In this document: piece after piece, positions 1 through 64,000 of the stretch
Position numbering within the stretch: the first letter of the stretch is position 1
Layout: the number at the start of each line of letters is the position of its first letter
Assembly (NCBI RefSeq): GCF_000758665.1
Contig: NZ_CP009285.1
Span: 868,001-932,000, forward strand
Origin: Paenibacillus borealis
GTDB lineage: Bacteria > Bacillota > Bacilli > Paenibacillales > Paenibacillaceae
Direction: 5' to 3'
Length of the DNA stretch: 64,000 nucleotides
Notes under the pieces: generated by a model
What the model was told of the DNA's origin: nothing
The model's input: the letters and a program-made list of their open reading frames with translations, nothing else
Databases searched by the model: none
Made by a program: the position numbers and the translations under genes

Positions 1-1
1 G

Positions 2-1813
2 GATGAAGCAGATCAGGTACAGAAGCAGTTCGATGAGACTTTTTTGACACAATATAATGTGTTCGGGGCAGTTGATGATATCTTTGAGCAGTTAAGATAT
101 GAATCGAATGAGCTTACTCGAGGACGGTATGGCCAATATGCTGGTGATCCTGTAATTAATGAATGGAACGATAAGCTTCGTATGCTAGATCAGATGATTT
201 GGCGAATATATAACAAACTGGAACTATCTCAAACGCTTAGAAAAAACATAAAGAATAATCTGATTCGGGTAGTGGCACTGGCTGGCGCAATTAGTGAAAA
301 GCTCTCTGATAGTGCTCAACTACAGTCGAAAATTTTCAAACAATTAACTAGCTATGCTTCAGATCCATATAAGGATCCTAAGCTCTCTAAAATCGTAGAT
401 GAAATCGTGGAAACGGAAAGCTCCGAACAGAAGCTGAGACTCATCGATCAGATTATATCAAAGGTGAATGGGGTCCCAAAACCAAGGGTGAAAAAAGAAT
501 TGCTCTTTGCGCAGCTTGAATTTTTCCTGTACTTATGTCGAGCAGAGGAGAGCATCAAATACATTTTAACTACCTTTCCTATAATTCAAGCTAAACTTGG
601 TCTTTCCGTTGATTTCTCTCCATTGTTTACTATGCAGAAGGACTACCTGGCTTTTATGAAAGAGGCGATGACCGGAATAACCCTGGGATATAAATATGAC
701 TTGCCTGACAATGAGAAGACCGGAAAGTTCAAACTTATTGAATACACTGCAGTGGGACGTTTGCTGTTACATGATTGGCATAGTCTTTATCAAGAATGTG
801 ATGGAAAAGATGGACCTGCCGTTATATTTCTCTCTGGGACCAGTCATGCTCCGAAATCAGCTCATTACGACTTGAAGACACCTTCAGAATGGTTGCTAAG
901 AGCAAAACGTCAAAGTTCGGTTATTCAGATGACATACAAGCCCGTGCTTAATGAAGTCCATGGAGAATTTTACTCGGTGTCAGGTATTCGTGACTCAGAA
1001 GAAAGAGACCAATATCTAAGAGGGATAGTGAAGCATCTAAAGCCGGACATTGAATATGAATTGAATCATTGGAGTACTACCGGTAACAACAGGAGAGTCT
1101 TGCTGGTTGTAAATTCTTATGATGATGTTGATACAGTCTGCAATGTTTTTCGGAATGATAGATATTGGGCAGGCAGATACAAGGCGCTCTCCAGAGATGC
1201 TGATCAGCATGAAGATCAATATTCTAGAGTATTGGTTGAATCCTTTTATCGAGAGCGAGCTGAAGTACTAATTGTTCCCTTATTATCTGTTGGTCGGGGG
1301 TATAACATTTTAGATCAGTATGGGGAAGCCCTTTTCGGTTCTGTATTTTTCCTGGTTCGTCCCTACCCTATACCAAATGATCTGAATTATCTTGTCCAGG
1401 TCCTGCATGCGTATTTACCTGACTATTTGCGTCGTGTTGAAGGGTTGAATCTCACATACGATAAAGCTGTAACCAAGTTACGACAAATCAGTAGTGGAAA
1501 GCTGGAGCATATGTATTTGAAACCAGATTTCTGGTCGATTTTGAGCCCCATAGAAAGAGAAATTATGGGTTGGTACACTTTTGTTCCAGTCTGGCAAATG
1601 ATCGGGCGTTTACTGCGTGGAGGTAGAGATGCGCGTGTCTACTTCTGTGATGCTAAGTTTAATGCTAAGCCTGAAGGCAACTCTGGAGGATATTCTATGC
1701 TTGAAGTATGGGCAGCTATTATGAATAAGAACAAAAAGGATACTATGTTTCAAAGCCTATACGGACCTTTTAGCGAAGCTATTAATAATATGAATATGGG
1801 AGACAGTATATGA
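2..1813 (+). CDS. pPIWI_RE-module helicase, C-terminal part (5' end outside window)
   Basis: The frame is open from base 2, so the gene starts upstream; the TTG at 44 is an internal codon, not a convincing start. What is visible resembles the second half of an SF2 helicase: an SGTS segment near 829-846, VLLVVNSYDD near 1095, AEVLIVPLLSVGRGYN near 1261, and a motif VI-like QMIGRLLRGGRDARVYF near 1594-1644 followed by CDAKF, as in DinG-like enzymes. Walker A and B would lie off-window. The stop overlaps the next start as ATGA, so the two proteins are translationally coupled. A helicase is a core partner of pPIWI_RE proteins in the published description of the module (Burroughs, Iyer and Aravind). 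Its role as the unwinding or processing partner of the Argonaute-like protein is inferred from that context; the helicase call itself is good. Confidence 0.75.
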   Translation, partial: DEADQVQKQFDETFLTQYNVFGAVDDIFEQLRYESNELTRGRYGQYAGDPVINEWNDKLRMLDQMIWRIYNKLELSQTLRKNIKNNLIRVVALAGAISEKLSDSAQLQSKIFKQLTSYASDPYKDPKLSKIVDEIVETESSEQKLRLIDQIISKVNGVPKPRVKKELLFAQLEFFLYLCRAEESIKYILTTFPIIQAKLGLSVDFSPLFTMQKDYLAFMKEAMTGITLGYKYDLPDNEKTGKFKLIEYTAVGRLLLHDWHSLYQECDGKDGPAVIFLSGTSHAPKSAHYDLKTPSEWLLRAKRQSSVIQMTYKPVLNEVHGEFYSVSGIRDSEERDQYLRGIVKHLKPDIEYELNHWSTTGNNRRVLLVVNSYDDVDTVCNVFRNDRYWAGRYKALSRDADQHEDQYSRVLVESFYRERAEVLIVPLLSVGRGYNILDQYGEALFGSVFFLVRPYPIPNDLNYLVQVLHAYLPDYLRRVEGLNLTYDKAVTKLRQISSGKLEHMYLKPDFWSILSPIEREIMGWYTFVPVWQMIGRLLRGGRDARVYFCDAKFNAKPEGNSGGYSMLEVWAAIMNKNKKDTMFQSLYGPFSEAINNMNMGDSI

Positions 1814-4296
1814 ACAGAATGGAGCTTTTTGCGCTGGAAGTAAATGAAGAAGTTTTTTATCATGAGATGATTTATGTGATGCGTATGCCCGAGAGCTGGC
1901 GAAATTTTTTTTTAACAGAAAAGACAAATCAGAACTATAAGCTTTCTAATCAAATAAAACCACTTGGACAGAAGCTTAAGAGCATTTTCCCAGAGATTGT
2001 TTGTGTGGAGTTAAATAGTAAAGTGTTGCAAAATGACCTGCCATGGATTGTTTCTACTGTGAAGATCCCGGAATCTCATATTAAGAAGCTATCCCTAGGC
2101 TGGTTTGCAAATTTAAAAGGACACTCAGAAGTGGGACTCCCGGACGAGATTAAAGCAGCTGAGCTAGAATGGAAAATCTCTAATTTCGGGGAACTTCACG
2201 AATCTATCGATAAATACCAATGGCTCCCTGGTTTAGCAGCTCACAAGTTCTGCGAGGAATTGCGAACGATAGAATTGGGAAAAGGCCTCGTTGAGGAGAT
2301 GCAGTTTCATCATGCGATTTTTAATAATCAACATGAATGTATTTCTACTCCGATCAGGAAATCATCGAAACATGATCCTTTCTCTTATGTTCTGAAAGTA
2401 GAACTGAAGAACCGTGGTGGGGATGCTGAGAGACCGCTTATTCTTGTGACTGTAGGTACAAGGCGTTATTTAAAGGAGGCACGGATTAATGAGAAGGGTT
2501 GTTATTTTAAGTCAGACCATGCTTGTTCCGTACTAGTGTCAGTTCGTAATCCTTATACAATACAAGAGAAGCGTTCTTTCTCACAGCTAAAGTTTGAACG
2601 TCGTGCCGGTAGTGATAAAGACAACTCTCCTTATTCAGTCTGGAAAACAGCCTTAGACGGCTTGTATTGGGATGTTCTATACGGTGAATCCTTCGAGTCA
2701 GATATGTTGCTTGCTAATCCCGTGTCCTTTTTGGATGGTAAAGGTGAAATTGCTGCTTATGTTGTCAATCATCATTCATTCAAGAGTAAAAATAACTTTG
2801 TGAAGTCAGGACTCGGGCTATCAGAAAAAAGTGGTTTGTTTAATGCATTTAAAGAAGTACTAGCTATGCATCACTTAACACCGTTGTTTCATATTCCTGA
2901 TATCCCTCGTAAGCAGATGAATGATATTCGATTTCCTATTGTTGCACATAAAGCAGAAAAGCTAGTTATTGAGGTTTATAGCAGTGAAGCAATGTTTAAT
3001 GCAATGAAAGAAATTTACACAACTGAGCAGAAATCATTAGAAAAGAAACCGGTGATTTTTAATCGCCAAATTTCAGAAAATATATACGGGCTTAATTGTG
3101 ATCAAGATGTAGTGGTAGAATTCGTACACTGCAGTTCTGAAGAGATTGTAAGCGAACTGGAGGTTGGGTCATATAGTACGGATGCTGCTTTTAATAAGAG
3201 AGTTAATCAAATTAACAAGCTGCTTAAGGATAGGAACGTCTCGGGTGATAAACGGACATTGGCATTAGTGGAAATTGAACCTAAAGAAAACTGGAGCAAG
3301 AATGGGGACCCTAAACGAGCAATAAGAGAAGGAATGAAAAAGACAAGACGTCTTACGCAGTTCATACATCCACTGTCGGGTGAGGAGAAGGGGGATACTG
3401 CTAGAATCATTAATGCTTTGCTTGATTTGCTTAATGATGCAGGTTTCCTAAGCAGCAATATGACCAAGCTAGACTTAGAAGGTCCGATTTTCTCCTTCAA
3501 TATTATAAAAGAGGTTAATAAATATTTACCTGTCGTATCAAAAATGGATGGAACAGAAATCATGCTTAAAATACTTGGAGTTGAGCCGTGGTTATCTTTA
3601 GCTGAGGCGCCTTTTTATCTGGAACAGGCTAAAATGTTGGAGAACCCCACCAAATGGAACCAAAGCAAGCAGGTTTTTGAGGAGTTTATGATAAGAGCTA
3701 TTGAGAGTGAGCTTGATCAAAATGTAAAGCGGCTAACCGTAGTCCTAAACGCGACACTGAGAAATGGTTGGCTTCCTGCTCTTAGAAATACTGATCTTAA
3801 GTATGATAAGGTTCCATATCTGAGTGAGAGGTTAGCAAATGATACTCGGCTGAAATTTATTCGTATCAATACAACGAATGATGTACCACAATACCGCATA
3901 ATCGAGAAGGATGCTGAAGATGATTTCAACAAAGCATCAGGAATTTTTAAAGATCCTTTTGGGATTTATTATGGAGTTGGTGGAAGACCATCTGCATGGT
4001 CTGGTGTGAGGAACGAGGATATTAAGTTCCTGTCACCTAGCAAGCTGCTGCTTCAGCAGAAAGCAGTCGAGTACATTCCTCTGGGAGAGCTGGATGAAAA
4101 GGAACGTGATGACCTGGCTAATTTAGTTGATCAGTTAAGAAGAGTAGGTCTAAATTATGATAAACATACAATCTATCCTTATGGTATGCGGATTACTAAG
4201 ATTCTGTCGAAATATTTAACCGGGGAAGAGCAGGATTACGATCCGGAGTTTGATGAGGATGTGGAGGTAATGGAGGAGGCTGGGGAGATGGTATAG
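1810..4296 (+). CDS. pPIWI_RE protein (Argonaute-related, RNase H-fold C-terminus)
   Basis: A protein of 828 residues. The C-terminal half carries the hallmarks of the RNaseH_pPIWI_RE family: ALVEIEP at 485-491, then DPKRAIREG at 500-508 and RLTQFI at 514-519; later YYGVGGRPSAW at 720-730, an SK at 744-745, and the closing LRRVGLNYDKHTIYPYGM at 776-793, matching the family's usual ending with a YDxxT-P motif. The N-terminal ~450 residues fit the variable pPIWI_RE_X region and show no signal peptide. An acidic tail follows residue 806. Start is ATG with GGGAG 8 bases upstream, overlapping the helicase stop. PIWI-family proteins of this branch are predicted to act in nucleic-acid-guided defence against plasmids or phages. 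The family restriction-endonuclease partner is not visible; it may lie upstream of the window. The call rests on remembered motif patterns. Confidence 0.82.
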   Translation: MNRMELFALEVNEEVFYHEMIYVMRMPESWRNFFLTEKTNQNYKLSNQIKPLGQKLKSIFPEIVCVELNSKVLQNDLPWIVSTVKIPESHIKKLSLGWFANLKGHSEVGLPDEIKAAELEWKISNFGELHESIDKYQWLPGLAAHKFCEELRTIELGKGLVEEMQFHHAIFNNQHECISTPIRKSSKHDPFSYVLKVELKNRGGDAERPLILVTVGTRRYLKEARINEKGCYFKSDHACSVLVSVRNPYTIQEKRSFSQLKFERRAGSDKDNSPYSVWKTALDGLYWDVLYGESFESDMLLANPVSFLDGKGEIAAYVVNHHSFKSKNNFVKSGLGLSEKSGLFNAFKEVLAMHHLTPLFHIPDIPRKQMNDIRFPIVAHKAEKLVIEVYSSEAMFNAMKEIYTTEQKSLEKKPVIFNRQISENIYGLNCDQDVVVEFVHCSSEEIVSELEVGSYSTDAAFNKRVNQINKLLKDRNVSGDKRTLALVEIEPKENWSKNGDPKRAIREGMKKTRRLTQFIHPLSGEEKGDTARIINALLDLLNDAGFLSSNMTKLDLEGPIFSFNIIKEVNKYLPVVSKMDGTEIMLKILGVEPWLSLAEAPFYLEQAKMLENPTKWNQSKQVFEEFMIRAIESELDQNVKRLTVVLNATLRNGWLPALRNTDLKYDKVPYLSERLANDTRLKFIRINTTNDVPQYRIIEKDAEDDFNKASGIFKDPFGIYYGVGGRPSAWSGVRNEDIKFLSPSKLLLQQKAVEYIPLGELDEKERDDLANLVDQLRRVGLNYDKHTIYPYGMRITKILSKYLTGEEQDYDPEFDEDVEVMEEAGEMV

Positions 4297-4337
4297 GCCT
4301 GTAATTGTTCAGGAGAGATATACAGCAAAGCGTGATC

Positions 4338-4365
4338 AAAAGACGACTATGATGTCGTCTTTTTT
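4338..4365 (+). terminator. Rho-independent terminator after pPIWI_RE
   Basis: Stem AGACGAC (4341-4347) and GTCGTCT (4354-4360), loop TATGAT, followed by five more T. It ends the helicase-pPIWI_RE operon and separates it from the next operon, which starts at 4515. Confidence 0.85.
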
Positions 4366-4514
4366 GTTAACAAGGACTTTAAATCCAATTTGTCGAATTA
4401 ATTCTAATATGGAGATATTTTCAAATGAACATACGTTCGGTGACAGACATCGGTCTAATCAAAATGCTCTAATAAAAGTTGAATCAGTGATCTTTACGGA
4501 AAGGAAGTGCTACG

Positions 4515-5297
4515 TTGATTGCAGAAATCCATAACAAAATCTCAAAAACGGGCAGTAACTTGTCTGATCGGCTTGAGGACCAGTTGACGGGTGATTTTTT
4601 TGGTGCGATTCGTTACCTTCCGTTTGAAGCTGCACTGCAGCATGTGCTCACGGCAGTTCGCTTTGAAACCACAGATCAGGAATCGGATTGGAGAGAATCT
4701 TTGCAGTCGACCAAGGGATTTGATTATGAGATTGAGTTTTGGGTTCGCCTTGCAGAAGGGGAGATTGATTTGATTATTCATCTTCCCGATGCTGTTATTG
4801 GAATCGAAGTGAAATACTATAGTGGGCTCTCATCAGATGATGAAGAGACGGAAGAAGTGGTCTCGCCGGGAGAAAGTATTAACCAGCTAGCTCGTTACTC
4901 CCGGTTGCTGCAAGAGCTTAAACAAGGTAAACCCGCATATCTAATATTCTTAGCGCCATTAAACACCTTAATGCCGGTTCAGCGGGATATGAGAACGAGA
5001 ACTATTATAGCGAAGAATATCAAATTAGGATTTCTGACTTGGCAAAATGTATTGGAACAATTGCAAAGTATTGGATTACAAGATTTGGGTAAGGGACAGC
5101 AAAGGATTATGCAGGATTTAATAGCTCATTTGCTGGGAAAAGGTTTTGAGCGGTTTAGAGGCTTCAGTTCAGTCAGTAAAGATAGTTTAATGAATGGGCA
5201 ACCCTATACATTCCATAAGAAAACAATGTCACGATTAAATCTATTATGGCCGATACATCAGAAAGTTCAGGAAGGGAACTATGTCTATGTCAAATAA
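4515..5297 (+). CDS. PD-(D/E)XK nuclease-superfamily protein
   Basis: A protein of 260 residues. The nuclease core reads EGEID at 81-85, then a strand carrying IEVK at 97-100 (the E-x-K catalytic pair), followed by QLARY at 124-128 and YLIFLAP at 142-148. This order (acid, IExK, QLxRY, liyLtP) is typical of PD-(D/E)XK families such as PDDEXK_4. The N-terminus contains a conserved-looking segment (SDRLEDQLTGDFFG) that I do not recognise. Start chosen is TTG at 4515 because AAGGAAG lies 7 bases upstream and no better ATG exists. The gene overlaps the next by 17 bases and heads an operon with McrB/McrC-like genes, so it is probably an extra nuclease subunit of that restriction system. It could instead be the restriction endonuclease that accompanies pPIWI_RE, but a terminator lies between them. 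Confidence 0.75.
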   Translation: MIAEIHNKISKTGSNLSDRLEDQLTGDFFGAIRYLPFEAALQHVLTAVRFETTDQESDWRESLQSTKGFDYEIEFWVRLAEGEIDLIIHLPDAVIGIEVKYYSGLSSDDEETEEVVSPGESINQLARYSRLLQELKQGKPAYLIFLAPLNTLMPVQRDMRTRTIIAKNIKLGFLTWQNVLEQLQSIGLQDLGKGQQRIMQDLIAHLLGKGFERFRGFSSVSKDSLMNGQPYTFHKKTMSRLNLLWPIHQKVQEGNYVYVK

Positions 5298-5535
5298 TCT
5301 TGGTGTTAATATCAGTGTCGCTGTAAATGTGCTACGTCAAACCTACAAAAATTTAAATTTACTTTTCAGTGAGATGGATATGATTGCAGAAGAAATGGGC
5401 TTTGTTCCACTATCTACACGATTTTTGAGATGGAAGTCAGATAACTATGAAGACGGCTGGTTACTTAATAATTTTATCAAGATTTATCAGTTAGACGGAG
5501 CATCTGCGGGTAACGATAAGATCCTGTGTATGTAG
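5281..5535 (+). CDS. Unknown protein, N-terminal piece of a frameshifted gene
   Basis: An 84-residue frame starting ATG with AGGAAGGG upstream, inside the end of the nuclease gene. I do not recognise the family. The last residues (GNDKILCM) look like readthrough in a wrong frame. The overlapping downstream frame starts right where this one loses sense, and one extra G after AACGATAAG (about 5520) would join them as NDK-DPVYVVEIELV, giving a protein of about 195 residues. The two pieces are therefore most likely a single gene broken by a 1-base deletion, or an assembly error. Between nuclease and McrB genes with overlaps on both sides, the intact product would belong to the same restriction-like operon. 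Confidence 0.55.
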   Translation: MSMSNNLGVNISVAVNVLRQTYKNLNLLFSEMDMIAEEMGFVPLSTRFLRWKSDNYEDGWLLNNFIKIYQLDGASAGNDKILCM

Positions 5536-5861
5536 TGGAAATCGAGCTGGTTGGAGAAGAAGGCCATCCCGAGATCAGTTTATCCAAATTTCAGTATGAT
5601 CTTACCCGTTGGGAGCGGATGCCTGCTATTTCAGATCACTGGCTCTTTAACGATCCGTATCAGCTAGACAATCATTTTGAAATTGATTACGTAGATGGTT
5701 ATTGGATAAGTAAAGTTAAAGAAAAATCATCGAAAAAATATTGGGGATTTAAACAAGCAGTGGGTAAAACCATGCCCCTTGTAACAATAAATGATGCCGA
5801 ATCGATTAAAACAGGAATATTTCAACAGCTATTAGATTTACCTGAAGGGAGCTCATTATGA
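5526..5861 (+). CDS. Unknown protein, C-terminal piece of the same frameshifted gene
   Basis: A 111-residue frame with a nominal GTG at 5526 but no ribosome binding site, and sensible sequence from its first codon (YVVEIELVGEE), which argues that it is the continuation of the preceding frame. It is rich in aromatic and charged residues (WERMPAISDHWLFNDPYQ, KKYWGFKQAVG) and has no signal peptide or membrane segment. No family is recognised. Its stop overlaps the next ATG as ATGA at 5858-5861, so the McrB-like gene depends on translation through this frame. If the frameshift is real, coupling to the McrB gene would need reinitiation or ribosomal slippage. Confidence 0.55.
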   Translation: MYVVEIELVGEEGHPEISLSKFQYDLTRWERMPAISDHWLFNDPYQLDNHFEIDYVDGYWISKVKEKSSKKYWGFKQAVGKTMPLVTINDAESIKTGIFQQLLDLPEGSSL

Positions 5862-8110
5862 TTAACTTATCTCATTACCAGCAAATATTCGATATCGAAA
5901 ACACTGCTGAAAGATGCAAAAAGGTTAGCGAAACCATGGATCAGCTGTGGAAATCGAATTTGGAACAACTAGCTGGAGAATTGCTTGAGAAAGACTATAG
6001 AATTGCTACATACGGACAGACACTAATGACCACCTATTATGACTCACTAAATCCTAAATATGCTGAACAGAAGAAGGAAACGAATATAGGTAAGAAGTAC
6101 TTTGCTCAAATTACCCGCAAAATAGCAGATAAAGAGATTGTTCTTCTGACCCTGGAGTTTAATGGAATTGAGCGGCAGATGTATGTATACACTGAATTAA
6201 GTTTTTATCAGGTTAATGCGTTGATAAAAAATGGCCAATTAAGCTTTAACTTAAGCAAACTGGATGACGATATCAAGACGTTCACTAGAACAAGTTCTTT
6301 CACGAGAAACGAGATTGAACGCTCAATGTTGGAGCAAGAACTTAGTGCAATGGTGGGGCCAAGAACCAGACCGTGGATTTTCTTTGGTCTAGCCATCCCA
6401 ATGGAGGGAAGCTGTGCAATTGCTGACATTCTAAACATGTTGAAATATGTATGGGAACAGACAACTGCGCTACGGAATTATGCTCTGGAGGATAGAAAGC
6501 AAAGAGTTAGAGCAGCAAATGTTATGGATCTGATTGCTGAAGTTGCAACACCTTATCCTGTCACCTTGTTCGGACATTCATATCAGATCTATTATGGGGC
6601 AATTGAAACTGAAAAATCCGGTGACCGCAAACAAGGGTTTACTCTGAAAAGAGAGGGGCAGACGATTGTCCAGGGGACATTTTATTATGGCGAACATAAT
6701 GAGAGAAGGGGGTTGAATAAGCCGGTACTTGCTGTAGATGTGGCGGGTAGCAATCATATTTACGCTAAAATCTCTGTCCTGCTTGGTGATAATCGTAAGG
6801 AATGGTGGCTTCAAAAGTCTTTTAAAATGATGAACCAAGACAATGAAGCTCTAAAGCTTCGTGCCTTTGATTTACTGAAACAGCATGGTATTCCGACACG
6901 CAACGACAATGAGTATTTAATGGGCACGTACATCAACATGGAGCAGCGATTTGAAGAAAATCTTGAAGTAATCAAGGGGAGATTTGCTTGTGCCGCCCTT
7001 TTGTTTGCTCATGTGAATGGTCGAGGGAATTTCAAATTTCCTGAACCACCGGTTCAAAATATAGCTGAAACAGATGATAATGCAATGATTGATGAAAATT
7101 CGGTTGAAATAATAGAATACAACAGCAACTTTGATTTTACAGTTATTTATGAGGCGATTCAGGATAGTTCTTTAACATTTGATAAAGATTTGATCAGGGA
7201 CTTACATCTAAACCTGACAGCTCTAGATGATAAGCATTTTGTTATCCTAAGCGGTATCTCGGGAACCGGGAAGACTCAACTAGCTAAACTGTATGCAAAT
7301 GCAGTATATGGTTTATCTTATGAAGCTGATAATCCGTATTTGTCTATTATTCCTGTACGACCGGATTGGACGGATGGAACAGCTTTGTTCGGATACTATA
7401 GTTCATTTGAGCGCCAGTATATAATGACTGATTTTTTAAAGGTACTGATGCATGCTCATAAGGAGCGGGAAAAGCCCCATTTTATTGTGTTAGATGAAAT
7501 GAATCTCGCCCGTGTTGAGTATTATCTAAGTGACTATCTTAGCGGTGTGGAATCCCACAAAGATATTCCACTGCATAACCGAGCTGATCTTGATGAAATA
7601 CCGACTAAGATTAGCATCCCGCCAAACGTATATCTTATTGGTACTATTAATGTGGATGAAACAACACACAGTATTTCGGACAAAGTACTTGATCGTGCAT
7701 TTGTTATGACTTTAAGTGAGGTGGATCTGGAAACTTTCTGGAGTCGCATCGATGATGGCATTAGAGAGGGGCTTCAGAACGAATTCAACATTTTGAAGAG
7801 CTTGCATAGTTTACTAGCCCCTTATTATCTACACTTTGGTTATCGGACGATGAAGGAAATGATTCAGAAGTTGAGTCACCATCTTACCTTGGATATTGAG
7901 CATCAGATATCAAGAACAGATATGCTGGATCGGGTGATATCAGAAAAGGTACTTCCTAAACTCAAGGGTGATGATCGGATCGGAGAACTGCTCGGGGAAC
8001 TGAAAGAAGATTTCACCAGACATTTAGGTGAAGGTTCAACAAGTCTAGGACACATTATTCGAATGGAGAAGGAGCTTCTTAGATATGGAGCAACGCAATT
8101 CTGGCGGTAA
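5858..8110 (+). CDS. McrB-like AAA+ NTPase (type IV restriction motor)
   Basis: A protein of 750 residues. The AAA+ module fills the C-terminal third: Walker A GISGTGKT at 466-473, Walker B with the McrB signature FIVLDEMNLARVEYY at 542-556, and sensor-type GTINVDETTH starting at 595, followed by DKVLDRA. DEMNLARVE and NxDxTT are diagnostic for McrB-family motors, which use GTP or ATP to drive a partner nuclease. The N-terminal ~440 residues would be the DNA-recognition and assembly part; I do not recognise them as DUF3578 or EVE. Start ATG with GGGAG upstream overlaps the preceding stop. The downstream McrC-like gene overlaps by 26 bases, a typical McrBC arrangement. Role inferred: recognition of modified or foreign DNA and delivery to the coupled nuclease. 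Confidence 0.88.
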   Translation: MINLSHYQQIFDIENTAERCKKVSETMDQLWKSNLEQLAGELLEKDYRIATYGQTLMTTYYDSLNPKYAEQKKETNIGKKYFAQITRKIADKEIVLLTLEFNGIERQMYVYTELSFYQVNALIKNGQLSFNLSKLDDDIKTFTRTSSFTRNEIERSMLEQELSAMVGPRTRPWIFFGLAIPMEGSCAIADILNMLKYVWEQTTALRNYALEDRKQRVRAANVMDLIAEVATPYPVTLFGHSYQIYYGAIETEKSGDRKQGFTLKREGQTIVQGTFYYGEHNERRGLNKPVLAVDVAGSNHIYAKISVLLGDNRKEWWLQKSFKMMNQDNEALKLRAFDLLKQHGIPTRNDNEYLMGTYINMEQRFEENLEVIKGRFACAALLFAHVNGRGNFKFPEPPVQNIAETDDNAMIDENSVEIIEYNSNFDFTVIYEAIQDSSLTFDKDLIRDLHLNLTALDDKHFVILSGISGTGKTQLAKLYANAVYGLSYEADNPYLSIIPVRPDWTDGTALFGYYSSFERQYIMTDFLKVLMHAHKEREKPHFIVLDEMNLARVEYYLSDYLSGVESHKDIPLHNRADLDEIPTKISIPPNVYLIGTINVDETTHSISDKVLDRAFVMTLSEVDLETFWSRIDDGIREGLQNEFNILKSLHSLLAPYYLHFGYRTMKEMIQKLSHHLTLDIEHQISRTDMLDRVISEKVLPKLKGDDRIGELLGELKEDFTRHLGEGSTSLGHIIRMEKELLRYGATQFWR

Positions 8111-9572
8111 TTTCTGGTTGCGATTAGCCGATGAAGAGTGGAACGTACTAGAGGAGGCCTACTTGACAGAGGCCTCTACCTACGAGTGGAAGTACGTAAT
8201 GGATGGTAATGAACAGCCTCCATTAATCCACTTTTGTGACATGCTACATCTTCCACATCGTTTGGAGGAAGGGGAAGCTTTTGGTCAGCTGACCACTCCT
8301 TTTTTCAGCGGCCAGGTTTATTTTGATATAAATGGGATGAAACTTGGCTCATACATTTATCCGGATGCTCGCAAAATGACAGAGGAACAATACGACCTTA
8401 TGTTAAATGATATTTTGCAAGAAGCTTCACTTTGTTTCGAATATTCGAATATTGAGACGGAAATTACTGCGGACCAGCATTCACTTGAGCTTTCTTTAGC
8501 ACAATGGAGCTATATTGAAGCCTCATTTTCTTCACTCAGAACTGTAGTACGGCAAATCATTGAGCATCCAATTCGAGTACTTCAAGCACATGAACAACAA
8601 ATGCGGCGGGAACAAGTCAAAATGGTGGATAGTAAAACACTGGTCTGGATCGAACGAAACAGTGGTCGCAGCACAACTGGAAATATTCCTACTACAGTGA
8701 AATCTTCTGTTCGTGAAGATAGTTATAACACTTATGAGAACAGACTATTAAAGCGAAGACTCTTAGATCTAAGACACCTGTTGAAAATGTACGGAAAATC
8801 CGGTCGGGGAAACTATAAGATCAGGGCAGAAGCCTACGCAGACAAAGTTGGTCATTGGCTAAGGGATTCTTTTTTTAGGAAAGTTACTCCTTATCAAGGG
8901 GTCATAAAAATATCTCAAGTATTTCGAAAGCATCCTGTATACCGGCAGTGCTATCAATGGTTTGACCGTCTGTATAAGCATGGAAATGAACAAATTGGGA
9001 TGAGTTACAACTATCCTCTTCGGGAGACGTTCGCGCTATATGAAATTTGGTGCTACATGCAGCTTGTGAAAATTTTTCGGGAAAAGAAGCTTTTGAAGGA
9101 AACTAGTGGGCTATTCCGAACAACACGGGAAGGACTCTTTCTTCATTTTGCAGAGAATAACGAAAGTATTGTGGAATTGAAAAATGGCATGCGGTTATCT
9201 TATCAGCGAGTGTTTAAACACAATGGCAAGGATTTTTACACTTTTACTCAAGATATGAAGCCCGATATTGTAATTGAAGCAGGAGAGTTTCTGTATATTC
9301 TCGATCCAAAGTATCGGATTGCTAATAACTTGGGAACAGCACTTGGAGAAATGCATAAGTATAAGGACGGCATCTTATTAATTCGAAATGATAGAAAGGC
9401 AGTTCAGAATGTATTTATTTTGACACCAGTTCAGAGTGATGAAATACGTTATTTCAAAGCCGACTTTCATGAAAGGTATAGTATGGGAGCTATTGCGCTC
9501 ATGCCAGGTAAAGACTCGCCCTCCCTGGAGAAGTGGGTGGATAAACTAGTACACGGGGGAGATCTTATATAG
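8085..9572 (+). CDS. McrC-like DUF2357/PD-(D/E)XK nuclease subunit
   Basis: A protein of 495 residues. A middle helical region has the DUF2357-type ENRLLKRRLLDLRHLL and a Y-E-I-W-C-Y motif (YEIWCYMQL), then the nuclease core KPDIVIEAGE with D394 and LDPKYR with D407 and K409, i.e. PD...DxK. This is the PDDEXK_7 architecture found beside McrB-like motors such as LlaJI-type systems, replacing classical McrC. Start ATG has AAGGAG upstream and lies inside the motor gene. The protein should cut DNA when driven by the McrB-like partner. Composition matches the preceding AT-rich genes, unlike the second McrC-like gene at 14064. Confidence 0.85.
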   Translation: MEQRNSGGNFWLRLADEEWNVLEEAYLTEASTYEWKYVMDGNEQPPLIHFCDMLHLPHRLEEGEAFGQLTTPFFSGQVYFDINGMKLGSYIYPDARKMTEEQYDLMLNDILQEASLCFEYSNIETEITADQHSLELSLAQWSYIEASFSSLRTVVRQIIEHPIRVLQAHEQQMRREQVKMVDSKTLVWIERNSGRSTTGNIPTTVKSSVREDSYNTYENRLLKRRLLDLRHLLKMYGKSGRGNYKIRAEAYADKVGHWLRDSFFRKVTPYQGVIKISQVFRKHPVYRQCYQWFDRLYKHGNEQIGMSYNYPLRETFALYEIWCYMQLVKIFREKKLLKETSGLFRTTREGLFLHFAENNESIVELKNGMRLSYQRVFKHNGKDFYTFTQDMKPDIVIEAGEFLYILDPKYRIANNLGTALGEMHKYKDGILLIRNDRKAVQNVFILTPVQSDEIRYFKADFHERYSMGAIALMPGKDSPSLEKWVDKLVHGGDLI

Positions 9573-9618
9573 GTAAAGGTTGGAACCTAGTAAGGAAAGA
9601 TATAGGGAGGTTAAACAA

Positions 9619-9978
9619 ATGGAAATCACTCTAGATATGAGTAAAGGTGCATTAGATACAGCAAAAAAAGTATATCGGGGAGAACTAACAAGAACTGAAG
9701 GGAAAATTGAAATTAATAGGCGTACGGGTATGAATGAAGGCTCGGCACAAGATTTTATTACTATTTTTTTGGCTATGATGAGTGGGAAAGTATATAAGCG
9801 AGCTTTTAACAATGCCACTAATAAATTTTTGCTTGAAAGTATCAGACAAGAATTTGGGGATGAATCCTATAGAAAGGCGTTAAAAGCAGTCCAGCAACAC
9901 ATAGATTATTACTCTACTTTAGGTAAAGGGAAATTAACAGGATTACAACGGATTATAGATCAAATGAAGAGGCTCTAG
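9619..9978 (+). CDS. Small protein resembling the head domain of ScoMcrA-type HNH restriction enzymes
   Basis: Start set at ATG 9619, which has GGGAGG 8 bases upstream; the longer frame from 9580 has none. The 119-residue product has GMNEGSAQDFITIFLAMMSG, YKRAFNNATNKFLL and LKAVQQHIDYY in order. This resembles, from memory, the N-terminal domain found on ScoMcrA-like HNH endonucleases, but no HNH domain follows and the operon ends 40 bases later. It may be a free-standing specificity or adaptor subunit for the McrB/McrC-like proteins upstream, or the remnant of a larger enzyme. It sits 46 bases after the nuclease gene on the same strand, so co-transcription is likely. The resemblance is moderate; the function is inference. 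Confidence 0.55.
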   Translation: MEITLDMSKGALDTAKKVYRGELTRTEGKIEINRRTGMNEGSAQDFITIFLAMMSGKVYKRAFNNATNKFLLESIRQEFGDESYRKALKAVQQHIDYYSTLGKGKLTGLQRIIDQMKRL

Positions 9979-10015
9979 GAACGGAAATAACTAATTAGCA
10001 GTTAATGTGGGATTG

Positions 10016-10045
10016 CCCTCTCTTTAGTGAGAGGGTATTATTTTG
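10016..10045 (+). terminator. Terminator after the first McrBC-like operon
   Basis: CCCTCTC (10016-10022) pairs with GAGAGGG (10029-10035) around a TTTAGT loop, followed by TATTATTTTG. The T tract is imperfect but the position just after the small gene fits. Confidence 0.7.
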
Positions 10046-10095
10046 TCTTTACAAGGGAATGTGAGTTGGATCGAGCATTGGGTTTCGACCATCTT

Positions 10096-10344
10096 TCACT
10101 CATCATCCCTCAACAGCTCCCCAACAGAAACCTCCAGCGCTTTCGCAATAGCCACCACCTCGTAATCCTGCACAAGCCTATATTGACCCTCCAAGCGAGA
10201 CAAACTTGTCGGGCTAATGTCCAAACCGAAGGTTTGCAGCCTGGCAAGGAAATCCTTTTGCTTCATTCGTTTGGCTTTTCGAATAGCTACGACTCGGGTC
10301 CCGATGATGTTCTTATCACCTGGGGGTTCTTTGCGATGTCTCAT
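10096..10344 (-). CDS. XRE-family transcriptional regulator
   Basis: An 82-residue protein consisting almost entirely of a Cro/C1-type helix-turn-helix (about 12-75): GTRVVAIRKAKRMKQKDFLARL, then ISPTSLSRLEGQYR as the recognition helix region, then VVAIAKALEVSVGELL. Transcribed leftward, converging on the defence operon and diverging from the Spo0E-like gene. A 7-4-7 inverted repeat at 10359-10376 sits just upstream of its start and is the natural candidate for its autoregulatory operator. Single-domain XRE repressors often control restriction or mobile loci; whether this one controls the adjacent operons is inference. Confidence 0.85.
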   Translation of the reverse strand: MRHRKEPPGDKNIIGTRVVAIRKAKRMKQKDFLARLQTFGLDISPTSLSRLEGQYRLVQDYEVVAIAKALEVSVGELLRDDE

Positions 10345-10358
10345 TTCCGTGTCACCTC

Positions 10359-10376
10359 ACAATTTAACCAAATTGT
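10359..10376. promoter_or_regulatory. Inverted repeat, candidate operator of the XRE regulator
   Basis: ACAATTT-AACC-AAATTGT is a perfect 7-4-7 repeat 15 bases upstream of the XRE start codon, a size and position typical of Cro/C1-type autorepression. Confidence 0.55.
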
Positions 10377-10393
10377 ATGCGAGGTAAGTGTTG

Positions 10394-10445
10394 TTTTAAT
10401 GCGGATATCGAATTAAAATAAAATAAACCGATAAACGCATTAAAA
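10394..10445. promoter_or_regulatory. Spaced 10-bp inverted repeat between XRE and Spo0E-like genes
   Basis: TTTTAATGCG (10394-10403) and CGCATTAAAA (10436-10445) are exact complements 42 bases apart, about four helical turns, with very AT-rich DNA between. It could be a paired operator or cruciform for the divergent promoters. Confidence 0.5.
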
Positions 10446-10495
10446 TCTCTGTACATCGTCTACAGATATAGCTTTCCCAGGAAGGAGAGGGTGCG

Positions 10496-10993
10496 ATGCA
10501 ACATCTCATGCATAATTATGAGGAGGAGAAGCGCAAGTTGAATGAACTCGGAAATAAATCATTGGAGCAGGGGATTCCACTAAGCAGTAATGAAGCGGTC
10601 CAGGCCCAGAGTCGTAAGGTGGACGAACTCATTAACCAGATGTATCAAGAAAAAAGTAGACATACAGCTCCACTTAATTTGAAATTCTGTCTTGGAGGAG
10701 ATGTGGTGAGCTTTCCGGCATGGTTTATAAAGACGATTCAAAGTCGATTGAATGAGGTCACCGCACAGATCGAACATCAGTCCGAGCCTAGACATCCTTT
10801 TGAGGAAGAGAGCAAAGCTTTTCAGGCATTATTTGAGTCTATGGATATTGCTCACAGGCCAGAGTTTGAGTGCTGGGAGGACAAGCTTCAATTGAAGCAA
10901 GCCGTTATTTATGAACGTTTATATCTACAAGGGCTTAAGGATGGTATGCAGCTTGTAAATGCATCTACTGCCCCTCCAGTTCTCTCGGACTAA
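10496..10993 (+). CDS. Spo0E-like aspartyl-phosphate phosphatase domain protein
   Basis: A 165-residue protein. Residues 8-52 match the Spo0E family pattern: a helix (YEEEKRKLNELGNKSLEQG), a turn, then LSSNEAVQAQSRKVDELI, equivalent to the SxxLDxLI signature used to dephosphorylate Spo0A~P. The signature is atypical: S-R-K-V-D-E-L-I instead of S-Q-x-L-D. The remaining ~100 residues form a second, probably helical region (FQALFESMDI, WEDKLQLKQAVIYERLYLQGLKDG) that I do not recognise but have the impression is common in Paenibacillus. Start ATG has GGAAGGAGAGGG upstream. It could tune entry into sporulation; its place among defence genes may be incidental. Confidence 0.65.
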   Translation: MQHLMHNYEEEKRKLNELGNKSLEQGIPLSSNEAVQAQSRKVDELINQMYQEKSRHTAPLNLKFCLGGDVVSFPAWFIKTIQSRLNEVTAQIEHQSEPRHPFEEESKAFQALFESMDIAHRPEFECWEDKLQLKQAVIYERLYLQGLKDGMQLVNASTAPPVLSD

Positions 10994-11070
10994 AATATAC
11001 TCTGGGGAATATGCTGTTAAAAGTAAATTAGTATCAGAATGAAGAGTGATAATTGCATACGTTATTATTG

Positions 11071-11095
11071 GGCTGTCCATGTGACAGTCTTTTTC
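11071..11095 (+). terminator. Terminator after the Spo0E-like gene
   Basis: GGCTGTC (11071-11077), loop CATGT, GACAGTC (11083-11089), followed by TTTTTC. One G-T pair in a 7-bp stem. Confidence 0.7.
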
Positions 11096-11170
11096 TTGTT
11101 GGAAGGGAATCCTTCCCATATTGTCGAATTACCATACATATTGTAAATCCAGATGATACGAGGTTTTGCT

Positions 11171-11866
11171 ATGTTTAAAGCACTGTTGTCGCTCTTCAAA
11201 AAGTCTGATGCAAAGCCGCCACAGGCCGTGCAGAAAATACATACCTCAAAGCCAAAGCCAAAAGTGGCCTCCACACGAATTGGAGAGTTAGGCGAGCATA
11301 AAATCAATATCCAACTTGATCAACTACCTAAGGAGTGTAAATCGTTAAGCGATCTATTACTCCCTAATCCGAAGTCTCGAACAGGCTACGCTCAGATTGA
11401 TCATGTTGTTATTTCTCCGTATTGCTTATTTGTCATTGAGACGAAAAACTACAATGGGGAAATTAAGGGTGGGCGGACGGATCAGCAATGGTCAGTAAGT
11501 AATCGTTACAAGATGTATAATCCGCTGAAGCAGAACTACGGGCATATCAAGGCTATCGAGAGTCTGATAAAGGGTGTAGCGGCAGTAAAGTTTGTCTCCA
11601 TGATCTCATTCACAATGAGATGTCGGTTCAGTATTGATCCCGAGCTTAGGAAGATCCATTCGGACGAACTGGTTGTCTATGATGTGGAACTAAGTGAGTA
11701 TATCTCTAGGAAGTTGATCAGTTTGAGGACGGGAACCCCTCAACCTCCTATTTCTGCTGCGCAGGTCCAAACGATATACGATCATTTGATTAAGGCTAAT
11801 ATCACCGATCCACAGATTCGTAAGCTTCATGTACAGAAAATAAAGGGGACCAAAGCGCAGCGTTAA
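11171..11866 (+). CDS. NERD-domain (nuclease-related) protein
   Basis: Start ATG 11171 is preferred over 11153 because ACGAGG lies 8 bases upstream. The 231-residue product begins with a short hydrophobic stretch (MFKALLSLFKK) and a basic linker, then a NERD domain: RIGELGEHKI, LLLPNPKSRTGYAQIDHVVI with the catalytic-type Q-I-D-H, and LFVIETKNYNGEIKG with E-T-K as the ExK pair. This is a PD-(D/E)XK-like fold predicted to cleave nucleic acid. Cysteine or zinc motifs and helicase fusions seen in larger NERD proteins are absent. It is 36 bases upstream of a McrB-like gene on the same strand and may be an accessory nuclease of that system; the N-terminal hydrophobic segment could tether it to the membrane. 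Confidence 0.85.
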   Translation: MFKALLSLFKKSDAKPPQAVQKIHTSKPKPKVASTRIGELGEHKINIQLDQLPKECKSLSDLLLPNPKSRTGYAQIDHVVISPYCLFVIETKNYNGEIKGGRTDQQWSVSNRYKMYNPLKQNYGHIKAIESLIKGVAAVKFVSMISFTMRCRFSIDPELRKIHSDELVVYDVELSEYISRKLISLRTGTPQPPISAAQVQTIYDHLIKANITDPQIRKLHVQKIKGTKAQR

Positions 11867-11902
11867 TAAATACCTATCATTGGAATAAGGGAGTTAACAT
11901 AC

Positions 11903-14092
11903 ATGATCAAACAACTACGAAGCTGGTGGAAAGATACAGAGATATCTAACCTAATCGGCCGCAAAAAAGTGGATTTTTCCATCTTTCGTGATGGCACTCA
12001 TATTCCAGTTGAATTTCGTCCGGATTTCCTGGAAGCTAATCAAGGTCAACAGCCTAACCTGGGTGAAGGAATTAAGGTTAAGCTCATTCACGAAGATCGA
12101 GGCTATGAAGCCACACTATTTAAAATTGATCAAGCATCCGCTAGTCGGGAAGCTCTTCAAATTCTCTATAACGGAAATCAAACATTGAAGGAGTTGTTAA
12201 TTGAAGCCTTCAAGCATTCCTATTCCTACATTATGCAAGAGAGAACGAATCAACTAGCAGATGATGCGAAGAGACCTCAGGTTGTTGTTCCTGAAGATCA
12301 AGCGGAATACATAGATTTCTTTGCGACAGGAGTTCCTTTTGAATACCGTTTAGAGTTCATAACGTATCAGCCGAAGCCAAATGTATGGTGGGTGAATCAG
12401 GGAACCACCATTCAAGCGGAGAAGGAAGCGGGGATTCTGTGGGCACCTCTACTGAATACTCAAGGCCGTAAGCTATATCACTGGGAGACAATGAAGGAGG
12501 TTAAAGAAGGAGATATCATCCTTCATTACTCCAATAAGGCTATTCGCTATGTTAGTCAGGTTACAGATGCGGCAGTCGAAGCACCGAAACCAGGCTCTAT
12601 GGCTAATACGGGTTGGCAAGAGGAAGGAAGACTGGTTCGCACCAATTATGTAGAACTCATTCCGTCTATTGTGCTGCAACAGTTCAATCAGCAAATTATG
12701 CAACTGAATATAACTCAAGGACCGATCCATACTGGAGGGGGAGTGAATCAAGGGTATTTGTTCCGCTTTTCAAGACAGGGGCTTCAAGTGCTTCAGTCAC
12801 TCACGACAGAAGTGAATTGGCCTGATTTTACTATTCTAGAGCAAGATGAGGTTGCCTCCAGTATGGAGAGCTTGCGTGAGGTGATTCCTATTCTACCACC
12901 ATCCGATTCTAGCATTCCAACATTCCTCCACCAAATCCAATCCCACATCCGCCGCCAAGGCTTCTTTTTCCCTGAGCACCTAATTGAGAACTTCTACCTC
13001 TCGCTGAAGGCTAAGCCTTTTGTCATTCTGGCGGGTATATCAGGTACAGGGAAGACACGACTGGTGAAGCTGTTTGCGGAGGCGCTGGGGGCGACGCGGG
13101 ATAATGGGCAGTATACCTTGATTCCGGTGCGGCCGGATTGGAGTGATCCTGCGGATCTGCTGGGGTATAAGGATCTGTCGGGCAGGTTCCAGGCGGGGCC
13201 GATCACGCAGGTGTTCGTGGAGGCGCGGCAGCCGGAGAATCGGCATCAGCCTTATTTTATCTGCCTGGATGAGATGAATCTGGCCCGGGTGGAGCATTAT
13301 TTCAGTGATCTGTTAAGTGTGCTGGAGACGCAGGAGTGGCGGGAGAGTGAGATTCAGACGCAGGAGCTGATCTCGCGTGCCTTGCTGGGGACACCTAAGG
13401 ATCGGGAGACCTATGGCGGCCTGGGCATCCCGGAGAATGTGTTCCTGATCGGGACGGTGAATATGGACGAGACCACGCATCCTTTTAGCAAAAAAGTTCT
13501 CGACCGTGCAAGCACCCTAGAGTTCAATTACATTAATCTGCAGCAATATCCGCAAGGGGCTGAGCAGGACGCGGATGATCCCGCTGATCTTAATGACCTG
13601 AATCATCTCTTCCTCCGTTCCGATTATCTGCAGCTGGTGGATGCCTATGATACTCATCAAGAGCTCGTTGTGCGGACAACAGAGAGACTGGTTCAGATTA
13701 ATACGCTGCTGGAGGATATTCATGCTCATGTGGGCTTCCGGGTGCGGGATGCGATTTGCTTCTATATGATCTATAACGAACGTTATGGCCTGATGGATGA
13801 GGAAGAGGCGTTCGACTGGCAGCTGCTGCAAAAGATTCTGCCGCGTATCCAAGGAAGTCATTCCTCGGTGCGCCGGGTTCTGCTGGGCCTGATGAAGGTT
13901 GCGATAGGTAGCGGTGCCGGCATTGCGGTTAATGTTCAAGAACTCATGGACGATGATGCTTCGCCGCTCTATCTGAGATGGGCTGCCGGGCAGAATCCGC
14001 CTGGGGTCAAGCATCCGCAAAGTGCCCGTAAATTGGCTTATATGCTGAGGAGGCTGGAGGAAGATGGATTCACCTCATACTGGCTCTCTTAA
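11903..14092 (+). CDS. McrB-like AAA+ NTPase with EVE-like recognition domain
   Basis: A 729-residue protein. Residues about 158-255 look like an EVE/YTH-type modified-base reader: VWWVNQGTTIQAEKEAG, ILWAPLL, W-E-T-M-K-E-V-K-E-G-D-I-I-L-H-Y and IRYVSQVTDA follow the order of that domain. The AAA+ part has Walker A GISGTGKT at 378-385, Walker B ICLDEMNLARVEHYFSDLL with D456-E457, and GTVNMDETTH starting at 517. Unlike the first McrB-like protein, this one has a recognisable reader domain. The DNA is AT-rich up to roughly 12950-13050 and distinctly GC-rich after it, so the recognition half and motor half have different histories. The downstream nuclease gene overlaps by 29 bases. Confidence 0.88.
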   Translation: MIKQLRSWWKDTEISNLIGRKKVDFSIFRDGTHIPVEFRPDFLEANQGQQPNLGEGIKVKLIHEDRGYEATLFKIDQASASREALQILYNGNQTLKELLIEAFKHSYSYIMQERTNQLADDAKRPQVVVPEDQAEYIDFFATGVPFEYRLEFITYQPKPNVWWVNQGTTIQAEKEAGILWAPLLNTQGRKLYHWETMKEVKEGDIILHYSNKAIRYVSQVTDAAVEAPKPGSMANTGWQEEGRLVRTNYVELIPSIVLQQFNQQIMQLNITQGPIHTGGGVNQGYLFRFSRQGLQVLQSLTTEVNWPDFTILEQDEVASSMESLREVIPILPPSDSSIPTFLHQIQSHIRRQGFFFPEHLIENFYLSLKAKPFVILAGISGTGKTRLVKLFAEALGATRDNGQYTLIPVRPDWSDPADLLGYKDLSGRFQAGPITQVFVEARQPENRHQPYFICLDEMNLARVEHYFSDLLSVLETQEWRESEIQTQELISRALLGTPKDRETYGGLGIPENVFLIGTVNMDETTHPFSKKVLDRASTLEFNYINLQQYPQGAEQDADDPADLNDLNHLFLRSDYLQLVDAYDTHQELVVRTTERLVQINTLLEDIHAHVGFRVRDAICFYMIYNERYGLMDEEEAFDWQLLQKILPRIQGSHSSVRRVLLGLMKVAIGSGAGIAVNVQELMDDDASPLYLRWAAGQNPPGVKHPQSARKLAYMLRRLEEDGFTSYWLS

Positions 14093-16478
14093 TCAGGCGG
14101 TGGAATTGCTCCGTATCGAGACGGAGCTTTTTACGCTTTATGTGCAGGGGCGGCCCTATCATCCTACGGTGGAGACGTTGCAGCTTCATCGCTCCCCGGA
14201 GCAGGAGTGGGTGAATGCTCAGCTTGGAATTACATGCGCGCAGCGGCTTGGGAAAGTGCAGATTAAGGTGTTCTCGCCTGAAGCCTATGGGCTGATCGAC
14301 TGGCAGCCGGGGGAGTCGTCCTTTCCTTGCTTTTATGAGACGCAGCCGTATGAACTGGTGATTCAGAACAAGACGGCGGCCAAGCTTACTTTCTATCATG
14401 AGAATGTGCTGCTGCGGCAGGCGGTTAAGCCTCTGGGCGACTCGATTCTTGCAGGTGTGCTGAACTTCGGGAATGAGGTGGGGCTGACGGAGTGGGAGAT
14501 TCGGAGTGAGGGGCAGACGGTGCTGCGGGTGGAGATGGAGATCTATCCCTCGAAGATGGATTACAAGCTGGATTACCAGAACCTGCTGAATGAAGTGAAT
14601 GAGCAGATCTATAATCTGGCCTTCGATTTCTTGCGCCGGACCTACCAGTTAACGGGACTGCGGGAGACGCAGCATCAGAGCTTGACGGAGTTTTTCACGA
14701 TCCTACAGCATGTGTTCGGGCAGCTTCTGGATGCCGTTGAGCGGATTAACAAGAACCCTAATGTTGCGCTGCTTCAGGACCGCCGTCTGGTGGATGCGAA
14801 CCGGGTCAAAAAAGCCGGAAGAGAGAACATCCGTGAGCTCGCGAAGCATCCTGAACGACTAAGGGAAGACCCAAACCATGGATTCATCACCATTGGCAAC
14901 CGGAGTTACGCAGCCACGCACTTAATCGAGACGCGCAAACGACTTGCCTATGATACGAACGAGAACCGGTTCATCCGCTGGATGCTGGAACGGGTTCATC
15001 GGAAGCTGAAGGAGCTCAAGATTCACTGGAAGAAGACAAGCCGGACCCCAGATCCTGTGCTGATCAAAAGGCTGGATACGATGCTGACGCAAATCGAGCG
15101 CGTGCTTAAAGTGGATTTCCTGCGTGAGGCCGGAGTGCTGAAGCAGATGTCTGTTACGCTGGTACTGCAGATGGCGCCGGGATACCGTGAGGTCTACCGC
15201 TGTTATCTCATGCTGCTCAAAGGCTTGTCGATCCAGACTGACCTGTTCCGCCTGTCCATGAAGGATGTCGCGCAGCTCTATGAATATTGGTGCTTCCTGA
15301 AGCTGAATCAGCTGCTGGGGCAGAAGTATAAGCTGGTGAAGCAGGATGTGATTAGGGTGAACCGGAACGGGATTTTTGTGACGCTGGACCGCTCGCAGAG
15401 CGCGAAGATGGTCTATGAGAACCCGGTGAACGGGGAGCAATTCATCCTCTTTTATAATGCGATTCCTGATTCGGATAAGACCCCGACACTGAGCCAGCGT
15501 CCGGATAATGTACTCACCTTGAAGAAGAAGGATGCGGGTCAGATCAAGGAGTACAAGTATGTTTTCGACGCTAAATACCGCTTGAATCCTGCTTATGAAG
15601 ATACGCCTTACCAAAGGAAGTATAGACAACCTGGGCCGGAAGAGGACGACATCAATACGATGCACCGTTACCGGGACGCAATTGTGTATCAGGAGAAGGG
15701 CTCCGGGGAATATGAGCGAAGCATGTTTGGGGCGTATGTGCTATTTCCGTATCCGGATGAGGAGCGGTATAAGAGCCACCATTTCTACCAAAGCATTGAG
15801 CTGCTGAACATTGGCGCCTTGCCGTTCCTGCCGAATTCCACAAGTCTGGTGGAGCAATTCTTAGCTGAAATTATTCAGGATAGTCCGGAAAAAGCTTATG
15901 AACGCTCAACTCGTCCGCGCGGTACGAAGGAATATTACGTCAATCAGCTTGCGGGCAAAAATGTGCTGGTCGGCTCTGTCCGGGGGCCGGAGCAGGTGAC
16001 GGTGGCGGTGCGGAAGGCTTTTTATCATATGCCGCTTAAGAATCTTGTCAGCCAGAAGCTCCTAACCCAGATCGAATACATTGCCATGTGCCAATCCCGA
16101 AAGAAGTTCATTGATCCCGCCAAAACAGGCATTCACTGGGTAGGGAAGGTAGCCGATTGGAAGGTGCTGCGGCGTAAGGAGATTAAGGAAGTCCCTTGTC
16201 GGCCGGGTACCGAGGAGGAGCTGTATGTACGCTTCACGGTGGAGGAATGGAAGAGCTTAGCCGTTCCTATTACGCTAGGGGGCCAAGGGATCTACACAGT
16301 GCTCTATACTAGCAAGTACATTCTGGACCGGGCCCTGGAGCTTGCCGAGCTCCGTCTGGAAACGGAGGATGCGCTGCGCGAATGGCGCGAGAAGCGCCGC
16401 AAGGGTAAAGTTAAGGTGAAGCTGGATCATGAGGAGTATGTGGATTTGGGTAGGGTTGTGGAGGTTCGGAATATATAG
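14064..16478 (+). CDS. McrC-like DUF2357/PD-(D/E)XK nuclease subunit, long form
   Basis: An 804-residue protein, much longer than its counterpart at 8085. It has a DUF2357 region (YKLDYQNLLNEVNEQIYNLA, then RLAYDTNENRFIRWML), a YEYWCFLKL motif, and a nuclease core with RPDN (D481) and VFDAKYR (D502, K504). A C-terminal region of about 170 residues after the nuclease core contains EYIAMCQSRKKF, GIHWVGKVADW and LYVRFTVEEWKSLAVPI; I read it as an additional nucleic-acid-binding or regulatory module. The GC-rich composition matches the motor half of the upstream gene, so the two probably travelled together. It should act as the cutting subunit of the EVE-McrB-like motor. Confidence 0.85.
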   Translation: MDSPHTGSLNQAVELLRIETELFTLYVQGRPYHPTVETLQLHRSPEQEWVNAQLGITCAQRLGKVQIKVFSPEAYGLIDWQPGESSFPCFYETQPYELVIQNKTAAKLTFYHENVLLRQAVKPLGDSILAGVLNFGNEVGLTEWEIRSEGQTVLRVEMEIYPSKMDYKLDYQNLLNEVNEQIYNLAFDFLRRTYQLTGLRETQHQSLTEFFTILQHVFGQLLDAVERINKNPNVALLQDRRLVDANRVKKAGRENIRELAKHPERLREDPNHGFITIGNRSYAATHLIETRKRLAYDTNENRFIRWMLERVHRKLKELKIHWKKTSRTPDPVLIKRLDTMLTQIERVLKVDFLREAGVLKQMSVTLVLQMAPGYREVYRCYLMLLKGLSIQTDLFRLSMKDVAQLYEYWCFLKLNQLLGQKYKLVKQDVIRVNRNGIFVTLDRSQSAKMVYENPVNGEQFILFYNAIPDSDKTPTLSQRPDNVLTLKKKDAGQIKEYKYVFDAKYRLNPAYEDTPYQRKYRQPGPEEDDINTMHRYRDAIVYQEKGSGEYERSMFGAYVLFPYPDEERYKSHHFYQSIELLNIGALPFLPNSTSLVEQFLAEIIQDSPEKAYERSTRPRGTKEYYVNQLAGKNVLVGSVRGPEQVTVAVRKAFYHMPLKNLVSQKLLTQIEYIAMCQSRKKFIDPAKTGIHWVGKVADWKVLRRKEIKEVPCRPGTEEELYVRFTVEEWKSLAVPITLGGQGIYTVLYTSKYILDRALELAELRLETEDALREWREKRRKGKVKVKLDHEEYVDLGRVVEVRNI

Positions 16479-16519
16479 GGGAGTAAAGGATGCGTAATAG
16501 TAAGTGAAATAGAAAACGC

Positions 16520-16552
16520 AGCGGTACAGAGTTTATCTGTATCGCTTTTTTT
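16520..16552 (+). terminator. Terminator after the second McrBC-like operon
   Basis: AGCGGTACAGA (16520-16530) pairs with TCTGTATCGCT (16536-16546, one G-T pair) around GTTTA, followed by a run of T. Confidence 0.85.
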
Positions 16553-16724
16553 GGTGTACAACGATGAAGATTTAGTGAGATCTATTACAAATATTCCTAT
16601 TCTAGGTATACTTAATGGCAGAGCTCTTAGGGAGCAGCCTTGTTTACAAAGCTGGATTACTGTGTGTTCTAAAGCGAACTAGCTTTTTACGATGGAGATC
16701 AAATATATATTTCAGGAGTCTGAT

Positions 16725-19682
16725 ATGAACAGAGAAGCAGAAAGTGTTACAAAGTATTTCAGAAGTGCTGTGGCAGCCCAGGCAAATACAGGCTTGGATT
16801 TTAAAAACGATACCTTTTTTATTATTGAGCCCTCTCAATTGTTGGAGGGAAGAATTCATAGTGAGGTGTGCGAGAAGGTCTTTGTTGAAGCTAATAAGGA
16901 TTCCAATGATGAGGGTTACAAGCCTAAAAAAACGTCTATTAACGTTATTGCTTGTATTAAAACAGTAAAGACAATATATGAAGCAAGTGCCAAAAAACAA
17001 GATGATATTGACGAGTTGACAGGACTGTTTTTTGTACCTGCAAAATTAAACGATAACGGCTACCTTTCATTCGACTCGGATAATAAAAAGCTGCCATGGT
17101 TTCCTAGAGAGTACTTGCAACCGATGATAGAACCTAAACTAGCTATTGGTAGTGCAATTGATGTTGATTCTTATATAAGCGACCATGTTGATCAAGTACA
17201 GTTGATTAAAACATGGGACGATTATCTCTCATTTGTTATAGAGTTTTATGAAAAGATAACGAGTAGTAAATTTGAAGATAGCAGCATTACTAATGAAGAA
17301 GAGCATACTCAGATTGAACTGGAAAAGAATATGTATCTTTTTATTGATAGCACAGTTAATGCTACATTCAATATTATGAGGCTGTATAATCACATCCTTG
17401 AAGATTCACAGGCTAAGCCCCTATATGATACCTTCATTTCAACATCAGAAGCGATCTCGGAGCCGTTAATCTCTCATTCGATCTCTAATATGCAGCTTCA
17501 TGCTGGACAAATGGGCGGAGAGTACCCGCTGTCTCCTTCTCAGAGAGAAGCCATTAATCATTACAATAATATGAATAACGGTGAAGTGCTGGCTGTCAAC
17601 GGGCCTCCGGGAACTGGGAAAACCACGCTCTTACAATCTATAGTTGCTGATACATATGTGAAAAGAGCAATTTCAGAAGACAAGCCGCCTCTGATTGTAG
17701 CAACATCAACCAATAATCAAGCTGTTACGAACATTATTGCCTCCTTTGGCAATATTAAAAAAATGTTTGATTCGAGTCTTGAAGAACGTTGGATAGAAGG
17801 TGTTCATAGCTTTGCTACTTATTTTCCTTCTGGAATGAAAGTGAAGGAGGCGGCACAAGGCTATCAAATCACCAATAATAAAGGCGAATACTTTTTATCA
17901 GATATCGAGACGGAAACGAATATTATTAATTCCAAAGCTAAAATAATAGATCAATGCGGGAAACTGTTTAGTAAAGAATTCAATACAGTGGGGGAGTGCC
18001 GTATTGCTCTTCACCAAGAGTTATTGTTCTTGGAGGAAAAGAAAAAAAATCTACTTGCTCTATGTGAGGAATCTAAACAATTCCATAATCCTGATTTCCC
18101 CATAAATCTACAGTTAGATAAGCTTAAGGAAAAGATAGATGGTTTCGAAGAGCAAATTCATAGATATCAAGATAGAGTATCTGGGTGGGAAGCGACATAT
18201 AGCAAAGTACCTTACTTGGTTAGACTTTTCTCGAAAATAATTAGGAAGAATCTCAAAAGAATTCAAACGGAATTCAGGCTGTTTATTTCCACGGATGAGC
18301 TTACGTTTCTTAATGAATACATGACTGTTGAAGACATCAAGGAAATTTACAGTCTGAAAATTGTCGAACTCCGGAGTTCCTCTGTATCCTTACAAAAAGA
18401 TGCACAATTCATTGAGGATTGGATTAAGAGGTATGACGAACAATTGAAAATACTGAGAGAGCACGGGGTCACCCTCCATGATCACGAATCTGATATGTAT
18501 AATATTTCCATGGATACAATCAATGAAACAATTGATAAGAAAATTCGTTACCGTGAGTTTTGGTTGGCGGTTCATTACTTCGAATGTAGGTGGGCAAGCG
18601 GCGAAGATGAACTAAAAGAAAAGCAAAAAGGTACGAATTATGAAAATGTACTTGTTAAATTTTATAACAGACTCTCTTTGATCACTCCTTGCTTAGTAAT
18701 GACTTTCCACACGCTTCCCAAGCAGTTCTGGGCTTATACAGGTCAGAAGAATATATTCCTCTACAACTTTATTGATTTGTTAATTGTAGATGAAGCTGGA
18801 CAAGTATCACCGGAAATTGCCGCTGGCGCATTCGCACTCGCAAAGAAAGCGGTTGTCGTTGGGGATGTTTATCAGATTGAACCTGTATGGAGTGTTAACA
18901 AGTCGTTGGATAATACATTGGCTCTGACTAGCGGGTTAATCCAATCGGTTGACGAATACAGTAATTTAGAAGAGCTTGGTTTGACCAGCTTCGGATCAAG
19001 TGTAATGAGGGTTGCCTCAAAAAGCTGTAAATATGAAAAATATGATGAAAAGGGTTTGTTTCTATCTGAACATCGGCGTTGTTATGATGAAATAATAGAT
19101 TATTGCAATAAGCTGGTGTATAGAGGAAACCTCATTCCTATGAGAGGAAGAGGAGCTAACCGTAAGAATCGTCTGCAAGCTTGGCCGCAAATGGGATTTC
19201 ATCAAATTGAAAGCGAAAAGTCAAATAAACAAGGAGCCAGTAGGTATAACCATACGGAGGCAGCTGAAATCGCTGAATGGCTGCATCAACATTTTGATAC
19301 AATCCGTAGTGCATACCCGGAAGATGCGGAGAATAATCTGATTGGAATAATAACACCGTTTAAATCTCAAGTAGGATATATAAAAGCAGCATTAAAGAGA
19401 AAAATGCCTCAATTATGGAAAAAAATAAGTGTGGGCACTGTGCATGCATTTCAGGGGGGTGAACGGAATATAATCATACTTTCAACAGTATATGGTGTGA
19501 ATGATGGATGCTATTTTATTGATGCTAATAAGAGCCTCATGAACGTAGCCGTATCGCGGGCCAAAGATCATTTCTTTGTATTTGGGGATACTCGTTGCTT
19601 AAAAAATAATCAAAATAGCGCTAGCGGACTGCTTAAATCGGTTATGCAGGGAACAGTGAACGCTAAGGAAGTGAAAATATAA
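16725..19682 (+). CDS. Upf1-like SF1 helicase / AAA_11-AAA_12 ATPase
   Basis: ATG 16725 is favoured because CAGGAG lies 7 bases upstream; an in-frame ATG at 16692 (11 codons earlier) has no good site. Numbered from 16692, the protein has Walker A GPPGTGKTT at 304-312, a long coiled-coil-like insertion of about 330 residues (e.g. LEEKKKNLLALCEE, LDKLKEKIDGFEEQIHRYQDR), Walker B LLIVDEAGQVSPE with D700-E701, VVVGDVYQIEPV, LSEHRR, GTVHAFQGGERNIIILS and MNVAVSRAKDHFFVFG. These are SF1 helicase motifs I, II, III, IV-V and VI in order. Such stand-alone helicases are common in defence islands. It is AT-rich, unlike its left neighbour, and flanked by terminators on both sides, so it is an independent acquisition. 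Confidence 0.85.
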   Translation: MNREAESVTKYFRSAVAAQANTGLDFKNDTFFIIEPSQLLEGRIHSEVCEKVFVEANKDSNDEGYKPKKTSINVIACIKTVKTIYEASAKKQDDIDELTGLFFVPAKLNDNGYLSFDSDNKKLPWFPREYLQPMIEPKLAIGSAIDVDSYISDHVDQVQLIKTWDDYLSFVIEFYEKITSSKFEDSSITNEEEHTQIELEKNMYLFIDSTVNATFNIMRLYNHILEDSQAKPLYDTFISTSEAISEPLISHSISNMQLHAGQMGGEYPLSPSQREAINHYNNMNNGEVLAVNGPPGTGKTTLLQSIVADTYVKRAISEDKPPLIVATSTNNQAVTNIIASFGNIKKMFDSSLEERWIEGVHSFATYFPSGMKVKEAAQGYQITNNKGEYFLSDIETETNIINSKAKIIDQCGKLFSKEFNTVGECRIALHQELLFLEEKKKNLLALCEESKQFHNPDFPINLQLDKLKEKIDGFEEQIHRYQDRVSGWEATYSKVPYLVRLFSKIIRKNLKRIQTEFRLFISTDELTFLNEYMTVEDIKEIYSLKIVELRSSSVSLQKDAQFIEDWIKRYDEQLKILREHGVTLHDHESDMYNISMDTINETIDKKIRYREFWLAVHYFECRWASGEDELKEKQKGTNYENVLVKFYNRLSLITPCLVMTFHTLPKQFWAYTGQKNIFLYNFIDLLIVDEAGQVSPEIAAGAFALAKKAVVVGDVYQIEPVWSVNKSLDNTLALTSGLIQSVDEYSNLEELGLTSFGSSVMRVASKSCKYEKYDEKGLFLSEHRRCYDEIIDYCNKLVYRGNLIPMRGRGANRKNRLQAWPQMGFHQIESEKSNKQGASRYNHTEAAEIAEWLHQHFDTIRSAYPEDAENNLIGIITPFKSQVGYIKAALKRKMPQLWKKISVGTVHAFQGGERNIIILSTVYGVNDGCYFIDANKSLMNVAVSRAKDHFFVFGDTRCLKNNQNSASGLLKSVMQGTVNAKEVKI

Positions 19683-19714
19683 AATTCTACATCTGGAAAT
19701 AAACTGAATCCTCC

Positions 19715-19761
19715 AAAAAAGCTCAAACGCAGGCCTCTCACACCTGCCTTTGAGCTTTTTT
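19715..19761. terminator. Bidirectional terminator after the SF1 helicase
   Basis: A long stem: AAAAAAGCTCAAA-C-GCAGG (19715-19733) against CCTGC-C-TTTGAGCTTTTTT (19743-19761), one mismatch. Its A and T flanks would work on both strands. The AAGCTCAA core recurs in the terminators at 57192 and 58599. Confidence 0.85.
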
Positions 19762-19882
19762 CTATGCATCCCAAACTGCCCTCTGGAAATTTATTCTTCC
19801 GTCGTAATACTTTCGCCATGTTCGTTCAGCATTATTTCAGCGATGATAGAACCTGTAAGATGATAACGCCGAGCGCGTTCAT

Positions 19883-20060
19883 CATACATCCGGTTCTTAT
19901 CCGGGCGGGCGTAACGAGGCGGGGATCTCAGGTGATCCCGCAGTGCCGGCATGTATGTTACGGTATCCTGTACGGACCGTTTCGGTAAGAGTCACCTTTG
20001 GGGTTCGATTCCCCAATCGCTTTGGGAGCGATTCTGGTACAGTACTCGATTTCCATCGAG
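19883..20060 (+). ncRNA. Candidate structured RNA with a canonical tRNA T-arm
   Basis: No credible reading frame crosses this stretch, yet it folds densely. A long stem CATACATCCGG (19883-19893) pairs with CCGG-C-ATGTATG (19946-19957, one bulge) and encloses GCGGGGATC/GATCCCGC (19919-19927 and 19934-19941). Then CTGTAC (19968-19973) pairs with GTACAG (20037-20042) and closes a junction with three arms: ACCG-TTT-CGGT (19976-19986), TGGGG-TTCGATT-CCCCA (19999-20015), and ATCGC-TTTGGGA-GCGAT (20016-20032). The middle arm has the 5-bp stem and 7-base TTCRANN loop of a tRNA T-arm. CTCGAT-TTCC-ATCGAG (20046-20059, within the next bases) adds a last hairpin. The strand is assumed from the T-arm. Position in front of a slipin gene suggests a Y-RNA-like (YrlA) RNA or a leader element; that is inference. 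Confidence 0.5.
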
Positions 20061-20346
20061 CGACTATTGAAGCACAATCTGAGTAAGGAAACCAATGGAC
20101 AGAATCTCTGGCGGCTGGTATAGCGCACTGTGGTAGGGCTTTGCAATCCGTGGATACCGATAGTGGGCAGCTGGGGAGGCTGTGGCATGGATGAAAGGGA
20201 ACGAAGGCGGCTGAAGTATGGGTTAGCCTCGGACCTCAAGTAGTCCTCCCGGACCTCCTGGCAGGGCCGCCTGTCTCAAACGTGATTCCGCCTGAGCTGC
20301 AGCGGGATTCTGTCATCCATTGGTCAAACTTGAAGGGGGCATACAT
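20061..20346 (+). other. Gene-free leader between structured RNA and slipin gene
   Basis: No frame of useful length survives here. Pairing potential continues: GGTAT (20117-20121) with ATACC (20154-20158), and GGCGGC (20206-20211) with GCCGCC (20266-20271). GAAGGGGG at about 20332-20339 is the slipin ribosome binding site. The segment may be the 3' part of the same RNA or a long 5' untranslated region. Confidence 0.4.
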
Positions 20347-21450
20347 ATGTTGAAGCAAATAACGATTCAAGCGGACCAGCGCGGCCTGCTCTTTCATAAG
20401 GGAAGTTATGTGAAGCGGCTGCTACCGGGAACCTACCGTTACTTATCATGGTCGCAGCATACAGTGGCAGTACTGAATATTGCCAAACCGTTTGGCGTCG
20501 AGGGTAAAGACCTGCAGCTGTTCCTACAGGATGATGAACTCCTCCGGGAGCTCGATGTCGTACGTGTACAGGATCATGAGATTGTTCTGCACTATGAGGA
20601 TGGCCAATTCATGCAAGTGCTGAAGCCGGGTGTGTATGCTTATTGGAACCTCCTGAGAAAGCACACCTTCGTACATACGGATATCAGACAACCGGAACTA
20701 CCTGCCGGGATCGACCGCTCGATTATCTCGAAGCTCACTCCGTATGTGCAGTGCTGCGAAATCGCGAGTTACGAGCAGGGATTCCTGTTCTATGATCATA
20801 CGCTCAAGCGGGAGCTTACGCCTGGTAAGTATTATTTCTGGAAGGGACCGGTCTCGGTGCTGACGAAGACGGTCGATCTGAGACAGCAGCAGATGGATCT
20901 GGTTGGCCAGGAAATGATGACAGAAGACAAGGTCTCGCTGCGTCTAAACTTCGTATGCCAGTACACAATCGTAAGTCCGCACCGCGTTCTGGAGATGAAG
21001 GCTTTTGACGAGCAGATACACATCCAGCTACAGCTCCTGCTCCGGGAATATGTCGGAACGCTGAAATTGGACGATCTCCTGAGACGAAAAGAGGATGTCG
21101 CCACATTCATTCTGTCCCGTATCCAGGAGAAGGAAGAAGCGTTCGGGGTACGTTTCCTCGGGGCGGGGGTGAAGGATGTAATTCTGCCGGGGGAAATGAA
21201 AGACATCCTAAACACCGTTCTGCTCGCAGAAAAGAAGGCGCAGGCGAACCTGCTTACCCGCCGGGAAGAGACGGCTTCGACGCGCAGCCTGCTGAATACG
21301 GCGAAGCTGATGGATGAGAATCAGACCCTTTTCCGGCTGAAGGAGCTGGAATTCCTCGAGAAAATATGCGACAAAATCGGCTCTATCTCTGTAACCGGCG
21401 GTGGAGACCTCCTGGAGCGGTTAAGCTCGCTTATCGGTAGTAATAAGTAG
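20347..21450 (+). CDS. Slipin / SPFH (band 7) family protein
   Basis: Start ATG 20347 follows GAAGGGGG by 7 bases; the upstream TTG at 20320 has no site. The 367-residue protein has two slipin-type N-terminal repeats, ADQRGLLFHKGSYVKRLLPG and YEQGFLFYDHTLKRELTPG, then the SPFH core: MMTEDKVSLRLNFVCQYTI, LDDLLRRKEDVATFIL, FGVRFLGAGVKDVILPGEM, ending in a helical region with AEKKAQANLLTRREETASTRSLLNTAKL. There is no obvious transmembrane helix, unlike classic flotillins. Slipins of this repeat-bearing type are, to my recollection, found near RNA-repair genes (RtcB, TROVE/Ro and Y RNA); none of those proteins is in this window. A structured RNA candidate lies directly upstream and a terminator directly follows. 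Confidence 0.85.
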   Translation: MLKQITIQADQRGLLFHKGSYVKRLLPGTYRYLSWSQHTVAVLNIAKPFGVEGKDLQLFLQDDELLRELDVVRVQDHEIVLHYEDGQFMQVLKPGVYAYWNLLRKHTFVHTDIRQPELPAGIDRSIISKLTPYVQCCEIASYEQGFLFYDHTLKRELTPGKYYFWKGPVSVLTKTVDLRQQQMDLVGQEMMTEDKVSLRLNFVCQYTIVSPHRVLEMKAFDEQIHIQLQLLLREYVGTLKLDDLLRRKEDVATFILSRIQEKEEAFGVRFLGAGVKDVILPGEMKDILNTVLLAEKKAQANLLTRREETASTRSLLNTAKLMDENQTLFRLKELEFLEKICDKIGSISVTGGGDLLERLSSLIGSNK

Positions 21451-21475
21451 ATCGCCTTCTGGCGGTCTATTTTTA
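21448..21475 (+). terminator. Terminator overlapping the slipin stop codon
   Basis: TAGATCGCC (21448-21456, starting with the stop codon) pairs with GGCGGTCTA (21461-21469) around TTCT, followed by five T. The slipin gene is therefore transcribed separately from the next gene. Confidence 0.85.
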
Positions 21476-21587
21476 GTGCAGATAGAGAGAATTAAGCTTA
21501 GTCAAAGTTCCGGAAAACAGGTAATTATATAGAAGCTATAGAACTAAGCTATAGAGCCGATTAAGCCAAACCCGAGGAAGTGATCCC

Positions 21588-22382
21588 ATGGACAACAAAG
21601 CAAAGAAAATCCTGATGAACACCTTCTGGACCTCAGCCGGCTGGAAGAGCAGTCCTGCTGCCTTCACCGGTGAGGATTTCGACTATGCCAAAAGCAAAGG
21701 GTTGATGTTCGATCCTGTGACGATTACCCATGACGAGATTGTTTTGCGGCTGCATGAGCTGCATCAGACGATCACCAAGGAGCGGGTAGCGGCCGCGTTC
21801 CTGCACAGTCTGTCGACGAAGAAGGTTCATTTGCGGAGTGCCCTATCCAGCTGGGCCCAGACTTCCGCGCTACCTGTACATAATTATGAGCAGCGGAGTG
21901 TTGTACGGCCCAATTATAGCAGCTGCGGGGATTGTAACTTTTACAGATTAATGTCTGACCGGGAATTTATAAATAATGATCTGAATGTGCTGAATTTCGA
22001 ACGGGTTAAATGGGGCGGTATTCGTCTGAATTGGCTTTTATACTGCTGGATGGACCTTGAATTATTAAGTAAAGAAGAAGAGTTCGAGGTTACCGCCGAG
22101 GATACTGCCATACTCTCCGGGATGCTCGAAGCGATACGGGATTGTGCGGACCATGAGAGTGCTCGGATGCTGGAGAAGCGGTGGAAGGACGTGATTCCCT
22201 CCAGTAAGAATGAACGGGATGTGTTAATGGAGATCTGGGGCTATGCCGGATTGCTGGTACCGCGGGACACACCCCGGAAACGCAAAGGTGGGAGTCATGA
22301 TTTTAACTCTATGGCTGAGTGGCAGGGAGAAGACGGCTATTCTCAGGAGGCGGTAGAGTTGTATTTCGGCGCGTTTTTGTAG
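21588..22382 (+). CDS. Protein of unknown function
   Basis: A 264-residue protein with AGGAAG 7 bases before its ATG. I do not recognise a family. Visible features: a C-x-x-C pair (SCGDCNFY) near residue 112 that could bind metal, a W-rich core (KWGGIRLNWLLYCWMDLELL) and a basic linker (PRKRKGG) near residue 228, with no signal peptide or membrane helix. It lies 58 bases before the NADAR gene start on the same strand with no terminator between, so the two may form an operon. GC-rich composition is like the slipin and NADAR genes. A link to ADP-ribose or NAD chemistry is possible only by neighbourhood. Confidence 0.6.
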   Translation: MDNKAKKILMNTFWTSAGWKSSPAAFTGEDFDYAKSKGLMFDPVTITHDEIVLRLHELHQTITKERVAAAFLHSLSTKKVHLRSALSSWAQTSALPVHNYEQRSVVRPNYSSCGDCNFYRLMSDREFINNDLNVLNFERVKWGGIRLNWLLYCWMDLELLSKEEEFEVTAEDTAILSGMLEAIRDCADHESARMLEKRWKDVIPSSKNERDVLMEIWGYAGLLVPRDTPRKRKGGSHDFNSMAEWQGEDGYSQEAVELYFGAFL

Positions 22383-22440
22383 ATTTACTATGAACTTGAA
22401 TGACGGTTAGATGATATTAGGACAAGGAGGCACGCTCATT

Positions 22441-23184
22441 ATGAACACCCCGGAGCACATCCAGAAGATCCTCGAAGACAATAGAAGAAAGCTGCTAGCC
22501 CTCAATCCCGAAGATCGCTTTATACGCTTCTATGAAACGGATAAGCCTTACGGTTGTTTCTCTAATTTTGCGAAGTACCCCATAGTGTTAAAAAGCAAGG
22601 CGTGGGCAACCACGGAGCATTATTTTCAAGCGCAGAAGTTCGCAGGCACTGAGCATGAGGAAGAGGTCCGGCTCGCCGGAACGCCGATGGAGACAGCACG
22701 GTTGGGGCGGGACCGGAGTAAGCCGCTTCGTTCCGATTGGGAAGAATGCAAGGTTGAGGTTATGAGAGAAGCGCTGATGGCTAAGGTTGAGCAGCATCCC
22801 GCTATAAAGTCCATTCTTTTGTCGACAGGCGATTGTACCTTAGTTGAACATACCGCCAATGATGCCTACTGGGGAGACGGCGGTAACGGCCAAGGCGGCA
22901 ATATGCTGGGCAAGCTGCTGATGGAGATTCGGAACGGATTAGATGAATATGTGCCGGAATTCTTGCTGCCGCAGTGGATCGTGTATCCTGAAATTGAGCC
23001 GTTCAGCATTGGCTGGAGAATGGGGTATGGCGAAGATTACTTGATGCACTTATGGGAATGGAGAGAGCAGCAGTCGCCGGAGGCGCTGAAGGAGTATGAT
23101 GCGTACTTCACTCCGCCGGAGGAGTGGGCTGAGGCTGAAAGAATTCAAGAAGAGTATAGGACAAAGAATAAGGATCAGGACTGA
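22441..23184 (+). CDS. NADAR (YbiA-like) family N-glycosidase
   Basis: ATG 22441 has AAGGAGG 10 bases upstream and is preferred over 22411. The product has about 247 residues. NADAR signatures are clear: FYETDKPYGCFSNFA, WATTEHYFQAQKF, then NDAYWGDGGNGQGGNMLGKL. YbiA from E. coli removes the ribose phosphate from riboflavin intermediates, and other NADAR proteins remove ADP-ribose from guanine in nucleic acid, countering DarT-like toxins. The C-terminal ~70 residues (WIVYPEIEPFSIGWRMGYGEDY onward) extend beyond the domain and are unfamiliar. No ADP-ribosyltransferase toxin is nearby, so metabolic housekeeping is as likely as defence. Confidence 0.88.
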   Translation: MNTPEHIQKILEDNRRKLLALNPEDRFIRFYETDKPYGCFSNFAKYPIVLKSKAWATTEHYFQAQKFAGTEHEEEVRLAGTPMETARLGRDRSKPLRSDWEECKVEVMREALMAKVEQHPAIKSILLSTGDCTLVEHTANDAYWGDGGNGQGGNMLGKLLMEIRNGLDEYVPEFLLPQWIVYPEIEPFSIGWRMGYGEDYLMHLWEWREQQSPEALKEYDAYFTPPEEWAEAERIQEEYRTKNKDQD

Positions 23185-23214
23185 ACCCCGTAAATAATCC
23201 ATTACTTCATGCCG

Positions 23215-23237
23215 CCGCCATTCGTGGCGGTTTTCTT
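23215..23237 (+). terminator. Terminator after the NADAR gene
   Basis: CCGCC (23215-23219), loop ATTCGT, GGCGG (23226-23230), followed by TTTTCTTG. A short stem but GC-only. Confidence 0.65.
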
Positions 23238-23238
23238 G

Positions 23239-23273
23239 TTTATTCTACGTTTAGCGCTGTCGTGTAGAATAAA
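23239..23273. promoter_or_regulatory. 10-bp inverted repeat upstream of the FIVAR protein gene
   Basis: TTTATTCTAC (23239-23248) and GTAGAATAAA (23264-23273) are exact complements around a 15-base loop, 39 bases before the start codon. It is either an operator or a 5' leader hairpin. Confidence 0.45.
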
Positions 23274-23311
23274 TTGATGTAGAAAAAATGAAAATAATGG
23301 AGGAAAAGGCA

Positions 23312-26300
23312 TTGAGATTTAAACGGATAATCGCCTTGTTGCTGGTGTTTGCTATGGTCATACCGACGGGCTTGATACATGCGGCAGATCTGGTATTGAA
23401 AGAGGATTTAAATATTATGAAGTATACTCCTGCTGGATTGAGAGACCTGGAGGAGACTATTGATGTTACGGATGAATCGTATGAGGCAGAGATAATTGTT
23501 ACCTTTGAGTACGGGGAGGCGTCTTATCCTCCAGATTATGTTCAATTATCCATTGCGGAAGAAAATCCGGTAGGCAAGCGGATTGTGGGCAATACACTGT
23601 TCGTTGATCAAGGAGCACCAGCTGGAACAATTACCATCAAAGCTGTATTGCCGGGGAATTATTACACTACTCATACTATTACTGTGAATTCAGGCGGGGG
23701 TACTCCGCAACCGGCGCAGCCAAGAATAACCCATACGCTGATGGATACAAGTGATCTTAATCATCTCATCATAAGTGCAACGGCACTGGATGACGGAATT
23801 CACAAATTACAGATAAGAACATTTTATAAGAATGCCTCTGGTATGGTAGGGGGGGACATTTCCAATCTGACCCAGGAAGGTAATAGTTCAGTATTTTCTG
23901 CAGACATTACCGAACAGGTCTCCAGTAAGATGAGAGATTCCAATGCCTATGAAATGACTTATTTCTTCACTATGTTAGATGAAAATGGGGGATTCCTGCA
24001 ATATCCCGAGGTTATTGATATGAACTCGTTGGAGGGGGCCCTGACGGTTAAGCTGGCTGAAGCCCCGGACAATGGATCGGGTGAGCCTGAGTTAGATAAA
24101 GCTGATTTGATTGCTAAGATTAATGAAGCGAAGGACTTATATTCATTCTCAGTTATCGGCAATGATATTGGAGAATATCCGGGTGAAGTGATGGATGCAT
24201 TTAATACAGCCATTGAAGCTGCATCCCGGGCTAAAGATACAGCTACAACCCAGACACAAATTGACGCTGCCTATCAAGATTTGATGGGTTCTATTACGTC
24301 ATTTAAGGCGGATGCCATCAAGGGAGCGAGTCGCTCGGACCTTATGGATAAATATGGAGAAGCAATTATTCTCTATCGGCAAACCTCAATAGGTGAGGGG
24401 GTTGGACAGTATCCGCTAGAAGCATTATATGCTTTAGAGGCGGCTGTAATGTCAGTAGACTACGTTCTAAACAACCCTACATCTACTCAGGAAGATTTTG
24501 ATAATGCCTACCAAAGTTTATCTTATGCGATAAAGGTATACCGTGCTGCACAGATCAAAGCAGGTGATACTGCGCTGCTCCAGATTAAAATTAATGAAGC
24601 TTGGGACCTTTTCATCGAGAGTAAAGTGGGCGATGAACCTGGGCAATTTTCTGAACAAGCATATTTGGCCTTCCTTGATGTTATTTCATTGGCTGAGGAA
24701 GCGATCTATTCTCCAAGAACGCAAAAGAAAATTGATGAGGCTTATATAGCTTTATCCAATGGAATGCAAGAATTCCTTGCTGCTAAAATTCCGGAGCCGG
24801 ATAAAACAGAGCTGCTTCAGGCGAAAATTAACGAAGCGCAGCTGTTATGGGACAATGCCGACGTGGGAACAAACGTAGGCCAATATCCAGCTGAGGCAAA
24901 GGACGCGTTAGAAACTGCTATTTATGCGGCTAATGAAGGATTGAACGCCTCCTCCACAGAAGCTGAGCTAGATGCCGCCTACCAAGCATTGAATGCCGCA
25001 ATCACAACTTTTAAAAATGCTGAAATTAAGCGGGGAGATACCACGGCACTCGGAGTTAAAATCCATGATGCTTGGTACCTTACGATTTCCAGTGAAGAAG
25101 GTAATGGATCAGGACAATATCCTTCTTCAGCATTCGATGATTTGCGAAATGCTATCTCTGCCGCAGAACAATGGGTGATTAACTCAGGAACTGAAGCGGA
25201 AATTGAAGAAGCTTACGAAGTTTTGGTGAACGCCATACAGAGTTTCCTGAATGCCGAAAATACCGGGCCTAATAAAGATGCACTCCAGGCTGCGATTGAG
25301 ACTGCCAAGGCATTTTTGAACAACAATGTTGTAGGTACCAAAGTTGGACAATATCCGGAAAATTCGAAGAACATCCTCCAAGATTCCATAGATGCTGCAT
25401 GGGAGACGTTAATCAACCTGATGTCTACACAAGTTGAAGTTGATCAAGCGTTAACTTCTGTGAATAAAGCATTGGCGGATTTTAAGGCGTCTGTCCTCGT
25501 ACAAGGAGATCAGCTATTCCTTCACGTAACCATCATTGATGCGAAAGAGCTCCTGGATAATAGTCCAGTAGGAGAGGGTGCTGGTCAATTCCCATCTGAT
25601 GCTATGCATGCACTTGAAGCAGCAATTGGTGTGGCGGAAACGGCAATCAGCGGACCGATGACGCAAGTCGAGCTTGATGAAGCGCGGCAAGCGCTGGAAA
25701 CAGCAGTCACGACCTTTAAAGCTGCAGAAATCAAGGCAGTAGATAAAACAGCGCTACAGGGAAAAATAGACGATGCGACATCTGCTTACAATATGAGCCG
25801 GGTTGGCACTGATTTTGGAGAATATCCGGCTGAAGCAAAAACGGCTCTCAAGGCAGCCATTGACGCTGCTAAAGTTCTGATCGACAAGACAGCAGCTTCG
25901 CAAGCTGAGATTGACGCGGCAACTCAAACACTAACTGCTGCAATTACAACCTTCTATGCTGCAGCGGTCGAAATGGGAGATTACCTTAAACTTCAAGAAA
26001 AAGTTATAGAAGCGCGATCCCTATATCGGGAAAGTCCACGAGGAGATGGGATCGGTGCATACCCAGATGCGGCATTTATTGACTTAGATGAAGCTATAGA
26101 GCTAGCTAATGAAATAGCGACCTATCTAGCCAGCCAAACCAAACTGGATAAGGCCCTCCAGGCATTATCGGATGCAATGGAGAAATTCGAAGAATCTGTT
26201 GTTAAGGCTGGAGACAATACAGCACTACAAGCCGCAATTACTGAGGCGAAAATCCTCCTCGAGGGAAGTAAAGAAGGAAGTGCTGTAGGAGAATATCCGC

Positions 26301-29300
26301 TAGAAGCCATGGACTTATTGCAATCCGCGATTACAGATGCAGAAAACTTGGCTAATGAAGAAGCTACTCAAGCAGCTATGGATGAGGCTATCCTAACTCT
26401 GAACAACGCAGTTGCAGCTTTTGAAGCTGCGGTGATCAAGGAAGGGAACAGCACAGAGCTCCAACTCAAAATTGAAGCAGCAAGAAATCTTTTGAGTTTT
26501 AGCGCAGAGGGTGATCGCCCTGGAGAGTATCCGTCAGAAGCCTTCGATGCTTTGGATAGGGCTATTGCAGATGCGGAGACTCTGATAGATATCCCTGGTA
26601 CACAACAGGAGATTGATGAGGCCTATCACGATTTGGTACAAGCAATCGAAGCATTCGAAAAGGCTAAGATTCAGGAAGGCGATTATATCCCGCTTCTAGC
26701 GGCGATAGCGGAGGCAACGACACTCTATAATACTAGCCCGGAGGGCCATGGTGCAGGACAATATTGGCCAGAAGTCAAAGCGTTGTTCATGACAGCCATT
26801 GAGGCGGCAAACGTAGTAGCAGGCGGGCCGTCTACTCAAGAAGAAATAGAGGAAGCACTTCAAAGACTTGCGGATGCGGTTGAAGATTTTCAGAAATCTG
26901 AAGTTCGTGCCGGGGACAGCACAAACCTTCAATCGGTCATTACGGAATTGAACACTCTTCTGGGCAACAGCAAAGAGGGCGATGACGCAGGAGAATATCC
27001 GGCAGGTTCCAAAGCGATTTTGCAGGCAGCGGTTACGGCAGTATCGAATGTGATCAGCGAACCGGCTACCCAGCAAGAGATTGATCAGGCTTATGAGGAA
27101 CTGGTAGATGCGGCAGATATTTTCATCGCTAAAAAAATTCCAGCGGGCAATAACTCGAAAGCTCTCGAAAAAATTCATGAGGTAGGCAGTCTTATGGAGG
27201 CCAGCAAAGCAGGAACCGGAGTTGGACAGTATCCGGCTGAAGCAATAGCAGCATTGGAGGCAGCATTTGATGCAGCGGTTATTGTAGTCGATAAACCATC
27301 TTCGCAAGTGAAGCTTGATGCTACTTACCAAGCCCTTGTAGACGCGGTCGATGTGTTTAAGAAGGCGCAGATACAGGCTGGCGACAGCGAAGACGCTGAT
27401 GCGGTAGTGAGCAGCGCAGAAACGCTGCTGAGAGACAGCGTTGTAGGCGAAGGCGTAGGTGAGTACCCGTTGACAGCCAAAACAACACTTGAGGCTGCGA
27501 TTGCAGCAGCGAAAGAAGTGTTTGAAAACCCGGCAACGCAAGCGCAGATTGATACAGCTAAAGCGGCGCTGGAAGCGGCAATTACCGCATTTGAAGCTGC
27601 GGTGAATAAAGAAGGCAGCAGTGAAGAAGCTGATGCGGTAGTGACCGGCGCAGAAACGTTGCTGAGAGACAGCATTGTAGGCGAAGGCTTAGGCGAATAT
27701 CCGCTGGCAGCCAAAACAACACTGGAAGCAGCGATTGCAGCAGCCAAAGAAGTGTTTGAACAACCAGCGACTCAGGCGCAGATTGATACAGCTAAAGCGG
27801 CGCTGGAAGCAGCAATCAGTACATTTGAAGCTGCGGTGAATAAAGAAGGTGGCAGCGAAGAGGCTGACGCGGTATTGAGCAGCGCAGAAACGCTGCTGAG
27901 AGACAGCGTTGTAGGCGAAGGTGTAGGTGAGTACCCGTTGACAGCCAAAACAACACTTGAGGCTGCGATTTCAGCAGCGAAAGAAGTGTTTGAAAACCCG
28001 GCAAAGCAAGCGCAGATTGATACAGCTAAAGCGGCGCTGGAAGCGGCAATTACCGCATTTGAAGCTGCAGTGAATAAAGAAGGCGGCAGCGAAGAAGCTG
28101 ATGCGGTAGTGAGCAGCGCAGAAACGCTGCTGAGCGACAGCGTTGTAGGCGAAGGCGTAGGCCAGTATCCATCCGAAGCAGTCGACGTGTTAAAAGCAGC
28201 CATTAAGGCAGCCAAGGAAGTGTTGGAACAACCAGCGACACAAGCGCAGATTGACGAAGCCAAAGCGGCGCTGGAAGCAGCAATCACTACATTTGAAGCT
28301 GCGGTGAATAAAGAAGGCAGCAGCGAAGAAGCTAATGCGGTAGTAAGCAGCGCGGAAACACTGCTGAGAGACAGTATCGTAGGTGAAGGTTTAGGTGAAT
28401 ACCCGCTGGCAGCCAAAACAGCACTGGAAGCTGCGATTGCAGCAGCTAAGAAAGTGCTGGAACAACCAGCGACACAAGCGCAGATTGACGAAGCCAAAGC
28501 AACGTTGGAAGCAGCAATCAGTACATTTGAAGCTGCGGTGAATAAAGAAGGCAGCAGCGAAGAGGCTGACGCAGTTGTGACCGAAGCAGAAGCACTGCTG
28601 GTCGATGTGCCAGTAGGCGAAGGCGTAGGCCAATATCCGTTAGAAGCAGTCGACGTGTTGAAAGCAGCCATTAAGGCAGCGAAAGAAGTGTTTGAACACC
28701 CAGCCACGCAAGCGCAGATTGACGAAGCCAAAGCAACGTTGGAAGCAGCAATTACCGCATTTGAAGCTGCGGTAAATAAAGAAGGCGACAGCGAAGAAGC
28801 TGGCGCAGTAGTGACCGAAGCAGAAGCATTGCTGGTCGACATTCCAGTAGGCGAAGGCGTAGGCCAATATCCGTCCGAAGCAGTCGACGTGTTGAAAGCA
28901 GCCATTAAGGCAGCCAAGGAAGTGTTTGAACATCCGGCAACACAAGCACAAATCGACGAAGCTAAAGCAACGTTGGAAGCAGCAATCAGTACATTTGAAG
29001 CTGCGGTAAATAAAGAAGGCGACAGCGAAGAAGCTGGCGCAGTAGTGACCGAAGCAGAAGCATTACTGGTCGATGTACCAGTAGGCGAAGGCGTAGGCCA
29101 ATATCCGTCAGAAGCAGTTGACGTGTTGAAGGCAGCCATTAAGGCAGCCAAGGAAGTGCTTGATCACCCGGCAACGCAAGCGCAGATCGATACAGCCAAA
29201 GTAACGTTGGAAGCGGCAATTACCGCATTTGAAGCTGCAGTAAATAAAGAAGGCGACAGCGAAGAAGCTGGCGCAACGGTAAACGAAGCACAAACGCTGC

Positions 29301-30703
29301 TGAAAGACAGTGTCGTAGGCGAAGGCGTAGGCCAATACCCGGCTGAAGCTGTAAAAGCGTTGGAAGCTGCGATCGCAGCAGCGAAAGAAGTGTTCGAACA
29401 CCCGGCCACACAAGCACAAATCGACGCAGCGAAAGCCACATTGGAAGCCGCGGTAGCAGCCTTTGAAGCGGCAGTCATTAAAGCTGGAAATGCCGGAGAG
29501 ATTCAAGCCCAAATTACTGAAGCGACCACTCTTTTAAATGAAAGCACAGAGGGCAACGGCGTAGGGCAGTATCCGGCGGGTTCAAAAGCAATCCTGCAAG
29601 CCGCAATTACGGCGGCGGAAAATGTGATTCGTACGGCGGCAACACAAGCAGAGATTGACAAGGCTATTGAGCAATTAACAGCGGCTTATAATACGTTCCG
29701 GGCAGCTGTAATCAAGACTGCACCGGTTGATTCGTATACACCGCCCGTTAATTCCTATACACCTCCGGCAACTACGCAGCCTGTAGTGGTGCAGCCCTCT
29801 ACCAAAATTACAGATGGACTGAACACAGTTGAAACGGGACAAGGCACAGTAAAAACAGCTGCGTCTGAGGTTCAAGCGATCATGAAGGCTGCGAAGCCGG
29901 TTATTCTTGAATCCACGCTCGGTGTAATTGATTTTGGCAAGAATGGCTTGAACGTACCGGAGCTCAAACTAGGATTAGGTGCTTCCCTGGAGTTAGGAAT
30001 ACTTATGACAGAGAAGTCCAAAACCGATGAGGCGTTGGCGGGGGCCAAGCTGGATCAGGCGGGCTTGCAGCCGCTCGGCGGGAAGGTTCTGGACCTGATT
30101 GCCCAGCTGAATTATTCGAACGGCACCAGCACGAGAATCAAGAGCTTCGCTGAACCGGTCAAAGTCACGATTAACTTGAAGGAGCTAGGATTGACCGGTG
30201 ATACGACCAACCTGACAGCGGTTCGATTCGTACCTCAGGCAGACGGCACGTATAAGACGATCAAGCTTGGCGGGGTCTATATCCCGGCAACGAATAGCTT
30301 TGAGTTCTATACGGACAGCTTCAGCTTGTACAGCATCGTTAAGGCTGATTCGGTCACCAAGATTACGTTCAAGGTTGACAGCAAGGAGTATTCAATAGGA
30401 ACACTTGTTAAGCAGAACGATGTGCCGCCTGTTATCCAGGAGCAAAGAACTCTGGTGCCGATCCGGGCTGTAGCGGAAGCTTTGGGCGCTGAAGTCAAGT
30501 GGGACCACGCAACCAAAACAGCTACCATTACGCTTGACGGTAAAGTGCTGACTATGACTTTGGGAGAATTGATTGAAGGAATGGACGTACCTGCGCAGGC
30601 GATTGACGGCAGAATCATGGTGCCGCTGCGTTATGTTTCGGAAGCCTTAGGAGCTTATGTCATGTGGTTCCCGCAAGACAAACGGATCGAGGTTATCCGT
30701 TAG
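23312..30703 (+). CDS. Giant secreted FIVAR-repeat protein with copper-amine-oxidase-type stalk domain
   Basis: The start is probably TTG 23312, since TGGAGGA lies just upstream; the ATG at 23288 has no site. A signal peptide (IIALLLVFAMVIPTGLIHAAD) follows. After two N-terminal beta-type domains (to about residue 265) come 24 FIVAR-like repeats of 78-79 residues, each built as helix, VG-x-GxGxYPxxA turn, helix, TQxxIDxA helix. They run from 24095 to about 29722. Repeats 15-23 are nearly identical, repeats 1-14 diverged. A Pro/Thr linker (SYTPPVNSYTPP), a beta domain and a C-terminal stalk domain follow: RTLVPIRAVAEALGAEVKWD and GRIMVPLRYVSEALGAYVMW, the two halves of the copper amine oxidase N-terminal fold. 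Nothing visible shows enzyme activity; the likely role is a long surface adhesin or spacer. Wall anchoring by the stalk domain is inferred. Confidence 0.85.
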   Translation: MRFKRIIALLLVFAMVIPTGLIHAADLVLKEDLNIMKYTPAGLRDLEETIDVTDESYEAEIIVTFEYGEASYPPDYVQLSIAEENPVGKRIVGNTLFVDQGAPAGTITIKAVLPGNYYTTHTITVNSGGGTPQPAQPRITHTLMDTSDLNHLIISATALDDGIHKLQIRTFYKNASGMVGGDISNLTQEGNSSVFSADITEQVSSKMRDSNAYEMTYFFTMLDENGGFLQYPEVIDMNSLEGALTVKLAEAPDNGSGEPELDKADLIAKINEAKDLYSFSVIGNDIGEYPGEVMDAFNTAIEAASRAKDTATTQTQIDAAYQDLMGSITSFKADAIKGASRSDLMDKYGEAIILYRQTSIGEGVGQYPLEALYALEAAVMSVDYVLNNPTSTQEDFDNAYQSLSYAIKVYRAAQIKAGDTALLQIKINEAWDLFIESKVGDEPGQFSEQAYLAFLDVISLAEEAIYSPRTQKKIDEAYIALSNGMQEFLAAKIPEPDKTELLQAKINEAQLLWDNADVGTNVGQYPAEAKDALETAIYAANEGLNASSTEAELDAAYQALNAAITTFKNAEIKRGDTTALGVKIHDAWYLTISSEEGNGSGQYPSSAFDDLRNAISAAEQWVINSGTEAEIEEAYEVLVNAIQSFLNAENTGPNKDALQAAIETAKAFLNNNVVGTKVGQYPENSKNILQDSIDAAWETLINLMSTQVEVDQALTSVNKALADFKASVLVQGDQLFLHVTIIDAKELLDNSPVGEGAGQFPSDAMHALEAAIGVAETAISGPMTQVELDEARQALETAVTTFKAAEIKAVDKTALQGKIDDATSAYNMSRVGTDFGEYPAEAKTALKAAIDAAKVLIDKTAASQAEIDAATQTLTAAITTFYAAAVEMGDYLKLQEKVIEARSLYRESPRGDGIGAYPDAAFIDLDEAIELANEIATYLASQTKLDKALQALSDAMEKFEESVVKAGDNTALQAAITEAKILLEGSKEGSAVGEYPLEAMDLLQSAITDAENLANEEATQAAMDEAILTLNNAVAAFEAAVIKEGNSTELQLKIEAARNLLSFSAEGDRPGEYPSEAFDALDRAIADAETLIDIPGTQQEIDEAYHDLVQAIEAFEKAKIQEGDYIPLLAAIAEATTLYNTSPEGHGAGQYWPEVKALFMTAIEAANVVAGGPSTQEEIEEALQRLADAVEDFQKSEVRAGDSTNLQSVITELNTLLGNSKEGDDAGEYPAGSKAILQAAVTAVSNVISEPATQQEIDQAYEELVDAADIFIAKKIPAGNNSKALEKIHEVGSLMEASKAGTGVGQYPAEAIAALEAAFDAAVIVVDKPSSQVKLDATYQALVDAVDVFKKAQIQAGDSEDADAVVSSAETLLRDSVVGEGVGEYPLTAKTTLEAAIAAAKEVFENPATQAQIDTAKAALEAAITAFEAAVNKEGSSEEADAVVTGAETLLRDSIVGEGLGEYPLAAKTTLEAAIAAAKEVFEQPATQAQIDTAKAALEAAISTFEAAVNKEGGSEEADAVLSSAETLLRDSVVGEGVGEYPLTAKTTLEAAISAAKEVFENPAKQAQIDTAKAALEAAITAFEAAVNKEGGSEEADAVVSSAETLLSDSVVGEGVGQYPSEAVDVLKAAIKAAKEVLEQPATQAQIDEAKAALEAAITTFEAAVNKEGSSEEANAVVSSAETLLRDSIVGEGLGEYPLAAKTALEAAIAAAKKVLEQPATQAQIDEAKATLEAAISTFEAAVNKEGSSEEADAVVTEAEALLVDVPVGEGVGQYPLEAVDVLKAAIKAAKEVFEHPATQAQIDEAKATLEAAITAFEAAVNKEGDSEEAGAVVTEAEALLVDIPVGEGVGQYPSEAVDVLKAAIKAAKEVFEHPATQAQIDEAKATLEAAISTFEAAVNKEGDSEEAGAVVTEAEALLVDVPVGEGVGQYPSEAVDVLKAAIKAAKEVLDHPATQAQIDTAKVTLEAAITAFEAAVNKEGDSEEAGATVNEAQTLLKDSVVGEGVGQYPAEAVKALEAAIAAAKEVFEHPATQAQIDAAKATLEAAVAAFEAAVIKAGNAGEIQAQITEATTLLNESTEGNGVGQYPAGSKAILQAAITAAENVIRTAATQAEIDKAIEQLTAAYNTFRAAVIKTAPVDSYTPPVNSYTPPATTQPVVVQPSTKITDGLNTVETGQGTVKTAASEVQAIMKAAKPVILESTLGVIDFGKNGLNVPELKLGLGASLELGILMTEKSKTDEALAGAKLDQAGLQPLGGKVLDLIAQLNYSNGTSTRIKSFAEPVKVTINLKELGLTGDTTNLTAVRFVPQADGTYKTIKLGGVYIPATNSFEFYTDSFSLYSIVKADSVTKITFKVDSKEYSIGTLVKQNDVPPVIQEQRTLVPIRAVAEALGAEVKWDHATKTATITLDGKVLTMTLGELIEGMDVPAQAIDGRIMVPLRYVSEALGAYVMWFPQDKRIEVIR
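27383..29488 (+). repeat. Nine tandem near-identical 234-bp repeats inside the FIVAR gene
   Basis: Exactly nine units of 234 bp (78 codons) fill this interval, each beginning at an S-E-E/D-A codon block and ending in NKEG or IKAG. Two sequence classes alternate, one with GEYPL and TLEAA, the other with GQYPSEAVDVLKAA, suggesting unequal crossing-over and gene conversion. Confidence 0.9.
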
Positions 30704-30720
30704 TATCATCCTAATCTAAA

Positions 30721-30756
30721 AAGCCGGTTGCCTGTTTCAGGGCAACCGGCTTTTGT
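30721..30756. terminator. Bidirectional terminator between convergent genes
   Basis: GCCGGTTGCC (30723-30732) and GGCAACCGGC (30741-30750) with A-rich and TTTT flanks, between the FIVAR gene and the convergent response regulator. Confidence 0.9.
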
Positions 30757-30760
30757 CTGC

Positions 30761-31864
30761 TTACCTGTTCAATCTATGCATCATCTCACTGATCTGGCGG
30801 CCCGGCTGTGTTCCCAGCTCTTGCAGCAGGACCTCCTCCAGCTTACGGTACCGCCGGATGGCCTCGCTTGTCCGCCCGAGTCCGATTAACAGCTGCAGGG
30901 CCTGCCCGGCGATATCCTCGCGTAAGGCATCGATCCGGAGGATTTCATCATATGCCTGCAGTGCCAGCTCTACCTGATGCTGCTCGAGATAGGCACGGGC
31001 GGCCCATTCCAGCAGCTCCATATAATCCTGCTCCAGACGGCGCGCCTTGGTGCTGGCCCATTCGTAGGTTTTACCCTTAAGGAAAGGTCCGGTATACAAT
31101 GCTGCTGCCTGTTTCAGTAATTCCTTGTACCCGTCCCGGTTCATTCTGATTTGCCGGAGCAAACGCTCAAACGCATACAGGTCGCAGGACAGGGAATTCT
31201 CCACAATCTGTACCTCATTCCGGTCCGCCAGCAGGCAGACCTTAAGACCGCTTTCGCTGATGGCCTTGCGGATATAATGCAGATTGCTATTCAGGTTGTT
31301 GCTTGCCTTCTCGGAATCGAACCCGCTCCACAGGGTGTCCGTGATCTCGTCACGGCTGACTGAGCGTTTATACAGGAGATAAGCGAACAACTCCTCCGTC
31401 TTGGGGCTCCTCAGCTTGAGGGGCTTCCGGTCCGGTCCGGGGTGCATCAGCTTAAAGCCGCCGAACATGCATACCTCCAGCACAGGCTCCACGTCCTGCC
31501 GCTTCGTCCGCCGATTTATTTTATCCAGAGTTTGTCTCACCCGTTCGGCAGAAACCGGCTTCAGCAGGTAGTCAGTTGCGCTAGCGTCAAAAGCCTGAAG
31601 TGCATATTCCTCATAGCCGGTAACGAATACCACGTCCATGGCCTCATATAACTCATGAAGCTGCCGGGATAACTTCATCCCGCTTACCTCCGGCATGGAA
31701 ATATCCAGAAAAGCAATATCAATGGGGTTGTCCCTGGCATATTCATAGGCCTTCAGCGGATTCTGGAAGGTCTGGCAGATCACGACTTCTCCGCTCTCGG
31801 ACAGAACCCAGCTGAGTTGATTAAGCGAAAGCCGTTCATCATCGACAATTATCGCCCGCAGCAT
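30761..31864 (-). CDS. Response regulator with receiver, winged-helix and BTAD domains
   Basis: A 367-residue protein. Receiver domain 1-115 with acidic pair D8-D9, phosphorylation site D54 in FLDISMP, T82 and K102 (LLKPV). A winged helix with SARP/OmpR-like character spans about 128-215 (MFGGFKLMHPG, LRSPKTEELFAYLL, LHYIRKAI), then a BTAD helical repeat region to the end (LYTGPFLKG, ALQAYDEILRIDALRED, RRYRKLEEVLLQELGTQPG). AAGGAGG precedes the ATG. No histidine kinase is adjacent, so the partner must be encoded elsewhere. Targets are unknown. Confidence 0.9.
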   Translation of the reverse strand: MLRAIIVDDERLSLNQLSWVLSESGEVVICQTFQNPLKAYEYARDNPIDIAFLDISMPEVSGMKLSRQLHELYEAMDVVFVTGYEEYALQAFDASATDYLLKPVSAERVRQTLDKINRRTKRQDVEPVLEVCMFGGFKLMHPGPDRKPLKLRSPKTEELFAYLLYKRSVSRDEITDTLWSGFDSEKASNNLNSNLHYIRKAISESGLKVCLLADRNEVQIVENSLSCDLYAFERLLRQIRMNRDGYKELLKQAAALYTGPFLKGKTYEWASTKARRLEQDYMELLEWAARAYLEQHQVELALQAYDEILRIDALREDIAGQALQLLIGLGRTSEAIRRYRKLEEVLLQELGTQPGRQISEMMHRLNR

Positions 31865-32196
31865 ATGTTCACCTCCTTAATCATTTTTAGCCATATCCGC
31901 CCTCTGCCAATCTTCCGGCAGCCCGGTCTATGTCTTCATGAGTCATTAGTCCTAGTAAATCCAATCAGCGATTAATATAGCAAATTACAGATAGGCTTTC
32001 AATTAGAATTCATACCGGAAAAAGTCTATTTGTGTCGGCACGAAGGGAAAATGGTACGGACACTACAAAAACAGATCCGTCCTATACCTTTTGACTATAG
32101 CCAGATATCACTTTTAAGTGTTACGTGGATCATCTTCCCCCATGCTAGAATCAAGGCATTAGAACAAGACATGTGCAAGATGGAGGAGGACTATAT
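31865..32196. other. Divergent intergenic region
   Basis: It holds the response-regulator ribosome binding site on the left and GGAGGAGG before the YxjG-type gene on the right. A TTGACT at 32091-32096 is a possible -35 box, but no good -10 follows at normal spacing. No S-box, T-box or other known riboswitch pattern was recognised. Confidence 0.4.
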
Positions 32197-33354
32197 ATGT
32201 GCAATAGATTTCAAATCGTGGGCAGCCTGCTGCGTCCGTCGGATCTATTAGAATATAAACAGCAAATTGAACATCGTGATGATATCCAGTATCCTTTTTA
32301 CCAGGACTTCCAGGGGTATGAGCAGTGTGAAACGGAGGCCATTCAGGCTGTAGTTGATAAAGAACGAGAGAACGGCCTGTCCATTCTTACGGATGGGGAA
32401 TATTCCAAATCAATGTGGCATCTGGACTTCGTCTGGGGCTTCCAGGGGATTAAGCGCTATATCGCGGATCATGGGTATTTCTTCAGAGATACAGATGGAA
32501 CCTCCAAGTATGAGACTAGAAAAGATATCGGTCTGCGCATTACAGGGGAATTAGGCGGAAAGAACCATCATTTCATTCATGCCTATAAGAAGCTTCAAGC
32601 TCTTGCCGGCGACCGTGAGACCAAGCTGTGCGTACCTTCGCCATCCCATATTTTTGGTGAGTTGTCCTGGTCGGATAACATCGGCAGTGCAGAAGTGTAT
32701 AAGAGCAGACAAGAGCTGAAAGACGGCCTGGTTAAGGCTTATAAGGATTTTGTGGGGGAATTCGCCGCTGCCGGAGGACATATTCTGCAATTCGACGATT
32801 GCCTGTGGGAGTTATTTGCCGATGATAACCCGAACTCTCCATTTACCGGCGAGAAAATCAATCATGAGGAAGTGCAGGGTCTGGCGGCAGAATTTATTGA
32901 CATTAACAACACCATTATTGATTATGGTCATAGCTTAGGTCTCAAAATGTGGACGCATAACTGCCGCGGTAATTATGATTCCCGTAATATGGGCGGCGGC
33001 TCCTATGCCAAGATTGCGAATCTGTTCCTGAAGCAGCTGAAATACGACCGCTTCTTCCTAGAATGGGATGATGACCGTGCGGGCTCCCTTGAGGCGCTTG
33101 CGGTGTTCAAAGATAAGCCTGAGACGGAGATTGTACTTGGACTGCTGTCTTCCAAAACGAACACGCTTGACGATGAGGCCCGTGTAGTTCAAATGCTGGA
33201 TGAGGCAGCGAAAATTATTGATAAGGACAGATTATTACTGTCTCATCAATGCGGCTTTGCGTCCTGCGACGGAGGAAACGAGCTGACGGAAGCTGAGCAG
33301 TGGGCGAAGATTAACCAAGGACAAGAGATTGCCCGGCAATATTGGGGGAGTTAA
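32197..33354 (+). CDS. Cobalamin-independent methionine synthase family protein (YxjG/YxjH-type)
   Basis: Start ATG 32197 has GGAGGAGG about 8 bases upstream; the GTG at 32173 does not. The 385-residue product corresponds to the C-terminal catalytic half of MetE only. Zinc-ligand motifs are visible: THNCRGN (His and Cys), FLEWDDDR (Glu) and LSHQCGFAS (Cys). The start GSLLRP and the segment LTDGE also match the family. Short MetE-like proteins of the YxjG/YxjH group take part in methyl transfer to homocysteine-like acceptors or in sulfur scavenging; the exact substrate cannot be read. It is a single-gene unit with its own terminator. Confidence 0.88.
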   Translation: MCNRFQIVGSLLRPSDLLEYKQQIEHRDDIQYPFYQDFQGYEQCETEAIQAVVDKERENGLSILTDGEYSKSMWHLDFVWGFQGIKRYIADHGYFFRDTDGTSKYETRKDIGLRITGELGGKNHHFIHAYKKLQALAGDRETKLCVPSPSHIFGELSWSDNIGSAEVYKSRQELKDGLVKAYKDFVGEFAAAGGHILQFDDCLWELFADDNPNSPFTGEKINHEEVQGLAAEFIDINNTIIDYGHSLGLKMWTHNCRGNYDSRNMGGGSYAKIANLFLKQLKYDRFFLEWDDDRAGSLEALAVFKDKPETEIVLGLLSSKTNTLDDEARVVQMLDEAAKIIDKDRLLLSHQCGFASCDGGNELTEAEQWAKINQGQEIARQYWGS

Positions 33355-33395
33355 TAATTAATTCAGTTAAATAGCGGGAGTAGCTTCCCTTCCTA

Positions 33396-33425
33396 AGACT
33401 GCCGGTATTACCGGCGGTCTTTTTG
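33396..33425 (+). terminator. Terminator after the YxjG-type gene
   Basis: AGACTGCCGG and CCGGCGGTCT around TATTA (33396-33420), 10 bp with one T-G pair, then TTTT. Confidence 0.85.
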
Positions 33426-33572
33426 TATTGGATGGTCCGGGTCCCGGGGAAGAGATATTGTATATAGGAGCCAGGCTCCTGTGGAACACAATGTCGCATT
33501 AATCCGGCTGCAATGTCGCAAAAGTACATGGAACCGGAGTAGGCAGATCGGGTATACTCGCTTTACTAATAT

Positions 33573-33591
33573 GATAATGAAAATCATTATC
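33573..33591. promoter_or_regulatory. Fur box
   Basis: GATAATGAAAATCATTATC differs from the classical 19-bp Fur consensus at one base. It lies 22 bases before the siderophore-binding lipoprotein start, so iron repression of this operon is well supported. Confidence 0.9.
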
Positions 33592-33613
33592 ACAGAAATA
33601 GGGGGAAGTCAGC

Positions 33614-34687
33614 ATGAACAGAGCAGCAAAGAGGCAGGCAACCGGCAGCAAGAGATACGCCGTCCGGCAATCAGGACTATTAATGGTATGGATGCTGGTA
33701 CTCGTACTTGTGCTGACAGCTTGCGGCACTGGAGGAGACACCAATGGAGGCACAGCAGCACAGCCATCTGCGGCAGCTTCAGCCGAGCCGTCTCCACCAT
33801 CGGATACTGAGGCTCAGTCGTCGCCGGAGGCGCAGGCTGCTGCAGCTTTTCCGGTAACGATCTCACACCTGAAGGGCGAATATACACTGACGGAGAAGCC
33901 GAAGGTAATTGCTGCGCTTGATGTGAAATTCGCCGATCAATTGATAGCGGTTGGTGAGCGCCCGGCGGGCAGCGTTGTGGCTGGGACGAAGGATGAGTTC
34001 CCGGAATATTTAAACGCTCAAATGGGTGATGTGAAGGTCCTTGGCACACGGGATGAGCCCAATCTTGAGGCTATTGTGGCATTGAATCCGGATCTTATAT
34101 TGATGACCGACTTTCAGGAGGAGGTATATGATAGCGTCAGTCAAATTGCGCCCACTGTGGTGCTGGACTTCTACGAGGATTGGCGGGATACGCTGGCTGT
34201 CATCGGTGCGATAACAGGCAAGCAGGCGGAGGCAGAGACCGTGCGTCAGGCTTACGAGGGCAAAATCACCGGACTGCGGGAGCAGCTGGCGGCGAAGCTG
34301 GGCGATGAGACCGTAGCGCTGATCCGTCCGAGACCGGAAGGCATCCGTGTACATGGTCCCGACCACCGGACCGGGAGCATTCTTTATGAGGATTTGGGGT
34401 TAAATGCCCCGGCATTCGTTCAGGAGATTACAGATGACACCTCCGTTGAAATATCGATGGAGACGGTCGCTGATGTCGGAGCAGATCATTATTTCCTGCT
34501 GTCGGATGATTTGTTCGCCAAAGAGGCAGAGGCGCTGGCAGGCAGTCCGGTCTGGAAGTCGCTTGATGCAGTCAAAAATAACCGTGCCTATGACGTGAAT
34601 TCAACACTCTGGATCGCTTACTATGGCCCCCTTGCGCTCAATATTATTGTAGATCAGGCCTCGGAAGCGCTGCTGGGACCGCATTGA
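33614..34687 (+). CDS. Iron-siderophore ABC transporter substrate-binding lipoprotein
   Basis: A 357-residue protein with a lipoprotein signal: basic N-terminus, hydrophobic MVWMLVLVLVLTAC, lipobox cysteine C37, then a low-complexity Gly/Ala/Ser/Pro linker. The mature part is a class III (FecB/TroA-like) binding protein: KPKVIAALDVKFADQLIAVG, NLEAIVALNPDLILMTDFQ, ALIRPRPEGIRVHG, RTGSILYEDLGLNAP. GGGGGAAG precedes the ATG. The gene follows a near-perfect Fur box and is 1 base from the ferric reductase gene. No FecCD-type permease or ATPase is adjacent, so it must work with a transporter encoded elsewhere or with the ABC pair downstream. Confidence 0.92.
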   Translation: MNRAAKRQATGSKRYAVRQSGLLMVWMLVLVLVLTACGTGGDTNGGTAAQPSAAASAEPSPPSDTEAQSSPEAQAAAAFPVTISHLKGEYTLTEKPKVIAALDVKFADQLIAVGERPAGSVVAGTKDEFPEYLNAQMGDVKVLGTRDEPNLEAIVALNPDLILMTDFQEEVYDSVSQIAPTVVLDFYEDWRDTLAVIGAITGKQAEAETVRQAYEGKITGLREQLAAKLGDETVALIRPRPEGIRVHGPDHRTGSILYEDLGLNAPAFVQEITDDTSVEISMETVADVGADHYFLLSDDLFAKEAEALAGSPVWKSLDAVKNNRAYDVNSTLWIAYYGPLALNIIVDQASEALLGPH

Positions 34688-34688
34688 A

Positions 34689-35465
34689 ATGGACCACTAT
34701 CTGTCGTCGGCCTCCTGGAAGCAAATAGCGGAAGAGTACCGTCTGTGGCTGGGCGGTCCGCCTAAAGACAGCATCCGTACCATTGCTCTGGGCCAGCTGC
34801 ATGAAGAAGCGGCATGCCGCGAATATGTAAGCTGGCTTAAGGATTATATCGGCGCGCCCGATATGCAGGTTGCCGCTTCCATGCTGGCCAAGCGAATCGG
34901 CTATCTGTGGATCGCACCGTTGCTGACGGCTATGACCTTCCATAACCGGGAAGTCTCGTTCCCGCTGGACAATAGCTTCCTCTATCATCCGGCTTCCCCG
35001 GATATTAAAGGGGAGACGCACTTTCCTTTTCTGGCGGTGAGCGGGCTTCAGGCCATATCACCAGCGGAAGACAGGGAAGCATGGCGGGAGGAGGTCATTA
35101 AGGAGATTTTTGCGGTACGGCTTGCCCCGCTGCTGCAGACGCTTGCCGCCATAGGCCCCGTCCCGATGGCGGTGCTCTGGGAGAATATCATGGTGCGCAT
35201 TGCCCCGCTATATTCTCCTGGAGCTGAGGAATCCGGGCAAGACAGGCAGCGGATGCAAGCCGATTTTGCTTTTCTGACCCGGACGGCCTCCGGGAAGTTG
35301 TTTGGTGCAAGACGCAACCCGTTTACCCCGTTCACAGAGAATAATGACAAGGCTCCGGTTGCGAAGAACAAGCGCAGCACCTGCTGTTTCTATTACCGGA
35401 TGTCAGGGGAATATTGCCGGAAATGCCCGAAAATTGACAATGAGAATGAATCTCAATTAAAATGA
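34689..35465 (+). CDS. FhuF-like siderophore ferric reductase (2Fe-2S)
   Basis: A 258-residue cytoplasmic protein ending in CCFYYRMSGEYCRKCPK: Cys232-Cys233, Cys243 and Cys246, close to the C-C-x10-C-x2-C cluster of FhuF. The middle has FhuF-type W-x-N-I-x-x-R (LWENIMVRIAPLY). It would reduce ferric iron to release it from imported siderophore. It starts one base after the lipoprotein stop and shares its Fur-controlled promoter. Its last codons contain the promoter and a Fur-like site for the next gene. Confidence 0.85.
   Translation: MDHYLSSASWKQIAEEYRLWLGGPPKDSIRTIALGQLHEEAACREYVSWLKDYIGAPDMQVAASMLAKRIGYLWIAPLLTAMTFHNREVSFPLDNSFLYHPASPDIKGETHFPFLAVSGLQAISPAEDREAWREEVIKEIFAVRLAPLLQTLAAIGPVPMAVLWENIMVRIAPLYSPGAEESGQDRQRMQADFAFLTRTASGKLFGARRNPFTPFTENNDKAPVAKNKRSTCCFYYRMSGEYCRKCPKIDNENESQLK
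35434..35463 (+). promoter_or_regulatory. Sigma-A-like promoter with embedded Fur-like operator
   Basis: TTGACA (35434-35439), 18-base spacer, TAAAAT (35458-35463). Inside the spacer, TGAGAAT-G-AATCTCA (35441-35455) is a 7-1-7 near-palindrome resembling the Fur core TGATAATNATTATCA. It lies within the end of the FhuF-like gene and would drive the AraC-type regulator. Confidence 0.7.
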
Positions 35466-35516
35466 CAACAAACACGTCCGTTTAGCAGAGGATGCTATTG
35501 TCAGGAGATGAGAGAA

Positions 35517-37205
35517 ATGCCGCTGCAGGAGCAGGCAAGTCTATGGAGTGATACGACGATCAAGATGCTAGACGTGCGCAGCGGTACTTTGCCGCCCGGA
35601 GGTGTTCTGAGCGAAGTGGGATTGTCAGCCAATCTGTTATTGCTGGCAGGCGGCGGGGAAGGGAGGCTTGTGATAAATGGCGAGGTTCGCCATATCCAGG
35701 CCTCTTTTGTCTGCCACGCTGTTAAGGGATCGGCATTTACGATGACTGCAGGGCCGGAAAATCTTCATTATACTGTTATTATCTATAAGGCTGTTCCAAT
35801 GGCGGGAGCCGCCCGTGTACTGTTCCCGCAGCGCAACCACCCGCTGCGTACTTCGTTTGTTCATCATCCCGTGCATCCGGCGGAGCTGCATCAGACAGCG
35901 GACAAGCTCATAGCCAAATGGAGCCGCGGAGAAGGGCTGGAACGCTTCCATGCCAATGCGCTGCTGCAAGGAATGCTCTATGAGCTTATTATGGAGCATG
36001 AACGCGGTCAGGGCGGCGCAGAGCCGGACATGGTGGAGGTTGTTGCTGCCTATATAGCGGGGCATTACCGTCAGGAGCTGGAGCTTAAAGAGCTGGCTGC
36101 GCTTGCCGGATGCGGCGTAAGACAGCTACAGCGGCGGTTCAAGCAGGAGAAGCTGCTCGGGCCGATGGAATATGTGATCCGGCTGCGGATGGAGAGCGCA
36201 GAGCGGATGCTGCGTCATACGGATGCCCCCATCGGCGAAATCGCTGAAAGAACAGGCTATCGCGACATGTATTACTTCAGCAGGGCGTTCAAGAAGTATT
36301 ATGGAGTCCCCCCGCAGCTCTACCGGCGGACTGCCGCTTCAGAGCCCGGGCCGGACGCTCCATATTCCGGGCTGCCGGACCCGGTGATTGGCCATATGCG
36401 GGGCACATATTGTGTCACTGCTTCTCCGCAGCGTATCGCTGTACTCGATGTCCAATATGCTGATCATTTGCTCGCCCTTGAGCTGTCACCCGCAGGAAGT
36501 GTGGGATTGGGCAGTGCTGTGTTGAAATTCCCCCAGTATATCCGTGAAGGGCTTAAGGCAACGGAAATGCTTGGAACCTATGAGTACCCGGACCTGCAGG
36601 CTCTGGAACGGCTGCGTCCGGATTTGATTATCTGCACGGAGGTGCATGATCAGCATTATGAACGCTTAAGCCGGGTTGCTCCCACTATCATGTTTCGGCG
36701 CAATGAGAGCTGGCAGACGATTCTGAGCCTGCTCGGCGAATTGACAGGCAAGCGGGCAGAGGCGGAACGCATTATTGCCGATTACCTTCGCCGTACGGCA
36801 TTGCTGTCGGAAGAGCTTGCCCCGGTGCTGGCAGGCAAGAGCGTGGCTCTGATCCGCCCGCGGGAATCACTGGTCAGGGTGCATACGGCATCTCATCGGA
36901 CAGGCGCTGTGCTGTACCGGGACCTTGGGCTGCCTGCTCCGCTATTTGTCGCAGATACCTCCGACACGGCTTATCATATTTCCGTCGATAGGCTGCCGGC
37001 TGTGCATGCCAGCCACTACTTTTTGCTTAGCAACGAGATGCTGCTGGATGAAATATCTGTGACAGAGCAAAGCGTCCGGGGCATGCTGGATGCAGACGAA
37101 CGGCAGCATATATACCCGGTGGATGCCGCTACATGGATCGGCTGTTATGGTCCGACAGGCATCAATTGCATTGTGGATCAGGTAGCCCGCGCCTTGCTGG
37201 CCTGA
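35517..37205 (+). CDS. AraC-family regulator fused to a siderophore-binding domain (Btr-like)
   Basis: ATG 35517 is 9 bases after AGGAG; the ATG at 35508 abuts it and is too close. About 562 residues: an N-terminal cupin-like region, an AraC double helix-turn-helix at about 170-270 (LKELAALAGCGVRQLQRRFK, IGEIAERTGYRDMYYFSRAF), and a C-terminal FecB-like domain without signal peptide. That domain is a paralogue of the lipoprotein at 33614: shared PQRIAVLDVQYADHLLAL, LERLRPDLIICTE, VALIRPRESLVRVH, HRTGAVLYRDLGLPAP. The architecture equals B. subtilis Btr, which activates bacillibactin uptake on binding the siderophore in the cytoplasm. Activation of this locus by the same ligand is inferred. 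Confidence 0.9.
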   Translation: MPLQEQASLWSDTTIKMLDVRSGTLPPGGVLSEVGLSANLLLLAGGGEGRLVINGEVRHIQASFVCHAVKGSAFTMTAGPENLHYTVIIYKAVPMAGAARVLFPQRNHPLRTSFVHHPVHPAELHQTADKLIAKWSRGEGLERFHANALLQGMLYELIMEHERGQGGAEPDMVEVVAAYIAGHYRQELELKELAALAGCGVRQLQRRFKQEKLLGPMEYVIRLRMESAERMLRHTDAPIGEIAERTGYRDMYYFSRAFKKYYGVPPQLYRRTAASEPGPDAPYSGLPDPVIGHMRGTYCVTASPQRIAVLDVQYADHLLALELSPAGSVGLGSAVLKFPQYIREGLKATEMLGTYEYPDLQALERLRPDLIICTEVHDQHYERLSRVAPTIMFRRNESWQTILSLLGELTGKRAEAERIIADYLRRTALLSEELAPVLAGKSVALIRPRESLVRVHTASHRTGAVLYRDLGLPAPLFVADTSDTAYHISVDRLPAVHASHYFLLSNEMLLDEISVTEQSVRGMLDADERQHIYPVDAATWIGCYGPTGINCIVDQVARALLA

Positions 37206-37216
37206 GCGGTGCAAAT

Positions 37217-37238
37217 CCCAATAGATTCTATTGGGTTT
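37217..37238 (+). terminator. Terminator after the Btr-like gene (first hairpin)
   Basis: CCCAATAGATTCTATTGGG (37217-37235) is an almost perfect hairpin, followed by only three T. Confidence 0.65.
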
Positions 37239-37256
37239 AGCTGGTTGTTGCTTCAT

Positions 37257-37285
37257 AAACACCTGTCATTGGCAGGTGTTTTTAT
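37257..37285 (+). terminator. Second hairpin terminator before the ABC exporter genes
   Basis: AAACACCTG (37257-37265) and CAGGTGTTT (37273-37281), followed by TT. Together with the hairpin at 37217 it insulates the ABC genes from the iron operon. Confidence 0.75.
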
Positions 37286-37354
37286 CACTTCTTTCATACG
37301 AACGTTTGTGCTACAATTTCGTTTGTGAATATATGGGAGGGGCTGCGTGAGTCA

Positions 37355-39088
37355 ATGACAAAGAGGCAATGGGTCATGAAATTTATGCTGATGCACAAAT
37401 GGGTTTTTCTATGCGGGTTCATGATCACTACGTTAATGACAATGGTCAACCTGATTTATCCGTTCCTGGGCGGGAAGATGATCAATATCGCTTTTTATGA
37501 TAAAGACATGAACGCCTTTATGAATCTATGCCTAATCTATGCTGCTATTCTCTTGTTCAATCAGTTTGTCGTTGCGACATTAAACAATCTTATCTCTTCA
37601 CAGATGATGACGGGGTTTGTCTTTGATATCCGCCGGGCTCTGTTCAACAAGATATTACATAAAAAAGGGAAAGACCTCTCCGGGATGTACAGCGGGGATA
37701 TGATTAGCCGGATGAACCATGACGCCACGGATATTATGAATCTCGTCTTCTGGAGCGGATTGTGGGGGTATTCCAACTTGCTGCATATCCTATTCGCTGT
37801 CTGCTTTATGTTTTACTACAATGTAATGCTGGGGGCTTTTACAGTCGTTCTGGTTCCCGCTGTATTTTTCGCCTCGAAATATTTCAAGAGCAGAGCCCAG
37901 AAGGTCAGCATGGATATTGCAGCGGAACAAGGGAAGCTATCCTCGTATTTATTTGAAATCGTGAAGAATCTGCAGGAGATCAGAATACTTAACGCAAGCC
38001 AAAGAGTAATAAGTACTTATCTAAGAAAAACGACCTCCATCAATAAAATGAATGTGGAGAACGGCAGAATCGAAGTGACGACAGAAAGGGTGAATGCGTT
38101 CATCACGCTTGCCGCGCAGCTGCTGCTCTTTATCATCTGCGCCTATCTCATTGTTGAAGGCCGAATGCAGCTGGGTGTCTTCGTAGCCGCGATAAGCTAT
38201 TTCAATATGGCCGTGAATTACTTCAGCTCGATCAACAGTAAAATTACCGATGTCTGGGGGCAGACTGTCTCCCTGCAGCGTGTCGTGGATATTCTGAATG
38301 AGGAGGAAGAGGATTATCAGGAAAACCAGCCTCCGCAACAAATTAAAGAGGGTACCATTGAATTTAACAATGTCTCCTTTGGATACAGCGAAGATAGACG
38401 AGTTCTGAACGGGTTCAATCTCCGAGTGGATGCAGGAAGCACGATTGGCCTTGTCGGAAGAAGCGGCGCGGGTAAAACAACGATGGGCAACCTGCTCTAC
38501 AATCTATATAACGTAGACAGCGGCGAGCTTCTGATCGACGGAGTGAATGTTAATGATTATAACCTGCATAGCTTGCGGAGCCAGGTGGGGATTGTTCATC
38601 AGGAGACGATTCTGTACGATCACACCCTGCGTTACAATCTTTCATTTACGAACAATAAGGACAATGATGAAGCCTTGATGGAAGCGATCAAGAAGGCCGC
38701 TCTGTATGACGTTGTCCTGACCTTCCCGGACGGGCTGGACACTCTGCTGGGGACGGGCGGGCAGGAATTATCCGGCGGGCAGAAGCAGCGTCTGGCAATC
38801 GCCAGGATATTAGTTAAGAATCCGAAGATTCTTGTCTTTGACGAAGCAACCTCTTTCCTCGACAGCCGGAACGAAGCGCTGATCCGGAAAGTGATGACTG
38901 ATCTTGCGAAGGACCGGACGCTGATTATCATCGCCCACCGGTTCTCCACCATCCAAAGCTGTGACAGAATCGCAGTGTTAGCAGATGGTGTTGTCAAAGG
39001 CTACGATACTCACGATGTACTGATTACAAGCAATCAGACTTACATAGATTTATTCAGTGAACAGTATGCAGGAGGTGAAGCCGTATGA
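37355..39088 (+). CDS. ABC exporter half-transporter, first subunit
   Basis: The frame is open from a GTG at 37325, but GGGAGGGG at 37335-37342 lies inside that frame, so ATG 37355 is the likelier start. About 577 residues: a six-helix exporter-type membrane domain (e.g. WVFLCGFMITTLMTMVNLIY), then an ATPase with Walker A GRSGAGKTT near 368, Q-loop GIVHQE, signature LSGGQKQRL, Walker B ILVFDEATSFLDS and the switch AHR. All catalytic residues look intact. The gene overlaps the next by ATGA, forming a heterodimer. Next to siderophore genes it could export a siderophore, or act like mycobacterial IrtAB as an importer; substrate is not readable. Confidence 0.88.
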   Translation: MTKRQWVMKFMLMHKWVFLCGFMITTLMTMVNLIYPFLGGKMINIAFYDKDMNAFMNLCLIYAAILLFNQFVVATLNNLISSQMMTGFVFDIRRALFNKILHKKGKDLSGMYSGDMISRMNHDATDIMNLVFWSGLWGYSNLLHILFAVCFMFYYNVMLGAFTVVLVPAVFFASKYFKSRAQKVSMDIAAEQGKLSSYLFEIVKNLQEIRILNASQRVISTYLRKTTSINKMNVENGRIEVTTERVNAFITLAAQLLLFIICAYLIVEGRMQLGVFVAAISYFNMAVNYFSSINSKITDVWGQTVSLQRVVDILNEEEEDYQENQPPQQIKEGTIEFNNVSFGYSEDRRVLNGFNLRVDAGSTIGLVGRSGAGKTTMGNLLYNLYNVDSGELLIDGVNVNDYNLHSLRSQVGIVHQETILYDHTLRYNLSFTNNKDNDEALMEAIKKAALYDVVLTFPDGLDTLLGTGGQELSGGQKQRLAIARILVKNPKILVFDEATSFLDSRNEALIRKVMTDLAKDRTLIIIAHRFSTIQSCDRIAVLADGVVKGYDTHDVLITSNQTYIDLFSEQYAGGEAV

Positions 39089-40809
39089 GACGATGGGATA
39101 TCTTTAAGGCCTTAACCCGGGATATAGCCGGAATTAACAAGCCGCTCCTTGCGCTGGGACTGTTTAAGATATGGAACTTAGTATTCGGGCTGATCCCTTT
39201 GTTCTTGTATTCATTTCTGGTTAACCGCGTTTTGGTAGATAAGCAGTTGAATGAGCTTGGGCTAATCATCGGCGGTTATCTGGCGGTATATATACTTACT
39301 ACAATCGGGATTACCGTCAGTAAGCGGTTTTCCAACCAGTTAATCCTGAAATATGATCTGAGAATCAAGAATAAGCTGCTCAAGAAGCTTATCAGCCTTG
39401 AACATAATGAATATAGCAAATATAGCATTGGCGACGTTAAGAGCCGGATTGAGAACGATGCTGCTGTTGCCGGGAAGTTTTTCACAACGCATATCTTAGA
39501 TTTTATCTACGCAGTGGTTTACGCTGTGGCGTTAGCGGTAATTCTACTATGCTATGACTGGCGGATTGCGCTTATCAGTTTTATTTTTGTTCCGGTCTCT
39601 TTCGTTACGGTTAATTTCCTGGGAGGAAAGACGAAGCAAGCCGGAGAGGAACTATGGGCACTGCAAATTCAATACGAGACCTTCCTGCACACGAGTTTTC
39701 AAAACTGGAAGGATATCAAGACCAACAACCTTGAAGATGCTCAATTTGCTGAATTAAACGGACATTACAAGAAGATCAGGCATGTCTGGTTTCTTAACCA
39801 GCTCTATATGCATCTGGGGATTACCTATTCGTTCTTCACCAAGAACTTCATTACCCAGCTGTTCATCTATTTTATCGGCGGATTATTTGTCATTAAGGGT
39901 TATTCGCAAGTCGGTGTGCTGCTGGTGTTTATCAGCTTTTACGGGCAGTTTTTCGGATACATCGAGAACATTAGTAATTCCATGATGAACTTCAAGAATG
40001 ACTCAGTGAGTATTGGTAAAGTGATCGGGATTCTAAATATAGAAGCGGGCAAGAAGCCCTATAAGAAGATTGAAGGAACAGATATCAATGTTAACCAGCT
40101 GAAATTTAGCTATGAGGGGAACGATTCATTTGCGCTTGACGGTATATCATTCTCTGTGGGTAAGGGGGAGCATCTGGCGATCGTTGGTCAAAGCGGCAGC
40201 GGCAAATCCACCATCGCCAAGCTGTTGACAGGGCAGATGGAACCGCAAGAGGGAACGGTAAGCATTGGCGGCACAGATATCTCTTCGGTGAACAGTGAGA
40301 GTGTGTCCGATAAAGTGAGCATAGTTGTGCAGGAACCCGTTCTGTTCAATATGTCGATCAGAGACAACCTGTTGCTGGCCAAGGCCGGGGCAACCGACGC
40401 GGAATTGATGGAGTGCTGCCGCAGGGCAAGTATTTATGACTACATTGAAACGTTACCGGACAAGCTGGACACGATCATCGGTGAAAAAGGGGTGAAGCTC
40501 TCGGGCGGCCAGAAACAGCGTCTGTCGATTGCCCGGGCTTTTCTGCAGGACAGGGACATCATCATTTTCGACGAAAGCACAAGCGCGCTGGATAGCGAAA
40601 ATGAGAGTGACATCATTAGCGAACTCAAGAGCCTGTCATCGGGCAAAACCATGATCTCCATTGCTCACCGTCTATCTTCCATTCTGGACTGTGACAAAGT
40701 AATGGTTCTGCAAGCGGGCAGGGTCGCTGCCTTCGATACCCATGAGAACCTGTTTAACCGGAACGAAACCTATGATTTGCTGTTCCATAATCAGTATAGG
40801 GCAGGTTGA
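39085..40809 (+). CDS. ABC exporter half-transporter, second subunit
   Basis: A 574-residue protein of the same fold as its partner: membrane domain with about six helices (LIPLFLYSFLVNRVLVD, VVYAVALAVILLCYDWRIALI), then Walker A GQSGSGKST, Q-loop VVQEP, signature LSGGQKQRL, Walker B IIIFDESTSALDS and AHR. Both ATP sites of the dimer appear competent, unlike many heterodimeric exporters with one degenerate site. Start codon overlaps the upstream stop. The operon ends at the hairpin at 40819. Confidence 0.88.
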   Translation: MRRWDIFKALTRDIAGINKPLLALGLFKIWNLVFGLIPLFLYSFLVNRVLVDKQLNELGLIIGGYLAVYILTTIGITVSKRFSNQLILKYDLRIKNKLLKKLISLEHNEYSKYSIGDVKSRIENDAAVAGKFFTTHILDFIYAVVYAVALAVILLCYDWRIALISFIFVPVSFVTVNFLGGKTKQAGEELWALQIQYETFLHTSFQNWKDIKTNNLEDAQFAELNGHYKKIRHVWFLNQLYMHLGITYSFFTKNFITQLFIYFIGGLFVIKGYSQVGVLLVFISFYGQFFGYIENISNSMMNFKNDSVSIGKVIGILNIEAGKKPYKKIEGTDINVNQLKFSYEGNDSFALDGISFSVGKGEHLAIVGQSGSGKSTIAKLLTGQMEPQEGTVSIGGTDISSVNSESVSDKVSIVVQEPVLFNMSIRDNLLLAKAGATDAELMECCRRASIYDYIETLPDKLDTIIGEKGVKLSGGQKQRLSIARAFLQDRDIIIFDESTSALDSENESDIISELKSLSSGKTMISIAHRLSSILDCDKVMVLQAGRVAAFDTHENLFNRNETYDLLFHNQYRAG

Positions 40810-40818
40810 ACTATGAAG

Positions 40819-40845
40819 ACCCGGACGCTGAATGCGTCCGGGTTT
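40819..40845. terminator. Hairpin between convergent ABC and SDR genes
   Basis: ACCCGGACGC (40819-40828) and GCGTCCGGGT (40834-40843) around TGAAT; short T run on + strand. It lies between convergent stops. Confidence 0.75.
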
Positions 40846-40849
40846 CGTA

Positions 40850-41761
40850 TTATCTGTATCCTTCAGCATCCGCCGGTTTACCGGCATCTACGACCTCGAC
40901 CATGTAACGCCAGCAATCCGGCTGCGTGCCATCGTAATCAGTATACCCGTAGACTTGCGCCAGCTCTCCGCTTGAGAGTGACCGTCCGTTCCATCTGGAT
41001 AATTCGGGGTCTTGAGCAAGAGCAGCGACGGACCGGCCTACATAACGTGGGGATTCCGAGATGATGAAGTGAGGCTCATTGGCAGCAGCATCCCGCCAGT
41101 TATCTTCATGTACCCCATAGTGTTCGAGCATCATCTCCGAACGGAGCCAGCCTGGCGTGAGCGCCACCGCTGTACATTCATAAGGCTTAAGCTCCTGGGC
41201 AAGAGCCCAGGCCATGCGGATCACGGAGGTTTTGGCCTGATCATAGAACATCGATACCCGGTAATTCGTGGCATTATATTCAGCGAGTCCGTCTGTCATC
41301 TCAACAACCAGACCATTCTTACTCTTAATCAGGAGGGGCAGCGCGAAATGGCTAGTAATGAGATGGGTATCTATCGCGAGTCGTAACATGCGCAGGCCCT
41401 TCTCAAGGGAATGTTCCCACAACGGTACATTCCATTCGATAATCTTTTCAGCTCCCCAAATATCATTCACAAGAATGTCGAGCCGGCCTTGCTCCTCTTC
41501 AATGCGCTTCACCAATTTCTCTACCTGGGCAGGATCGAGATGATCGACTTGAACGGGGATTCCGTGACCGCCAGCCCTGGTGACAAGCTCTGCCGTTTCT
41601 TCTATCGTTTCAGGACGGTCATATTCGGAACGGTGGGCCAGCGTCGATCTTCCTGTCACATATACCGTTGCGCCAGCTGCACCCAGCTCGGTAGCAATCC
41701 CCCGGCCGGCCCCTCTGGTAGCTCCGGCTACTAAAGCGATTTTCCCACGTAAATCCGTCAT
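40850..41761 (-). CDS. Short-chain dehydrogenase/reductase (SDR)
   Basis: Start ATG at 41761 has AAAGGAGG upstream on the minus strand; the frame extends 22 codons further without a site. The 303-residue product has the cofactor motif AGATRGAGRG, NDIWGAEK in the place of the NNAG motif, and an active-site FYDQAKTSV (Y-x-x-x-K). The C-terminal tail past residue 230 is longer than in minimal SDRs. NADP preference is suggested by the R of TGRST. Substrate is unknown. It is a single gene, divergent from the DUF4353 lipoprotein. Confidence 0.88.
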   Translation of the reverse strand: MTDLRGKIALVAGATRGAGRGIATELGAAGATVYVTGRSTLAHRSEYDRPETIEETAELVTRAGGHGIPVQVDHLDPAQVEKLVKRIEEEQGRLDILVNDIWGAEKIIEWNVPLWEHSLEKGLRMLRLAIDTHLITSHFALPLLIKSKNGLVVEMTDGLAEYNATNYRVSMFYDQAKTSVIRMAWALAQELKPYECTAVALTPGWLRSEMMLEHYGVHEDNWRDAAANEPHFIISESPRYVGRSVAALAQDPELSRWNGRSLSSGELAQVYGYTDYDGTQPDCWRYMVEVVDAGKPADAEGYR

Positions 41762-41963
41762 TTCGTTATTACCTCCTTTGTTGATTACAGCTTCATTATA
41801 GAGTATAGGAATGACATCTATTGTCATATATAGTTTGGAGTTCGCTGTTTAAGTTTGATTTAAGTGTTATGGCTTATGCTGGGAATAAGTCAGGTAGCGT
41901 TAATGCTTATTGAACGATAAACAGCCTATAGATGACTACTAACTATACGAGGAGTGTTAATAC

Positions 41964-43235
41964 ATGAAAATGATAAAGCTGAACAGCATAAGCGTCATTG
42001 CTCTCGCCGCATTACTTACTGTATCCGCCGCGGGATGCTCTAATACACAAGAGGGCAGCGGGGTTGCTGCTGCAACCACTCAATCTGTAACTGCGACCGT
42101 GTCACCAAGCGAAGCGTCAGCAACAGAAGGTGCTGTTATTGAATCATCGGAGGCTGCCGTTTCCGCTCTGGACACCACGGAATTATTCAGTGACCGGGAT
42201 TTAGAACAGGCGGCGGATCTTACTGCTGCAACACAAATGAACCTGGAGAACAATCAGGATGTGACACTGAGTGAGGAAGGCGTGTACGTTTTGAGTGGTG
42301 ATGTGGACAATGTGACGGTAACGGTTGAGGCTGCCGACGATGCCAAAGTTCAGATCGTTCTTGACGGTGTGAGTATAACCAATGAAGATGCACCTGCCAT
42401 TTATGTCAAAGCAGCGGATAAGGTATTCGTTACATCCACGGACAGTGAGAACTATATGGAGGTGTCCGGAAGTTATGTGGCGGATGGGGAAACCAATCTG
42501 GATGCGGTTATTTTCTCAAGAGCAGATCTGACCCTGAATGGAACCGGAACCTTAGGCATTGTGTCGGATCAAGGGAATGGGATCTCTTCCAAGGATGATC
42601 TGAAAATTACCGGAGGCGTGTATACCATAGAGTCCTCTGCAGATGCACTCGAAGCCAATGATGCCATTCTCATCAACGATGGAACGATTACCATTGATAC
42701 ACAGAAGGATGGATTGCATAGCGAGAACGAAGAGGATACTACCCTTGGAAATATCTATATTGAAGGCGGCACGTTAACAATCACTGCTGCTGACGATGCC
42801 ATTACCGGCAACAACCTGGTTCAAATCGATGGCGGGATGATCAACATTAAGAGTGCAGTAGAAGGTATCGAGGCAAACAACATAATCGTAAATGAGGGTC
42901 AGATTACCTTGTATGCGACTGATGACGGTATAAACGCTACACCAAAAGTTAGTTCCGATGCATCAATTGTAGTCAATGGCGGCACGATTGATGTAACTAT
43001 GGGCAGCGGGGATACAGATGCCTTTGATTCCAACGGAGATCTCTATGTTAATGGCGGAACTATTAATGTAGAAGCAACTTCCGCTTTTGATGCGGATGGT
43101 ACAGCTGAACTGAATGGCGGCACTGTCACGGTCAATGGCGAACAAATCACTGAAATCACGGAATCACGCGGAGGCGGGTTCGGAGGTGGAGGTGGCCGAG
43201 GGGGCGCAGGCGGCGGTAGGGGGACGGGGCAATAA
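41964..43235 (+). CDS. DUF4353-type carbohydrate-binding-domain lipoprotein
   Basis: A 423-residue protein with a lipoprotein signal peptide (lipobox SAAGC, C25), a Ser/Thr/Ala linker, and a repetitive beta-strand region with many D-x-I-x-I-N/D-G-G-T-I turns (e.g. ALEANDAILINDGTITID, AITGNNLVQIDGGMINI), consistent with a right-handed beta-helix. It ends in a glycine-arginine tail (GGGFGGGGGRGGAGGG). This matches the DUF4353 family annotated as carbohydrate-binding in Bacillota. Ligand is unknown. AGGAG precedes the ATG. Confidence 0.8.
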   Translation: MKMIKLNSISVIALAALLTVSAAGCSNTQEGSGVAAATTQSVTATVSPSEASATEGAVIESSEAAVSALDTTELFSDRDLEQAADLTAATQMNLENNQDVTLSEEGVYVLSGDVDNVTVTVEAADDAKVQIVLDGVSITNEDAPAIYVKAADKVFVTSTDSENYMEVSGSYVADGETNLDAVIFSRADLTLNGTGTLGIVSDQGNGISSKDDLKITGGVYTIESSADALEANDAILINDGTITIDTQKDGLHSENEEDTTLGNIYIEGGTLTITAADDAITGNNLVQIDGGMINIKSAVEGIEANNIIVNEGQITLYATDDGINATPKVSSDASIVVNGGTIDVTMGSGDTDAFDSNGDLYVNGGTINVEATSAFDADGTAELNGGTVTVNGEQITEITESRGGGFGGGGGRGGAGGGRGTGQ

Positions 43236-43389
43236 TTAAGGGGCGGTTTCATAGTAAAGGCAGGAATAGAGTAAAATGCAAAGAGAGACGTGCATCAGGT
43301 ACGACTCCAAATTTATAATAGCCGTCTTTAAGGGTGGAGGCTTCAAACTAACAGTTATGAGATAGACCGTTTCCTTTGGACTAGGGCGG

Positions 43390-44082
43390 ATGGGCTACCC
43401 TGAATTACTACGTAAAAAAGATTTATATGAAAAAGCCAAAGACACTCTTCCGGAAATCACTGTAAAAAGCTATGTGCAGGCTTTCGAACTGGAATATACG
43501 CATAACTCAACTGCTATTGAAGGGAATACGTTAACCCTTCTGGAAACCAAGGTGGTATTGGAGGAAGGACTATCCGTAGGCGGCAAGATGCGGGAAATTT
43601 ACGAGGTCATTAATCATAATAAAGCTTACCAGTATGTTAAAGCCTGTATTGATCAGAAAAAACCGTTGGATGAAGGTATTATTAAGGATATTCATGCTGT
43701 ACTGACTGAGAATATAATGGTGGGTGAAATGTACCGCCAGGTGAAAGATTTCTATGCTGATTTGGCTGAAAAAGATGTCACTGATGTAATTGAGCTTGCG
43801 GCTTGGACCCATGGCGAATTCGTGCCTATTCATCCGTTCGCCGATGGAAACGGCAGAACTTCGCGGCTGATTATGAACTATCAACTGCTGGCACACGGTT
43901 ATCTTCCTGTCTCTATTGCCAAGGAATCCCGGCTGGATTACTTCAATGCACTAGAAGCCTATGCTGTGAATCGGGACTTGAAGCCCTTTGCTGATATGAT
44001 CGCCTCGCTGGAAGAGCAGCAGCTTGACCGCTATCTGGGAATGATTGAGCGGCAGGGGCAGAGAAAACAGCAATCAGAGTGA
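43390..44082 (+). CDS. Fic-domain AMP-transferase-like protein
   Basis: A 230-residue protein. The Fic core HPFADGNGRTSR at 148-159 is complete, with catalytic His148 and the anion-binding G-N-G-R. An inhibitory-helix motif (S/T)xxxE(G/N) is present near the N-terminus as STAIEGN at 40-46, so autoinhibition by E44 before the core is expected. It has no membrane segment and no neighbouring antitoxin, fitting a self-inhibited stand-alone Fic enzyme rather than a FicT-FicA pair. Target protein is unknown. The ribosome binding site is weak (AGGGCGG). Confidence 0.92.
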   Translation: MGYPELLRKKDLYEKAKDTLPEITVKSYVQAFELEYTHNSTAIEGNTLTLLETKVVLEEGLSVGGKMREIYEVINHNKAYQYVKACIDQKKPLDEGIIKDIHAVLTENIMVGEMYRQVKDFYADLAEKDVTDVIELAAWTHGEFVPIHPFADGNGRTSRLIMNYQLLAHGYLPVSIAKESRLDYFNALEAYAVNRDLKPFADMIASLEEQQLDRYLGMIERQGQRKQQSE

Positions 44083-44137
44083 ACTGGAACCGTAGATTCC
44101 TGTGGCGTGTGTACACAACTGAACAGAACCGGCAATA

Positions 44138-44163
44138 AAAACCCTTCTGGCGAAGGGTTTTTA
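44138..44163 (+). terminator. Terminator after the Fic gene
   Basis: AACCCTTC and GAAGGGTT around TGGC, with A-rich and T-rich flanks; works for the Fic gene on +. Confidence 0.85.
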
Positions 44164-44215
44164 TATCGTTTATACTGATAAAACCAATTTACTTCTTAGG
44201 AGCTGTGTCGCGAAC

Positions 44216-45385
44216 ATGATAAAGAAAGAAGCCGCACATATACGTAAGCAATTTAAGATGGACCACGATCAGCTGCATTTGTTCGATATTCTGAACGTGT
44301 ATATTATGAAAGAAACCAATGAAATCTACCATTGTGAACGCCAGCCGTTCGCCATGCTGGACCGCGAGAAGCAGGAGCTGTATATGGCGAATTTCCGGAA
44401 ACTGCTGACCGGCGAGCTGGATCATAAACTGTTCGAGCTGAAGTTCCTGGAGGAAGCTGAGGAGCCGTCGCAGGTCATGCTTCACCAGGGTCTGGTGACG
44501 GGAGATCCGGAAGAATGGCAGGACCTGATGCTGATGCTGGTGGATAAAATGCTGGTGGACGTCAAGTATGAGAAGGATGCGGTAATCACGTTTGTCCGCG
44601 GACAATACTTCCGGCCGACGAAGGCCCGGAATGACGAAGCCGAAGAAACCGGCAAGGATGAGATGTTCTCACATCCGTTCATTCTATGCAGTGTGAACTC
44701 CACGGAACAGCAGCGTAAAACCCTCCTGTTCGATTATGTGGAGCGGGAATTCAAATACAATGTGATGGTCGATCCGATCATCAAGCTTAGTACGCCGGAG
44801 CAAGGGTTCTTTTACCCGAGTGTGACGGACAACTATTCGGATATCAATCGTATCCTGTATTGCACAGGGAGCTCGAATAATCCGAACCCTCATTTCATCG
44901 AACAGGTGCTGAATGCGGAACGGTCCGTGACAGCCATGGAAGAGAGATCCATCTTCGAAGATATCGTGAAGGAAATAACGGGCGAACAACTCGATGTGGC
45001 GACCATTGCGCAGGTATACGAGAGTGTTCACCAGGTCATCGAAGACCACGAGGATGAGGAAGAACCGCCGAAGCTCGATTACCGGGATGTAGAGCGTGTG
45101 CTGAAGGCAAGCGGCGTAGAGGAAGTGACGATGGAGAAGGTAGAGCGCGCGTTCGAAACCATCGTTGACAATAAGAATTATGAGATGAAAGCAAGCAGCG
45201 TGATCCCGAAATTCACGTCCAAATCAATCAAGATTGATACAAAAGTAGCTTCGATTACGGTCAGCCCGCAGGATCTGAAGTATGTGAGACAGGTGAACTA
45301 TCAAGGGAAACGCTGTATCCTGATTGAGATTGATGAGGATGCTGTAATTGAAGGGTTTACACTGATGTCGGAGAATCTATCCTGA
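44216..45385 (+). CDS. DUF4317 family protein
   Basis: A 389-residue soluble protein. The opening MIKKEAAHIRKQFK, the segment LFDILNVYIMKETNEIYH and QELYMANFRKLLTG match what I recall of DUF4317, a Bacillota family of unknown function. No catalytic motif, signal peptide or membrane helix is visible; an acidic stretch (EDHEDEEEPP) lies near residue 280. The gene stands alone with terminators on both sides. Homologues are not linked to a pathway I can name. Confidence 0.75.
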   Translation: MIKKEAAHIRKQFKMDHDQLHLFDILNVYIMKETNEIYHCERQPFAMLDREKQELYMANFRKLLTGELDHKLFELKFLEEAEEPSQVMLHQGLVTGDPEEWQDLMLMLVDKMLVDVKYEKDAVITFVRGQYFRPTKARNDEAEETGKDEMFSHPFILCSVNSTEQQRKTLLFDYVEREFKYNVMVDPIIKLSTPEQGFFYPSVTDNYSDINRILYCTGSSNNPNPHFIEQVLNAERSVTAMEERSIFEDIVKEITGEQLDVATIAQVYESVHQVIEDHEDEEEPPKLDYRDVERVLKASGVEEVTMEKVERAFETIVDNKNYEMKASSVIPKFTSKSIKIDTKVASITVSPQDLKYVRQVNYQGKRCILIEIDEDAVIEGFTLMSENLS

Positions 45386-45409
45386 CCTGTACAGATAGAT
45401 GTATATTGC

Positions 45410-45455
45410 AAGGGCTATCCCGACGTCTCCTTACGAGAACGGGAAGCCCTTTTAT
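45410..45455 (+). terminator. Terminator after the DUF4317 gene
   Basis: AAGGGCT-AT-CCCG (from 45410) pairs with CGGG-A-AGCCCTT (to 45451), then TTATTT. Confidence 0.8.
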
Positions 45456-45522
45456 TTGTGTAGGGTTGGTGCGAGTGCGCACGGGCCGAATGTATGCGAA
45501 AAACCGAACACAATGTGCTGCG

Positions 45523-46107
45523 CTAGGAAGAGCTTCCGTATTTCTCCCAAACCGCTGCATACTTCTTCTCCAATATCACCCACCGCTTCTGGTCTCCGTA
45601 TTTCGCTTGGAGCTGCTTCAGGTATTGCTCCGCAGTCTCTGTATCCCCTGTATCTAGCAGGAACCCGAAGGTCTCCTCACTTAAATGCAGTGCTGTCCGC
45701 TGCATATAGTATTCAATAATGGCCCTGGCATCGGTTAAGGTGTACAAGAATTGAAGACTCTGATCCAAATGGAGCAGCAGGTCTGCCGTGAACTTGTCCA
45801 CATCTACCTCCGGCGTCAGGAAGTAGCGTTCCGGGGCGGCGGGGACGATTTGGTTGATCCGGGCAATGAAGTGAGCCAAGCCCAGAGACGAAGCAGGCCT
45901 ATATTGCGCAAGCTCTTCGGAACGAATACTGTAATTCACAAAGAAGCTGAGTTGCTTGTGTGTATTGTACTTGTATTTCTGGATATTGATTTTATAGCTG
46001 AGTTGGCCTTCTGTTTTGTAGAAATTCAGATCTTTTGTGAGATAACCCCGTGCGGAGAAAAAAGGTTTGACGTCTTGCTTGATAATCGTCTTAAACAGCT
46101 CTTGCAA
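45523..46107 (-). CDS. DUF4304-like protein
   Basis: A 194-residue soluble protein on the minus strand, beginning ELFKTIIKQDVKPFFSARGY, KDLNFYKTEGQLSYKINIQ, a pattern I associate with DUF4304 (unknown function, often near polymorphic-toxin immunity genes). The second half is helical with an ETAEQYLKQLQAKYGDQKRW segment. AGGGAGGG precedes the start. Neither toxin nor partner gene is next to it. Confidence 0.7.
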   Translation of the reverse strand: MQELFKTIIKQDVKPFFSARGYLTKDLNFYKTEGQLSYKINIQKYKYNTHKQLSFFVNYSIRSEELAQYRPASSLGLAHFIARINQIVPAAPERYFLTPEVDVDKFTADLLLHLDQSLQFLYTLTDARAIIEYYMQRTALHLSEETFGFLLDTGDTETAEQYLKQLQAKYGDQKRWVILEKKYAAVWEKYGSSS

Positions 46108-46456
46108 AGGAATCCCTCCCTATTCAAAGTTAATGATAATGAACCTCTGATTGATCACACGCCAGGCACCATTCTACTATATCAATAAATGCCTGGAGGT
46201 GCCAAAAGGGGAACAGGTAGGAGAAGAAAAGGGTCGTCTAGTAATTGTTGAATCTAAGAAAGAGTGGGGTTTCAAGGAAATTAAAAGTTATGCAGTGATA
46301 AAAGTTATATAACCAATGGTGTTCACCTTGTTTTTTTGTCTAAAAGCAAACTTATTCGTGCGGAATGTCGATAAAGAGCTAAGGGTATTTGTCGTACGTT
46401 CATACGGAAACGTTATCAATTTATAAAAAGATGCTCATTCGACAAGGAGGAACGAA
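46108..46456. other. Intergenic region with a possible gene remnant
   Basis: On the + strand a 53-codon frame (46151-46312) encodes a protein-like C-terminus (LEVPKGEQVGEEKGRLVIVE and KEWGFKEIKSYAVIKVI) without a start signal, perhaps the tail of a decayed gene. Further on, CGGAAACGTTATCA (46405-46418) matches 12 of 14 positions of a CcpA cre site, and AAGGAGG lies just before the next gene. Confidence 0.35.
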
Positions 46457-49400
46457 ATGTTAAAAAAGATAGGGAAGATAGGTTTGGCTCTAGTGTTAAT
46501 CCTTGGGCTGCTGCCTATTATGTCACTCCGGGTTTACGCTGCCGTGCCTTCATTTAATGAAACAACAGATTTTGTGATTGAGCCTCCGGTTACATACAGT
46601 GCAGGCAAGAATCTTTCTGCTGCCCAGGGTCTTCCGGACGGAGGCACAGCAGTATTGCTGAACTCATTTGTTTATGAAGGCAATACTTATGTTTCGTCAA
46701 ATTTTCTGAGGATATTTGATAATACGGGAACGCTCATAACGGATATTAATCTGAGCAGTTTGATGGACACTTATTACAAAATGACTGATGTAAATATGCT
46801 TGTGCTAAATAACGGTAATCTATTGATTACGTACAACAAAAGCGACGCGGGCGAAAATAATCTGCAATTGGGCACAGTTACGGAGAGCACTCCTAATACC
46901 TATTTCATGGTGCTTGATAAAGCGGGGCACAAAGTAACCACCCAGACTCAGATAAATACATTTAGTGATGGAAGTCTTCCGCAACTTACGCGTTTTGTAT
47001 CTGCTACGGAATTGTCGGACGGCAATATAGCCTTTTCCTGGCAGAGAAATGATAATGTTAGCACAGCTACGCGTGTGTTCACTGTTGGAGGGACACCTGT
47101 TTCAAGCGAAACCCTTCTAGTAAAATATAATGCGAGCATGTCTTATGTATCCGCCGGGGATGGCGTATATATGGTTGCTTACAATTCAGGAGCCTCAGCC
47201 GATTACATCTATCTGAAGGTATTCAGTAACAGCGGAACGCTCATAAAAACAATTGATGTAGGAGCAAGAACGAATGAGAAACAACTGTATCTGTCTACGC
47301 TGAACAACGGGGATTTCATGTTCAGCCAATATTACTGGGTGAATGACAGATCCACGGTCTCTTTATATGACAACGCGGGTAACAGTCAAGGCGGATTCGA
47401 GGTAAACGGCTACCTGGGTGAAGCTTCGGCTGCAGTCTATAAGGATGGTGCACAGCCCGGGTTCGTAACAGTAAGCACAGATCCGATCTCCAATGCTGTC
47501 ATCAACGAAGCGTACAATTACGGTACAGAGTGGTCAGGAACTCAGTATGCTTACCTGAATTATTATGACTACGGCGGTAATCTGATTTTAACGTCGGATC
47601 AGCCAGTGGATTCCGCTCCCGTGGTATTTCAGGGATATGATGAGGACAGCTGGATGTTCGATGTGGAATATTATCCGAAATTCGCTTTGTATCCCGCCTT
47701 TGGCGATAAAGTTGTTCTGATCAAAACAGATAATACAGATGCCACGAATTATAGAATAATTGGTAAATTGTTTGATACAGAGCCTTCAACTCCGGTTGCG
47801 CTGCTATCAGCGGCAGCTGACGGCGTAGCCGGAACAACAACATCGACGAAAATTGATCTGACCTTCGATACTGCGATTGCCGGGCTGACGGCAGACGATA
47901 TCACAATTACGAATGGAGCAGGCTCTGCGGTAAAAGGAACGTTGAGCGGATCAGGGACAGATTGGAGCATCGGGCTTACTTCAGTGACAACTGAAGGAGA
48001 CGTATCGGTGGCGGTAAATTCGCCAAGCGGATACACGATCAGCGGTTCGCCGATGACGGTAACTGTATCGCTGTTCACAGCATTGCCGGAAGCGACCCCG
48101 GCAGCAGTCATAGACTATGCAGCTGAGCAGCTGACGGGATTGACGGCGAACGGTTCATATACGGTGAACGGTACGCTGGCAGTAACGGCGACAGCCGAGG
48201 GTAAACTGGCTATAGATAGCAGCTGGCTGGGAATGTCACTGAACATAGTGAAAAAAGGTAACGGTTCGACGACAATAGATAGTGCGGCGCAGACGGTGAA
48301 CATCCCTGTTCGTCCGGCAGCACCTACTGGTTTGGCGGCGACAGATGAAACGGCGATAAGTGCCGAAGACGGCACATTGACTGGCGTAAGCACGACGATG
48401 GAATACAAGAGAGGCATTGCAGGCGCATGGGTGAATGTTGCAGGAACAACCGTAACAGAGCTTGCACCGGACACGTACTACGTCCGGACGAAGGGAACAT
48501 CGTCGGCATTTGTATCAGAAGCACAGAGCGTGACGGTGGCTGCGTTTGTGCCGACGCAGGAAGCGACCCCGGCAGCAGTCATAGACTATGCAGCTGAGCA
48601 GCTGACGGGATTGACGGCGAACGGTTCATATACGGTGAACGGTACGTTGGCGGTAACGGCGACCGCAGAGGGGAAGCTGGCTATAGACAGCAGCTGGCTG
48701 GGAACACAGCTGAGCATCGTGAAGAAGGGCAATGGTTCAACGACTATAGACAGTGCAGCGCAGACGGTGAATATTCCTGTTCGTCCGGCCGCACCTGCTG
48801 GTTTGGCGGCGACAGATGAAACGGCGATAAGTGCCGAAGACGGCACATTGACTGGCGTAAGCACGACGATGGAATACAAGAGAGGCATTGCAGGCGCATG
48901 GGTGAATGTTGCAGGAACAACCGTAACAGAGCTTGCACCGGACACGTACTACGTCCGGACGAAGGGAACATCGTCGGCATTTGTATCAGAGGCACAGAGC
49001 GTGACGGTGGCTGCGTTTGTGCCAACGCAGGAAGCAACCCCGGCAGCAGTCATAGACTATGCAGCTGAGCAGCTGACGGGATTGACGGCGAACGGTTCAT
49101 ATACGGTGAACGGTACGCAGGCGGTAACGGCGACCGCCGAGGGTAAGCTGGCCATCGACAGCAGCTGGCTGGGAACACCGTTGAGTATCGTGAAGAAAGG
49201 TAACGGTTCGACGACTATAGACAGTGTGGCGCAGACGGTGAACATTCCTGTTCGTCCGGCAGCACCAGCTGGTGTGGCGGCGACGGATGAAACGAAAATT
49301 AATGGGAACGACGGTACGCTCACGAATGTGACTTCCGCAATGGAATACAAGAAGGGTACGTTAGGCGCCTGGGTGGATGTTACGGGCACAACCGTGACAG

Positions 49401-52306
49401 AACTTGCACCGGACACGTACTATATCCGGACGAAAGTAACTTCGGTGGTGTTTGCCTCAGAAGCACAGAGCGTGACGGTGGCTGCGTTTGTGCCAACGCA
49501 GGAAGCGACCCCGGCAGCAGTCATTGACTATGCAGCTGAGCAGCTGACGGGATTGACGGCGAACGGTTCATATACGGTGAACGGTACGCTGGCGGTAACG
49601 GCGACCGCGGATGGCAAGCTGGCCATCGACAGCAGCTGGCTGGGAACACCGTTGAGCATCGTGAAGAAGGGCAATGGTTCAACGACTATAGACAGTGCAG
49701 CGCAGACGGTGAATATTCCTGTTCGTCCGGCAGCACCTACTGGTGTATTGGGGACGGATGAAACAGCATTGAATGCTAACGATGGTACACTGACGAACGT
49801 AACGACCGCAATGGAATACAAGAAGGGTACAGCAGGTACATGGATAGATGTTACGGGCACAACCGTAACAGCACTTGTTCCGGACACGTACTACGTCCGG
49901 ACAAAAGCGACAACAACGGCGTTCATCTCGGCTTCGGTGCAACTGACGGTATTGTCGTTCACGGCAACGGCAGAAGCAACCCCAGCAGCTGAAATAGACT
50001 ATGCGGCAGAGCAGCTGACGGGCTTAGCGCCAAACGGCGCGTACACGATTAACGGTACACAGGCAGTAACGGCGACAGCCGATGGTAAGTTGGCACTTGA
50101 TAGCAACTGGCTGGGAACATCACTTAGCATCGTGAAGAAGGGTAATGCTTCGACGACTACAGACAGTGCAGTGCAGACGTTAAGTCTTCCTTCCCGTCCG
50201 GCAGCTCCGGTTGGTGTGACTGTAACAGATGTGACATACAACGGGGCGAATGATGGCACCCTGCAGAATTTGACAGTCCAGATGGAGTACAAGATCGGCA
50301 GCTCAGGCCTTTGGACAGATGTAGCAGACACAATCCTTACTGGCCTTGCACCGGGCACGTATTATGTACGGGAGAAAGCAACGGCAACAGCATTCGCTTC
50401 TAATGCTGCTCAGATTACCGTTCATGACTCGAATGCAGTCATTCCGGCTGCACCTGAAGTGACAGCAGATGACCAGAACAATACGATTGTTGGTCTGGAC
50501 ACAAGCATGGAATTCTCAGTGGACGACGGATCTTTCATACGTTACGACGGAACGAACCTGCCGGACTTGAATGGTGAGCACACCGTTAAGGTACGGGTTG
50601 CATCCAGCGGATCTGTTCCGGCGGGACCGGCAACTACGCTGACATTCACAATTAATGCGCCTATCCCTGCGGAAGGCTTGTCTGTGAGTGCCAGCGATCC
50701 AAGTGGCGCTGCAAATAACGGCTATACGCAAATCAACGTAACGCCTGCACCAGCCGCAGGGCATAAGCTCCTGTACAAGAACTTTGGTACTGGCAGTGTC
50801 GTTGTACCGAATGTAGGAGACATCCTGAGCGGATACACACTTATAGGAATGGATGGTCTGATTCCTGCAGCCAATGGCGATATGCTTGGGATTGCAGAAG
50901 CAGATGCTGATGATAAGGTGATCAAGTACGGCAGCGCAACAGCGGTTGTTGTCGCGGCTGAACCTGTAACGCCAGATCCCGACCCGGTCAGTCCGGGAAC
51001 CGGAAGCAATCCGGGCAGCGGAACCAGCACTGGTAACGCGGCAAGCAATGTTACCGATGTGATCGTCCTTGTTAACGGCAAGGAAGAGAACGCGGGCAAA
51101 GCCACAACAACGACTTCCGGAAACTTGAAGATAACTACTATCGCTGTTGATCCGGCGAAGCTTCAAGCGAAGTTGGATGCGGAAGGTAATGGCGCTGTAG
51201 TTACAATTCCGATGATGCTGGATTCCAACATCATCATCGCGGAGTTGAACGGCCAGATGATTAAGAACATGGAGAATGTATCAGCTACCCTGGTGCTTCA
51301 AACAAGCAAAGGGACTTACACTTTGCCGGCATCAGAAATCAACATTGGTGCATTAGCTGAAAGGCTCGGAAACGGAATGAAGCTGGAAGACATTACACTA
51401 CGGATTACGATTGGCGAAGCTCCGGCATCCATGAACCAGGTAGTGACAGCTGCTGCAGGCAGAGGGGGCTTTACCCTTATTGCACCGCCAATAGATTTCA
51501 CGGTTACCGCTTCTTACGGTACATCTATAGTGGAGGTCAACCGGTTCAATGCTTACGTGGAGCGGACAGTAGCTCTTCCGGATGGTATTGACCCTAACCG
51601 GATTACGACGGGCATCGTCGTAGATCCGGATGGTACAGTGCGCCATGTGCCGACCAGACTCGTCCGGAAAGACGGCAGATATTACGCAGATATCAAGAGC
51701 TTGACGAACAGCTCGTATGCTGTGGTCTGGCATCCGCTGACTTTCGCGGATGTGGACAATCACTGGGCGAAGAACGCAGTGAACGATATGGGATCGCGTC
51801 TGGTCATTAACGGTGTGAACGAAACGACCTTCAACCCGGACGCAGATATCACCCGTGCAGAGTTCGCAGCGATTATCGTACGTGGTCTGGGATTGAAGCT
51901 TGAGGAAGGGCCATCGGCGTTTGCAGATATTCCAGCAGATAGCTGGTATGCAGCGGTGGTCGAAACAGCATCCGAATACGGTCTGATCACCGGTTTCGAG
52001 GACGGAACCTTCCGTCCGGATGCCCGGATCACACGTGAGCAGGCGATGAACATTATCGCCAAGGCGATGAAGCTGACAGGTCTTGCTGAGCAGACCGGTC
52101 CTGTTGACACAGCAAGCGTACTCGCAGCCTTTACGGATGCAGGGAGCGTAGGTGCATGGGCCGGGGAGAGCCTGGCGCTTGCAGCCAAGGCCGGATTGAT
52201 CACCGGCCGGGGCGGCAGCAAGCTGGAGGCAAAGGATAATGTCACCCGCGCGGAAGTGGCAGTGCTGATTCAGCGGTTGCTGCAGAAGTCGGAATTAATT
52301 GATTAA
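46457..52306 (+). CDS. SLH-anchored surface protein with tandem beta-domain repeats
   Basis: A 1949-residue protein with a signal peptide (LALVLILGLLPIMSLRVYAA) after AAGGAGG. Residues ~30-440 look like a beta-propeller-type sensor region (repeated LNNGNLLITYN, TLNNGDFMFSQYYW). A Big-like domain (TSTKIDLTFDTAIAGLTADD) follows, then five ~157-residue units, each EATPAAVIDYAAEQLTGL...PAAPxGL...TYYVRTK. A linker rich in P, D, G and T (TPDPDPVSPGTG) leads to a beta domain and three C-terminal SLH domains (FADVDNHWAKNAV, FADIPADSWYAAVVETASEYG, AWAGESLALAAKAGLITG) that bind secondary cell-wall polymer. Function is likely structural or adhesive. No catalytic motif was recognised. Confidence 0.88.
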   Translation: MLKKIGKIGLALVLILGLLPIMSLRVYAAVPSFNETTDFVIEPPVTYSAGKNLSAAQGLPDGGTAVLLNSFVYEGNTYVSSNFLRIFDNTGTLITDINLSSLMDTYYKMTDVNMLVLNNGNLLITYNKSDAGENNLQLGTVTESTPNTYFMVLDKAGHKVTTQTQINTFSDGSLPQLTRFVSATELSDGNIAFSWQRNDNVSTATRVFTVGGTPVSSETLLVKYNASMSYVSAGDGVYMVAYNSGASADYIYLKVFSNSGTLIKTIDVGARTNEKQLYLSTLNNGDFMFSQYYWVNDRSTVSLYDNAGNSQGGFEVNGYLGEASAAVYKDGAQPGFVTVSTDPISNAVINEAYNYGTEWSGTQYAYLNYYDYGGNLILTSDQPVDSAPVVFQGYDEDSWMFDVEYYPKFALYPAFGDKVVLIKTDNTDATNYRIIGKLFDTEPSTPVALLSAAADGVAGTTTSTKIDLTFDTAIAGLTADDITITNGAGSAVKGTLSGSGTDWSIGLTSVTTEGDVSVAVNSPSGYTISGSPMTVTVSLFTALPEATPAAVIDYAAEQLTGLTANGSYTVNGTLAVTATAEGKLAIDSSWLGMSLNIVKKGNGSTTIDSAAQTVNIPVRPAAPTGLAATDETAISAEDGTLTGVSTTMEYKRGIAGAWVNVAGTTVTELAPDTYYVRTKGTSSAFVSEAQSVTVAAFVPTQEATPAAVIDYAAEQLTGLTANGSYTVNGTLAVTATAEGKLAIDSSWLGTQLSIVKKGNGSTTIDSAAQTVNIPVRPAAPAGLAATDETAISAEDGTLTGVSTTMEYKRGIAGAWVNVAGTTVTELAPDTYYVRTKGTSSAFVSEAQSVTVAAFVPTQEATPAAVIDYAAEQLTGLTANGSYTVNGTQAVTATAEGKLAIDSSWLGTPLSIVKKGNGSTTIDSVAQTVNIPVRPAAPAGVAATDETKINGNDGTLTNVTSAMEYKKGTLGAWVDVTGTTVTELAPDTYYIRTKVTSVVFASEAQSVTVAAFVPTQEATPAAVIDYAAEQLTGLTANGSYTVNGTLAVTATADGKLAIDSSWLGTPLSIVKKGNGSTTIDSAAQTVNIPVRPAAPTGVLGTDETALNANDGTLTNVTTAMEYKKGTAGTWIDVTGTTVTALVPDTYYVRTKATTTAFISASVQLTVLSFTATAEATPAAEIDYAAEQLTGLAPNGAYTINGTQAVTATADGKLALDSNWLGTSLSIVKKGNASTTTDSAVQTLSLPSRPAAPVGVTVTDVTYNGANDGTLQNLTVQMEYKIGSSGLWTDVADTILTGLAPGTYYVREKATATAFASNAAQITVHDSNAVIPAAPEVTADDQNNTIVGLDTSMEFSVDDGSFIRYDGTNLPDLNGEHTVKVRVASSGSVPAGPATTLTFTINAPIPAEGLSVSASDPSGAANNGYTQINVTPAPAAGHKLLYKNFGTGSVVVPNVGDILSGYTLIGMDGLIPAANGDMLGIAEADADDKVIKYGSATAVVVAAEPVTPDPDPVSPGTGSNPGSGTSTGNAASNVTDVIVLVNGKEENAGKATTTTSGNLKITTIAVDPAKLQAKLDAEGNGAVVTIPMMLDSNIIIAELNGQMIKNMENVSATLVLQTSKGTYTLPASEINIGALAERLGNGMKLEDITLRITIGEAPASMNQVVTAAAGRGGFTLIAPPIDFTVTASYGTSIVEVNRFNAYVERTVALPDGIDPNRITTGIVVDPDGTVRHVPTRLVRKDGRYYADIKSLTNSSYAVVWHPLTFADVDNHWAKNAVNDMGSRLVINGVNETTFNPDADITRAEFAAIIVRGLGLKLEEGPSAFADIPADSWYAAVVETASEYGLITGFEDGTFRPDARITREQAMNIIAKAMKLTGLAEQTGPVDTASVLAAFTDAGSVGAWAGESLALAAKAGLITGRGGSKLEAKDNVTRAEVAVLIQRLLQKSELID
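48089..50430 (+). repeat. Five tandem 471-bp repeats in the SLH protein gene
   Basis: Unit starts at 48089, 48560, 49031, 49502 and 49973 are exactly 471 bases apart. The first two units are nearly identical at DNA level; the fifth is the most diverged. Confidence 0.9.
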
Positions 52307-52320
52307 TTAAGTTAATATAG

Positions 52321-52363
52321 AAGAAGCGAATTCAGACACTGTGCTGAATTCGCTTCTTTTTTA
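52321..52363. terminator. Strong terminator after the SLH protein gene
   Basis: AAGAAGCGAATTCAG and CTGAATTCGCTTCTT pair perfectly over 15 bp around ACACTGTG, followed by more T. Confidence 0.92.
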
Positions 52364-52386
52364 TATAGTAGTTTATTGGAATAATA

Positions 52387-52848
52387 TTATTCCTCCAGGT
52401 TCTTATCCGCCTGCTTGGAATACGACGCACGTAAACCAAGTTCCCGCATGTACTTTCCTACTGTCCGCTCGCTAATAATATAGCCCTCTTCCCTTAAGAG
52501 GAGGGTGATTCTTGGACTGCCGTACTGGCCGTGGTTAGCCTCAAAGAGGTAAGCGACCCGCTTTAGCAGTAAGGCTTTACGCTTCGCCTGAGAGCTGACT
52601 TCGGTGCTTCTCCATTTGTAAAATCCGCTCCGTGATACTTCAAGAATGCTGCACAGCTTCTCTACCGAAAATTCGGAGCTATGGTCTTCGATGAACTGAA
52701 ATCTCTGTGCTTTAGATTGCGGAAGATATGCGCGGCTCTTTTGTAGGACGGAAAGCTCCTCTTCTTTTGCCGGCACCTGCTTGTTCAATTCGTGAATCTT
52801 GTCTGCAAGGATAGACTTTTCACCCTTATTATTCATTCTCATACCCAC
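52387..52848 (-). pseudogene. IS3-family transposase OrfB, N-terminal remnant
   Basis: The 153-residue frame contains the HTH_21 region that precedes the integrase core in IS3/IS150 OrfB proteins: FIEDHSSEFSVEKLCSILEV, SRSGFYKWR, YGSPRITLLLREEGY, RTVGKYMRELGLRA. It stops 13 residues later, exactly where the DDE catalytic domain should begin, so it cannot transpose. The first ~45 residues look like coiled-coil OrfA-derived sequence joined in frame. No inverted repeats were recognised. It overlaps the start of the AraC gene frame by 10 bases, suggesting the fragment replaced former intergenic sequence. Confidence 0.85.
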
Positions 52849-53780
52849 CCCGTAAATTCCAGAATACTTGCCTTCGCCGACTGTGTCTCGGACTGTGCAC
52901 TCTTACGCCATTCCTTGGGTGACGTGCCCATTAGCTTAGAGAAACAGCGGTTGAAGCTGGAGATGGAATGAAACCCCACCTTTTCAGATATCTCAAGAAT
53001 AGAATCCTCAGTGCTCTTTAGCTGCTTACAGGCCTCTTCGATCCGGGTACTGCTCAGGAAATCAAGGGGAGCGGTGCCCATCATTTCATGGAATTTGCGG
53101 CGGAAGTGGGTGGTGCTCAGGTGGCACAGGTCAGCCAGGAAGTCGATGGTCATCGGCAGCATATAGTTCCTGGTGATATACTCCAGCGCCGGGGAGATGA
53201 CGAAGTCGCCCTTCAGACTATGCCCAGCTTCCTGATCGGTCAGAGCCTCATTCGTGGAATGGATTCGGAGCAGTTCAATATACAGGGACAGCAATAGGCC
53301 ATAGGCACTCTCCTGATAATAAGGCTTCTGCTGCTGCAATTCTTCTACGATCGACGTGGCAAGGCTGTACACCATGGGGTGCTTATCCTTATTCAGGATA
53401 CAGTTCTTCCCCAGCACCGCCCACAAATTCGGCTCGAAGTTGCTATAGGCGCTTTTGAAGGAATGCTGAAAGAGGTCCTCCGGCGAGAAAAAAAGATAAG
53501 ACCACAGACTGGCCTCACCCGGCGAGCTGTACGTCGTATGGGGAAGATACCGGGGGAGGAAAGTCACATCACCGGCTGTAAAAGGTACAGACTCTCCCTT
53601 AATCTCCATGATGCCGCTATCCGAATAGCAAATCCCAATCTCCAGATGGTTGTGGAAATGCAGGTGCTCGCTCTTGATATCGGAGATCTTCCAGCGTTCC
53701 CCGCTTAACAGCAGCACAGGGAAATGGATTGGCAGGCTGTAGTGGCGGTACTCGATGACGGGTTTCTTTTTTCTGGGCAT
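52839..53780 (-). CDS. AraC-family regulator of the GH105-GH112 operon
   Basis: A 313-residue protein. N-terminal cupin (HLHFHNHLEIGICYSDSG, PFTAGDVTFLPRYLPHTTYS) and a C-terminal AraC helix-turn-helix pair (IDFLADLCHLSTTHFRRKF, ILEISEKVGFHSISSFNRCF). It is transcribed away from the GH105 and GH112 genes, the usual arrangement for a sugar-responsive local activator. The last ~20 residues (SETQSAKASILEFTGWV) run into the IS3 remnant and may have been altered by that insertion. Confidence 0.9.
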   Translation of the reverse strand: MPRKKKPVIEYRHYSLPIHFPVLLLSGERWKISDIKSEHLHFHNHLEIGICYSDSGIMEIKGESVPFTAGDVTFLPRYLPHTTYSSPGEASLWSYLFFSPEDLFQHSFKSAYSNFEPNLWAVLGKNCILNKDKHPMVYSLATSIVEELQQQKPYYQESAYGLLLSLYIELLRIHSTNEALTDQEAGHSLKGDFVISPALEYITRNYMLPMTIDFLADLCHLSTTHFRRKFHEMMGTAPLDFLSSTRIEEACKQLKSTEDSILEISEKVGFHSISSFNRCFSKLMGTSPKEWRKSAQSETQSAKASILEFTGWV

Positions 53781-53887
53781 ATCCGGGGACTCCTCTATAA
53801 TATTAAAATAGATAAATGGTCGAAAATGCGCAGTTTTGCTGTGAATGTGCTTAGATATAGAATATTTTACTGCTTACAATGGAGTAT

Positions 53888-53926
53888 GTAAAGCGCTTGC
53901 AATGAGACGGATAGTAAGCGCTATGA
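53888..53926 (+). promoter_or_regulatory. Two cre-like sites upstream of the GH105 gene
   Basis: GTAAAGCGCTTGCA (53888-53901) and AGTAAGCGCTATGA (53913-53926) each match 12 of 14 positions of the CcpA cre consensus and are centred 25 bp apart. Catabolite repression of the sugar operon is plausible. Confidence 0.6.
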
Positions 53927-53955
53927 GGCGCGTGAGACAAGAGAGGGGTAATAAG

Positions 53956-54975
53956 ATGATTCAAGTGGATTTCAACAGGGAAGAGATTCTAAGCATTATC
54001 GACAAGGTCACCAACAAAACACTGGCGATGGACTTAACATGGGACTGGCCTTGCGGCGTAGCTTATTATGGGGTATCCAGAGCTTATCAGACTACAGGGA
54101 ACAAAGAGTACCTGGACAGACTGGTGAAGTGGGCGGATGAATATATCGAGCTGGGGCTGCCGGACTGGACGGTTAACACTTGTGCCATGGGCCATATGCT
54201 GATCACCTTGTATGAAGCGACAGGGGAGCAGAAATATTGGGATATTGCCATGAGCAAGGTGGAATACATCCGGAAAAATGCGCTGCGGTTCGGAGACAAT
54301 GTGCTGCAGCATACGGTATCTGTTTCTAATGATTTCCCGGAACAGGCTTGGGCGGATACGCTGTTTATGGCGGCATTTTTCCTACTGCGTGTGGGCAGTA
54401 AGCTGAAGGATCAGGAGCTGATCCAGGATGCCCTCAACCAATACTACTGGCATATCAAATACCTGCAGGATCCTGGCACCGGCTTCTGGTTCCATGGCTA
54501 CAACAATGTGAAGCAGGATCATATGTCCGGATTATACTGGGGCAGAGCGAACGCCTGGGGTGCGTATACGATGTCGCAGGTGAAGCCGCTTTTGAAGGAC
54601 TGGTATTTGTATCCGCAGTGTATGGACGTGGAATGCTCGCTCCGTGATCAGCTGGCGGCGCTGAAGCTTGTCCAGACGGAGAACGGCTTGTGGCGTACGG
54701 TGCTGGATGATGAGGAATCTTATGAAGAAGTATCGGCATCCTGCGGCATTGCGGCGGCGATGATCAACAACGGCAATCCGCTGCACACCAAATATGTACA
54801 AAAGGCTCTAAAGGGCATTCTTGCAAACATCAGCGAAGACGGACGTGTACTGGGCGTATCCGGCGGCACAGCCGTAATGAAGGACCGCGAAGGGTACCGC
54901 AATATTCCAAAAGACTGGATTCAAGGCTGGGGACAAGGCTTAGCGCTTGCATTCTTGTCCGATATGCTTAAATAG
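53956..54975 (+). CDS. GH88/GH105 unsaturated rhamnogalacturonyl hydrolase-like protein
   Basis: Start ATG 53956 follows GAGAGGGG; the frame upstream to 53845 runs through the cre-like sites and is not coding. The 339-residue protein has no signal peptide, so it works inside the cell. Family marks: DLTWDWPCGVAYYGV, WTVNTCAMGHMLITLY, FPEQAWADTLFMAAFFLLR with the probable catalytic Asp134, GLYWGRANAWGAYTM, and IPKDWIQGWGQGLAL. GH105 enzymes remove the unsaturated uronic acid from rhamnogalacturonan oligomers after lyase cleavage. It is 12 bases upstream of the GH112 gene, so both act on the same imported oligosaccharide. Confidence 0.87.
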   Translation: MIQVDFNREEILSIIDKVTNKTLAMDLTWDWPCGVAYYGVSRAYQTTGNKEYLDRLVKWADEYIELGLPDWTVNTCAMGHMLITLYEATGEQKYWDIAMSKVEYIRKNALRFGDNVLQHTVSVSNDFPEQAWADTLFMAAFFLLRVGSKLKDQELIQDALNQYYWHIKYLQDPGTGFWFHGYNNVKQDHMSGLYWGRANAWGAYTMSQVKPLLKDWYLYPQCMDVECSLRDQLAALKLVQTENGLWRTVLDDEESYEEVSASCGIAAAMINNGNPLHTKYVQKALKGILANISEDGRVLGVSGGTAVMKDREGYRNIPKDWIQGWGQGLALAFLSDMLK

Positions 54976-54987
54976 GAGGGAACCGAA

Positions 54988-57150
54988 TTGTCCAAACCAT
55001 CAACAGGAGCTTTCACACTGCCGGGAGAATCCGGTTACGAAGCGCTAACGCTTGAACTTGCTGAACGCTGGGGTGCCGATGTTATCCGTGACAGTGACGG
55101 CACGCAGTTATCCGATGAGATTATCAATGCCGGATACGGCATTTATTCTACGATCTGTATCATCCGGGATCATAATGAATGGGCGTCGCAGAACCCGGAT
55201 AAGCTGCAGCAGAGCTTCCTTATTACCAATCCGAAGGTGGCTGTGCAGGATTATTTATCGGTCTACCTGATGGAGGATTTCTTCGCTGAACAATTCCGGG
55301 TGAATGATTCCCGTGAGGCGTATAAGTACTGGCAGGTGTACGACCGGACGACCGGTGAGGAAGTGCCGAGAGAGCAGTGGAATTACGACCGGGAATCAGG
55401 CAATGTGGTGCTTACCGGAATCGTACCTTGGCATAAGTACACTGTCAGCTTCATGGCCTACCGGATCTGGGAAGAGATTTCGATGTACAATCACACCACG
55501 AATAACTGGAACAAAGAGCATCTGATGCAGATTGATCCTATGTATACTGACACGCAGAAATATCTGCTCGGCTGGATGGAAGAATGGTGCGAACAGCATA
55601 AGGAAACAACGGTTGTCCGCTTTACTTCCCTGTTCTATAATTTCGCCTGGATCTGGGGCAGCAGTGAGCGTAACCGCCATCTGTTCTCAGACTGGGGTTC
55701 CTATGATTTCACGGTGAGTGCCAGAGGTCTGGATCTGTTCGCCCAGAAATACGGCTATCCGCTGACGGCAGAAGATTTCGTGAACGGCGGCAAATACCGT
55801 GTCAGTCATATCCCGGCGGAGCAGCGTAAGCTCGACTATATGGCTTTTATCAATGATTTCGTAATTGAATTTGGCAAGCAGTTAATTGATATTGTGCATA
55901 AGCATGACAAGCTGGCGTATGTCTTCTACGATGACAGCTGGGTTGGCGCAGAGCCTTACAATGACCGCTTCGGTGAGTTCGGTTTCGACGGAATGATTAA
56001 ATGTGTGTTCTCGGGATATGAAGCAAGGCTCTGTTCAGGGGTGAAAGTGGATACGCATGAAATCCGGCTGCATCCTTACCTGTTCCCGGTTGGCTTAGGC
56101 GGCGCTCCTACCTTCATGGAAGGGGGAAATCCGACACTGGATGCCAAAAAATACTGGATCAACATCCGGCGTGCCCTCCTGCGTGAGCCGATTGACCGGA
56201 TTGGCCTGGGCGGATATCTGCATCTTGTTGAGCCTTACCCGGATTTCTGTGATTATATCGAGAAGATTGCGAATGAATTCAGAGAGATTAAAGAGCTGCA
56301 TCACCAAGGCAAGCCTTATCATATCAAGACCAAGGTTGCTATTCTGCACAGCTGGGGTAAGCTGAGATCGTGGACCTTGTCCGGCCACTTCCACGAGACG
56401 TATATGCATGATCTGATTCATATTAATGAAGCACTATCCGGCTTGCCGGTTGAGGTACAGTTCATTGATTTCGAGGATATCCGTCAGGGAGTGCTGCAGA
56501 ATATTGATGTAGTGATTAATGCAGGCAGCGCCGGTACAGCGTGGAGCGGCGGGGACTACTGGAAAGACAGCAAGTCTGTGGATATCCTGACCAAATGGGT
56601 GTATGAGGGCGGTACTTTTATCGGGGTTAACCAGCCTTCAGCCGTCGAAGGATATGACAGCTACTTCAGAATGGCGCATGTTCTAGGCGTGGATGAGGAC
56701 ACTGGTGCGCGTGTAGCTCATGGGAAATGGGCATATGAGGTTCAGGCTGAGCAAGGTCTGGTGCCGGATGGCGCCAGCATCACACCGAAGAACAGTATCT
56801 ATCTTACGGATGGCTCCGCTGCGGTGCTCAGGGAGGCGGACGGCAAAATCACACTGTCTGCGAATAGTTTCGGTAAGGGTAAAGGAATCTACCTGTCTTC
56901 CCTCGAATTCAATTGGGCGAATACCCGCCTGCTGCTGAACCTGATCCGCTATGCCGGCAAGGAATTGCAGGAATCGAAATACATTCCGGATAACCTCTAT
57001 ACCGAGTGTGCGTATTATCCGGAGAGCAAGATGCTCGTCGTGATCAATAACAGCGACCAGCTGCAGAAGACTACGATCGATACGGAGTATGGAGTACAAA
57101 CGTTGGAGTTAGCACCGTTTGATACGGTAATTAAGACTATTGGGGAATAA
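54988..57150 (+). CDS. GH112 beta-galactoside phosphorylase
   Basis: Start TTG 54988 with AGGAGGG 7 bases upstream. A 720-residue cytoplasmic protein with features of the galacto-N-biose/lacto-N-biose phosphorylase family: YEALTLELAERWGADVIRDS, TRFTSLFYNFAWIWG-like VVRFTSLFYNFAWIWG, YVFYDDSWVGAEPY, RLHPYLFPVGLGG, and VVINAGSAGTAWSGGDYW, the latter in the glutamine-amidotransferase-like middle domain. GH112 enzymes cleave beta-galactosides with phosphate to give galactose 1-phosphate. Some prefer galactosyl-beta-1,4-L-rhamnose; linkage to a rhamnogalacturonyl hydrolase favours that substrate over host-derived lacto-N-biose, an inference from context. Confidence 0.9.
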   Translation: MSKPSTGAFTLPGESGYEALTLELAERWGADVIRDSDGTQLSDEIINAGYGIYSTICIIRDHNEWASQNPDKLQQSFLITNPKVAVQDYLSVYLMEDFFAEQFRVNDSREAYKYWQVYDRTTGEEVPREQWNYDRESGNVVLTGIVPWHKYTVSFMAYRIWEEISMYNHTTNNWNKEHLMQIDPMYTDTQKYLLGWMEEWCEQHKETTVVRFTSLFYNFAWIWGSSERNRHLFSDWGSYDFTVSARGLDLFAQKYGYPLTAEDFVNGGKYRVSHIPAEQRKLDYMAFINDFVIEFGKQLIDIVHKHDKLAYVFYDDSWVGAEPYNDRFGEFGFDGMIKCVFSGYEARLCSGVKVDTHEIRLHPYLFPVGLGGAPTFMEGGNPTLDAKKYWINIRRALLREPIDRIGLGGYLHLVEPYPDFCDYIEKIANEFREIKELHHQGKPYHIKTKVAILHSWGKLRSWTLSGHFHETYMHDLIHINEALSGLPVEVQFIDFEDIRQGVLQNIDVVINAGSAGTAWSGGDYWKDSKSVDILTKWVYEGGTFIGVNQPSAVEGYDSYFRMAHVLGVDEDTGARVAHGKWAYEVQAEQGLVPDGASITPKNSIYLTDGSAAVLREADGKITLSANSFGKGKGIYLSSLEFNWANTRLLLNLIRYAGKELQESKYIPDNLYTECAYYPESKMLVVINNSDQLQKTTIDTEYGVQTLELAPFDTVIKTIGE

Positions 57151-57191
57151 CTTCTATACAGGAATCGGTAGCTATTTACGGTACAACATTG

Positions 57192-57238
57192 AAAAAGCTC
57201 AAGCCTGCGGCTATATGCCCGTTGTTTGGGCTTTTTTG
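57192..57238 (+). terminator. Terminator after the GH112 gene
   Basis: AAAAAGCTCAAGC and GTTTGGGCTTTTTT flank a loop; the stem includes a T-G pair and the loop CTGCGGCTATATGCCC recurs almost unchanged in the terminator at 58599. Confidence 0.8.
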
Positions 57239-57305
57239 CTGTAGATAGGCTGTATAAAGTTATGATGAGAGAAGTATGATGGAGATAGAAGATCAAATTG
57301 AACCG

Positions 57306-57323
57306 ATATCATAATTATGATAT
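57306..57323. promoter_or_regulatory. Perfect 18-bp palindrome, candidate antitoxin operator
   Basis: ATATCATAATTATGATAT is self-complementary over all 18 bases and ends 26 bases before the Phd/YefM gene, as expected for an autorepressing antitoxin. Confidence 0.7.
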
Positions 57324-57349
57324 TAGGGTGCTAAGAAGGAGGTGGTGTT

Positions 57350-57631
57350 ATGCCACGGATTAGACCTGTATCCGATTTGCGCAACAACTTTGCTGAAATA
57401 TCTAAAATAGTACATAAAAGCAAGGAACTGGTTTTTCTCACGAAAAACGGATATGGTGATATGGTTGTTATGAGCATCGAGCAATATGAAAATATTCAGC
57501 AGAACCAAGAGGTCTTTATGAAGCTAAAAGAATCTGAGCATGAAGCTAATAATTCTAATGAACGTTATACTCACTCTGAGGTGTTCAGTAATTTGAGGAT
57601 GCAGATTCGGAATAGACCCACTAATAAATAA
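57350..57631 (+). CDS. Phd/YefM-family antitoxin, no adjacent toxin
   Basis: A 93-residue protein with AAGGAGG before its ATG. The Phd/YefM fold is readable in RPVSDLRNNFAEISKIVHKS, LVFLTKNGYGDMVVMSIEQYENI; the C-terminal tail is charged and probably the toxin-binding part. In two-gene systems the toxin follows at once, but here a terminator lies 38 bases downstream and the next gene is yaaA. The protein is therefore an orphan, either a remnant of a toxin-antitoxin pair or a stand-alone regulator. Confidence 0.88.
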   Translation: MPRIRPVSDLRNNFAEISKIVHKSKELVFLTKNGYGDMVVMSIEQYENIQQNQEVFMKLKESEHEANNSNERYTHSEVFSNLRMQIRNRPTNK

Positions 57632-57669
57632 CATTGTTTTTATCCGGCTTAACCATATTGAGATTTTTC

Positions 57670-57695
57670 CACGTCGTACTGAGACGTGTTTTTTT
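57670..57695 (+). terminator. Terminator after the antitoxin gene
   Basis: CACGTC (57670-57675), loop GTACTGA, GACGTG (57683-57688), followed by seven T. Confidence 0.85.
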
Positions 57696-57819
57696 AGTGA
57701 GGTAAACGCAAATATGAAGATTTGATGTAAACAAATGATGATAGCCCGGTTCCGGCAGCCAAATGTGGTAGGATAAAGGTACATTTAATTTTCCCCACGG
57801 GGCAAGAAAAGGGAGCAAC

Positions 57820-58575
57820 ATGAGAATTATTATTTCACCAGCCAAAAAGATGAAGCAGGACACAGATGTTTTTACCAGCTGCCAGATGCCGCAATTTATA
57901 AACGAGTCGGGAATTCTGCTGGACACATTAAATAAGCTGAACTATGAAGAAGCAAAATCCCTATGGAAATGCAATGATGCCATCGCGACGCTGAATGCCC
58001 AGCGAATTAAGAATATGGATTTAACCCGCAATCTGACGCCGGCCCTCATGTCCTATGAAGGTCTTCAATACCAGTACATGGCACCTGGGGTGCTGCAAAC
58101 GGAGGAACTTGAGTATCTTCAGCAGCATTTGCGGATTTTGTCAGGGTTCTACGGAATGCTCCGGCCGTTTGACGGGGTTGTTCCGTACAGGCTGGAAATG
58201 CAGGCCAAGCTGGCCGGTCCAGGCTTCAGTTCCATTTATGGATTTTGGGGCAGAAAACTGGCAGATCAGCTGTTTGCAGAGAGCGACTGTATTCTAAATT
58301 TAGCTTCTAAGGAATACAGCAAATGTATCTCCCCTTATCTGGGTGGAGATGTTCGAATGGTAACTTGTGTATTTGGGCAGCAAATCGGCGGCAAGGTGAT
58401 CGAAAGAGCGACCTTAGCCAAAATGGCCCGAGGTGAAATGGTACGCTTCATGGCTGAGCAGCAGATCGGATGCATAGAGGATATCAAAGGGTTTAGCGGG
58501 TTTGATCTCGAATTTGCCGATGAGCTGTCAAATGAGAGCACCTATGTGTTTATACAAAAACGTGCGGACAGTTAG
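57820..58575 (+). CDS. yaaA: Peroxide stress protein YaaA (UPF0246/DUF328)
   Basis: A 251-residue protein matching YaaA along its whole length: start MRIIISPAKKMKQD, then LTPALMSYEGLQYQYM, LRILSGFYGMLRPFDGVVPY, NLASKEYSKCI, and the end GFDLEFADELSNESTYVFIQ. E. coli YaaA lowers intracellular iron damage during hydrogen peroxide stress and binds DNA; the biochemical activity is still debated. GGGAGC precedes the ATG at the normal distance. Single-gene unit with its own terminator. Confidence 0.95.
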   Translation: MRIIISPAKKMKQDTDVFTSCQMPQFINESGILLDTLNKLNYEEAKSLWKCNDAIATLNAQRIKNMDLTRNLTPALMSYEGLQYQYMAPGVLQTEELEYLQQHLRILSGFYGMLRPFDGVVPYRLEMQAKLAGPGFSSIYGFWGRKLADQLFAESDCILNLASKEYSKCISPYLGGDVRMVTCVFGQQIGGKVIERATLAKMARGEMVRFMAEQQIGCIEDIKGFSGFDLEFADELSNESTYVFIQKRADS

Positions 58576-58598
58576 ACTGAACGTATTTAAATGTTAAG

Positions 58599-58641
58599 AA
58601 GCTCAAGCCTGTGGCTATACTGCCGATGCTTGAGCTTTTTG
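58599..58641 (+). terminator. Terminator after yaaA
   Basis: AAGCTCAAGC (58599-58608) and GCTTGAGCTT (58628-58637) pair perfectly, then TTT. Sequence and loop resemble the terminator at 57192. Confidence 0.9.
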
Positions 58642-58789
58642 CTGTAAAGTTAAGAAGAGCGTAAGGGAAAATCGCTATATTTTCATTACACTTTTAGCGA
58701 GAAGCAAGAAGAGTTTCTTATTCTGAGGATTACAATGATATAGATTGAAGTTAAAAACATGAGTAGAGGGAAAGGAGTGACGGAGGGGG

Positions 58790-58900
58790 ATTTTGGAACT
58801 GGAGCAGCGGTAGCGTCCGCCTTTATGTTTGGATTTCAACCGTGGACAACAGTTTTAATCAAGAAATCCAAACATAACAGCGGCCGGAAGTCCAAATATT
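58790..58900. repeat. Hairpin-forming intergenic repeat element
   Basis: TTATGTTTGGATTTC (58823-58837) and GAAATCCAAACATAA (58863-58877) are exact 15-base complements; CCGC (58817-58820) and GCGG (58880-58883) extend the stem. The layout suggests a dispersed palindromic unit of the kind seen repeatedly in Paenibacillus intergenic DNA. No believable gene is present; the rest of 58642-59013 holds nothing I recognise. Confidence 0.6.
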
Positions 58901-58970
58901 CACCGCAGTGGCGACTGCTCCTCGCTCTACAACCTATTTTAAAAGAAGACTATGTAAAAATGACGCAGCA

Positions 58971-58997
58971 ACAGCCTGACGAAAGTCGTCAGGCTGT
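58971..58997. terminator. Perfect 12-bp hairpin near the end of the symporter gene
   Basis: ACAGCCTGACGA (58971-58982) and TCGTCAGGCTGT (58986-58997) with a 3-base loop, 17 bases past the symporter stop on the minus strand. No T tract follows on either strand, so it may stabilise the mRNA 3' end rather than terminate. Confidence 0.6.
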
Positions 58998-59013
58998 AAG
59001 TTCATGAACCTTA

Positions 59014-60420
59014 TTAATGTATAGTTTGTCTTTTCGCGGATAAGTCAGAAGCCAATTGCTTTGTGCGCTGTTTGTTCAGCGGATACAGGAACACAAGGAT
59101 GAGGAATACCCCCAGATAGATAATGGCGGGAACTAAAGTCGCTAAAGAGAAGATTCCCTGTAATGTCTCTGGTGTCTGCTTCTCCATCGCTACGTTATAT
59201 CCTACCGCTGTGATGGCGAATCCGCCGATACCTCCTGCGAGGGCCTGACCCACTTTCCTTGCCATGGAATAGAGTGCATATACGGTCGCATCTTCGCGTA
59301 ATCCGGTTAAGAATTCATGATAGTCAATCACATCGGTCACGAACGCCCAGGACACGATGCTCATGAAGCTCATCCCGAACATCCCAATTCCGGAAATGAT
59401 GATGTATTGTGTCACCGTAGGGTCCTGTAAGAAAAAGATAAGAAAATACGCTATGGATACAACCAGCATTCCCGTCGATGCGACTTCCTTCTTCCCGAAG
59501 CGGGCAACCAGCGGCTTCGCTAACGGTACCGCCAGGAACGTAGCGACGATCTGGACTAGACCTACCATACTTAACTTAGTGGCATCTCCGAAAAAATCTT
59601 TAAACAAATAGGTGTTGACCGCACCGGTGAGCATTGTGCAAACCAACAAAAACAGCGAGGCAGCCAAAATCGAAATCAAAGGTTTGTTTTTGATCAGGCC
59701 TTTCATAGTGATTTTTAAGTTCACTTTTTCTTTCGTTTCTTCAGGTGCGGTGATCCGTTCCTTTGAGAGATTGTAGCATGCGAGATAGCAGCATATAGCC
59801 AGTACTCCGAAGACTACAGCGGCCATGAATATACGATCGGCTGAAATCTTGTTATCGACAAACACGATCATCGGACCCAACACAGCAATGACCAGTCCGG
59901 CTAACATGGCCCCCATTGTTCTCCAGGTGGATAAGGTTGTACGATCGACCGGGTCATCGGTTATCACGGACGCCATGGACCCGTAAGGAATGTTCACTGT
60001 GCTATACAAAGTTCCCCATACGATATACGTCACGAATGCCCATGCGAGATAGAAACCCTGAGACATGCCTGGAATGGTAACGAACATTAACACACCTGAT
60101 ACAACGAGCGGCAAGGACATTCTTAGAATCCATGGCTTGAACTTTCCTTTTGAAGTCGCCTTTCGTGTATCGATGAACCGCCCCCAAGCCATATCCGCGA
60201 ATGCATCCCACAATCGGGCGATCAGAAACAGTAGGCCAACCGTCGCCGCGCTTATATGGAAAACATCCGTGTAGAACACCATTAAGTAAGAGCTGGTAAG
60301 AACAAAGAAGAAGTCATTCCCCAAATCACCGAACAAATAACCGAATTTATCTCGCCAGCCGAACGGACGGTTCTTGTCGATCGGAGTGAACGTATTGCTC
60401 CGCAGAGCAGAGTGGGGCAT
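59014..60420 (-). CDS. GPH (MelB/UidB-type) sugar:cation symporter
   Basis: A 468-residue protein with about twelve hydrophobic helices. The N-terminus FGWRDKFGYLFGDLGNDFFF, and RLWDAFADMAWGRFIDTRKATSKGKFKPW after the second helix are the glycoside-pentoside-hexuronide family signature (D-x-x-x-G-x-x-x-D cation site). A second match is DVIDYHEFLTGLREDATVYAL. The start has AGGAG upstream. It lies 18 bases after the GH2 gene on the minus strand, so it should import that enzyme's galactoside or glucuronide substrate. Confidence 0.92.
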   Translation of the reverse strand: MPHSALRSNTFTPIDKNRPFGWRDKFGYLFGDLGNDFFFVLTSSYLMVFYTDVFHISAATVGLLFLIARLWDAFADMAWGRFIDTRKATSKGKFKPWILRMSLPLVVSGVLMFVTIPGMSQGFYLAWAFVTYIVWGTLYSTVNIPYGSMASVITDDPVDRTTLSTWRTMGAMLAGLVIAVLGPMIVFVDNKISADRIFMAAVVFGVLAICCYLACYNLSKERITAPEETKEKVNLKITMKGLIKNKPLISILAASLFLLVCTMLTGAVNTYLFKDFFGDATKLSMVGLVQIVATFLAVPLAKPLVARFGKKEVASTGMLVVSIAYFLIFFLQDPTVTQYIIISGIGMFGMSFMSIVSWAFVTDVIDYHEFLTGLREDATVYALYSMARKVGQALAGGIGGFAITAVGYNVAMEKQTPETLQGIFSLATLVPAIIYLGVFLILVFLYPLNKQRTKQLASDLSAKRQTIH

Positions 60421-60438
60421 CCTTGCACTCTCCTTTTT

Positions 60439-62745
60439 TTATTTCAACTTCTTAATTTCGATCAATTCTTTATTTAGCCGGTATATAAATTGGTCAGATA
60501 TATCGTCTGACAGAGAAGCTAGCATATCGATCTTAAATCCTTTCAACATATCAAACATCGGATTCTCGCTTAAGTCGCCCATGTACTTCTTCAGAACCAC
60601 ATACGCTTGTTCGTTCTCCATCAAGGTGGCGATCGTATCGCGGGTCGAATAGACGTCAGGCGTAATCTCGAGCTCTTCCATTTCAAGGTCGTCGTTCGCA
60701 TCCTCAGGCATCTTGAACCAGTTAGCTGCAACTCCGCCGTTACCTTCCGGAGCCTCGTAGCTCAGGTTTGGCTCAGAAATCTGGTTGAAGCTGGCGAGAT
60801 CCTGATAAATCTCTCCGTCCTTTACAGAAACCGCTGTGATCTCGTTCAAACCGTCCTGCAGGCGGACATTCTCGAAGATGAAGATATGATTGCCGCTAGT
60901 TTGTGCAGCCATTTCCTCGCCGTTAACACGCAAGGTCACTTCATCGCAGTTTGAGTAGATTTTCACCATGATTTCGGAATCCGTCCGGTCAACGAAACGT
61001 TTGCCGGCAATATGGACGAACTTTTGATCAGACCAATTTGCCTTATACATATAAAAAGCATCTTTCTTGATTTTGCGGTCATACGTGACTAGCCCTTTGT
61101 TATTTCTGCCCTTCACGCCGCCTTCATCACGGATATTGGCGCCGAAGTCGAACATGTTCCACACATAGGTCGCCCAGAGGTAAGGGCGACTTGCGAATAT
61201 ATTCCAAACCTTTTCATGCAGGAGAGCATGGTATTCTTCCGAATAATCCTTCACTTTCGGATCATTGTTGTGATACTGCAGGATTCCCTCGACGCCGTAT
61301 TCGGAAATACAAAGATTTACGTTCGGATTAAGCTCGTGATAACGGTCGAGCCAGCCGGCGAAGTCTTCCGCTTTGCCTCCGTACCAGCCGAAGTAATGGT
61401 TATACCCGATCGTATCGGTGATGTGGTTGTACTCATCATCCATTTCTACGAAGCTGACATTCGCCATTGTTGTGAGACGAGTCGGATCTTCCTTTTTCGT
61501 TAGCGCATTTAGTTCTTTTACCAATGTTCTAACTTCCGGTCTGTCGCCGCCAATTTGAATTTCGTTTTGTACTCCCCACAGCATAATCGACGGATGATTG
61601 AAGTTTTGACGGATGAGTTCGGTCATCTGTTGCTTTGCGTTGACGCCTTCAAAATCGGTTTTGGACATTATCGAAATAAACGGAATCTCCGCCCAGATGA
61701 CCATGCCCTCTTGGTCACAAAGGTCGTAGAAATATTGATCATGCTGATAATGAGCCAAGCGAATCGAAGTGGCGCCAACTTCTTTGATCAGTTCCATATC
61801 TTCTTTATGTTCTTGTTTCGTAATGGCCCAGCCCATGTCTTTACGGTCTTGATGCCTGGAGACCCCGTGTAAAGGGAGAGGCACGCCATTCAAGAAGAAT
61901 CCTTGATTCGGATCCACCGTGAAATAGCGCACACCGAATGGAATAGAAACCTCGTCGATCGTATCGTTGAAGCTTGTTAAGGATACATTGGCTTTATAGA
62001 GATAGGCATTTTTTCGTCCATTCCACAGCTGAGGATTCTTAATCACGGCAGGGATAGCTATTTCCTTCATTTCTCCGGCTGCCAAGACGATTTCTTGCGC
62101 CGCATAGGTAACGGATGCTCCTAGATGATCGAGAAGATTGACCCATAGTCTTACTTTCTTTTCTTCGTGTTGATCATTCTTAATCTTTGTTCGGATCGTT
62201 AAGCTGGCCTGCTCAGCAGTGACTTCATCCTGGACGATATAAATGCCTTGCGAACCATAATCCATCAAATCGAAATGTACCGGATGTGCAATCACCAGAT
62301 TAACATCACGATAGATCCCGCCATAGAATGTAAAGTCAGCCATCTGGGGATATACATCGTCGACGACCGTATTGTCTACCTTCACAGCGAGTACGTTTGT
62401 CTTGCCGAACTTGATGGCTTCCGTAATATCGAAGCGGAAGATGGAGTAGCCTCCTCTGTGCTGGCCGACATGGATGGAATTTACATATACATCTGTAATA
62501 CTGTTAGACCCATGGAATTCGATAAATACTTTTTTGCCTTGCTCACTGGAAGCAACGGTTAACTCTTTCCGGTACCAGCAAGCGCCTTTGAAATATTCAA
62601 AACCGTTCGCTCCGTCAATAGCATTCCAGGTATGAGGAAGGTCAACGGGTTCGTAGTTCTCCTTCTGAAAGGAAGCAAACATTGCACTTTCGTCATCATC
62701 CTTTAGAAATTCCCAGCCTTTATTCAGATTCATTGTCTTACGCAC
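60439..62745 (-). CDS. GH2 beta-galactosidase/beta-glucuronidase family enzyme
   Basis: Start GTG 62745, 7 bases after AGGGAGG on the minus strand. A 768-residue cytoplasmic enzyme: sugar-binding jelly roll (1-~170, LPHTWNAIDG, FKGACWYRKEL), immunoglobulin-like domain, and a TIM barrel. Catalytic acid/base E395 sits in LWGVQNEIQ, nucleophile E482 in ISEYGVEG. HGVSRHQDRKDMGWA and SIRLAHYQHD are GH2 hallmarks. A C-terminal ~100-residue extension is beyond the core fold. Whether it prefers beta-galactosides or beta-glucuronides is not readable, although SEYG and WGVQNE resemble small BgaM/LacZ-type galactosidases. Operon with the GPH symporter. Confidence 0.9.
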   Translation of the reverse strand: MRKTMNLNKGWEFLKDDDESAMFASFQKENYEPVDLPHTWNAIDGANGFEYFKGACWYRKELTVASSEQGKKVFIEFHGSNSITDVYVNSIHVGQHRGGYSIFRFDITEAIKFGKTNVLAVKVDNTVVDDVYPQMADFTFYGGIYRDVNLVIAHPVHFDLMDYGSQGIYIVQDEVTAEQASLTIRTKIKNDQHEEKKVRLWVNLLDHLGASVTYAAQEIVLAAGEMKEIAIPAVIKNPQLWNGRKNAYLYKANVSLTSFNDTIDEVSIPFGVRYFTVDPNQGFFLNGVPLPLHGVSRHQDRKDMGWAITKQEHKEDMELIKEVGATSIRLAHYQHDQYFYDLCDQEGMVIWAEIPFISIMSKTDFEGVNAKQQMTELIRQNFNHPSIMLWGVQNEIQIGGDRPEVRTLVKELNALTKKEDPTRLTTMANVSFVEMDDEYNHITDTIGYNHYFGWYGGKAEDFAGWLDRYHELNPNVNLCISEYGVEGILQYHNNDPKVKDYSEEYHALLHEKVWNIFASRPYLWATYVWNMFDFGANIRDEGGVKGRNNKGLVTYDRKIKKDAFYMYKANWSDQKFVHIAGKRFVDRTDSEIMVKIYSNCDEVTLRVNGEEMAAQTSGNHIFIFENVRLQDGLNEITAVSVKDGEIYQDLASFNQISEPNLSYEAPEGNGGVAANWFKMPEDANDDLEMEELEITPDVYSTRDTIATLMENEQAYVVLKKYMGDLSENPMFDMLKGFKIDMLASLSDDISDQFIYRLNKELIEIKKLK

Positions 62746-62765
62746 AGCGAAACCTCCCTTGGATT

Positions 62766-62810
62766 ATAAAACGCTTTCATGATAAAAAAGTGTTTGTGAA
62801 AACGCTTTAT
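62766..62810. promoter_or_regulatory. Two cre-like sites in the GH2/AraC divergent region
   Basis: ATAAAACGCTTTCA (62766-62779) matches 12 of 14 and TGAAAACGCTTTAT (62797-62810) matches 13 of 14 positions of the CcpA cre consensus. They lie between the GH2 start and the divergent AraC gene, in position to repress both. Confidence 0.7.
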
Positions 62811-62905
62811 CTGAATTATAGTAGTTCTGAGGTCTCAACTATCGCACGGATTTTTCTTGATTAGCACAGAGTCATATAATTCTGAAAAGTGAAGAGGAGA
62901 ATGAT

Positions 62906-64000
62906 ATGAACAATACTCTTGAGACTCTTCATAACCATTTTCAAAAAATCGGGTTTGTGATAAATACGCTTACAAAAATGGACGTGCGAATTATCGCACC
63001 GAACGGTACGGTGCTTCTTCAGCAGGTCAATCATGAGATTCCTGCCGTGCTGCATAATATCAATCATGATTTTTCCGTCATCAACAGCAGCCTTGAGAAT
63101 CATCCGCCCACTAGTTTTTTTTATTATGTGAATTCTTATAATCTTGGGTACATTGCGGCAGGTATTTGGATTAAGCAGGAATTCTGCGGGTCCATTGCGA
63201 TAGGGCCTCTACTATCGAGCAATTCTTCTGAGGACTCGATGAGTTATATCATGGCCAGTGATCAACTGACGAACGATCAGCGGAAGCCCCTATGGAAGTT
63301 TTACGAGTCGCTCCCCGTGATTTCCAGACTGGAAAAGGATGCGCTGGGCGATTTGCTTGTCCGTCTGTCTAATTATGAACCCCTTCAGGTACACGAGATC
63401 GCGCTGCAGCCTCAGCCACATCCTTCTGATGAGAGAATTCAAATCCTTGCTGAAAATAACAAAATGATCGAGGAGAGATACGAAGGCGAGAAGATATTTA
63501 TCGATTTAATCTCTAAAGGAGACAAGAAGGCCGTTCAGATGATCGCCAAGGATCCTGACTTCCTCTTCCAGATGTTTTTGAATCGCTTCCCCGGTCAGCC
63601 GATTCGCGGTGTCAAAAATAGCCTGGTCGTTTTGAATACACTTTGCAGAATCGCTGCTGAGATGGGAGGCGTCCATCCCATGTTCATACATCATATCTCC
63701 GGCAAATTCTCGATATTGATTGAAAAAGTATCCTCTCTGCAGCAAAGGAATTCTATGCTAATCCAGATCGTTAATGAATATTGCGAAATGATTTATACCT
63801 ATTCGACCCGTAATTATAGCTCCATCGTGAAGAAAGCAGTGGATTATATTCAGTTTTACCTGGGCCACCCTTTGACCTTACAGGAAATTGCCGATGCCAT
63901 TCCTATGAATTCGACCCATCTTTCCAGAAAGTTCAAAGAGGAAACAAACATGAATGTAATTGAATATATCCATTTCATGAGGATCGAAAATGCAAAGCTA
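62906..64000 (+). CDS. AraC-family regulator (3' end outside window)
   Basis: ATG 62906 follows GAGGAG by 8 bases. The open frame runs to the last base of the window, 365 codons without a stop, so the gene continues. The N-terminal ~300 residues form a sensor with FFYYVNSYNLGYIAAGIWI, SIAIGPLLSS and LWKFYESLPVISRLEKDALGDLL; the visible start of the AraC DNA-binding region is KKAVDYIQFYLGHPLTLQEI followed by HLSRKFKEETNMNVIEYIHF. It is divergent from the GH2-symporter operon and is its probable activator. The second helix-turn-helix is probably cut off. Confidence 0.88.
   Translation, partial: MNNTLETLHNHFQKIGFVINTLTKMDVRIIAPNGTVLLQQVNHEIPAVLHNINHDFSVINSSLENHPPTSFFYYVNSYNLGYIAAGIWIKQEFCGSIAIGPLLSSNSSEDSMSYIMASDQLTNDQRKPLWKFYESLPVISRLEKDALGDLLVRLSNYEPLQVHEIALQPQPHPSDERIQILAENNKMIEERYEGEKIFIDLISKGDKKAVQMIAKDPDFLFQMFLNRFPGQPIRGVKNSLVVLNTLCRIAAEMGGVHPMFIHHISGKFSILIEKVSSLQQRNSMLIQIVNEYCEMIYTYSTRNYSSIVKKAVDYIQFYLGHPLTLQEIADAIPMNSTHLSRKFKEETNMNVIEYIHFMRIENAKL

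Follow-up and report, generated by a model that had tools for sequence, protein, structure and literature searches.

Upstream of a slipin gene of Paenibacillus borealis lies a conserved stretch of about 500 nt which is apparently a non-coding RNA, predicted to be transcribed, and which is built of three parts: a 5' domain, a permuted tRNA-like domain and a 3' domain. The arms of the central domain follow one another as in a tRNA that has been circularly permuted by opening it at the variable region. The RNA is linked to slipin, and slipin in turn to RNA repair. We favour, with modest confidence, a role of the RNA as a cofactor, or as a bait or decoy, of a slipin-based repair particle to which it is predicted to bind; it may serve the cell in detecting or repairing broken tRNAs. 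Many bacteria have RNA-repair operons, and to our knowledge no mechanism has been described that brings together the ligase, the nucleotidyltransferase and the damaged tRNA. The RNA is a concrete candidate scaffold or bait, for which there are a model of the structure, a clear protein partner and a putative promoter element. Moreover, a permuted tRNA-like domain embedded in a large RNA of bacteria would represent a novel form of tRNA mimicry that stays out of translation.

The window, i.e. the whole 64,000-nt stretch that was analysed, holds a gap of 664 bases (19683-20346) between a helicase gene ending at 19682 and the slipin gene, which encodes a Band_7 (SPFH) protein of 367 aa on the + strand (20347..21450; PF01145, E 2e-18). 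Indels in this gap relative to five close relatives are mostly of 1, 2, 23 or 24 nt, and it therefore looks non-coding, as an earlier reading made from the sequence alone had assumed. That sequence-only reading set the limits of a structured RNA at 19883-20346; structured RNA is indeed found there, but the conserved unit begins near 19804 and measures about 490-540 nt. The region 19804-20346 comprises a promoter-like element and the conserved structured RNA, which stops just 5' of the slipin ribosome-binding site (AAGGGGG, 20333..20339, + strand, recognised from the sequence). In eight relatives, slipin-upstream DNA is 74-89% identical to that of the window over 586-688 aligned columns. No family of Rfam 15 matches at gathering scores, and up to E 10 there are three chance-level matches (E 2 to 5). 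ARAGORN recognised neither an ordinary tRNA nor a tmRNA gene in the window or in the 22 other loci given to it. None of the titles and abstract openings covered by the literature search names this RNA, from which no absence from the literature is claimed.

An ordinary tRNA runs from the 5' acceptor strand through the D-arm, anticodon arm, variable region and T-arm to the 3' acceptor strand. The tRNA-like domain runs instead through T-arm, 3' acceptor strand, loop, 5' acceptor strand, D-arm and anticodon-like arm. On the + strand of the window these parts are the T-arm (19999..20015; stem UGGGG/CCCCA, loop UUCGAUU), an acceptor-like hairpin with its 3' strand first and sealed by a loop (20015..20033; AAUCGC-UUUGGGA-GCGAUU), a reduced D-arm in which the conserved GG is present (20034..20042; CUG-GUA-CAG) and an anticodon-like arm with a 6-nt loop (20045..20060; CUCGA-UUUCCA-UCGAG). 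Since the permuted order joins the 3' to the 5' strand by a short loop, the acceptor is a closed hairpin without CCA; its stem is 5-7 bp long, and no CCA end occurs in the sequence. The 5-bp T-arm with its TTCGATT loop had been read correctly from the letters, whereas the four-way junction drawn around it finds no support. The T-arm belongs to the permuted domain. Equally mistaken was the statement that acceptor and anticodon arms are lacking: both stand downstream of the T-arm and were missed because the parts are in permuted order.

Slipin orthologues are present in 158 of 392 genomes of the order, and the loci to which we refer as the named set are the best 80 of 155, nearly all from Paenibacillus. 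The genomes compared are related, hence non-independent, and the counts given below ignore descent. The 90 tRNA-like domains of one alignment were selected by a T-loop pattern in which the loop and the inner bases of the stem are prescribed. The T-loop conservation of this alignment (90/90) is thus built in, and the innermost T-arm pairs likewise belong to the selection pattern. A few of its rows entered via a strict pattern, by which part of the acceptor is prescribed as well. This alignment leaves out loci without the T-loop (L015, L063, L117, L132 and L141), and L015 and L021 had been left out of the first alignment. The 5' domain alignment omits the same five loci together with L113, L123 and L129, and the 3' domain alignment omits these eight plus L073 and L121. 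A further alignment of 22 rows, 21 of them distinct full-arm members in the D-arm count, was picked for full arms.

All three domains covary in 90-96 relatives, the outcome of the alignment of slipin upstream regions which had been proposed as a check on the initial reading. Over 15 pairs of the T-arm, acceptor and anticodon arms, 92.9% of positions in the 90 distinct tRNA-like sequences are paired, against 33-51% when the pairs are slid; double-change cells number 73 versus 18.8 in shuffles, and the count of further pair types beats the shuffles in all but 9 of 500. In the 22 full-arm members (19 pairs including the D-arm) covariation is 0.237 versus 0.099, and the further pair types measure did not beat the shuffles (374/500). 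The 5' domain (19892..19993, + strand) has a long helix, GGUUCUUAU/GUAAGAGUC, which closes a junction with two hairpins; its 40 pairs are formed at 91.3% in 96 sequences, with 314 double-change cells against 91 +/- 13 (maximum 119) in shuffles. The 3' domain (20091..20326, + strand), closed by the long-range helix ACCAAUGGACAGAAUC / GGGAUUCUGUCAUCCAUUGGU, has 50 pairs formed at 86.6% in 94 sequences and 615 double-change cells against 227 +/- 12 (maximum 259). The shuffle tests of both flanking domains use structures drawn from the same alignments, by which the test is favoured. Folded apart, each of the two closes on itself.

The support for the structure comes from these relatives and not from energy alone. 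The minimum free energy (MFE) of 19883-20346 is no better than that of shuffled sequences (z 0.13); for the 62-nt tRNA-like part by itself, z is -1.83 and 9 of 200 shuffles are equally good. In the window, the MFE fold of the domain gives the T-arm, the acceptor hairpin and the anticodon-like arm closed by one more pair, and leaves the D stretch (20034-20042) unpaired. Two other members folded singly, L111 and the distant L204, give exactly T-arm, acceptor hairpin, D-arm and anticodon arm.

Across relatives the individual arms are kept to different degrees. The T-loop motif occupies its expected site in 75 of the 80 named loci (the best 80 of 155), 49 by the strict and 26 by a looser pattern, and is absent from five of them, L063, L117, L129, L132 and L141. 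L063 is the closest relative in that set, its slipin being 99% identical to that of the window, yet it lacks the T-arm; the tRNA face is therefore not always kept. The outer pair of the T-arm stem covaries (GC 65, AU 11 and UA 9 of 90), and in the same 90 sequences the acceptor-like hairpin has double changes at four of its five pairs and the anticodon-like arm at all five. The GG of the D-arm falls in columns 49-56 in 89 of 90 sequences. Divergent relatives carry a full GCUC/GAGC D-arm and full cloverleaf arms, and many members have a reduced D-arm; in the 21 distinct full-arm members the D-arm pairs are 75% paired, these being partly misaligned. The anticodon-arm pattern is matched by 83 of 104 distinct sequences, with a loop of 7 nt in 64 of the 83. 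The triplet at the anticodon position varies among the matched sequences (UUC 23, UCC 15, UUU 12 or 13, with GAU, GUU, GGU and others few), and this variation in a kept 7-nt loop is read as selection for shape rather than decoding.

The tie to slipin emerges from the strict T-arm and acceptor pattern, which occurs in 51 of 392 genomes of the order and in none with a reversed control. Fifty of the 51 have slipin, from a total of 158 slipin genomes (Fisher p 3e-21), and in all 49 cases measured the pattern starts 298-475 nt upstream of slipin on the same strand. The distance is 334 nt in G035, where slipin (L020) has a large internal deletion. The sole strict-pattern genome without slipin is G302, which has none in its 3-kb locus (L149). 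The strict pattern recovers only 50 of the 158 slipin genomes; in the named set, variant T-arms and acceptors account for others. At a further locus (L015, in G039) a deletion fuses the 5' part of the RNA to the middle of slipin.

The slipin protein aligns with stomatin over residues 139-342 (E 2e-21). Its AF2 model (mean pLDDT 76, pTM 0.51) places beta-module repeats at residues 2-44, 69-112 and 134-175, followed by the SPFH domain and a helix; no transmembrane segment is predicted, the maximal mean hydropathy being 0.81. Repeat 1 against repeat 2 beats all 500 shuffles, 1 of 500 shuffles is as good for repeats 1 and 3, and 6 of 500 for repeats 2 and 3. The eukaryotic vault particle comprises MVP, vault RNA and TEP1 with TROVE. 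Vault protein is among the structural matches over nearly the whole slipin model (five rows, rmsd 8.9-10.5 A), matches which are suggestive but unspecific. Taken alone, the repeats resemble other SPFH proteins more closely than vault protein, and Foldseek returned nothing for them at E <= 0.001; given these results and the high rmsd, the vault parallel is an idea only.

The tie to RNA repair is seen in the genomes that carry slipin. Within the genus, 41 of the 43 genomes with slipin have RtcB, compared with 10 of the 35 that lack slipin (p 3e-10, descent ignored), a count that leaves out G028, where slipin is a remnant only. Three genomes (G358, G393 and G369) have RtcB only as fragments, and without these the figures are 38 of 43 and 10 of 35 (p 8e-8). 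A count by the strict pattern had given 32 of 34 versus 19 of 44 genomes, and the recount by slipin was made because nine pattern-less genomes carry slipin. The fetched flanks of the named loci (the best 80 of 155) contain RtcB in 32 cases, RlaP in 19, divergent WYL regulators in 28 and Hen1 in 7, leaving 48 of these 80 without RtcB in the fetched flank. Since all 21 genomes tested for RlaP have it, the presence of the gene as such is uninformative. Neither RtcB nor RlaP adjoins slipin in the window: in the same genome RlaP is at a distance of nearly 700 kb, and the nearest full-length RtcB lies 60 kb upstream, RtcB fragments being found at 55 kb.

A 5' element precedes the RNA, the 20-mer GTAATACTTTCGCCATGTTC (19804..19823, + strand), a probable promoter or operator of an RNA-repair regulon; a second block, AGCGATGATA, follows 15 bases after it (19839..19848, + strand), and the start of the RNA is probably within this block or immediately downstream of it. 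With at most one mismatch, the 20-mer has 31 matches in 20 of the 27 genomes searched, at most three in each, compared with two for a reversed control. A similar block containing AGCGA was found by eye in about 9 of 16 printed copies. The DNA following 16 copies was assigned to the slipin-RNA in 2 cases, a 457-aa gene in 2, Hen1 in 4, TROVE or a TROVE-like gene in 3, RlaP in 3 and a RING protein in 1, with none in 1. As judged by coordinates, the 457-aa gene is followed by RtcB in G000 and by a remnant of RtcB in G034. One of the Hen1 copies was tested (Hen1_N, E 1e-105), the others being assigned by likeness, and the three RlaP copies by likeness or coordinates. Among the TROVE copies, L196 matches at E 1e-18 and L181 belongs to G028, where TROVE was found; L192 is TROVE-like by likeness only, with no Pfam match and no TROVE found in that genome. 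By coordinates, 14 of the other 15 copies stand before the slipin-RNA, one of them being the deleted G039 locus, and one before the preceding RtcB (G057). At 16 loci RtcB is the immediate upstream neighbour of the RNA and the 5' element does not intervene; in 8 of these the element turns up some 2 kb upstream, ahead of RtcB. The 20-mer, seen in the window and in L173-L202, appears to mark an RNA-repair regulon of slipin-RNA, RtcB, RlaP, TROVE and Hen1, for whose control the divergent WYL regulators would be natural candidates. The 457-aa protein (L176:1638-3008), encoded behind a 20-mer near RtcB in the window's own genome, has no Pfam or NCBIfam match and is also found near 6 of the 80 slipin loci (best 80 of 155). 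At L096:4805-5390, between the 5' element and the RNA, an ORF of 151 aa, which we take to be DIP1984-like, is followed by a further tRNA-like stretch with a T-arm of its own; seven related loci have a T-arm motif in a comparable position.

Outside the order, slipin occurs in 7 of 398 Bacillota genomes, five of which were examined (L204-L208). A model of the permuted domain, R1, matches the window at 19999-20060 with 50.5 bits and L063 with 18.6. R1 is unspecific, all 398 Bacillota genomes searched having a match at E <= 0.1, and was used only to score known loci; its genome-wide matches are taken to be neighbouring tRNA genes. If so, two tRNA genes in tandem could be the origin of the permuted domain. 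L204, a distant Bacillota locus, has an RNA-like region upstream of slipin with a perfect permuted tRNA-like domain (83.1 bits, L204 being in the model). In L206 a T-arm and acceptor hairpin are visible by eye, and R1 matches only in part (11.5 bits). Upstream of slipin at L207:517-649, R1 finds two tandem tRNA-like copies (31.2 and 21.5 bits), of which the MFE fold gives the first T-arm and acceptor hairpin only; part of an RtcB gene lies upstream. L205 and L208 have no permuted tRNA-like domain by eye, and the R1 matches in L208 (26.5 and 22.6 bits) adjoin apparently ordinary tRNA genes. Among the relatives of G629 (1 of 21) and G489 (1 of 4), only the seeds were recovered, and there was no DNA match in plasmids, no slipin in phages and nothing in viral contigs.

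Burroughs and Aravind reportedly named, in 2016, 'a novel tRNA-like molecule' as cognate to SPFH/Band-7 in RNA-repair systems. A Band_7 protein, a tRNA-like RNA and RtcB and RlaP neighbours in relatives are common to that description and ours: the RNA stands next to a Band_7 gene, as in the 50 pattern genomes with slipin, and the ligase and RlaP accompany it at the level of the family (32 and 19 of the best 80 of 155 loci) and not beside the window's own slipin. The two are probably of the same kind. The suggestion that a Y-RNA-like or T-arm-bearing leader RNA without Ro protein would be new is therefore not entirely borne out, if that abstract means the same family; the permuted order, the anticodon arm, the large body and the common promoter element are parts that may be new. 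OLE RNA is likewise a large structured bacterial RNA tied to one protein; unlike the present RNA, it is in Rfam.

The Y-RNA-like character proposed by the sequence-only reading holds in so far as the RNA is a tRNA mimic linked to RtcB, RlaP and a repeat-bearing slipin. YrlA is a tRNA mimic encoded with RtcB-type RNA repair in rsr operons (PMC8394870, PMC7790460). It measures 90-150 nt, its tRNA-like domain resembles the D, T and acceptor arms, and a large stem that joins its ends tethers Rsr (PMC8394870). The slipin-linked RNA has the T, D and acceptor arms, the D-arm being reduced in the window; it differs in its size of about 500 nt, its additional anticodon-like arm, its slipin partner and its 5' and 3' domains, each of which, folded apart, closes on itself. 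That the RNA stands without Ro protein agrees with our results, TROVE being beside slipin in none of the 80 named loci (best 80 of 155; one query protein). A search of 21 genomes revealed TROVE in three (G031, G036 and G028) and not in that of the window, where, of the two genes proposed as a check, only RtcB was found. The TROVE genes of G031 and G028 carry the same 5' element, and a true YrlA-type Y RNA bound by Ro is nonetheless very improbable. Circularly permuted tRNA genes of algae and archaea encode the 3' half before the 5' half, as does the domain described here, and L111 and L204 show cloverleaf arms; however, a gene that matures into a working tRNA is very improbable, given the missing CCA, the sealed 5-7 bp acceptor stem, the unconserved anticodon, the D-arm reduced in many members and the embedding in a large covarying RNA. 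A decayed tRNA gene, which would have undone the initial proposal, or chance stems would accord with the energy of the whole stretch and with the loss of the T-arm in some relatives, but the strong covariation under shuffle and slide controls and the permuted domain of the distant L204 make either hardly credible.

The main rival, possible though doubtful, is a cis-acting leader of the slipin mRNA, whose tRNA-like domain would sense tRNA-handling proteins or anticodon nucleases and whose cleavage or binding would switch translation. It accords with the position of the RNA in cis, on the same strand and at the distances given above, with the closing of the 3' domain just before the slipin ribosome-binding site, and with a scan of 19600-21700 that finds no terminator-like site on the + strand, a scan which also misses the hairpin near 19720-19760. 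Against a leader, L121 carries roughly 150-200 extra nt between the 3' domain and the start codon, so that the spacing between RNA and slipin is not fixed; moreover, in size and tRNA face the RNA surpasses the leaders known to us. In the repair-particle reading, the RNA would be transcribed together with slipin from the RNA-repair promoter and form the RNA part of a slipin-organised particle, its 5' and 3' domains binding oligomeric slipin. The central domain would display T, D and anticodon arms beside an uncharged closed-loop acceptor end, which cannot be charged because the permuted wiring makes it a closed loop. Enzymes that act on tRNA (RtcB, RlaP, Hen1, modification enzymes) would dock on this tRNA face, or it would serve as bait for anticodon nucleases; the varying triplet argues against one fixed nuclease target. 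A more speculative version, which we put forward tentatively, makes the permuted, uncharged tRNA look-alike a reusable bait or sensor for tRNA-cutting toxins, carried by a soluble, vault-like slipin that would form a cage or ring, within an RNA-repair regulon (RtcB, RlaP, Hen1, Ro) that would be switched on via one common promoter element beside WYL regulators.

Directly upstream of the locus, at 11903-19682, an AAA-like protein (judged by eye), a DUF2357/PDDEXK_7 nuclease and an SF1 helicase form a restriction-like island. Downstream, a 264-aa protein without Pfam match (21588-22382), which lies 3' of slipin in most of the clade of the window, is followed in the window by a NADAR protein (22411-23184) and by a repetitive protein of 2471 aa (23288-30703).
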